Source of the DNA: Pseudomonadota bacterium
GTDB taxonomy: Bacteria; Myxococcota_A; UBA9042
Reading direction: 5' to 3'
DNA length: 36,708 bases
Assembly: GCA_005777155.1 (NCBI GenBank)
Contig: SXNM01000081.1
Coordinates: 1-36,708, forward strand
This document shows positions 1 through 36,708 of the stretch, in pieces. Numbering within the stretch: position 1 is the first letter of the stretch; every line of letters begins with the position of its first letter. Below the pieces are notes generated by a model, which was not told where the DNA came from, did no database searches, and was given only the letters and a program-made list of their open reading frames with translations. Both the position numbers and the translations under genes were made by a program.

Positions 1-1
1 C

Positions 2-304
2 AACGTGCGCGAGCTCGAGAACGCGATAGAGCGGGCCGTGGTGCTGGCGCGTGGCAACGCCATCACGCTCGCTGACCTGCCGAGTCACCTGCAGCTGCGC
101 GTCAGCGACGGACCGCGCCGCGTGCTCAGCTTCCCGGTCGGCACTGCGCTGGCTGAGATCGAGCGCGAAGCCATCGACGCCACCTTGGCGCTGACCGGCG
201 GCGACAAGCGGCGGGCGGCCGCGCTGCTCGGCATCGGCGTGCGGACGCTGTATCGGCGGTTGGGCGCGCCCGGCGAGCCGTTGCCGATCGAGGAGGAGTC
301 ATGA
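2..304 (+). CDS. Sigma-54-dependent response regulator / Fis-type HTH, C-terminal fragment (5' truncated by window edge)
   Basis: NVRELENAIERAVVLARG (NtrC-family C-terminal AAA+ motif) and a C-terminal Fis-like HTH (DATLALTGGDKRRAAALLGIGVRTLYRRL); frame is open at the left edge. Confidence 0.85.
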   Translation, partial: NVRELENAIERAVVLARGNAITLADLPSHLQLRVSDGPRRVLSFPVGTALAEIEREAIDATLALTGGDKRRAAALLGIGVRTLYRRLGAPGEPLPIEEES

Positions 305-1746
305 CCGCGACACCGGGGTCCAAGTCGGCGCAGGCCGCGGCGTCGGCTGCGGCGGTGCTTGACCGCAGCGACGCCACGCCTCGCGAGGTCGCAGCGGCCG
401 TCGTCACCGTCATCGCCGGTGGCGCATCGCCGGGCGCAGCGGCGTCGCGCTTGTGCGCGGCTCGCCTCGGGGGGGCGCCGCAGCGGTTGCACCATAGCTG
501 GATTACGCTCGACGACGCGCTGCGCGCCGCCGCTGAGGTGCCACACGGTCGCACCGCGCTGCCGATCGCCATCGCGGCGGGGCTCGTGGCGGCGACGCCC
601 GCTGCGAGGTATTCAGGTCAGGGTACGGCTTCATCCCTGGAAGAGCATGAGATCGCAGGCGATCCGGTTGGCGCCGCGCTGACGGTCCGTGCAACGCTCG
701 CCGCCGGTACGTCAGCGGCCGCGGTCGAGGCCGCGCTGGTCGCTTGGCTCTACCGGGCCCCGACCCGAATTGGACACCTCGCCCCTCTGGTGGCGGCGGT
801 CGCTTCTCTGCGGGCCAGCGTCGAGCCCGAGGCAGGCGCCGACTTGCTGGCCTCGTTGGCGGCCACCATGAGCGAGGCCGCCGCCGTCGACCCTGGGCCG
901 CTGGCTGCCGGGCATGAGGGGCGCGTCGCTCCGATCCTCGCCGCCGCCGCGCAGGTCTTTGCTGCCGAAGAGCCGAGCAAGGCCACAGCGTTTCAGGAGC
1001 CGCGCTTCCGCGCTCACCTCATCGATGGCGACGCCGCCAACGCCGAGCGGGCATTGGCCAAAGCCTTGGCGTTCGGCGTGCCTCGCGCGCTGGTCTGCAG
1101 CTCGCTGGCGCTGGCGGCCGCGGAGCGGCTGCTGCGTTTTGACGAAGCGATTGACGCCAACCCCTACCGCCGCGAGGGCTGGGCCGACGTCGCCTGGCTC
1201 CTGCGGCTCTGCGAGGCTGCCCGCCGGCTGGAGGTCCGCCACCGGGCGCCTGGCTGGCTCGGGCTCGCCCTGTACTGCGCCTGGGCCATACAGGTCGGGG
1301 CCACGCTTGATGCGCCCAGCGATGAGCGGCTCAACCTGCCGGAGCCGCTCGCGCTGGCGCCCTCCTGGGACCACGGCCCAGAGGTCGCGCGGGTCGTGCT
1401 CGCCATGCAGCGCGGCGACGCGATGGCTTCAATCGGCGCGCTGCGCGCCTACCTGCTGATGGGGTTGCCCGAGACGCCGCTCGGAGCGGCGGTCATCGAG
1501 GCCGCGCTGACCCTGCCGCGCGCCGGTAGCGTCGACGCCCAGGTCGCCGCCGTCGGGCTGGCCAGCGCCGCTGTGGACGCCGGCCTCGCCCTTGGCGCAC
1601 ACCCCCACCGCGAGCGCGTCTGGTCGGCGGCCTTGCGCGCGCTCTCGGCACCCCGCGCCGACAACGCCCTCGCGACGCTCGTGATGACGCAGCTGGGCGG
1701 CGCCACCGCCTCGGTCGCGGTGCCTTGGCGTTGGCTGACGGCGTAG
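301..1746 (+). CDS. Hypothetical protein, 481 aa, Ala-rich and probably all-helical
   Basis: Long ORF with ATGA overlap to the upstream regulator; no family recognised. Confidence 0.75.
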   Translation: MTATPGSKSAQAAASAAAVLDRSDATPREVAAAVVTVIAGGASPGAAASRLCAARLGGAPQRLHHSWITLDDALRAAAEVPHGRTALPIAIAAGLVAATPAARYSGQGTASSLEEHEIAGDPVGAALTVRATLAAGTSAAAVEAALVAWLYRAPTRIGHLAPLVAAVASLRASVEPEAGADLLASLAATMSEAAAVDPGPLAAGHEGRVAPILAAAAQVFAAEEPSKATAFQEPRFRAHLIDGDAANAERALAKALAFGVPRALVCSSLALAAAERLLRFDEAIDANPYRREGWADVAWLLRLCEAARRLEVRHRAPGWLGLALYCAWAIQVGATLDAPSDERLNLPEPLALAPSWDHGPEVARVVLAMQRGDAMASIGALRAYLLMGLPETPLGAAVIEAALTLPRAGSVDAQVAAVGLASAAVDAGLALGAHPHRERVWSAALRALSAPRADNALATLVMTQLGGATASVAVPWRWLTA

Positions 1747-1900
1747 GCCTGACCCGGGCGGCTCGCAGCCCGCTGGCCGCAAGGTGTGACCATCGGGCGT
1801 AACTCCGGTGTCTTCGCGGGCACTGCCGGGAACTGGCGCCGCGACCCGGCTGCAGGCCGCCCGGGGCATTGGGCAGCAAGGTCGTGCCGCAACCTCACCA

Positions 1901-1929
1901 TTGACGACGCCAGCGTTGACTCCCATACT
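1901..1929 (+). promoter_or_regulatory. Possible sigma-70-like promoter (TTGACG - 17 nt - CATACT)
   Basis: -35 at 1901-1906, -10 at 1924-1929, about 40 nt upstream of the ATG at 1969, which has AGGAG at 1956-1960. Confidence 0.35.
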
Positions 1930-1968
1930 CCCGCGCGTCCGAAAACACGCCCGGTAGGAGTGCTCGCC

Positions 1969-3066
1969 ATGATGTTCGCCCGCTTCCAGAATTCTATCGC
2001 AATGACCGCTATTTGCGCGTCGATCATCGTCGGGCTCGCGGCTTGCGGCAAGAAGGAAGAGCCCAAGCCGGCGCCCGCTGCAGCCGCAGCCAAGGTCGCG
2101 GAGTCTGCCGCCGCTGTCGCGCAGGTCGCCGAAGCCGCCAAGCCGGCCGAGCCGCCGGCCGCACCGCCGCCGCCGGACGTCACTCTAGAAGCTGGGGAAG
2201 GAGTGGTGGCGTGGCTCTCTATGCGTTCGTTCGCCGCCACCTTTGACGCAGTCGAGCTGTTGGCGACCAAGTTCGAGGCGGCGCCACCGGGCGTATCGCT
2301 GCGTCAGGCAGCGCTCGACGAGCTGACCAAGGGGTTCGCCTCTGTCGGCATCGTCGGCCACGAGTGGATCGACAAAACGCGCGCCATTCACATCGTCTAC
2401 CAGGATGACAAGCCCGAGGCGCCGCAGAGCGGCGTGGCGGTGCTGTTGCCCGTCGTGGACAAGCAGAAGGCCCTTGACGCCATGACCGGCGCCAAGAAGG
2501 GCGCCGAAGCCTCAGGGCACGAGGCCATGCTGACGGTGGGCACAAATCAAATTTTCGTCGACTTCTTGGACAAGACCGCCGTCCTGACGATCGACGGCGA
2601 GCGCTTCGGCAAGGTCAAAGCGTTCGCCGGCCGTCTCGGCGCCGTCGAGGTCCCCGCAGCCGTCTACCTCGGCATCTCGGTGCGCGACGTGGTCAAGACC
2701 CGCGCCAAGGAGCTCGAGCAGGCGTTTGCCGGCCTCGACGCCATCGGGAAAGGGTCGAAGGAGCCAGGCGCGGGCGCGTCGGTGGACTACTACGGCAAGA
2801 TGCTGCGCGAGTGGACCCAGAGCCTCACCCGAGTCGAGGTGCTGGTCGACGCGACCACTGACGACGTCCAGGCAGCGATGCGGCTGCACGCTGTGCCCGA
2901 CAGCAAGCTCGGCAAGCAGATGGCCAGCAGCCGAGGCCGGCTGGCCCTGCCGATCGCTGCGCAGCTGCCTGCCAATGCCTACCTCGCCTTCGTGTCCAAC
3001 ATCGACCCGCTGGCGAGCGTCGACCAGGTCCGCGACGCGATCAAAATGCTGGGCGAGCTCATCTAG
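1969..3066 (+). CDS. Lipoprotein, N-terminal part of a reading frame ended by an in-frame TAG (see findings)
   Basis: MMFARFQNSIAMTAICASIIVGLAAC lipobox, AGGAG SD 8 nt upstream; ORF-track start at 1786 replaced by 1969; the same frame resumes at 3067. Confidence 0.75.
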   Translation: MMFARFQNSIAMTAICASIIVGLAACGKKEEPKPAPAAAAAKVAESAAAVAQVAEAAKPAEPPAAPPPPDVTLEAGEGVVAWLSMRSFAATFDAVELLATKFEAAPPGVSLRQAALDELTKGFASVGIVGHEWIDKTRAIHIVYQDDKPEAPQSGVAVLLPVVDKQKALDAMTGAKKGAEASGHEAMLTVGTNQIFVDFLDKTAVLTIDGERFGKVKAFAGRLGAVEVPAAVYLGISVRDVVKTRAKELEQAFAGLDAIGKGSKEPGAGASVDYYGKMLREWTQSLTRVEVLVDATTDDVQAAMRLHAVPDSKLGKQMASSRGRLALPIAAQLPANAYLAFVSNIDPLASVDQVRDAIKMLGELI

Positions 3067-3108
3067 CTCGACGCCGCCGCCGTTGACGGCCTAGAGGCCG
3101 ACCTCCGC

Positions 3109-3912
3109 ATGGCGATCGAGAAGCAGGACGGCACCAGCGGCTTGGCTGTGTACCCCGACGGTGACGCCGCAGTGGGCCTGCTCGCCTTCGCCGGCGCCAA
3201 GGATCCGGAGGCTGTGCTCAAGCTCGGCAAGAAGGTCGTCTCGCTTTTGCTGCTCAAGGCGATCGAGGCCGAGGAGGCGCGCGCCAAGGCCGCAGACCCC
3301 AAGGCGCCCGTCGATCCCAAGCTCGGCATCGTCAAGAAGGCTGTCACCGACATGAAGGTCGACCCGCTGATCGAGGCGTTCGGCCCGGTGGCGAAGGAGG
3401 CGGGTGTCACTATCACCGCCAACACGACCAAGGCCGACGGCGCGGCCTGCGACGTCCTCGATTTCACTTTTGACTGGGCCAAGATCAAGGCCGCGGCCGG
3501 CGGCGAGGAGGTCGAGCAAGTCGAGCGCTTCACCGGCAAGAACATGGCCATGGCCCTGTGCACCGGCAGCGATCGGATCGTAGTCACCATCGGCCCGAGC
3601 GCGTTCGAGCAGGGGCGCCGCGCCGCGACCGGCAAGGTTGGCGGTCTCGACGCCGCGCCGGTCTGGAAGTCGACGGCCGAGAAGGCGGTCGCCTCCCCGG
3701 TGTGGCTCGGCTACCTGAACCTTGGCGCTGCTGTCGGCGCCATGAGCAAGGCGATTCCGGAGTTGGCAGGTATCGAATTGCCGGCCGACCGCGCCGTCGG
3801 CATCAGCTGCGGCTACCGCGCCCAGTCGTATGCTTGTGAGCTCGACGTGCCCGTATCCGTCGGCCAGGCGCTCGCCAAGATCGCCAAGCAGAAGGCTCGG
3901 CCGCAGCCATGA
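3109..3912 (+). CDS. C-terminal continuation of the preceding lipoprotein frame (separate ORF or pseudogene half)
   Basis: Same reading frame as 1969..3066, no signal peptide, similar composition; linker LDAAAVDGLEADLR is open between the TAG and ATG 3109. Confidence 0.6.
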   Translation: MAIEKQDGTSGLAVYPDGDAAVGLLAFAGAKDPEAVLKLGKKVVSLLLLKAIEAEEARAKAADPKAPVDPKLGIVKKAVTDMKVDPLIEAFGPVAKEAGVTITANTTKADGAACDVLDFTFDWAKIKAAAGGEEVEQVERFTGKNMAMALCTGSDRIVVTIGPSAFEQGRRAATGKVGGLDAAPVWKSTAEKAVASPVWLGYLNLGAAVGAMSKAIPELAGIELPADRAVGISCGYRAQSYACELDVPVSVGQALAKIAKQKARPQP

Positions 3913-3922
3913 AGGCGCGACG

Positions 3923-5521
3923 ATGCCCCTGCAGGTAGGCTCCAGGTACGCCCTGGCGCTGGCCTGCATGGTCTGGGCGCTGGCCTGCCGATCGCCGGCG
4001 CCAGATGGCTATGACGACGCCGAGCCCTACGCAAGCCTTGAGCGCAGTAGCGATGCCGACGCACCCGATATCACCACCGGGGGCGGCGACGCTGCGGCAG
4101 CTGCCGATGTGCAACCGCCGACGTTGCCGAGCCTTGAAGGGCCCTGCAGCGCCGGTGAGACACGCTGCGGCGGCGTTGAGCTCGACACTTGTGTCCCAGC
4201 TGGCGACGGCTGGGTTCGCCTAGCGTGCTTTCCTGGGACGGCCTGCGTCGACGGCAGCTGCCAACCGATCGGCAGCAATCTGGTCTTGATCTTCGATACA
4301 TCCGGCTCCATGAGCGCTACCGTCGGCGGCCGAGCCTGCGGCAAGACCAGCTTCCCAAACTGTGATCCAGCCAAAGGCTGCTCGCGGATGGACGTCAGCA
4401 AGGTGGTCTTCCGCGAGGCGCTGAAGAAGATCGACGGCGCGCGGGTGTCGATGGCGCTGTTTCGGTTTCCGTCCGGGCTGAACTCCCCGCCCTCGCCCGA
4501 CTGCGTCGAAGGGCACCAAGTGGGAAGTCATCACATGTCGGGCGATCCTGGGTCGCAGGCCGTGACCGCCGTGACCAAGTGGTATTGGTCAGCGCTGCAC
4601 GAGGTGATGGCGGTCCCGTTCCCGCGCACCCCTGCCGAGGCGACATCGCGCGGCAAGGAGCTGACGCGTTGGATGGACGGCGTCGAGAGCATCAAGAGCA
4701 CGGGCGCGTCCTGCGCAGGCGCCCAGTCCCACAAAGGCTGCGTGGCGGTCGCCGCCTGCGGCAAGGGCGCCTGCTGCGCCCAGGGCTGCATCGAGTCCGT
4801 GGAGCCCGAGCTGCGCGCGTCTGGCGGGACGCCGATCGGCAAGACGCTCTTCTACGTCGGCGAGTACCTTCGTCACCGCGTGGTCGTCGATGGCGCCGCC
4901 TGCACCGTCGACGGTGACTGCGGCACGCCTCACCACCGGTGTCTGCAGCAGCGGTGCGTCGATCCCGCCCGACATTGCCGCGATACGGTCGTGGTCTTGT
5001 TCACCGACGGTGGGCAAGACAGTGATCCCACGGATTTTTTCTCGCCACTCCCGATGGCCAAGCGGCTGGGCTATGGGCTTGCATGCAGCGGCGACGGCGA
5101 CTGCGTCGGGGGCGCCGTCTGCGACGCTGGGCGCTGCCTACCGAAGAGCGCGACAGGGCTGCGTTGCCTCGCGACCGGCGCGGCCTGCCAGCCAGGGGCT
5201 CCGGTCGGCGATCCGCTGCACTGCCCCACACTCCCCGGCGTCGGCAGCCACTGCCTACCGGAATCGACCGCCCAGCAGACCGCGAGCGCCGGCGTTGCAG
5301 CCCACAACGTGCTGCGGGCACCCGATGGAAAACCCTTCGGTGTGCGCTTGGTGGCGGTCGACGTCAGCGGTGAAGCGTCGCTCTTTCAGTCGTTTGACCT
5401 CGCGACGGCCGCGGGCGGCCGGGTCTTGACCGCCGACACCGCGGACCCAGCCGCGTTCCTGGCGACGCTGAACGCTGCACTCGACTTGAAAAACAGTAAG
5501 GCATGTGGGAACATTTTGTGA
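3923..5521 (+). CDS. von Willebrand factor A-domain lipoprotein with Cys-rich insertions
   Basis: Signal/lipobox-like VWALAC; MIDAS motif LVLIFDTSGSMS; later VVVLFTDGG; many Cys pairs; start moved from 3830 to 3923. Confidence 0.8.
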   Translation: MPLQVGSRYALALACMVWALACRSPAPDGYDDAEPYASLERSSDADAPDITTGGGDAAAAADVQPPTLPSLEGPCSAGETRCGGVELDTCVPAGDGWVRLACFPGTACVDGSCQPIGSNLVLIFDTSGSMSATVGGRACGKTSFPNCDPAKGCSRMDVSKVVFREALKKIDGARVSMALFRFPSGLNSPPSPDCVEGHQVGSHHMSGDPGSQAVTAVTKWYWSALHEVMAVPFPRTPAEATSRGKELTRWMDGVESIKSTGASCAGAQSHKGCVAVAACGKGACCAQGCIESVEPELRASGGTPIGKTLFYVGEYLRHRVVVDGAACTVDGDCGTPHHRCLQQRCVDPARHCRDTVVVLFTDGGQDSDPTDFFSPLPMAKRLGYGLACSGDGDCVGGAVCDAGRCLPKSATGLRCLATGAACQPGAPVGDPLHCPTLPGVGSHCLPESTAQQTASAGVAAHNVLRAPDGKPFGVRLVAVDVSGEASLFQSFDLATAAGGRVLTADTADPAAFLATLNAALDLKNSKACGNIL

Positions 5522-5597
5522 GAGGTCATGGAACTGGCAAGCTTAGATGGCGCGAGCTCTCTGGGCGCAGTGGGTTGAACGTCCGTCGAGGCTAGGC

Positions 5598-7364
5598 ATG
5601 AACCAGCGATCGGTCCGGGTGCTTGGATTCCTAGCGATCACTGGGCTGCTCGCATGCTCCAATCCAGCAGCGGGCGACGACGCGTCGGGCGCCGTTGAGA
5701 CCGCGACCGGCAACACTGCGAACAACGACACAGGCGGTCAAGGCGTGGACGGCGTTGACGCCGGCGCGCTCCCTGACGCCAAGCCGGACGCCGTGACCGG
5801 TGGCAGCGACGCGGCGACCGGTGAGGTGATCGCGGACAGCGGCGCAGACGTCTCTTCAGACGGCGTCGACGACCTCGGCGAGCAGAAGGACGGGTTGGAT
5901 ACCGACGACGGCGTGGCGGACGGATCCGGCTCCGACGCAGAGCCGCAGGATGGCGCTGGAGAAATCGACGAAGATGCCGAGCCGATCAAGGTCTGCAACG
6001 CCGGTGAGACCAAGTGCATTGGCGCCAAGATCGGCACCTGCGGTGCACTGGAAGACGGCTGGATTGAGAGCAACTGCTTCCCAGGCCAGACGTGCAGCAA
6101 CGGCGTCTGCGCCCCGGTGAGCAACAACTTGTTGATCGTCTTCGACACCTCCGGTTCGATGACGGGCAAGGTCAACAGCTGCAGCGTCAGTGGTCAAACC
6201 TGGCCAACCTGTGATCCCACCAAAGCCTGCACGCGCATGGACGTCAGCAAGGTCGTGTTCACCAAGGCCCTCGAGAAGATCGACGACGCCCTGACGCGGA
6301 TGGCGCTGTTTCGCTTTCCGCAGAAGCTCTACTACAAGACGGGGGCCAACAGTTGCATGTCCGGCTACTACCAGGGCCAGTCCAAGCTCTCGACCGACGT
6401 CGCGAACTTGCAGTCGGTCGAAGGCGACAGCGCCTCCTGGTTCTGGGATTCGCTCAACGAGACGGCATGTGTCGACTTCCCCAAGGACGACAAGACCGCG
6501 AATAAGGCGCAGATCCTCAAGTGGATGAATGGCAGCGAGTCGATGGCAGACAGCGGGAACTGTGGCGGAGGCTCGACGATGAGCTGTGCGCCGGTGAACG
6601 GCTGCGGCGGCACCTGCTGTTCTGGAACCTGCTGGATTCACGACGATCCGGAGCTGCGCCCGACGGGCGGTACCCCGATCGGCAAGACGCTCTTCTACGT
6701 CGGCGAGTACCTACGCAACCGCGTTGTAGTCGATGGACGCAAGTGCACAGCGGACGCCGACTGCGGCAACGTCAACTACCAGTGCAAGGACGGGATCTGC
6801 AAAGACCCGGCGCGATCCTGCCGCGAGATCATCTTGATCTTGTTCACCGATGGCGGCGAGAGCAACAGCGCGAGCAACTACTTCGCGCCGTGGGTGCAGG
6901 CCAAGCGAATGGCGTTCGGGCTCGGCTGCCAGAGCGACGCGGACTGCGTTGGGGGCACCTCAGACGAGCCGATCGTGTGCACCAGCGGCAAGTGCCTGCC
7001 AAAGTACTCGATCACCGGCTACTTCTGCTCGAAGTCTGGCGCCGCCTGTCTGCCAACGGCCCAGGTCGGTGAGGCCACTCATTGCGCCGGCACCTGCACG
7101 CCCGACCCGCGTGGGACCTTCACCGCGGCCGCCGGTGTCGCCAAGGACAACGTTCTGCGCTCGCCTGACGGCAAGCCTTTCGGCGTCCGAGTACACGTCG
7201 TCGACATCTCGGGATCGACCGACGCCAAGAACAGCATGAGCCTCGCCATCTCCGGCAACGGCAAGCTGCTCGGCGCCGACGCCGAGGACCCAGTCAAGTT
7301 CCTCGCCGCGCTCGAGAGCGCCTTCGACATCAAGAACGCAAAAATTTGCGGCGAGAGCTTCTAG
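5598..7364 (+). CDS. von Willebrand factor A-domain lipoprotein, tandem paralogue of the previous gene
   Basis: MNQRSVRVLGFLAITGLLAC lipobox; Asp-rich linker; LLIVFDTSGSMTG; ILILFTDGGES; shares GGTPIGKTLFYVGEYLR and NVLRxPDGKPFGVR with its neighbour. Confidence 0.83.
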   Translation: MNQRSVRVLGFLAITGLLACSNPAAGDDASGAVETATGNTANNDTGGQGVDGVDAGALPDAKPDAVTGGSDAATGEVIADSGADVSSDGVDDLGEQKDGLDTDDGVADGSGSDAEPQDGAGEIDEDAEPIKVCNAGETKCIGAKIGTCGALEDGWIESNCFPGQTCSNGVCAPVSNNLLIVFDTSGSMTGKVNSCSVSGQTWPTCDPTKACTRMDVSKVVFTKALEKIDDALTRMALFRFPQKLYYKTGANSCMSGYYQGQSKLSTDVANLQSVEGDSASWFWDSLNETACVDFPKDDKTANKAQILKWMNGSESMADSGNCGGGSTMSCAPVNGCGGTCCSGTCWIHDDPELRPTGGTPIGKTLFYVGEYLRNRVVVDGRKCTADADCGNVNYQCKDGICKDPARSCREIILILFTDGGESNSASNYFAPWVQAKRMAFGLGCQSDADCVGGTSDEPIVCTSGKCLPKYSITGYFCSKSGAACLPTAQVGEATHCAGTCTPDPRGTFTAAAGVAKDNVLRSPDGKPFGVRVHVVDISGSTDAKNSMSLAISGNGKLLGADAEDPVKFLAALESAFDIKNAKICGESF

Positions 7365-7376
7365 GCTCCCCATTCG

Positions 7377-7398
7377 TCGGTGGGCGCGCGCCCAACGA
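7377..7398. terminator. Inverted repeat downstream of the VWA gene (tcggtgggcgc/gcgcccaacga)
   Basis: 10 of 11 positions pair with no spacer; lies 13 nt after the stop, between convergent genes; no T-tract. Confidence 0.3.
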
Positions 7399-7557
7399 GC
7401 CTCCGGCGGCGCTCATCGCAGACGGCGGCCTGGGACGTTGTCCGGCGGCAGCGCTGGGCCGCGTCGGGCGCTGGCGTCGACGTGCGGTCGATTCGTCATC
7501 CACCCGGCGGGGGCGCCGGTTGGGCCTGGCGACCCTGGCGCCTGCCGTCGCGACGGC

Positions 7558-8490
7558 TTACGCCTTGGCTGTCGTGGGCGCATCGAAAAGCATCGCCGCG
7601 CCGACCGGTCCGCTATCTCCGCCGAGCGACGCCGCGACCAGCGGTGGCAGAGGCAGGGAGCTGAGGGCCGCCGCGGCGCGCGTTGCCGAGGGCGCGAAGA
7701 GGTCGAGGCCAGCGCAGAGCCCGCCGGCGATGATCAAGCGATCGAGACCAAAGAGGGCGTCGAGCCGCGCTCCAAGCGTGCCGAGCACGACCCCGACGCG
7801 GTCCGTGATGCCTGCGGCGATCGCGTCTCCGTCACGCGCCGCGTCCAAGAGGGCTGGGACCAAGGCCGCCGGCCCCAAGCCGATGCCAGGACGCCAGCCC
7901 GTCTCGGCCGCCATGCGCGCGATGCCGGTCTGCGACGCGAACTGCTCCGCGCAGCCGCGCCCACCGCAGCCGCAGGCGGGGCCGTCAGCCTGGACGATCA
8001 GGTGACCGAGTTCGGCGCCCCTGCCGCGGCCGCCCCGGACGAGCCAGCCATCCAGCACCAGCGCGCCGCCGAGCCCGGTCCCAAGGGCCAAGCAGGCCAG
8101 CCGTCGTGCGCCTTCCCCGGCACCGGCGCGCGCCTCGCCCCAGCCGATGCAGTTGGCGTCGTTCTCCGCCCGGACCGGCACTGCCATCGCCGTCGCCAGC
8201 AGCGCCGACAATGGGGCGTCGTCGAGCCACGGCATGTTGGGGCTCTGCAGGACCCGAGCGCCGTCGTGCGAGAGCACACCTGCGACGCCGAGTCCGATAG
8301 AGGTTGGCGCCGCCCCCACCGCGTCGGCGAGCGCGCCGCAGCCGTCTGCCAGCGCCTTCACCAGCGCCGCGACGCCCGTCCTCGGCGTCGGCTCGACATG
8401 GCGGCCGATCACTCGCCCTTGGCGCACCGCTGCAAACTTGAGCCGCGTGCCGCCGACGTCGACGCCAAAGCGCAGCTGCAGCGGAGTCAT
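7558..8490 (-). CDS. ROK-family sugar kinase (glucokinase-like)
   Basis: N-terminal FGVDVGGTRLKFA phosphate-binding motif; ROK zinc motif ACGCGGRGCAEQFAS. Confidence 0.88.
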   Translation of the reverse strand: MTPLQLRFGVDVGGTRLKFAAVRQGRVIGRHVEPTPRTGVAALVKALADGCGALADAVGAAPTSIGLGVAGVLSHDGARVLQSPNMPWLDDAPLSALLATAMAVPVRAENDANCIGWGEARAGAGEGARRLACLALGTGLGGALVLDGWLVRGGRGRGAELGHLIVQADGPACGCGGRGCAEQFASQTGIARMAAETGWRPGIGLGPAALVPALLDAARDGDAIAAGITDRVGVVLGTLGARLDALFGLDRLIIAGGLCAGLDLFAPSATRAAAALSSLPLPPLVAASLGGDSGPVGAAMLFDAPTTAKA

Positions 8491-8729
8491 GCCGCGTCGC
8501 CGGCCAGGGGCGCTGTCGAATCGCCGGTCTCGCTGAGGACCTCGATGCGTCGTTCGGCGGCGCCCAAGATCGCCTCGGCCTGGCGCGAGACGGTCACGCC
8601 ACGCTCGTACGCGGTCAGGCTCTCCTCCAGCGAGAGCTCGCCGCCCTCCAAACGCTGAACGATCGCCTCCAGCTCGTCGAGCAAGTCCTCAAAGCCCAGG
8701 CCGTCGCCCTGTCCGTGTCGAGGATCCAT
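8487..8729 (-). CDS. xseB: Exodeoxyribonuclease VII small subunit
   Basis: GFEDLLDELEAIVQRLEGGELSLEESLTAYERGVTVSRQAEAIL; 80 aa; ATGA overlap with the ROK kinase. Confidence 0.9.
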   Translation of the reverse strand: MDPRHGQGDGLGFEDLLDELEAIVQRLEGGELSLEESLTAYERGVTVSRQAEAILGAAERRIEVLSETGDSTAPLAGDAA

Positions 8730-9062
8730 CTCGCCTCCTCTCGCGCTGCTGTTCGGCGTGACTGCGGCCTTGAAGGGTAGCGCATCGAGGCGAGTGTCGA
8801 AAGACCGCTGCGCGTCGCCTAGTCGGCGCCCAGCAGGTCAAGCGGTGGGCCCGTGGCCGCAGCGACGTCGCCGCGGCAGGGGCAGCTCGCCGCAGCAAAG
8901 TGCCCGTCCGGCAGAGCCTTGGGTCAAGGTCTGACTCGGCCAGCGAGGCACTCGGAGCGACCACCCGGCCAGGAGATTGTGTCGCGGTCTGGTACGCGCC
9001 CACCACCGTGCTACCGTGCGCCATCGCCGCCACGGGCGCGGCCAGATCGCGTAGGAGCGTCC

Positions 9063-10256
9063 ATGGTCGAGGGCCCTGCAGCGCCGCCGTTGTGGATCGA
9101 TCGTCAAGCCGACTTGAGCGCGTTTTGCCAGCGGATCGAGGCAAGCGAGCGGATCGGCTTTGACACTGAATTCCACGGCGAACGCAGCTATTTCCCACAC
9201 TTGATGCTGATCCAGGTGGCGCTGCCCGATTGTGTCGCGCTCATCGACGCCCGCGCCGATCTCGACCTGCGCGGCTTCTTTGGTCGCCTGCGGGACAGCG
9301 GCGCGCTGATCGTCGGCCACGCCCTGCACAATGACCTGGAGATCGTGGCCTCGGTCTATGGCGTCCACTTTGAGCGCCTCTTCGACACCCAGATCGCGGC
9401 GGCGTTCTGCGGCTACGGGCTCCAGATCGGCCTCGCCCCCCTGCTGCAGGGGACGCTGTCGCTGCGACTGCCCAAGGGCGCACAGCTCGCAGATTGGAGC
9501 CGGCGGCCGCTACCAGAGAAGCAGCTTGCCTACGCCGCCAACGACGTCTTGCACCTCGAGGCGCTGTACCAGCGGCTCTCGCGGCGCCTGCGCGACCTAG
9601 ACCGGGTCGAGTGGGTCGAGACCGAGTGCCGCGCGCTCTGCAGCCCTGACCGCTATGGCCGTGATCCCGCCGAGGCGTGGCAGCGCATCGGGCCGGCGCG
9701 GAAGCTGCCGCCGCGCGACCTCGGGGTGCTCGTCGCGCTGGCGTCCGAGCGCGATGCCATCGCCCGGGAGGTAGATACGGTCCCACACTTCCTCGTCTCC
9801 GATGACGTGCTGCTGACGATGGCGCGCCACGCCCCCACCGATCGGGACGCCCTGATCGGAGATCGCCGGATGGGTAACCGCAACCTCGCGCGCTACGCCG
9901 ATCGCTGGCTTGACGCCATTCGCCGTGGGCTCGCCACGCCCGTCCCGCTGCCGCCTGGCAGGCCGCCGCCGGAGCCAGGCGTCGAGGCCGTGGCGGGCCT
10001 CTTGATCCTGCTGGTCAACGAGATCGCCGCCCGCGAGGGCGTCGCCTCCCAGCTCCTCCTCAAGCGTCGCCAGGTCGTTGAGGCGCTGCAAGACGGCTGC
10101 AAGTGTGACAACGGCCTGCTAGACAGGCTGGGCCTGCATGGCTGGCGTCTTGAGCTCGTCGGCGCGCAGGTCCGATCGCTGCTGGATGGCCAGACGCAGG
10201 CGGCCGTGCGCTGCGCTGACGACGGCAGCCTCGGTCTGAGCTTCGTCCGGCGCTGA
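9063..10256 (+). CDS. rnd: Ribonuclease D-like 3'-5' exonuclease with HRDC region
   Basis: GFDTEFHGERSYFPHLMLIQVA, LIVGHALHNDLEIV, YAANDVLHL (DEDD exonuclease motifs); start chosen at 9063. Confidence 0.88.
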   Translation: MVEGPAAPPLWIDRQADLSAFCQRIEASERIGFDTEFHGERSYFPHLMLIQVALPDCVALIDARADLDLRGFFGRLRDSGALIVGHALHNDLEIVASVYGVHFERLFDTQIAAAFCGYGLQIGLAPLLQGTLSLRLPKGAQLADWSRRPLPEKQLAYAANDVLHLEALYQRLSRRLRDLDRVEWVETECRALCSPDRYGRDPAEAWQRIGPARKLPPRDLGVLVALASERDAIAREVDTVPHFLVSDDVLLTMARHAPTDRDALIGDRRMGNRNLARYADRWLDAIRRGLATPVPLPPGRPPPEPGVEAVAGLLILLVNEIAAREGVASQLLLKRRQVVEALQDGCKCDNGLLDRLGLHGWRLELVGAQVRSLLDGQTQAAVRCADDGSLGLSFVRR

Positions 10257-10262
10257 GCGCCG
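10248..10262. other. Perfect 6-bp hairpin CGGCGC-TGA-GCGCCG with the rnd stop codon as loop
   Basis: Read directly; located between convergent rnd and queE. Confidence 0.35.
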
Positions 10263-10264
10263 CG

Positions 10265-10938
10265 CTACACGCCGCGCGCCGCTTCAGGCCAAATAATCTT
10301 GTGCAGTTGCAGCTGTATGCGGCCCGGCGCTCGCTCGCGCAGCAGCCACGCCGCCAGCTCTGCCGGCGCCAGCTCGCCATGCACTGTTGACCACAAGATG
10401 GTCGCCGCGACGCCTCGTAGCTCATCGCGCAGCCTCAAGAGCGCCCAGTCGAGATCGACGATGTCGGCGGCGACGATCTTCAGTTCATCCTCCGGTCGCA
10501 GGTTTGCCAGCGCGTCCCAAAGGTTCCGGTGCGACTCGCCAGACCCGGGGCACTTGAGGTCGGCGATGATTTTGGCGCGCGGGTCGATGTGTGACCACCG
10601 ATAGGCGCCGCTGGTCTCGATGAGCACTTCGTGGCCGTGGTCGCACAGCGCGGCCACCAGCGGCGCGCATCCTGGCTGGGCCAGCGGCTCGCCACCGGTG
10701 ATCTCGACCAGCGGCAGGCCCAAGGCGCGGACGCGCTCGATGACGGCGTCGATGGTCAGCACCTCGCCGGCGTCGAACGAGTAGACAGTGTCGCACCAGC
10801 GGCAGCGCAACGGGCAACCGGCGAGGCGGACGAAAGCGCATGGCCGCCCGGCATGGGTCGACTCGCCCTGGATCGAGCCATAGATCTCGCTGACACCGAC
10901 CCGCTCGACGGCGCGGGGCGACGCCGGGCGATCCAGGC

Positions 10939-10942
<4 letters not shown>
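10265..10942 (-). CDS. queE: 7-carboxy-7-deazaguanine synthase (radical SAM)
   Basis: SEIYGSIQGESTHAGRPCAFVRLAGCPLRCRWCDTVYSFDAG with CX3CX2C; ITGGEPLAQ; ORF-track start trimmed to 10942. Confidence 0.9.
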
Positions 10943-11715
<773 letters not shown>

Positions 11716-11737
11716 CGCCGACCTCCGGGCACGCAGG

Positions 11738-12628
11738 CTACGAGTGGCGCGCCAACGGCGGCGGAGCATGCCACGGGACAGTGCCGCCTGCACCCTCGAT
11801 ACAGAGGGGCAGCACGTCGCGCTCTTGACCGCTGCCCTCGCCCAGCCGCAAGCGGCCATCTGCCGCAACGCCAAGCAGCCTGCCCTCGCAGCGCTCCCCG
11901 CCGTCGTCCAAGAGCAACGTCACGGGTGCGCCGAGAAACGCCAAGCGGGCGTCGATTCGCGCGACGTCGAGCGCCCCGCCGTCGGCCTGCCACGCCTCGA
12001 CGGCCCGCCGCACAGCGGCCACCACCGCTACGAGCAGCGACGGCGACCCATTGGCGGTGTCGACGCCCAGATCGTCGAGGCAGGCCACCGCCTCGCGTAG
12101 GCCTGCAGGCAGCCCCTCGCGTCGGAGGTTGATGCCGATCCCACACAGCCAGACCGGCGAAAGGCCTTGTCGCTCGACGCGCTCGCTGAGGCACCCGCCG
12201 AGCTTACGCCACGCGCCCTCGCGCACGATCACGAGATCATTCGGCCACTTGATGCGAACGTCGGCGCCGGTGGCCGCGCTCAGCGCCCGCGCTAGAGCCT
12301 CGCCAACCACCAGCGAGGCCAGCGGCCAGCGCTCGGCCGGCAGGGTCAGCTCGGCGCCCAGCGTGAACGTCCACGCCGCACCCGGAGCAGTGGCAAAGGC
12401 CTTGTCACTGCGGCCGCGGCCAGTCCGCTGGTCCGCCGTGATCAACATCAGCCAGCGGTGGTGAAGGCCTGGCGTGACCCTCGCGATCTCTGCCGCCAAG
12501 CGCTGCGTCGAGTCGGCCTCGGCCAGCGCCACCAACTGCCAGCGGTCGCCTTCGTCGCGGCCCCAAGCGGCACGCAGCGCCGAGATCTGGGCTTCGAGCG
12601 CGGCCGAGGCAGGCAATGCAGCGTTCAC
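11738..12628 (-). CDS. birA: Biotin--[acetyl-CoA-carboxylase] ligase
   Basis: DSTQRLAAE, TADQRTGRGRSDKAFATAPGAAWTFT, IKWPNDLVI, GIGINL. Confidence 0.9.
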   Translation of the reverse strand: MNAALPASAALEAQISALRAAWGRDEGDRWQLVALAEADSTQRLAAEIARVTPGLHHRWLMLITADQRTGRGRSDKAFATAPGAAWTFTLGAELTLPAERWPLASLVVGEALARALSAATGADVRIKWPNDLVIVREGAWRKLGGCLSERVERQGLSPVWLCGIGINLRREGLPAGLREAVACLDDLGVDTANGSPSLLVAVVAAVRRAVEAWQADGGALDVARIDARLAFLGAPVTLLLDDGGERCEGRLLGVAADGRLRLGEGSGQERDVLPLCIEGAGGTVPWHAPPPLARHS

Positions 12629-13470
12629 GCGGTCGCGACGAGGCGCAGCGATAGGTCGGCCGCCTTGACGCTGTGCGTCAAGCTGCCGATCGAGATGAAG
12701 TCGACGCCGGCCTCGGCGACGGAGCGCAGACGATCGGTGGTCATGTTGCCGCTGGCCTCGAGCTGGATCCTTCCAGCGGCCAGCCGCACCGCCTCGCGGG
12801 TCAGGTCGAGGTCCATGTTGTCGAGCATCACCAGATCAGCGCCCGCCGCGATCGCCTCGGTCAACTGGTCAAGCGACTCAACTTCCACTTCGATCTTCAG
12901 CAGATGTGGCGAAGACGCCTTGGCCGCGCGAACGGCGGAGGCGACCCCGCCGGCGGCAGTAACGTGGTTCTCCTTCAGCAGCACGCCGCTGTCGAGGGCG
13001 CTGCGGTGGTTGCCGCCACCGCCGACCCGCACAGCGTACTTGTCGAGCATTCGAAAGCCAGGCGCCGTCTTGCGGGTGTCGAGGATCGTGGCGCCGGTGC
13101 CCGCGACGGCCTGCACAGCCGTCCGCGTCGCCATGGCGATGCCGCAGCTGCGGCTGATGAAATTCAACGCTGTCCGCTCAGCCGTCAAGATGGAAGCCGT
13201 GCGCCCCTCGATGGCGATGACCACTCTGCCGCGATCGACCGACTCGCCCTCGTGGGCCAGCAGCTGCACCTGCAGACCGGGATCGACGCGCCGCATCACG
13301 GTGGCAAAGAGCGGCAGGCCGCATGCGATGGTCGCGCTCTTGGCCTTGACCTCGGCGCGGCCCCGCGCGGTCGAGCCGACGGTCGCCATCGTCGCGGCGT
13401 CGCCGATGCCGATGTCCTCCTGCAGCGCGAGGTCGATGAGGGCTCTTACGGCGGGGGTGTCAAACCACAT
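12625..13470 (-). CDS. nadC: Nicotinate-nucleotide diphosphorylase (carboxylating)
   Basis: ALQEDIGIGDAAT, ILDTRKTAPGFRMLDKYAVRVGGGGNHR, EASGNMT, ISIGSLTHSVKAADLSLRL; start trimmed to 13470; overlaps birA start. Confidence 0.93.
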   Translation of the reverse strand: MWFDTPAVRALIDLALQEDIGIGDAATMATVGSTARGRAEVKAKSATIACGLPLFATVMRRVDPGLQVQLLAHEGESVDRGRVVIAIEGRTASILTAERTALNFISRSCGIAMATRTAVQAVAGTGATILDTRKTAPGFRMLDKYAVRVGGGGNHRSALDSGVLLKENHVTAAGGVASAVRAAKASSPHLLKIEVEVESLDQLTEAIAAGADLVMLDNMDLDLTREAVRLAAGRIQLEASGNMTTDRLRSVAEAGVDFISIGSLTHSVKAADLSLRLVATA

Positions 13471-13860
13471 GGCGCGGAGGATAGGGGGGGCGCCTGCGCT
13501 TGGCAATGGAGCGGGGCTGCCACCAGCTGGACGCCGGCACGTCCTGATCCGCCTCCCAAGGGACGCCCAGGTCGGGTGCACCGGAACGCCCGGCTCCCCT
13601 CGGCGCGCATTCCCGGCCGCAGGGCAGCGCCGCTGGCTCGCCAGGTTTGCAGCGCTGCCCGGTCGGCGGTGGCGCGGGGACGGCTCGTCCGCCAGCGACG
13701 AGGCGCCCTGGTATCAGCCTGCCGGTCCCGCCGCCGTGGCCCCGAGGGCCAACGACTCAGCAGCAGGTCTTTGCGAGTTCGTGCCACGGCGGGCCCTATC
13801 GGACAACCTGTGACAGCCCCCACCTTGATGGCCAGGTCGGGGGCGCGCACCCTGCCTGCG

Positions 13861-16227
13861 ATGTCGCCGCCGCCCAACGCCCGCCAAACCAACCTCATGC
13901 CGCCACCGGCGCGGCCTGCCGCTCGCCGGCCCCGGCCGCGCGCCGGCGATGCCCTGCAACCCGGCAGTTCCTTCCTCGAAGTGGTCGAGGTCGCGGTCGC
14001 GGCGGACACCGACCTCCTGACCTATGGCTTGCCAACACATGGCCACGGTGCGGTGGCCGGCTGTCGCGTCAGCGTCCCGGTGCGCGGGCGGCTGGAGGTC
14101 GGCGTCATCTGGCGTCGCATGGCCGCCAGCGAGTGCCAAGTGGCGGTCGAGAAGCTGCGTCCGATCGCGTCCTTGCTCGATGAGGAGGCGCTCTGGCCTG
14201 AGGCGCTTCGGGGCGCGCTGGCGCAGCTCGCTCGCTACACCCACAGCCGCCTCGGCATGGTCGTCCGCACGGCGCTCCCCGGTCCACTGCGCCGCACTGG
14301 GGCAGAGCACGATCGTGCGCCGGGTCGCCTGCCATGGCATGCCGAGTTGGTCCCCGCCGTAGACTGGCCCGTCGGACTCAAGCGGGCGCAGCGGCGCGTG
14401 CTCGAGCGCCTCCTCGCGATCGGACCCTGCGAGGTCTCCGCCTTGCGCCGCGACGTAGACCCCACCACGGGCATCGCCAAGGCGGTCGCAGTGCCGCAGA
14501 GCGCGCTCGTCGAGTTGGAGCAGGCCGGCCTCCTTCGCCTGTCGCAACAGCGTGAGCAGCTCGATCCTTTCGCCGGCGCCACGTTGCCGGCGCCCGACGT
14601 CGCGCCGCCGCTCAGCGCCGACCAGCAGCGCGCCGTCAGCGCCATCGGCGGTGCCGTGCGAGAGCGGCGATACCAGGGCTTCTTGCTGCGCGGCGTCACC
14701 GGTTCAGGCAAGACGGAGGTCTACCTCGCCGCCATCGCCGAGGCCCTGTCCGGTGGTCGCAGCGCCATCGTGCTCGTGCCCGAGATCGCCCTGACGCCGC
14801 AGCTGGTTGAGCGCTTCCAGGCACGCTTTGGCGACAGGGTCGTCGCGCTGCACTCGGGCATGACCGACCGGGCGCGGCTGGCGGCGCTCGAGCACCTGCG
14901 GCGACATGGCTCAGTCGTCGCGATCGGGCCCCGCTCGACGCTCTTCGCGCCGCTGGCCGATGTAGGCGCCATCATCCTGGACGAGTGCCACGACGCCTCG
15001 TTCAAACAGGCGACGGGCGTGCGCTACCACGCCCGCGACCTCGCGCTGTTGCTCGGCCGCGGACATGGCGCCGCGGTCGTGCTCGGCTCGGCGACGCCGG
15101 CCTGCGAGGAGTGGCAGCTCGCCGCGACAGACCGCTTGCAGCTCGTCGAGTTGCCAGCGCGCGTGCTGCAGCGCCGCCTGCCCGAAGCGTTCGTCATCGA
15201 TCTGCGCGTCGCCGAGCGCCTGCAAGACCCCGGCGACGATCGGCCCTCGCTGCTAAGCCGACCACTGGTTGACGCCATCGCCGAGACCGTGGGTCGGGGT
15301 GAGCAGGCGATCGTGCTGCACAACCGGCGCGGCTTCGCACCGACGCTGATCTGCCGTGGCTGTGGCGCCGCGCTGGAGTGTCCACGCTGCACCGTCACGC
15401 TGGTGCTACACCAGGCCCAGCGCCGCCTTCGCTGTCATCTCTGCGACTACGCTGCGCCCGTCGAGCAGCCCTGCGTCCACTGCCACGCCACAGCGCGTCT
15501 GCAGGTTGGCGCCGGCACCGAGCGCATTGAGCAGGCCCTGCAGCGAGAGCTGCCCAGCGCGCGCATAGGACGCTTCGATCGCGACACGGCCCAGGGGCTG
15601 CGTCTGCACGACCTGCTCGACCGCTTCCGCCGACGCGAGCTCGATGTCCTGGTTGGCACGCAGATGCTCGCGAAAGGCCATGATTTTCCAGCGGTGACCC
15701 TGGTAGGCGTCGTGCTGGCCGAGGCCGGTCTCGACATTCCGGACTTCCGCGCCGGTGAGCGCACCTTTCAACTCTTGACCCAGGTCGCTGGTCGCGCAGG
15801 TCGTGGCGAACGTCCGGGGCGCGTGCTCGTTCAGACCTTTCGACCCGACCATCCAGCCATCGTCAGCGCGCTGGCCCAAGACCACGACGCCTTCCTGGCC
15901 AATGAGCTGACGCTGCGCCGCCGCGCCCACTACCCCCCATTCGGGCACTTGGCGCTGCTTGAGGTGCGCCACGCTGACGCCAGCCGCGCCGAGGCCGGGC
16001 TCCTCTCTCTCGTCGAGGCCCTGCGCCAGGACGGCGCCGACGTCCGCGGGCCGCTGCCGGCCGGAATCTCGCGGATTCGCGACGTCTGGCGGCTGCAAGC
16101 GCTGCTGCGTGACGACGACCGTAGCGCGTTGCACCACCGGCTGCAGTGGATCGCTGCACGCGCGCCGCAGGCCCTGCCGTCAGGCGTCACCCTGTTGCTC
16201 GACGTCGATCCGCTCGACTTTGGCTGA
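13861..16227 (+). CDS. priA: Primosomal protein N' (replication restart helicase)
   Basis: LLRGVTGSGKTEVYLAAIAEAL (Walker A), ILDECHDASFKQ, Cys zinc-binding cluster CRGCGAALECPRC...CHLCDYAAPVEQPCVHC, VGTQMLAKGHDFPAVTLVGVV; N-terminal start uncertain. Confidence 0.9.
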   Translation: MSPPPNARQTNLMPPPARPAARRPRPRAGDALQPGSSFLEVVEVAVAADTDLLTYGLPTHGHGAVAGCRVSVPVRGRLEVGVIWRRMAASECQVAVEKLRPIASLLDEEALWPEALRGALAQLARYTHSRLGMVVRTALPGPLRRTGAEHDRAPGRLPWHAELVPAVDWPVGLKRAQRRVLERLLAIGPCEVSALRRDVDPTTGIAKAVAVPQSALVELEQAGLLRLSQQREQLDPFAGATLPAPDVAPPLSADQQRAVSAIGGAVRERRYQGFLLRGVTGSGKTEVYLAAIAEALSGGRSAIVLVPEIALTPQLVERFQARFGDRVVALHSGMTDRARLAALEHLRRHGSVVAIGPRSTLFAPLADVGAIILDECHDASFKQATGVRYHARDLALLLGRGHGAAVVLGSATPACEEWQLAATDRLQLVELPARVLQRRLPEAFVIDLRVAERLQDPGDDRPSLLSRPLVDAIAETVGRGEQAIVLHNRRGFAPTLICRGCGAALECPRCTVTLVLHQAQRRLRCHLCDYAAPVEQPCVHCHATARLQVGAGTERIEQALQRELPSARIGRFDRDTAQGLRLHDLLDRFRRRELDVLVGTQMLAKGHDFPAVTLVGVVLAEAGLDIPDFRAGERTFQLLTQVAGRAGRGERPGRVLVQTFRPDHPAIVSALAQDHDAFLANELTLRRRAHYPPFGHLALLEVRHADASRAEAGLLSLVEALRQDGADVRGPLPAGISRIRDVWRLQALLRDDDRSALHHRLQWIAARAPQALPSGVTLLLDVDPLDFG

Positions 16228-16264
16228 GCCGCCGCGCCGCGCCGCGTCTTGGGCGCTGCTTTGC

Positions 16265-18382
16265 CTATTGCTGGCGCACCGCCCAGAACACCGCGTCCAG
16301 CCCGACGCTGTTGCCGCCGACCTTGAAGGTCATGTTCCACTTGCAGGGCAGGGCCTGCTTGCCGAGCGTGTCGATGATCATGTTCTGGTCATCGTCAAAG
16401 ATCGGGCAGTCGTCGGTCCAGATGGTCATCGCTTCGCCTTTGCTAGTGTCGACATCGAGGGTGGCGAGCTGGGCCTCGATGAACCCGGCGCCCAGCTTGA
16501 CCAGCGTCTCGCAGACGCCGGTCAGAAAGCTCTCGCCGACCAATGACTGTTGCTTTGCGAGGTCTTTGGCGAAATCGGCGCAGCAGGTGTCTTTGGCGAC
16601 GCACTGCTGACCCGCCAACAGCGACTTGATCATCATCTCGAAGGAGTCGACCTTTGGGTTGCCGGTCAGCAGCGGCAAGAGCTGCTTCTGCACCAGAAAG
16701 CTCACCAAAGCGCCCCACTTCACCAAGAGCCCGTGCTTAGCGATGTCGATGGTCGAGAGGATTCCGTCGCGCGTCATGTCGAAGTGGCCGACGATCGCCT
16801 CGTTCTGAAACTGCGCGAAGCTGATGGTCTTCTTGCCGCAGGCCGGGTCCTTTGGGCTGCACGGTTGGCCGAGCGACCACTTGTAGGTCACGCTCATCCA
16901 CTCGTCGCGGGTGTAGGCCTTGCTGAGCTTGCCGTCGGCGCCCGGCTCCTTCTGGATCTCGATGACGCCGCCGACCTCTAGGTTGGTCAGGATCTTGCCG
17001 AGATCGGCGCCCGCCGTCAGGCCCTGTTGGACGTCCTTGGGCAGGTAGAGGAACAGGATGGAGTCCAGCAACTTGACGATGAGCGCCCCGAACGGCTGCT
17101 TCAGGTCGTCAATCGCCGGCGACTTGGGATTCTCAAAAATCAACCCGCAGAACGAGTCGAGCGAGCTGCCGCCGAGCTTGCACGCCAGCGACAAAATGCC
17201 AGCGATCGGGTCCGACAAGATGTCGAAGATCGCCTTGAAAGCGAACTCAACCGAGTCCGGCAACACGCTCAGCAGGTCGAGCACCGTCGTCATCTCGTAG
17301 GTGCCGACGATGCGCGGCGGCAAGTCCTTGACGATGACCGTGACCGAGTCGCCCTCAAGCGCCATCGTCTGCGGGTTCCAGGCCACCTGCACGCCGGTGT
17401 CGAGGCAGCCGCCTGCCCGCACCTGATCAGCCGACGTCTTGCGGGCGATGCCGAGGACCGTAAAGGTGATGGGCTGCCCCGTCTTGCTCTGCTCCTTCTG
17501 CACCCAGGTCAAGAAGGGCGGATAGGTTACCGCCCACGGCTTGTCCCAGCCGATGGGCGGGCTCTCCCACTGCGCGGTGGGCAAGACGTCGCCGAGGTCG
17601 AGGTCCTGGCACGCCGGCTGTCCTGGCGCCGCCTGCTGCACCAGTCGAATGCGGATGTCGCTGTAATCCATCGGGTTGTTGCTCCCGAGGTAGTGCGGAG
17701 TAATCGTCAGCGGCCCCTTGGCCTTGCTCAAGACATGAAACTCAAAGAATTTTGGCACAATTACAGTCGGATCGGCCTCAGCGACCGACGCCACCACGTC
17801 GAAGACGCCCGTTTGGCTGCCCGCCTTCACCTCCGTCGTAGCGACGCCGTTTTCGTCGGTCAGCGCCACCTCCAGCAGCACCTCGCCGAGGCCGCTGGCT
17901 GCCACCGGGTCTTTCAGCAGGAAGCGGATCGGGGCGTTCGCCGTCGGCTCGCCGTCGACCACCAGCCTCACCGCGACCTTGCGCACGCTGTTCTGGTTGA
18001 GCTGCAGCTTACAAAGCGCCTTGCAGAGCCCGCCAAAGTCGTCCTTGTTGCCGTTGGCTAGGGCGTACTGCAGCTCAATGGCAGGCCCCTGAACGTCGCC
18101 CGGTTCGCCATCCGCCGGGGCGATGCCGTCCTGCGCGTCCTGGGGCGCCTGAGCGTCGAACTGCCCGACACCAAAACCATCGCCACCGAACACGGATCCA
18201 TCGCCAGCGCCGGCTCGCCCGTCGGCGAAGGGCAGCAAAATGCCCGCTGTCGGCTCTGCGCTGCACCCCATCTGCATGAGCAGCGCTGCGAGTACGATCC
18301 AGTGCCCGCCATGAGGCCCCTTGGCAAGCGCCACCGCCGGAACGGAGGCCGAGCGGGGTATCACTTCGCTGCGCACGCTCAT
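16265..18382 (-). CDS. Exported protein, 705 aa, possible lipoprotein; Ig-like (Big_1-type) region plus novel C-terminus
   Basis: AGGAGG SD; signal-like segment ending MQMGCSAEP (weak lipobox); KVAVRLVVDGEPTANAPIRFLL...TDENGVATTEVKAGSQTGVFDVVASV. Confidence 0.75.
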   Translation of the reverse strand: MSVRSEVIPRSASVPAVALAKGPHGGHWIVLAALLMQMGCSAEPTAGILLPFADGRAGAGDGSVFGGDGFGVGQFDAQAPQDAQDGIAPADGEPGDVQGPAIELQYALANGNKDDFGGLCKALCKLQLNQNSVRKVAVRLVVDGEPTANAPIRFLLKDPVAASGLGEVLLEVALTDENGVATTEVKAGSQTGVFDVVASVAEADPTVIVPKFFEFHVLSKAKGPLTITPHYLGSNNPMDYSDIRIRLVQQAAPGQPACQDLDLGDVLPTAQWESPPIGWDKPWAVTYPPFLTWVQKEQSKTGQPITFTVLGIARKTSADQVRAGGCLDTGVQVAWNPQTMALEGDSVTVIVKDLPPRIVGTYEMTTVLDLLSVLPDSVEFAFKAIFDILSDPIAGILSLACKLGGSSLDSFCGLIFENPKSPAIDDLKQPFGALIVKLLDSILFLYLPKDVQQGLTAGADLGKILTNLEVGGVIEIQKEPGADGKLSKAYTRDEWMSVTYKWSLGQPCSPKDPACGKKTISFAQFQNEAIVGHFDMTRDGILSTIDIAKHGLLVKWGALVSFLVQKQLLPLLTGNPKVDSFEMMIKSLLAGQQCVAKDTCCADFAKDLAKQQSLVGESFLTGVCETLVKLGAGFIEAQLATLDVDTSKGEAMTIWTDDCPIFDDDQNMIIDTLGKQALPCKWNMTFKVGGNSVGLDAVFWAVRQQ

Positions 18383-18399
18383 CGATGGCCTCCTGCGTG

Positions 18400-21180
18400 C
18401 TAGGGCGTCGCGTCGGCGCCGGCGTCTGCCTCGGCGGTGGCCGCAGGCAACGGCGGCAGGTAACGCAGCACCGTGCCGATGCCGCCGACGAGCAGCGCGT
18501 CCTTGCCCCAGCCGCAGATGTCATGAAACGCCGTAATGCTCCCGCTCTCCAGCGCCGTGAATGTCTTGCCATCGAATGCCAAGACCATGCCCTGCGTGCC
18601 GGCGAAGAGCATTCGGTCGGCCGCCCAGCCCCAGATCGCGCGCACCGTGCGCACCTCGTCTTTGAACGCCGGCACGTAGCGCCAAGCCTTGCCGTCGTAG
18701 TGCACCAGGACGCCCTCGCCCTGGCTGTCGGGCGCGCCAGCGGCCCAGATGTCGTTGGGCCCAGCACCCCAGATGGCGTACAGGTCGCTCGTCACCTTGT
18801 ACTCCGGCTGATCAGCGACCTGGTAAGGCTCGATCGGCACCTGCGTCCAAGAACCGTTGACCATGTGGAACACGCCGCCCTTGGTGCCCACCGCCCAGAC
18901 GTCCTCGGCGGAGAAGCCGTGGACATCGCGGAGTGTGCCAAATACCGGAGCCTCTAGGACTTGAAAGGAGACGCCGTTCCAGCGCAGCAGCAAGCCGCCC
19001 TTGGCCGCTAGGTAGACGTCGTTCGGGTCGGAGCCCCAGACCGCGAGGTAGTCGGCCTGCGGATAGGGCGTCGCCACGACCTCGAAGTTCGTGCCGTTCC
19101 AGCGCAGCACTGTGCCGCCGAGGCCGACGACCCACGCCAGCTCTGCGCTGTGCGCCCAGACCGCGTTCAGGTGCTTGCCCGTCCCCGACTTCAGCTGGGT
19201 CCAGGCGCCGCCTTGCAGGCGCGCGACGAGGCCATTCTCGCCCGCCGCGAATGCGACACCGCCGTCGGCGCTCGCGACCGCCCTGGCGTGGCTCAGGCCC
19301 AGCGCGCCGTTGGCCTCCACCCACTGGCCGCCCGTGCGCGTCACGACCGTGCCGCCGGTGCCGACGGCCACGGCTCCGCCGCCGCCGAGCCCGGTGACGC
19401 CGTTGAGCGCCGCGATCGTGCCCGCCTTCATGCCCCAAATGCCGGTGGCGCTGCGCTCCATGACCATGCCGCCGGCCACCACCGCCCAGACGCCGTTGCC
19501 CAGCGCGGCGACGCCCTTGATGCCAAACGCCGGCACCGACACCGGCTTCCAGGTCGTGCCGTCATACTCGTAGACGAGGCTGCTGCTGCTGACCGCGATC
19601 GCCAGAGGCGACCCGGCCGGCGGCGTCGGATCGACGTCGACGTCGACGAGATCGAGCGCGGTCGCCACCGTCAGCGGACCCAAGCCTTGAGGCGCCACGG
19701 TGAAGGCCTTGCCTTTCTGCCCGACGCCGAGCGCTAGGCCGCCAGCGACGCCACCGAGCGCCAGCGAGTCGCGTGGCGGCGCGGCGCCGGTCTGCATCGC
19801 CCACACCTTGCCGTCCCAGCGAGCGATAGAGGCGTCGGTGCCGACGGCCCAGGCGTGCTCATCGTCGGCCGCCCAGACGTCGAAAAACGTCGCCTGGCTC
19901 ACGCCGCTCAGGGCGATGTCCCCCGACTTGCAGGTCGTCGACACCACCAGGTCGTCGATGAACACGCCCTCGCCGTCGTTGAGCGACGCGTCCTTCGAGT
20001 CGAACGCGATCTCGAGCTGAAAGGCCTTGCCGGCAAAGGCCGCGAGGTCCACCTGCTGCAGCACGAACGCCCCCTCGGTGTCTCCGGAGCCCCCGATCTT
20101 GTCCTTGTTCCAGATCTCCGTCTTCTTGTTGCCTTCGATGACCTTGACCGTCAGGGCGTCAAAGCCGGTGCCGTTCTCGGCCTGCATCCGAAGCTGAAAG
20201 CTGAGGCTGACCTGCTCGGTCTTGCTCGCCGCCGGCAGCGTGATGGGCGCCGACAATGCGCTGCCGCCGACGACCTTGCCGTTGCCGAACGTCGGGCACA
20301 TCTTGGCAGGGTCGCTGGCGCACGGGACATCAATGCGTCCGAAATACAATGCCTTCGGCGGGCTCGTCGCGATGAGCTCGCCCTTCGCGCCAGTCATGCC
20401 TGCCGCCGACCAGAGCACACCGCCCTTGTCAGCGCTGCCCTCGTAGAGGTCCTTGACCAACCACCCGGCGAGGCTGACGAACGTCTCCTGCAGCGGCTTG
20501 CTGCCGCAACAGCCCGGCGCGCCCGAGGGCGTGTGGCGGCAGGTGCCGGCGTCACAATAGTCCGACGTGCACTTGTCGCCGTCGTTGCAGTCGGCCATCG
20601 CCTTGCAGCCGCCGGGTGCGCCCCACTGGCCGGCGAGGCCCTTGGGAGGCTGCTTGCCCTGGGCCAACGTGCCGGCGATGCCGACCGCGTGTGCGTAGAG
20701 TCCAGTCGGCGTCGCAGCGAGGCCGTGCAGGGTCTGGAACGCCCCCTGCGACAAGATCGACCAAGCCTTGCCGTTCCAGCCTGCGATGTGGCCACCCGTC
20801 CCGGCGAGGTAGGCGCGCGTGCTGCCCTCCGTCCAACAGGCGTGCCACGCCGTGTTGACGTCGCCAGGCACCTTGAGCTGCTCGAACAAGCCCGTGGTGT
20901 TTGGATTGCGCGCGCTGTCAGGCAGTTGAACGTCGAGCGCCGCCGGTACGTCCGCCACCGCGTCGGCGTCGGCGGCCGGACTACCGGAGTCCTTGGCGCC
21001 GCTGGCGTCTAGGGGCGAGACGCCCCCGCTATCAGCCAACCCGCTGTCTGCAGCCGTAGCCGCGCTGTCCTTGTCGGTGCCTGCCCCGTCCTCTTCGCCG
21101 CAGGCGCCGAGCGCAGCGACCGCAGCCGCCATCACCCAAAGATGCGCCGCGCTCCGCGACCCTGGCCCTCGTCGCGCCAT
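18400..21180 (-). CDS. Propeller-like lipoprotein with Cys-rich motif and jelly-roll-like region, 926 aa
   Basis: Lipobox VAALGAC; repeated units such as DVWAVGTKGGVFHMVNGSW, VWGSDPNDVYLAAKGGLLLRWNG, IWGAGPNDIWAAG; CNDGDKCTSDYCDAGTC. Confidence 0.82.
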   Translation of the reverse strand: MARRGPGSRSAAHLWVMAAAVAALGACGEEDGAGTDKDSAATAADSGLADSGGVSPLDASGAKDSGSPAADADAVADVPAALDVQLPDSARNPNTTGLFEQLKVPGDVNTAWHACWTEGSTRAYLAGTGGHIAGWNGKAWSILSQGAFQTLHGLAATPTGLYAHAVGIAGTLAQGKQPPKGLAGQWGAPGGCKAMADCNDGDKCTSDYCDAGTCRHTPSGAPGCCGSKPLQETFVSLAGWLVKDLYEGSADKGGVLWSAAGMTGAKGELIATSPPKALYFGRIDVPCASDPAKMCPTFGNGKVVGGSALSAPITLPAASKTEQVSLSFQLRMQAENGTGFDALTVKVIEGNKKTEIWNKDKIGGSGDTEGAFVLQQVDLAAFAGKAFQLEIAFDSKDASLNDGEGVFIDDLVVSTTCKSGDIALSGVSQATFFDVWAADDEHAWAVGTDASIARWDGKVWAMQTGAAPPRDSLALGGVAGGLALGVGQKGKAFTVAPQGLGPLTVATALDLVDVDVDPTPPAGSPLAIAVSSSSLVYEYDGTTWKPVSVPAFGIKGVAALGNGVWAVVAGGMVMERSATGIWGMKAGTIAALNGVTGLGGGGAVAVGTGGTVVTRTGGQWVEANGALGLSHARAVASADGGVAFAAGENGLVARLQGGAWTQLKSGTGKHLNAVWAHSAELAWVVGLGGTVLRWNGTNFEVVATPYPQADYLAVWGSDPNDVYLAAKGGLLLRWNGVSFQVLEAPVFGTLRDVHGFSAEDVWAVGTKGGVFHMVNGSWTQVPIEPYQVADQPEYKVTSDLYAIWGAGPNDIWAAGAPDSQGEGVLVHYDGKAWRYVPAFKDEVRTVRAIWGWAADRMLFAGTQGMVLAFDGKTFTALESGSITAFHDICGWGKDALLVGGIGTVLRYLPPLPAATAEADAGADATP

Positions 21181-23156
21181 TACAGCCCCTCGGCGACGTC
21201 ATAGACGCCGCCCTTATGGCCCACCGCCACCGCCAACTTGCCGCTGACAGCGACACCACGCAGCACGTTGTTCACGCCCGAGGTACGCACCTGAAAGGCG
21301 CCCGCCTTGCCGACAACCAGGCTCCCTTGCCAGCCGACAGCGACCACTCGGCCATCGGCCAAGCGCTCGACGCCGAATAGAAAGAGGCCGGGCTGCTCGA
21401 ACCCCACAGACCAGGTGCCTTCCGGCTTGCGTAGCAAGATCACGCCGTTGTCGCCAACGGCGGCTGCCTCGCCGCTGGCTGCGCCGACCACGCGGTGTAG
21501 CGGTGTGCTGGTCCCAGACGACTCCTTGCTCCAGACGCCGTCCTTGCCGCGGCGAAGCACTGTGCCAAAGGCCCCGACCGCCAAGGCGACGTCCCCTGCG
21601 GCCGTCACCGACTCAAGATCCATCTGGGTGCCCGTGTTCTCGGCCTTCCAGCTGCCGCCGACAAAGGCCATGGCGACGCCGCCGACGCCCACCGCTACGA
21701 CCGCGCCTCCGACCTTGGCGACGCCCCGCAGCTGCAGTCCGCTCGACGCTGCCGGGGTCGAGACCTGGGCCGGACCCGTCTTGCCGAGGTGGACGACGAC
21801 CCCGGCGTCGCCGACGGCCACGAGGCCACCGTCGCCATCGTCGCAGACGTCGTATAGGTCGGTGCCGGTGACGTCGACGTGCAGATCGACCAGCGGCGAC
21901 CTCGCGTCGGCTGCCTGCAGCAGCACGCCGCCGCCACCCACCGCGATGACACGGCCGTCGGCCAAGGCGCGCACCGAGAGCAGGTTGGCCGAGGTCTCGG
22001 CGCGCTTGTCGAGCCACTTGTCGGTGGCGCCATCGTAGCGCAGGCCGGCGCCCTTGTCGCCGACGGCGAATCCCTGCAAAGTTCCGTCTTTGCTAGAGAA
22101 GCCAAACACGGCGCGGAAGGTGGCGGTCTTCATATAGGTCGCGTCGTCCAGGTCGCGCAGGCCCCACTTGGCGCCGGTCAGCTCGACCAGGGCACCGTCC
22201 TTGCCGATCGCGAAGGCGGTCACATCGTCGATGGCCCACATGCCATAGAGATCGCGATTCTTCGGGTCGTTTGAGAGCGTCGCCGTCCAGGCTTTGTCCT
22301 CGGTCGCGGCGAGGAAGCCGTCGAGGCCGCAGGCCATCAGCTTGCCGCCCTTGGTGACGTCGAGGCCGGTCAGCGCCTCCGCCGCGCTCGGCATCGAGAA
22401 GCTTGTCCAGCTGCCGCCGTTGAGGCGCAGGCCCTGCCCCTTGGCCCCGACCGCCCAGACGTTGCCGGCGTTGATGGCGCGCAACGCGCGGATCTGCAGC
22501 GCTGAATTCGTCGTCTCCTGTACAAAATCGCCATCGACGAGCCGCAGGACCACGCCGTCGTCGCCCGCCACAAGCAGCGTCGAGCCATCCGCCGGGCTGT
22601 GAATGGTCCGCAGCACGACGTTCTCGAGGCCCTTGGGAAGCTTGTTGAACAACTTCTTGCCGTTCCAATGCAGCAGCGTGCCCTCACCGGCGATGACGAC
22701 GTCATTGGGGCCGCGGCCCCAGACCGCATAGAGGTCCTTCTTGGTCCCAGAGTCCCGGGGTACCAAGGTCTTGCCGTTGTCATGCAACAGCCGACCGCCG
22801 CTGCCCACCCACCAAACGTCCTGCGCGCTGCTGCCCCATACCCCGTGAAAGTTCTCGGAGAATTGCAGCGAGCGGGCGCTCAGCAGCGCGCTGCCTCCGC
22901 CACCGGTCTCAGTCTCGAACGTGTCGCCGTCGCTGGCGGTCCCGGTGTCACCGGCGTCAAGGCCACCGTCAAGGCCGGCGTCGACCGCGTCGGCGACGGA
23001 GTCCTCCGACCCGATGTCGGCGCTGACGTCGGCGCCGCCGTCAGGCTTGGTCTCGCCGTCGTCGCCGGTGCAACTAGCGGTGAGCGCGAGGCACAGACCC
23101 ATCACCAGCCGCGAGGCTGCGCAGGCTCGCTTGAACTTGCCTTCAATTTTCCACAC
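21180..23156 (-). CDS. Propeller-like exported lipoprotein, 658 aa
   Basis: GTG start; signal ending LALTASC; repeats such as VWGSSAQDVWWVGSGGRLLHDNG, VWGRGPNDVVIAGEGTLLHWNGK, VVAVGVGGVAMAFVGGSW; stop/start TAATG overlap with the next gene. Confidence 0.8.
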   Translation of the reverse strand: MWKIEGKFKRACAASRLVMGLCLALTASCTGDDGETKPDGGADVSADIGSEDSVADAVDAGLDGGLDAGDTGTASDGDTFETETGGGGSALLSARSLQFSENFHGVWGSSAQDVWWVGSGGRLLHDNGKTLVPRDSGTKKDLYAVWGRGPNDVVIAGEGTLLHWNGKKLFNKLPKGLENVVLRTIHSPADGSTLLVAGDDGVVLRLVDGDFVQETTNSALQIRALRAINAGNVWAVGAKGQGLRLNGGSWTSFSMPSAAEALTGLDVTKGGKLMACGLDGFLAATEDKAWTATLSNDPKNRDLYGMWAIDDVTAFAIGKDGALVELTGAKWGLRDLDDATYMKTATFRAVFGFSSKDGTLQGFAVGDKGAGLRYDGATDKWLDKRAETSANLLSVRALADGRVIAVGGGGVLLQAADARSPLVDLHVDVTGTDLYDVCDDGDGGLVAVGDAGVVVHLGKTGPAQVSTPAASSGLQLRGVAKVGGAVVAVGVGGVAMAFVGGSWKAENTGTQMDLESVTAAGDVALAVGAFGTVLRRGKDGVWSKESSGTSTPLHRVVGAASGEAAAVGDNGVILLRKPEGTWSVGFEQPGLFLFGVERLADGRVVAVGWQGSLVVGKAGAFQVRTSGVNNVLRGVAVSGKLAVAVGHKGGVYDVAEGL

Positions 23157-23207
23157 GTGACTTCCCCTCTGCTGCCTCGCCGCCCAGTCGAGTCCCGCCG
23201 GCGCGGG

Positions 23208-26200
23208 CTACTGGCGTGTGAACAGGAACATATTGAACGCCCACGAGCGCCACGTGAGCTGGTTCAGGTCGGTGAGGTCGTAGGCGTCGATGTCAAAGCC
23301 TTCCTTGTAACCGCGGATCATCGTCAGCCGCAGCGGGGTGCCCTTGGGGATGCCGGGGGTGCCCTGGATGTTCGGGAAGTCGGGCAGTGTGGCCGCGGTC
23401 AGGTCGCCAGCCGACATGATGTTCCACACCGGCGTGTCGCCACCCATGCCCGGAATGCCGACGGTGACGTAGTTGAAGTGCGGTTCAGGTGTGTCCGGCC
23501 CCACCTCCCAGTCGAGGGTGGTCCCGGTCAACACCCCGTTCTTCTTCGGCATAACGGCGTGCGGCGCGTCGAGCAGCGGGCCGATCAGCAGCTCCTGCTC
23601 ACCCATCGACAGCAGGTTGCCCTTGCTGTCTGCCCACACCGCGTACAGCGCTTTGGTGACGTCGCCGAGGTCATGTTTGATCCACGCCTTGCCGTCGAAA
23701 CGCAGCACCACGCCGCGGGCGCCGGCGGCCCAGATTTCGTCCTTGCCGACCGCCCATAGCGAGTGCAGCGTGGTCTTCACCGGCGACTTGAAGGAGGTCC
23801 ACTTCACGCCGTTCCAGCGCAAAATCTGGCCAGCCTCGCCGACCGCCCAGGCGTCGTCCTTGTGCACGGCCCAGACGCTGTTGAGCGCGATCGCCGTCCC
23901 TGAGGTGTGCGCCTTCCAGACCTTGCCGTCCCAGTGGTTGATCTTGCCCTGCATGCCGACGGTCCAGACGTCGTCTACGCCGGTGCCATGCATGGCCAGG
24001 ACGTTGAAATAGGGCGCCTGTGGGTACTGCTTCCACGACTCAACGCCGTTCACCGCCTCCAAACGCCAAGTACCCGACTGGCCGGCGGCCCACACCTCGG
24101 GCTTCTTGGTGGTTGGGTTGTTGGCGGCGAACACCGCATTCAGGTTGGGCTTTGTCGTCGGCGGCCACATCGGCACCGGCGACCAGCTCTGGCCGTTGAA
24201 GTGCGCCGCGGTGCCCTGCTCGCCGACGACCCAGATCGCGTCCGGGCCGGTGCCATGGATGTCGAGCAGGTTGAGGTCGGTGAACGCGGCCTGCTGAGTC
24301 CAGCCGTTGCCGCCAAAGAGGTAGAGCGCGCCGCCGTCGCCGATCGCATAGGTATTGGTCAGCTCGCTGCCCCACATGCCGCGCACGGTCTTGGCGACGC
24401 CGGTCTCTACCAGCTCGAGGTCGCCGCCGTCGAGTCGCCGCACCATGTCGTCGTTGTTCAGCCTCTTGACGTCCTTGAGCACAGAGACCGACACCGGCAT
24501 CTGCTCATTTCCGGCGATCTGCACGACGAAGGCGAGGAAGGTCAGGCTGGCGTCAAAGAGCTCATTGGCGAACGCCGCCGGCAGCTTGTCGATCTCCAGC
24601 TTGTCCGGTTGGCTCGACTGGAAGGGAGCGAGGAACTTCTGATCCTGCGTCGGCATCTTGACGACGCCGTCGCTGCCGAGCGTCAGGTAGGAGATCGCCG
24701 CGTCGACGATGTAGGCGCCATTCGGGATCGTCCACGTCGGCGGCCGATCCAGACGCAGGCTCGCCTTTCGGCTTAGGGGCATGTTGAGGACGATGTTGAC
24801 GTCCTTTGGGTTCTCGCCTGGGCCGACGAAGAGGTGGCGCTTGACGCCCATGACCGTGGCGGTGAAGGCCATCATCGACTGCGCGTCGTCGGCGTCGAGT
24901 ACGGCGCCGCTCTGCTTGTAGCCGCCGAAGCAGACGATCGCCATCTCGCCGAACGCCGTGTTGATGTTGTAGGCGAAGCTGTTCTGTGGCGACGCCTCGA
25001 AGCCCGGTCCGACCGGCGGCCAGTTCTCGCGCGACAGAAAGTTGGGCTTGCTGTGGTAGCAGACCGCTGCGAGATCGCCGGCCTTGGGCAGGCAACGCGC
25101 CGGTCCACCGGCCTGCGGCACGCACGAGAAGCCCGTGGCGCAGTTGACCCCCTGGGTGCAGTCCTGCACGCAGCGCTTGCCGTTGCTGGCGCCGATGTCG
25201 ATGCAGGCGAAGTCCGGCCCGCCGCTCGCGCACTGCGAGTCGACGCTGCACGGCGAGCATGTCGGCTTGGGGACGTTCGGGTTGTTCAGGAACTCATTGC
25301 AGTTGCCGGTCGGCACCTGCACGTACTTGTCGAGGTTGATGACCTTGCCGCTGACCTTGGGCGGCGGCTGACCTGGCGGCGGGGAGCCAGGCGACGGCGG
25401 CGGGATCGGCTGCAGGTAGATGGTGACGTTGGTGGCGTCAAACTTGATGACCGAGGCCGACTCGTAGCCCGCCTTGCTGGCCGAGATCATCTGCACGCCG
25501 AGCAGGTCGTCGCCGCTGAAGGTGATCTGGCCCGCGGCGTCGGTGAAGCCCTGGTGCGGCGTCGTCGGATCGGTCCACAGCATCGTGAAGGCGTCTGGAA
25601 TCGGCGCGCCGTCGCCGCCGTCGAGGACCGTAACGTTGACCGCGCCGTCGATGGTGGCGCCCCAGGTGCCGCCGTATTTGCTCATCGGGTTGAAGTAGGT
25701 GAAGCCCTGCTTGAGCTCCGAAGCCAACGCACCGGTCGCCGCCTTGACCGCGACGGTGCCAACCTTGCCGGGCGGCGTCTTGCAGACGATGTGCGTCGGG
25801 TCGACGAAGGTCAGGTGCGTCGCTGGCTTGTCGTCGAACCAGATCGCGGTCTTGGGAGCAAATCCGTTGCCGTAGACGTGGACCTGCGTGCCGCCGGCCT
25901 GCGCTCCGTAGTCCGGGAAGACGACGTACAGCGACATGCCGTCGCCGGTGTACGAGTACGCCTTGTGGGCCACTGCGACGTCGCCTCCCAGCTCGACGCT
26001 GACGTCGACATAGCCCGCGGCGCCGGGCGGCGTCACCGCCTGCAGCGTGGAGTCGTCGATCACCACCGCGGTGGTCGCCGGCAGGGCGCCAATGCGGACC
26101 ACCGGTTGGCCAGGCTTTGTGAAGCCGGAGCCCTTGATGGTGATTTTGGTGTTGCCGGTCGGCGGGCCGAACGCCGGCGCGACCGACGCGATCGACAGCA

Positions 26201-27557
26201 GGTCGAGGTACTCGTAGCCGCCAACCTTGGTATCCGTGCCCTTGCTGGTCAGCAGCACGACGTCGACCTTGGCCGCCTTCAGGCCCTTGGGCGTCTTGAT
26301 GACGACGGTGTGGTGGATGGCGTCGAACGCCGTGATGGTCGCCAACTGGCCGCCGAACAGGACCGTCGTGTCCTCTTTGGTGAGCAGACCCGTCGCTGCG
26401 ATCGACACCGACTGGCCGCCGGCGAGCGGACCGACCGCAGGCGCGATCGAGAGCAGCGCCGTCGCGCCCTGGCCTTGGTCGTCGGTGTAGGCGTAGCCGC
26501 CGGCGAGCGTCGCCTTGCCGAACTTGGTGGTGACGTGCAGGTCAACTGGCCCCTGCTTGCCCGCCGGCACCATGACGCGCGCCCGCCGATGGTCCTTCGA
26601 GACCCAGAGGATCGCCGCCACCGAGGCGCCGAACCGGATCTCGCCTGTCGACAGCAGTCCCTTCCCTTCGATCTCGATCTCGTTGCCGCCCGCGGTCGGC
26701 CCGGCAGCTGGCGCCGCCCGCTCCAAAGTTGGGGCCGCGCTATAGAAAAAGCCGTCCTTGAGCAGCGCGGTGCCACGCTCATTGACGACGTGGACTGGCG
26801 CAGCGCCAAAGACGCCGGGCGGGGTGACCGCCAAGATCTCATCGTCGCCGACGACCGTCACGCCGAGCGCCGGTTTGCCGCCGATGAGCACCTTGGTCTG
26901 GCCCGCGAAGCCCGTCCCCGTGATCGTGATCGGCGTGCCACCAAAAGCCGGGCCGGCGGCCGGATCGATCTTGGTGATGACGACATCGTTGTAGAACAGA
27001 TAGGCGTCGGGCAGGGCCGATGTCGGCGCGTCTTCGCCCGGCGCCGGCGGCGGGTTGATGACCGTCACGCTCGCCAACCCCGGCGCATGCGGCGGCGTCT
27101 GGACCTGCAGCTCAGTGTCGTCGACGAAGAAGACCTGCTCCGCGTCCACTGGCGTGCCGTCGAAGAGGACCTGACAGCCGTTCTGGAAACCCTTGCCGTA
27201 CAAGATCGCAGGCTGATTGCCGCTGGCTTTGCCGCTGGCGGGGTCTATGCTCTCTAGCAGCAGGGGCTCAGGTGCCGCGTCCTCGTCGTTGGCGTCGGCC
27301 TCGGTCTCGCCGCCGCCGCCGCTGTCTGGCGCCGCGATCTCCTCGACCGTCGCCGCGTCGGTACCGCCTGACGTGTCAGCGGCGACCGCGGTGTCACCTG
27401 CAGAGGGCTTGTCGTCATCGACCTCTGGGTCCGAGCAGGCGCCCGCAGTCAACGCGAGTGCCGCCAACCAAAGGGGCAGCCCGAGCGTGGGTCGCTGGCT
27501 CCATCCGCTGGAAATCATCGGCGATCCGAAGCGGGCATCGACACGGGCGGCGTCCAT
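23208..27557 (-). CDS. Large exported multidomain protein: six IPT/TIG-like repeats, CarboxypepD_reg-like domain, Pro-rich linker, Cys-rich segment, propeller-like C-terminal region
   Basis: Repeats of (I/V)xPxxGPxxGGTxIxIxGxGF...VxTPPGxxGxxxVxV; DGAPIPDAFTMLWTDPTTPHQGFTDAAGQITF; PIPPPSPGSPPPGQPPPK; DDVWTVGMQGKINHWDGKVWKAH; start set to ATG 27557 with GGAGG upstream rather than the TTG at 27569. Confidence 0.85.
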   Translation of the reverse strand: MDAARVDARFGSPMISSGWSQRPTLGLPLWLAALALTAGACSDPEVDDDKPSAGDTAVAADTSGGTDAATVEEIAAPDSGGGGETEADANDEDAAPEPLLLESIDPASGKASGNQPAILYGKGFQNGCQVLFDGTPVDAEQVFFVDDTELQVQTPPHAPGLASVTVINPPPAPGEDAPTSALPDAYLFYNDVVITKIDPAAGPAFGGTPITITGTGFAGQTKVLIGGKPALGVTVVGDDEILAVTPPGVFGAAPVHVVNERGTALLKDGFFYSAAPTLERAAPAAGPTAGGNEIEIEGKGLLSTGEIRFGASVAAILWVSKDHRRARVMVPAGKQGPVDLHVTTKFGKATLAGGYAYTDDQGQGATALLSIAPAVGPLAGGQSVSIAATGLLTKEDTTVLFGGQLATITAFDAIHHTVVIKTPKGLKAAKVDVVLLTSKGTDTKVGGYEYLDLLSIASVAPAFGPPTGNTKITIKGSGFTKPGQPVVRIGALPATTAVVIDDSTLQAVTPPGAAGYVDVSVELGGDVAVAHKAYSYTGDGMSLYVVFPDYGAQAGGTQVHVYGNGFAPKTAIWFDDKPATHLTFVDPTHIVCKTPPGKVGTVAVKAATGALASELKQGFTYFNPMSKYGGTWGATIDGAVNVTVLDGGDGAPIPDAFTMLWTDPTTPHQGFTDAAGQITFSGDDLLGVQMISASKAGYESASVIKFDATNVTIYLQPIPPPSPGSPPPGQPPPKVSGKVINLDKYVQVPTGNCNEFLNNPNVPKPTCSPCSVDSQCASGGPDFACIDIGASNGKRCVQDCTQGVNCATGFSCVPQAGGPARCLPKAGDLAAVCYHSKPNFLSRENWPPVGPGFEASPQNSFAYNINTAFGEMAIVCFGGYKQSGAVLDADDAQSMMAFTATVMGVKRHLFVGPGENPKDVNIVLNMPLSRKASLRLDRPPTWTIPNGAYIVDAAISYLTLGSDGVVKMPTQDQKFLAPFQSSQPDKLEIDKLPAAFANELFDASLTFLAFVVQIAGNEQMPVSVSVLKDVKRLNNDDMVRRLDGGDLELVETGVAKTVRGMWGSELTNTYAIGDGGALYLFGGNGWTQQAAFTDLNLLDIHGTGPDAIWVVGEQGTAAHFNGQSWSPVPMWPPTTKPNLNAVFAANNPTTKKPEVWAAGQSGTWRLEAVNGVESWKQYPQAPYFNVLAMHGTGVDDVWTVGMQGKINHWDGKVWKAHTSGTAIALNSVWAVHKDDAWAVGEAGQILRWNGVKWTSFKSPVKTTLHSLWAVGKDEIWAAGARGVVLRFDGKAWIKHDLGDVTKALYAVWADSKGNLLSMGEQELLIGPLLDAPHAVMPKKNGVLTGTTLDWEVGPDTPEPHFNYVTVGIPGMGGDTPVWNIMSAGDLTAATLPDFPNIQGTPGIPKGTPLRLTMIRGYKEGFDIDAYDLTDLNQLTWRSWAFNMFLFTRQ

Positions 27558-27641
27558 CGCGTCCTCCAAACTGACCGCCAGCGGGCTGACGGTGGCTGTT
27601 GCGCAAGCGGCCCGGCAGCACCGAGCCGCTCGCCCCTGGAG

Positions 27642-29720
27642 CTATTCGCCAGGCTCCTTGACCAACCCGAGGTCGGTCAGATCGAGCCCGGCGGCGTATC
27701 CGTACGACACATACTGATCGAAGCCGTAGGCCTCGACCGCGACCTTCTGATCGGCGGTCACCCGGTGCGTGCCTTCGGTGACAAATAGCGAACTGAACTT
27801 ATAGTCTTTGCTGATTTTCTGCCAGAAGTCGGGCGGCAGCGGCTGGCCGTCGAGCGAGACCGTCGAGGCGATCGGGGCCGCGATCGTGATGTAGTTAAAG
27901 GCATATTTGTTCGGCGTCAGGAAGACGAAGCTCTTGCGCCACTGCTCGACCGGGATCGCGAGCATCATCGCTGGGTCGCCGGTGCCGGCGTCGCCAGGCT
28001 GCGGACCCACCGTGTTTGGATCCGGCGCGTCTTGGCTGGCCATGAAGTGACCCACCATGATCGGCGCCGGCTTGCCGTCGGCGTGCTTGGCGATGATCTC
28101 GAAGCTCTGACGCGTCTCGATCTCGAACCACTCACCCTTGTTCAGCACTGGAACGTAAACCGCCTTGCCCTTGAGGTTCTTCACCGTCGGGATGGTCGTG
28201 ACCTTGGTTCCGTCCTCCGCCGCGACGATCCGCCAGTAGTCGGCCTCCTGGTTGCGGGGATAGAGCTTGGCGCAGACGTAGCGGCTGCCCCACGTCTTGA
28301 CCGGAAACAGTTGATGCTCAAGGTGATCGGCGCAGCAGGTGATGAACTCACTGCAGTGTTCGTTGCTAAAACACGGGGTCTTGCCGTCGAATTCGCAGGT
28401 GCCGCACTTGGTCCCGGAGTCCAACTGCTTGGTCGTGCACTTGTCGATCGTGCAGTGGTTGGTGTTCGGCGCGTTGCCCGCTTCCGAGCCGCCGAACATC
28501 GCCACCCGCTTGTTGGCGACCACGATTGTGCCGGTCAGATCGGCGCCGACCTGGTCGGTCTCGATGTTCAGCGTGTCCCACTGCTCGAGCTCAAACGTCG
28601 CAGACTCGCCGGCCTTCAGCACTTTGATGGTGCCGTCCGAGCTGGCGAGCGTCTTGGCGACCGTCTTGGGCAGGGTGAACGTCACCGAGGTCACGCCGTC
28701 CATCGTCGCGATGACGGTGAAGAAGCCGCGCAGGACGCCGAACGACTGCTCGCGGCTCATCACCATGTAGTACTTGCCCAGCAGCTCCTCGGGCAGCAGC
28801 AAGCTGGCGTCATTGCTGAAGACGTTGACGTTCTCGAGCGGGTTGAACTGGTAGGCGGTGATCGGCACCGATGACTTGACCCGGTAGGCGAGCTTGGCCT
28901 TCACCGTGCCGTTGACGTTGCGCGCCGGCAGATTGAAAATCCGCAGCTCGCCTGGCGCCAGCGGGCTCAGGTCCAGCTCGTCGTCCTGCGAGTCGTAGGT
29001 GACCGGGCCCTCGTTGTTCGAGATCTGGATGTTGGCCGCCAGGGACTCGCTGGCGTTGCTGACGACGATCGCATACTGGGCGCCAGCGGCGTCGTAGTAG
29101 CCCGCCCGGCCGCCCGGGACAAAGGCGTTGTCGAGGTCCGCTGCCCAGAATGAGCAGCCGATGTAGCTGTTGGCCTTGACGTTGTTGGTACAGGCCTCAC
29201 CGCAGATGCCGTTGAAGCACTCATGGCCCTTGGCGCCATCGCAGACCTGCTCCTGCTGCCACTTGCCCTCTCCGTCGCACTTCTGCGCCACGCCCGAGTT
29301 CTTTGGGTCGCAGCGCTGCTGACCTGGGCTGCACTCCGAGCAGACTCCGGGCAGTTGGCACTTGGTGGGCGTGCCGTCGGAGGCGTAGCAGACCGTGGCG
29401 ACAAAGCCCGAGCCATCGGCAGCGCAGACCAGAAGCTCGGCGTCGCTGGCGCAGCCCTTCACGCTGCCGGGTGCGCATACGGCGCCCTCAGGCACCTCGA
29501 CGGCGTCGGCGTCGCCGGAGGCAGTGTCACCACCGCCGATCGCGTCGTCGCCGCCCGTGTCGCCCACGTCCGCAGTCGCCGCGTCTGGCTTGGTACCCGC
29601 CGGCTCGTCGCCGCCGCAGCCGGCCACGACGCCCAGCGTCGCCACCGCCAGGGAGAGCCCGAGCACCGCAGCGCGCGCACCCGCACGCCGCCAGCTCTCC
29701 ATCGCCGCTCGCAAGGGCAT
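27642..29720 (-). CDS. IgGFc-binding-like lipoprotein, 692 aa
   Basis: Lipobox GVVAGC; Cys-rich stalk; body resembling the IgGFc-binding N-terminal family (ESLAANIQISN, VAMFGGSEAGNAPNTNHC, CCADHLEHQLFPVKTWGSRYVCAKLYPRNQEADYWRIVAAEDGTKVT). Confidence 0.75.
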   Translation of the reverse strand: MPLRAAMESWRRAGARAAVLGLSLAVATLGVVAGCGGDEPAGTKPDAATADVGDTGGDDAIGGGDTASGDADAVEVPEGAVCAPGSVKGCASDAELLVCAADGSGFVATVCYASDGTPTKCQLPGVCSECSPGQQRCDPKNSGVAQKCDGEGKWQQEQVCDGAKGHECFNGICGEACTNNVKANSYIGCSFWAADLDNAFVPGGRAGYYDAAGAQYAIVVSNASESLAANIQISNNEGPVTYDSQDDELDLSPLAPGELRIFNLPARNVNGTVKAKLAYRVKSSVPITAYQFNPLENVNVFSNDASLLLPEELLGKYYMVMSREQSFGVLRGFFTVIATMDGVTSVTFTLPKTVAKTLASSDGTIKVLKAGESATFELEQWDTLNIETDQVGADLTGTIVVANKRVAMFGGSEAGNAPNTNHCTIDKCTTKQLDSGTKCGTCEFDGKTPCFSNEHCSEFITCCADHLEHQLFPVKTWGSRYVCAKLYPRNQEADYWRIVAAEDGTKVTTIPTVKNLKGKAVYVPVLNKGEWFEIETRQSFEIIAKHADGKPAPIMVGHFMASQDAPDPNTVGPQPGDAGTGDPAMMLAIPVEQWRKSFVFLTPNKYAFNYITIAAPIASTVSLDGQPLPPDFWQKISKDYKFSSLFVTEGTHRVTADQKVAVEAYGFDQYVSYGYAAGLDLTDLGLVKEPGE

Positions 29721-29994
29721 CGCATCCTCCGCCGCTGCCCAACCGAGGGCCGGTCGACCCCCGACAAACGGGCAGGCGACCGCAAACCAACGATGCTACC
29801 GAATTCCCAGCGCCACGGTCAATCAACCAAGGGCGCCCTCGGAGGCGAGCGGGGCGCCCAGGATCGATGGCGGCGGGGGTTCACTCCGCGCCGGTGTCGA
29901 GCAGCAGCCCTGCGGAACGACGAGAAGTCTGGCGATGGGGCGTCTGGGGCTCTTCGCGCGCCAGGCCGTGGGCGGCGCGTTCGGCCGGTTTCGC

Positions 29995-30023
29995 TTGACA
30001 CCGCCTGGGGCATCGCGTATCTC
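29995..30023 (+). promoter_or_regulatory. Possible rpsP promoter: TTGACA - 17 nt - TATCTC
   Basis: Perfect -35 at 29995-30000, weak -10 at 30018-30023, about 55 nt upstream of rpsP ATG. Confidence 0.45.
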
Positions 30024-30078
30024 GCCCGACCGCTCGGCCTGGGCTCTACCCTGGCCGCACTCAGGAGAGCACAGACCG

Positions 30079-30312
30079 ATGGCCGTCCGCATCCGCCTCG
30101 CCCGCTATGGCGCAAAAAAGCACCCCGTATACCGCATCGTCGCCGCTGACGCCCAGTCGCGCCGCGACGGTCGCTTCATCGAGCAGCTCGGCGCCTACGA
30201 TCCCAACGTCAACCCGCCGAAGGTCTCGCTCGAGCGCGACCGCTATGACTACTGGTTGGCGAACGGCGCGCTGCCGTCCGAGACCGTAGCGCGCTTGACC
30301 AAGGGCGCCTAA
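30079..30312 (+). CDS. rpsP: 30S ribosomal protein S16
   Basis: MAVRIRLARYGAKKHPVYRIVAADAQSRRDGRFIEQLGAYDP; AGGAG upstream; ORF-track start at 29395 is too far upstream. Confidence 0.96.
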   Translation: MAVRIRLARYGAKKHPVYRIVAADAQSRRDGRFIEQLGAYDPNVNPPKVSLERDRYDYWLANGALPSETVARLTKGA

Positions 30313-30374
30313 GCCCTGGTCATTTCCCCTCCGCCCCGCGGCCTCTTGTACCGCCGCGCAGGCCTGGACGGACG

Positions 30375-30737
30375 ATGAGCGCGACGAGCGACAGCGAGCC
30401 GGCAGCGCTAGGTGAGGTCGCGTTGGCCGAAGGGCCCGCGATCGCGCGCCTCGCCGCCGAGCCTCTCGGCGCCGCGGCCCATGCCGCCGAGGGCGGTCGG
30501 CCGGCTCGGCTGCTGCACTACCTCGCCACCATTTTGGTCGACCACCCTGAAGATGTGCTCGTCAGCGCCACAACGCTCGATGACGGCGGCGTGCAGCTCA
30601 GGCTTACGGTGCGCCGAGATGACATCGGCAAGGTGATCGGCAAGCAGGGCCGGACCGCGCGGGCGATTCGAAATTTGGTGCAGGCGGCGGCTGCGCTGCA
30701 CGGCGAGCGCGTGCAAGTGCAGGTCATCGACGACTGA
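30375..30737 (+). CDS. khpA: KH-domain RNA-binding protein
   Basis: LTVRRDDIGKVIGKQGRTARAIRNLVQAAA; adjacent to rpsP as expected. Confidence 0.88.
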   Translation: MSATSDSEPAALGEVALAEGPAIARLAAEPLGAAAHAAEGGRPARLLHYLATILVDHPEDVLVSATTLDDGGVQLRLTVRRDDIGKVIGKQGRTARAIRNLVQAAAALHGERVQVQVIDD

Positions 30738-30745
30738 CGTCGGCC

Positions 30746-31930
30746 ATGCGCGAACCCCAGGAGCCGAGCGACTTCGCCGGCGCCCCCACAGGACAGACCT
30801 CGCGCCACCGCGCCGTCGCCGTTGACCAGCCGGCCGCTGCAACGGCGACGAGTGAGGCTGCGGCTTGGGTGTCGCCGCGTGGTCCTGAGCTGCTCGGCTG
30901 GTGGGCCAAGCACCACCGCTTCGACGCGCTGCTTGTGCTCGCATGGGGCGGCTGGCTGCTGCTACAGAGCCAACTGCCGCAGCAGCACGCTGCGATGCCG
31001 ACGAGCGACGGGCTTACGGCTGGCGACTGGCGCTTGATCGGCGCGCTAGGCCTGCACCGGCTCGCCGGCGGGCCGCTGACCTGGCTCTTGGCAGCGACGA
31101 CGACGATCTGGGTCGCTGCGAGCCACTGGATCGCTGCGAGTGAACGGGTCGGCCAGCCCATCAGGTCCCGCGGCCACGCCGCTCTGCTCGGCGTCGCCGC
31201 GCTCGGCCTCGGCGGCGTTGCCCTTGCGCTCGCGCTCGCCGCAGCCGGCGAGCCACCTCGGCGCTGGCAGGGCGTCCCGGGCGAGGCGCCGACGTGGATG
31301 GCGCCACTCGTGGTCGAGAGCGGGCGCTTTCTGGCATCTGCCGACCCGGCGCCGGCCACTCGCTGCCGTCGCGACGGCGATCTGCTGCGCTGTGCTCACG
31401 ATGGCGCGGTCGAGGTCGCGCTCGACGGCCCGTACGCGACGCTGGTGGACGGCCAGCTTTGGCGCATCTCCGCGACCACACCGGCCACTGACGCTGGCAC
31501 CGCGACGCTCGAGCTCGGCCCAGTCGCAACGCCGCAGGATGCCGTGGCGTTCGCTGTTCGCGCCGGCGCGGCTACGCTCGTGCCCGCGCTGCGCGCACGC
31601 GTCGCCGTAGAGCCGAGCGCCCGCAGCGGCCCCATCGCCATCGTCGCTCGGGCGGAAGAGCCGGCACAGTGGCTGGCCGCGCCAGGTTGGGTGGCGGGCG
31701 CGCCGGCCGGCCGCTGGCGCAGCCCGGGCGCGGCGCGGGTCGAGGCCGGCCCTGCGACACCCACCGCGATCGCGGTCGTGGCGCTGACGCTGCTTGGGCT
31801 GCTTGCCCTGGCGGCGACGGTCGCTGGCCGGCGGCGCAGCGCACCGATCGCGGCGGCGGAGTCGCTGCGCGATAGCTCTGATCTCATGGACCTGGGCTTA
31901 GACGGCGGGCCAGGGGGGGTGAAACGATGA
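30746..31930 (+). CDS. Membrane protein, 394 aa: three N-terminal TM segments, large extracytoplasmic domain, one C-terminal TM
   Basis: Hydrophobic stretches LLVLAWGGWLLLQ, LTWLLAATTTIWVAA, ALLGVAALGLGGVALALALAAA, TAIAVVALTLLGLLALAATVA; ATGA overlap with next gene. Confidence 0.72.
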   Translation: MREPQEPSDFAGAPTGQTSRHRAVAVDQPAAATATSEAAAWVSPRGPELLGWWAKHHRFDALLVLAWGGWLLLQSQLPQQHAAMPTSDGLTAGDWRLIGALGLHRLAGGPLTWLLAATTTIWVAASHWIAASERVGQPIRSRGHAALLGVAALGLGGVALALALAAAGEPPRRWQGVPGEAPTWMAPLVVESGRFLASADPAPATRCRRDGDLLRCAHDGAVEVALDGPYATLVDGQLWRISATTPATDAGTATLELGPVATPQDAVAFAVRAGAATLVPALRARVAVEPSARSGPIAIVARAEEPAQWLAAPGWVAGAPAGRWRSPGAARVEAGPATPTAIAVVALTLLGLLALAATVAGRRRSAPIAAAESLRDSSDLMDLGLDGGPGGVKR

Positions 31931-33087
31931 CATCGGTCGCACCCTCGACGCTGCTCGCGCTGACCATCGCCGCCGCCGGCCTCGCGGCGCTGTGCCTCCG
32001 CACCAGGGCTCACGCCAGCAGCGCGCTGGCCGTGCTCTCAGCGGCCGCCGCTGCCCTGGCGATGGCCCGCGCCAATACCCCTGGACTCGGGACGTTGGCC
32101 CTGACCCTGGCAGCGGTGCACCTCGGCTGGGCAGCCCTCGGGTCCGCACGGCGTCGACGGCCGATCGCGACCGCCACCCTCATGCTGCTCGCTGCGGCCT
32201 TGGACGGCGGCCAGTTGCGGCCGATCTACGACTGGCAGGCGACGTTGCCGCCCCTGGCAACGCTGAGCGCGATCGCGGCCCTGCTCGCCGCCAGGCAGCC
32301 CTTGTCTGCGCTGTCCGAGGCGTCGCGGGTCGCCGCTGCTGCTGCGCTCGCCGCGTTGCCGATGGCGGGCCCGCTCTTCGGCGTCGACATCTCGGTCGAG
32401 ATACCGCATGACGACGGCGGGCTCGCGGTCTCCACGCGAGCCAGCGCCGCCTTCGCCCCTGCGTCGGCGCTGCAGGCGCAGCTGTGGTCGCTGGGCCGCT
32501 GGGCTGGCGTCGCCGCCGTGGCGCTGGTTTTGACGAGGCGCCGGGCGTGGCCGCTCGCCGCCGCGTCGATCTCAGCCTTCGCGGCGATCGCAGCCGGCGT
32601 CCTTGGCTGGGCGTCCTTCGAAGATGTCGGGCACGCCGCGGAGCTGGCGACAGCGGACGGGCCGCTCGCCATCGTCGGATCGCGGCCGGCTATTCCGAGC
32701 TTGGCGCCAGTGGCCCTGCGCCTCGGGTTGACAGCGATGGCGCTCGAGCTCGCCTATCCCGGCCAAGCTGGGCCGATCGATATTGGCGCCGCTATCGGGA
32801 CCAGGCCAGCCCTGACGCGAGCGCAGCCATGGATCGGACTCATCCCGGCGATGGCGGCGCCCATCTTGGCGTCCACCCTCCCGATGGTCGTCGGCGCGGG
32901 CTGGATCGCCGATCCGGCGACCACCTGCGTGCTGACCCTGGCCGCGACGAGCGCGCTGGGGGCGTTCATCCGGAGCCCGCCAGGCACGTTGCACCGGCTG
33001 GCGCTCGACGCGGTTCAATGCGCCGCTGGCCTCCTCCTGGTCGGTGGCGCCGCAGGCTGGCGTGTCGCCTCAGCCTGGATGCCCTGA
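31927..33087 (+). CDS. Polytopic membrane protein, 386 aa
   Basis: Multiple hydrophobic segments throughout; overlaps the end of the previous CDS by 4 nt. Confidence 0.7.
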   Translation: MTSVAPSTLLALTIAAAGLAALCLRTRAHASSALAVLSAAAAALAMARANTPGLGTLALTLAAVHLGWAALGSARRRRPIATATLMLLAAALDGGQLRPIYDWQATLPPLATLSAIAALLAARQPLSALSEASRVAAAAALAALPMAGPLFGVDISVEIPHDDGGLAVSTRASAAFAPASALQAQLWSLGRWAGVAAVALVLTRRRAWPLAAASISAFAAIAAGVLGWASFEDVGHAAELATADGPLAIVGSRPAIPSLAPVALRLGLTAMALELAYPGQAGPIDIGAAIGTRPALTRAQPWIGLIPAMAAPILASTLPMVVGAGWIADPATTCVLTLAATSALGAFIRSPPGTLHRLALDAVQCAAGLLLVGGAAGWRVASAWMP

Positions 33088-33812
33088 GCGGACACCGCCC
33101 CTGACCCCACGGCCGGGCGACCTAGTCCGAAACTGAGCCGGGTCCGGTCGCTGGCGCGTGCGTCTGCCAGCACAGCGAACATCACCACGCGCCCGCCTGC
33201 TTCGCAGATGGCTCGGGCCGCCGCAGAGAGGGTCTCGCCGGTCGTCAACACGTCATCGACCAGGGCAACTGCGCGCCCTTCGAGGTGCCACCCCTTGGGC
33301 CACGGCCACCCGCGCCGCGCCTGCTCAAACACTGGCGCCGTGCGTGAGCCGGTAGCGCGAGGCGCGGCGCCATCGACCCGGCACAGCGCGCGCTTCGCAG
33401 GCCATGGTCCGGCCGCCGCCAACGTCGACGCCAGCAAGTCGGGCAAATGCCAGCCGCGCTCGCGCAGGCGGTCGCGCTGTGGTGGCACGGCGATCCAGAC
33501 CTCGACCCCAGCGGCGGCAGCTTGCGCAATCGCCGCCGCCGCCCACGGGTTGAGCAGGCCGCCGAACGCAGGCGGCTGATGGCCAAACTTGGCCTGCGTG
33601 ATCGCGGTCGCCACGGGTCCGCCGTAGCGATAGGCGGCCACAACCGGCGCGCCGAGGGGCCCAGTGGCGACGCCGAGGCGGTCCAATGACTCGACGGTGA
33701 GCTCGCAGGCCCGGCAGGGCGGAGACGCGGCGAGCGCCAGCGGCGCGTGGCAGAGCGGGCAGCAAGCCGGTGCGACCAGGCGTGCAGCGTCGGCGAGGAG
33801 GCGCAGGTCCAT
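33015..33812 (-). CDS. ComF-family phosphoribosyltransferase-like protein
   Basis: N-terminal CCPLCHAPLALAASPPCRAC zinc-finger-like pairs; PRPP motif VALVDDVLTTGETLSAAARAI; start trimmed to 33812. Confidence 0.85.
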   Translation of the reverse strand: MDLRLLADAARLVAPACCPLCHAPLALAASPPCRACELTVESLDRLGVATGPLGAPVVAAYRYGGPVATAITQAKFGHQPPAFGGLLNPWAAAAIAQAAAAGVEVWIAVPPQRDRLRERGWHLPDLLASTLAAAGPWPAKRALCRVDGAAPRATGSRTAPVFEQARRGWPWPKGWHLEGRAVALVDDVLTTGETLSAAARAICEAGGRVVMFAVLADARASDRTRLSFGLGRPAVGSGAVSAQGIQAEATRQPAAPPTRRRPAAH

Positions 33813-33869
33813 GACAGAGGGTCGCTGCTGAGCGGACGTCGGCGCGGTGGTGGCGCCTGCCACTTGGAG

Positions 33870-34634
33870 TCAAGGCAGCTCGCCGTCGCTGGTCAGGGTC
33901 AAGATCTCTGCGCCGCTCGCCGTGATCGCCACCGCCAGCTCGACGTGGGCGGCGCGCCCGCCGTCGAGCGTCACCACCGTCCAGCCATCCGGGCGCAGCG
34001 CAACCGCACCGCTCCCCGCCGTGATCACCGGCTCGATCGCCAGACACCAGCCGTCCTCGATTCGCGGCCCGACGCCCAGAATCCCGACGTTTGGCACCAC
34101 CGGATCTTCATGCAGGGCGCGCCCAATGCCGTGCCCGCAGTAGGACTCGACGACGCCGTACCCACGCGGACGTACGACCGCCTCCACCGCCGCGCCGAGG
34201 TCGCCGAGGGCAGAGCCGACGCGGGCGGCCGCGATGGCAGCGCGCAAGGCCTCGCAGGCGGCAGCCACCAAGGCGCGGTCAGAGTCAGTGCCGCCGCCAA
34301 CGCAGACGCTGATCGCGGAGTCGCCGACCCAGCCGTCCAGCGTGGCACCCACGTCGAACGAGACGAGATCGCCGTCGCGCAGGCGCCGACCGTCAGGCAG
34401 CCCATGCACCGCTTCCTCGTTGACGCTGGCGCAGATGCTGGCGGGAAAGCCGTGGTATCCCCGAAACGTGGGCAGCGCGCCCCGGCTTCGGATGAGCTTC
34501 GCCACCGCGGCGTCTAGGTCAGACAGTCGGGCTCCAGGCAACGCCAGCTGTCGCAGCAGACGCAGGGAGTCACCGACGATGGCCCCAGCGCGCCGAAGCT
34601 GGCGAACCTCCGTGGCCGACTTGCGCAACGACAT
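33870..34634 (-). CDS. map: Methionine aminopeptidase, type I
   Basis: FPASICASVNEEAVHGLPDGRRLRDGDLVSFDVGATLDGWVGDSAIS, YCGHGIGRALHEDPVVPN, IEPVI; start trimmed to 34634. Confidence 0.92.
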   Translation of the reverse strand: MSLRKSATEVRQLRRAGAIVGDSLRLLRQLALPGARLSDLDAAVAKLIRSRGALPTFRGYHGFPASICASVNEEAVHGLPDGRRLRDGDLVSFDVGATLDGWVGDSAISVCVGGGTDSDRALVAAACEALRAAIAAARVGSALGDLGAAVEAVVRPRGYGVVESYCGHGIGRALHEDPVVPNVGILGVGPRIEDGWCLAIEPVITAGSGAVALRPDGWTVVTLDGGRAAHVELAVAITASGAEILTLTSDGELP

Positions 34635-34807
34635 CGGACCCCTCCGCGCGGTGGACGGGCGCTCGCACCGCCACGCTGCAGTGCCCAGTTTGCCGTGCCG
34701 ATCGCGTGTTTGCCATCCACGGCCCGCGACCCTAGCATAGCGCCCGCTGGTCGCCTTGAGGCGTCCTCCAGCGAAGGGTTCTCGCAGCGGCGCAGGGGGC
34801 ATCGGCG

Positions 34808-36097
34808 TTGACATCCACGTTGCACTTCGCACTGGCCGAGGCCGAGCAGATCACCGCCCGTGCCCGCGCTGCTGCCCGCTCCCTCGCCCCCCAGACCACC
34901 GCCGCCAAAGACGCGTTTCTGGCGGCCGTCGGCGTGGGTCTGCGCCAGCGCCGCGCCGCGATCTGCGAGGCCAACGCCGGCGATTTGGCGCGAAGCGCAG
35001 CGGCCGGGCGTTCGGCGCCGCTGCTGGATCGACTGCGCCTCGACGCCGATCGCGTGGAGGCGCTGGCCCGCGCTGTGGACGAGGTCCGCCACCTGCCCGA
35101 TCCCGTCGGCGCGATCGTCGGCGGCGGCCGGCGCCCTAACGGCCTCGAGATTCGCCGCGTCCGCATCCCGATCGGCGTCATCGGCATGATCTACGAGGCG
35201 CGACCCAACGTCACGATCGACGCCGCAGCGCTGGCGATCAAGGCTGGCAATGCGGTCGTGCTGCGCGGCGGCAGCGACGCCGTCGCCACCAACGCAGCGC
35301 TGCTCTTGGTGCTGCGGGACGCCCTGCTCGCGGTGGGGCTGCCGGCTGACGCCGCTCAGGCCCCGCAGACGCCCGGGCACGAGGCGATCGAGGCCATGGT
35401 TTGCCGGCCAGGCGGCCTCGACCTCGCCATCCCGCGAGGCGGCACTGCCCTCATCGACGCGGTACAGCGTTGGGCGCGCGTCCCGGTGGTGCAGCACTAC
35501 CAGGGAGTCTGCCACGTGTACGTCCACCACGACGCCGACGCCGAGCTTGCTCGCTGCGTCGTCGTCAACGCCAAGGCGCAGCGGCCTGGCGTATGCAACG
35601 CCATGGAGGCGCTGCTCATCGACGCCGCGGCTCCGCCAGCCACTGTCGCGGCGATCGTCGTCGGCCTGCTCGAAGCTGGGGTCCAGATTCGCGCTTGCGA
35701 TCGCAGCCGCGCGCTGGCCTGGGCGCCTGCGATCGCGTCGGCGCTTGTTCCTGCAGCTGACGACGATTTCGGTCGTGAATTCCTAGATCTCGTCTGCCTG
35801 TTGCGCGTCGTTGACGGGGTCGAGGGCGCCATCGATCACATCGCACGGTTCGGCTCCGGACACACCGAAGCGATCCTTTGCCGCGATGTCGGCGCCAGCC
35901 AGCGCTTCCTCGCCGGCGTCGACGCCTCCTGCGTGATGATCAACGCCAGCACCCGCTTCAACGATGGCGGCGAGCTGGGGCTGGGCGCCGAGATCGGGAT
36001 CTCGACCAGCAAACTTCATGCCTATGGGCCAATGGGGCTCGAGGCACTGACGGCCATACGCACGGTCGTCGTCGGAGAGGGCCATGTTCGCGTCTGA
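34808..36097 (+). CDS. proA: Gamma-glutamyl phosphate reductase
   Basis: RVRIPIGVIGMIYEARPNVTIDAAALAIKAGNAVVLRGGSDA, PVVQHYQGVCHVYV, INASTRFNDGGELGLGAEIGISTSKLHAYGPMGLEALT; TTG start proposed by ORF track. Confidence 0.94.
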   Translation: MTSTLHFALAEAEQITARARAAARSLAPQTTAAKDAFLAAVGVGLRQRRAAICEANAGDLARSAAAGRSAPLLDRLRLDADRVEALARAVDEVRHLPDPVGAIVGGGRRPNGLEIRRVRIPIGVIGMIYEARPNVTIDAAALAIKAGNAVVLRGGSDAVATNAALLLVLRDALLAVGLPADAAQAPQTPGHEAIEAMVCRPGGLDLAIPRGGTALIDAVQRWARVPVVQHYQGVCHVYVHHDADAELARCVVVNAKAQRPGVCNAMEALLIDAAAPPATVAAIVVGLLEAGVQIRACDRSRALAWAPAIASALVPAADDDFGREFLDLVCLLRVVDGVEGAIDHIARFGSGHTEAILCRDVGASQRFLAGVDASCVMINASTRFNDGGELGLGAEIGISTSKLHAYGPMGLEALTAIRTVVVGEGHVRV

Positions 36098-36126
36098 GTT
36101 CGCCTCGCACATCGGCGGTGTCCACC

Positions 36127-36708
36127 ATGCCTAGCGCAGATCGTGCCCTCGTCGAGCGGATCGCCGCCGCGATATGGGACAAGAAAGGATTTGATGTCAG
36201 AGCCTACGACGTAGTCGGCGTCGTCGACTACACGGACGCAGTGGTCATCTGCTCTGCCGCCGCCGATCGCCACGCCAGCGCCATCGGTGACGGCGTCATC
36301 CAGCGCCTGCGCGACGATCTAGGCATGCGCACGGTCAGCGAAGAGGGCATGCGCGGCGGCCGGTGGATCTTGCTCGACTTCGGCGAGGTCGTGGTCCACG
36401 TCTTCCACCGGCCGGTGCGCGAGTACTATGACCTCGACCGCCTCTTCGCCGACTGCCCGCGCATCCACCTCGAAGAGCCGGCGTGGGTGCGCGAGATCAC
36501 GCCCTCGGACTTCGCCAGCGCTGACGATTTCGATGTCAGCGCGGACCGTTACGAGCTTGACTGGGATGGAGGCGACGATCGCGACGACGACGACGGGCAG
36601 GACGACGACGACGACGACGATCGCGACGACGACGACGGGCAGGACGACGACGACGACGACGACGACGCCGACGACGGGCAGGACGCCGACGACGACGACG
36701 ACGACGAC
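36127..36708 (+). CDS. rsfS: Ribosome silencing factor RsfS with poly-Asp C-terminal extension (3' truncated by window edge)
   Basis: Manual translation MPSADRALVERIAAAIWDKKGFDVRAYDVVGVVDYTDAVVICSAAADRHASAIGDGVIQRLRDDLGMRTVSEEGMRGGRWILLDFGEVVVHVFHRPVREYYDLDRLFADCPRI; no stop before window end, so missing from the ORF track. Confidence 0.9.
   Translation, partial: MPSADRALVERIAAAIWDKKGFDVRAYDVVGVVDYTDAVVICSAAADRHASAIGDGVIQRLRDDLGMRTVSEEGMRGGRWILLDFGEVVVHVFHRPVREYYDLDRLFADCPRIHLEEPAWVREITPSDFASADDFDVSADRYELDWDGGDDRDDDDGQDDDDDDDRDDDDGQDDDDDDDDADDGQDADDDDDDD
36574..36708 (+). repeat. GAC-rich tandem repeat in the 3' part of rsfS
   Basis: Two ~42-bp units beginning gac gat cgc (gac)4 ggg cag (gac)n, then a degenerate third; runs to window end. 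Confidence 0.9.

Follow-up and report, generated by a model that had tools for sequence, protein, structure and literature searches.

Four neighbouring genes, p1 to p4, form the conserved unit of the window's class, their order p1-p2-p3-p4 being intact in 30 of 52 class genomes from seven families and cut by contig ends in three more. The gene order, the promoter motif, the lipoprotein signals, the predicted folds of p3 and of part of p5 and, in outline, the growth of the set come from computation. We infer surface exposure, a physical complex and adhesive function for p1-p4 and for a fifth protein encoded next to them, p5. An outer-membrane, surface-exposed assembly for binding or contact, possibly adhesive, is the favoured reading of p1-p5, to which we give about an even chance, because the proteins have anchors, tethers and binding modules, with no recognised catalyst and no transporter.

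Locus, promoter motif and lipoprotein anchors

The window, that is the whole stretch of 36,708 nucleotides analysed here, comes from a MAG that is 59% complete, in a class represented by 52 genomes. Five large genes, p1 to p5, lie head to tail on its minus strand, flanked by priA, which is on the plus strand, ends at 16227 and is convergent to the block, and by rpsP (30079-30312, plus strand), which is divergent from it:

29793..29822, minus strand: promoter-like site TTGACC-N18-TAGCAT upstream of p1; the motif recurs in orthologous loci
27642..29720, minus strand: p1, predicted 692-aa lipoprotein, IgGFc_binding (ORF, Pfam, lipobox VVAGC, orthologues)
27723..28811, minus strand: IgGFc_binding domain of p1, residues 304-666 (Pfam PF17517, E 2.5e-59, 201 bits against a cut-off of 25.6)
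23208..27557, minus strand: p2, predicted 1449-aa lipoprotein, TIG repeats, middle region, propeller and C-terminal domain (ORF, Pfam, segment profiles)
25623..27245, minus strand: six IPT/TIG repeats of p2, about residues 105-645 (Pfam PF01833, E 4.1e-68)
23553..24392, minus strand: propeller-like segment of p2, about residues 1056-1335 (segment profiles; not in p2 homologues outside the class)
21180..23156, minus strand: p3, predicted 658-aa lipoprotein, putative double seven-bladed Ycf48-like propeller (AF2 model, PDB profile, Foldseek)
18400..21180, minus strand: p4, predicted 926-aa lipoprotein, Cys-rich knot, MAM-like domain and propeller (ORF, domain search, p3 profile)
16265..18382, minus strand: p5, predicted 705-aa lipoprotein, Ig-like domains and a conserved Cys-containing C-terminal domain (ORF, model, homologue profiles)

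The intergenic gaps are 72 nt for p1-p2, 51 for p2-p3, -1 for p3-p4 and 17 for p4-p5; the first becomes 84 nt with the preferred p2 start, an ATG at 27557 after GGAGG that gives 1449 aa, where a TTG at 27569 would give 1453 aa. These ORF coordinates agree with a first-pass annotation made from the sequence alone, which had placed five minus-strand genes of such sizes and gaps between priA and rpsP, though without giving rpsP as divergent. At the p3-p4 junction, a 4-nt overlap is seen in 15 loci.

Upstream of p1, the motif TTGACN-N17/18-TAnnnT is found within 350 bp in 17 of 31 loci, whereas first-order Markov resampling of these sequences gives an expectation of 0.16, which serves as a guide and not as a p-value because the pattern was picked after the window site and a first count. 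The window copy (TTGACC-N18-TAGCAT, 29822-29793) is sigma-70-like. Spacers vary between genera, arguing that the motif is not mere identity by descent. Since it stands before p1 and was found neither in the 98 regions upstream of p2-p5 nor inside genes (0 in 413 kb), p1-p5 likely form one transcription unit, read from the promoter-like site before p1. Scanning the window against Rfam and for tRNAs gave no match, and terminator-like sites are no commoner in it than in shuffled sequence. Elsewhere in the window, two tandem paralogous lipoproteins (3830-5521 and 5547-7364, plus strand) have a von-Willebrand-A-like motif, FDTSGSM, and Cys-rich parts; neither has a Pfam match at 1e-3.

Lipoprotein signals are predicted in all five window proteins, with the lipoboxes, from p1 to p5, VVAGC-G, LTAGAC-S, LTASC-T, ALGAC-G and MQMGC-S. 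The signal-like N-termini described at first pass are better named lipoprotein signals. Among homologues, a strict automatic lipobox search was positive in 127 of 154, and most of the others have a lipobox by eye. The residues at +2 are G, S, T, G and S in the window, and Asp occupies this position in 4 of the 127 homologues. Lacking Asp at +2, p1-p5 are predicted to be sorted to the outer membrane, under a rule established for E. coli and assumed to be valid in the host phylum. In the models, disordered tethers cover residues 27-87 of p3 and 1-98 of p5.

Protein modules and the face of the membrane

In p1, the IgGFc_binding domain (PF17517) is full-length and above the curated cut-off, and the six TIG/IPT stretches of p2 (PF01833) are above theirs, and both modules had been recognised at first pass. 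A sequence search with p1 for relatives of known structure found none. IgG binding by p1 was considered and set aside, the family name being a naming relic and nothing here pointing to IgG.

The AlphaFold2 model of p3 (pLDDT 88.6, pTM 0.83) has 14 repeats of about 40 residues and is read as two seven-bladed propellers behind a 60-residue disordered tether. Its best PDB profile match is Ycf48 (8.6e-12), and its nearest folds by Foldseek are tandem propellers, the BT4663 glycan-sensor propeller also being listed. PSII_BNR is found in 9 of 32 p3 members; the window protein, which taken alone has no Pfam PSII_BNR match, counts as a Ycf48-like propeller by fold and profile. In p4, a Cys-rich knot and a MAM-like domain (13 of 21 members) accompany a propeller, and complete p4 homologues score 179-347 bits against the p3 profile. 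Propeller-like repeats are thus present in p2, p3 and p4, where the first-pass annotation had placed them. Kinship with the pilus-tip adhesin PilY1 was dropped, as p2-p4 have no PilC/PilY1 Pfam match. In two genomes (G031 and G040; L042 11234-13153, L043 4786-6801), p4 lacks part of its propeller and is only about 640-670 aa long, beside apparently intact p2, p3 and p5.

The p5 model (pLDDT 80.2, pTM 0.65) runs from a disordered stretch (1-98) through Ig-like strands, which match the intimin D00-D0 Ig domain over 104 columns (TM 0.37 by target), to a helix-rich C-terminal region with no match of its own among the structure matches listed. A Big_1-like Ig domain had been proposed here: the Big_1 match reaches 5.5e-8 in p5 homologues but falls far below the cut-off in the window protein itself (E 0.064). 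Pfam and NCBIfam over p1-p5 found no enzyme domain, in line with the first-pass annotation, which recognised no enzyme motif.

Propeller and Ig domains serve envelope assembly factors too, which counts against the favoured surface reading; BamB is a propeller lipoprotein and Ycf48 a propeller assembly factor. A serious rival, although unlikely in our judgement, is that p1-p5 face the periplasm and, in the manner of these two, scaffold an envelope machine or help to assemble it: the p3 sequence is closest to Ycf48-like propellers, the lipid anchor and the +2 rule fit either face of the outer membrane, surface or periplasmic, and class-wide conservation fits a housekeeping role. However, the Ycf48 matches reflect the propeller repeat and not the assembly function, no envelope-machine gene lies within the p1-p5 block, and modules such as the TIG repeats of p2, the Ig-like domains and the Cys-rich knots are typically extracellular. 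A Sus-like system for glycan capture, with surface lipoproteins that deliver to a transporter, would also account for a run of consecutive large surface lipoproteins and for BT4663 among the Foldseek matches of p3, but we consider it very improbable: neither the block nor the scanned flanking genes contain a TonB-dependent transporter, a SusD family member or a glycoside hydrolase, and a Sus-like uptake locus was rejected because no SusC-type transporter beside SusD was found there.

Gene order and growth of the set

Relatives of p1-p4 are found in all 52 class genomes, and of p5 in 50. Presence alone is little informative because propellers and p1/p2 paralogues are numerous, many lying elsewhere in class genomes, so the test rests on gene position. 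Within f1, the family of the window, where identity of p1-p5 is about 40-70%, 21 of 22 genomes keep the p1-p4 order, the contig of the other (G044) having only p1 and part of p2; p5 comes next after p4 in 20 of them, and in G043 the contig ends there and p5 opens another one. Outside f1, p1-p4 are intact in G001 and G004 (f2), G021 (f5), G022 (f6), G026-G028 (f10), G029 (f11) and G030 (f12), and cut by contig ends in G019 (f5) and G024 (f8). Other arrangements occur: the order is p3-p4-p1-p2 in G017 (f3), p1-p2 and p3-p4 are on two contigs in G018 (f4), p3 directly follows p1 with no p2 in the cluster in G003 (f2), and the cluster is mostly missing from the small genomes of f3. That five proteins keep the same order in related genomes argues that the block is more than chance. 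The synteny test proposed at first pass, co-occurrence in relatives, thus leaves the block standing with changed borders: p1-p4 hold class-wide, p5 is linked to them only in f1, and p1-p2 occur outside the class as well.

We found p5 beside none of the p1-p4 clusters outside f1 and rejected it as a core member. Where f1 is left behind, a DAGK_cat gene directly follows p5 in nine genomes of families f3, f5 and f6 (L028/L096, L030, L031, L032, L033/L092, L035, L089, L094, L095); with this diacylglycerol-kinase-like neighbour, p5 outside the p1-p4 operon therefore has a different partner.

Such separations bear on whether the proteins work together. The other serious rival, which we think rather unlikely, is that five surface lipoproteins are co-transcribed for a shared condition and each acts alone, without a complex. 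It gains from the families in which p1-p2, p3-p4 and p5 are apart (G018, G010-G012, f3, p5 outside f1) and from the many paralogues of p1, p2 and the propellers in these genomes; it is opposed by the best-scoring p1 and p2 matches, which are adjacent in 33 of 52 class genomes, by the p1-p2 neighbours in three outside families, and by the overlapping p3-p4 junction, held across large divergence. The favoured surface reading, for its part, is weakened by genes that can live apart (f3 mostly without the cluster, G003 without p2 there) and by p5 as an optional, late partner.

Outside the class, in other families of its phylum, p1 and p2 stand head to tail in f28 (L084, L097-L100), f30 (L105-L108, L110, L114, L115, L117, L118) and f43 (L111-L113), with neither p3 nor p4 beside these pairs. 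Searched with segment profiles of p2, all 19 homologues outside the class show the TIG region and the middle region and 18 match the C-terminal segment weakly, but none shows the propeller; within the class, 33 of 34 members carry the p2 propeller, the exception being G029 (f11), which has p3 and p4. The p3-p4 genes and the p2 propeller insertion were found only in the window's class. These distributions suggest stepwise growth of the set, from a p1-p2 pair, through the gain of propellers (p3, p4 and the p2 insertion), to that of p5 in f1. The members of each family group together on the p1+p2 tree, which makes inheritance look mainly vertical. In the first such tree, f11, with p3 and p4 and no p2 propeller, was deepest, and the fork was unresolved with the propeller columns removed; possibly p3-p4 were gained before the p2 propeller was inserted, the alternative being loss of the propeller in f11.

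In six f30 loci (L105, L107, L108, L110, L114, L117), p1-p2 and a Ser/Thr protein kinase gene are transcribed away from each other, and in most loci a conserved series of genes for small exported proteins comes after the kinase. Family f19 was considered as a full-set carrier and rejected, because it has only p2-like genes in tandem and a p1 that is not linked to them; such tandem pairs of p2-like TIG lipoproteins are seen both in f19 and in f48 (L078, L079, L080, L082, L083).

Under the favoured surface reading, one promoter upstream of p1 would drive an operon for five large lipoproteins, each lipidated at the cysteine following its signal peptide and, without Asp at +2, sorted to the outer membrane, from which a flexible Asp/Gly-rich tether would extend it outward. 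What is displayed would be binding-type modules only: the IgGFc-binding fold of p1, the TIG rod and propeller of p2, the propellers of p3 and p4 and the Ig-like domains and unassigned C-terminal domain of p5. The resulting cell-surface assembly would have the old p1-p2 pair as its foundation, with propellers as the first additions and p5 as a later one. That such a multi-lipoprotein surface machine, p1-p2 founded and enlarged by propellers and then p5, works as one physical assembly is a tentative proposal, possible rather than probable. The description of an undescribed block of exported proteins with interaction modules is itself borne out by the conserved synteny, the promoter motif, the lipoprotein signals, the propeller and Ig folds, the lack of an enzyme domain in the searches and the lack of a paper on it in the literature searched; the adhesion, predation or matrix complex put forward at first pass stays a hypothesis.

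Comparison with known systems

The modules of p1-p5 are known; their combination, class-wide conservation and stepwise enlargement seem undescribed in the open-licence literature searched, where queries for IgGFc-binding/PF17517 in Myxococcota, Deltaproteobacteria and Bdellovibrio, and for choice-of-anchor, returned nothing relevant. The IgGFc-binding name derives from an animal mucus protein, and for bacterial members of the family (PF17517), to which p1 belongs by a full-length domain far above the cut-off, we know of no function. Ycf48/HCF136 and YCF48-like (PSII_BNR) proteins share fold and repeat type with p3, as the profile match indicates, but p3 differs from Ycf48/HCF136 in being a putative double propeller on a lipoprotein, beside surface-type lipoproteins and with no photosystem link. 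The phylum of the nearest named relatives has TraA and the other MYXO-CTERM surface proteins of Myxococcota, anchored C-terminally through myxosortase (PMC11980579); like p1-p5 they are lipid-anchored and bear binding modules, whereas p1-p5 have N-terminal lipoboxes and gave no MYXO-CTERM match in NCBIfam.

These bacteria commonly have large sets of lipoproteins, most of them unread. With a defined core, an outline of assembly history and a promoter motif, p1-p5 become testable as a unit, and the p1-p2 pair, carried by at least three outside families, offers a route to possibly cultured organisms. Should p1-p5 prove to be an apparatus for contact or adhesion, they would be a new kind of surface structure in a group noted for predation and social contact.

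A likeness of design is seen in TasL of Vibrio fischeri, a large lipoprotein that bears Fn3 repeats, mediates contact between cells and is encoded in a T6SS island (PMC9040878). Both TasL and p2 are large predicted outer-membrane lipoproteins without a Lol avoidance signal, and both have repeated domains of Ig-like fold, Fn3 in TasL and TIG in p2, that could reach outward. However, TasL comes from one gene of that island, whereas the likely operon here encodes four lipoproteins, or five with p5, includes propellers and has no secretion genes, no T6SS gene being detected among p1-p5 or the scanned flanking genes. TasL may thus serve as a working analogue, by likeness of design and not by membership.
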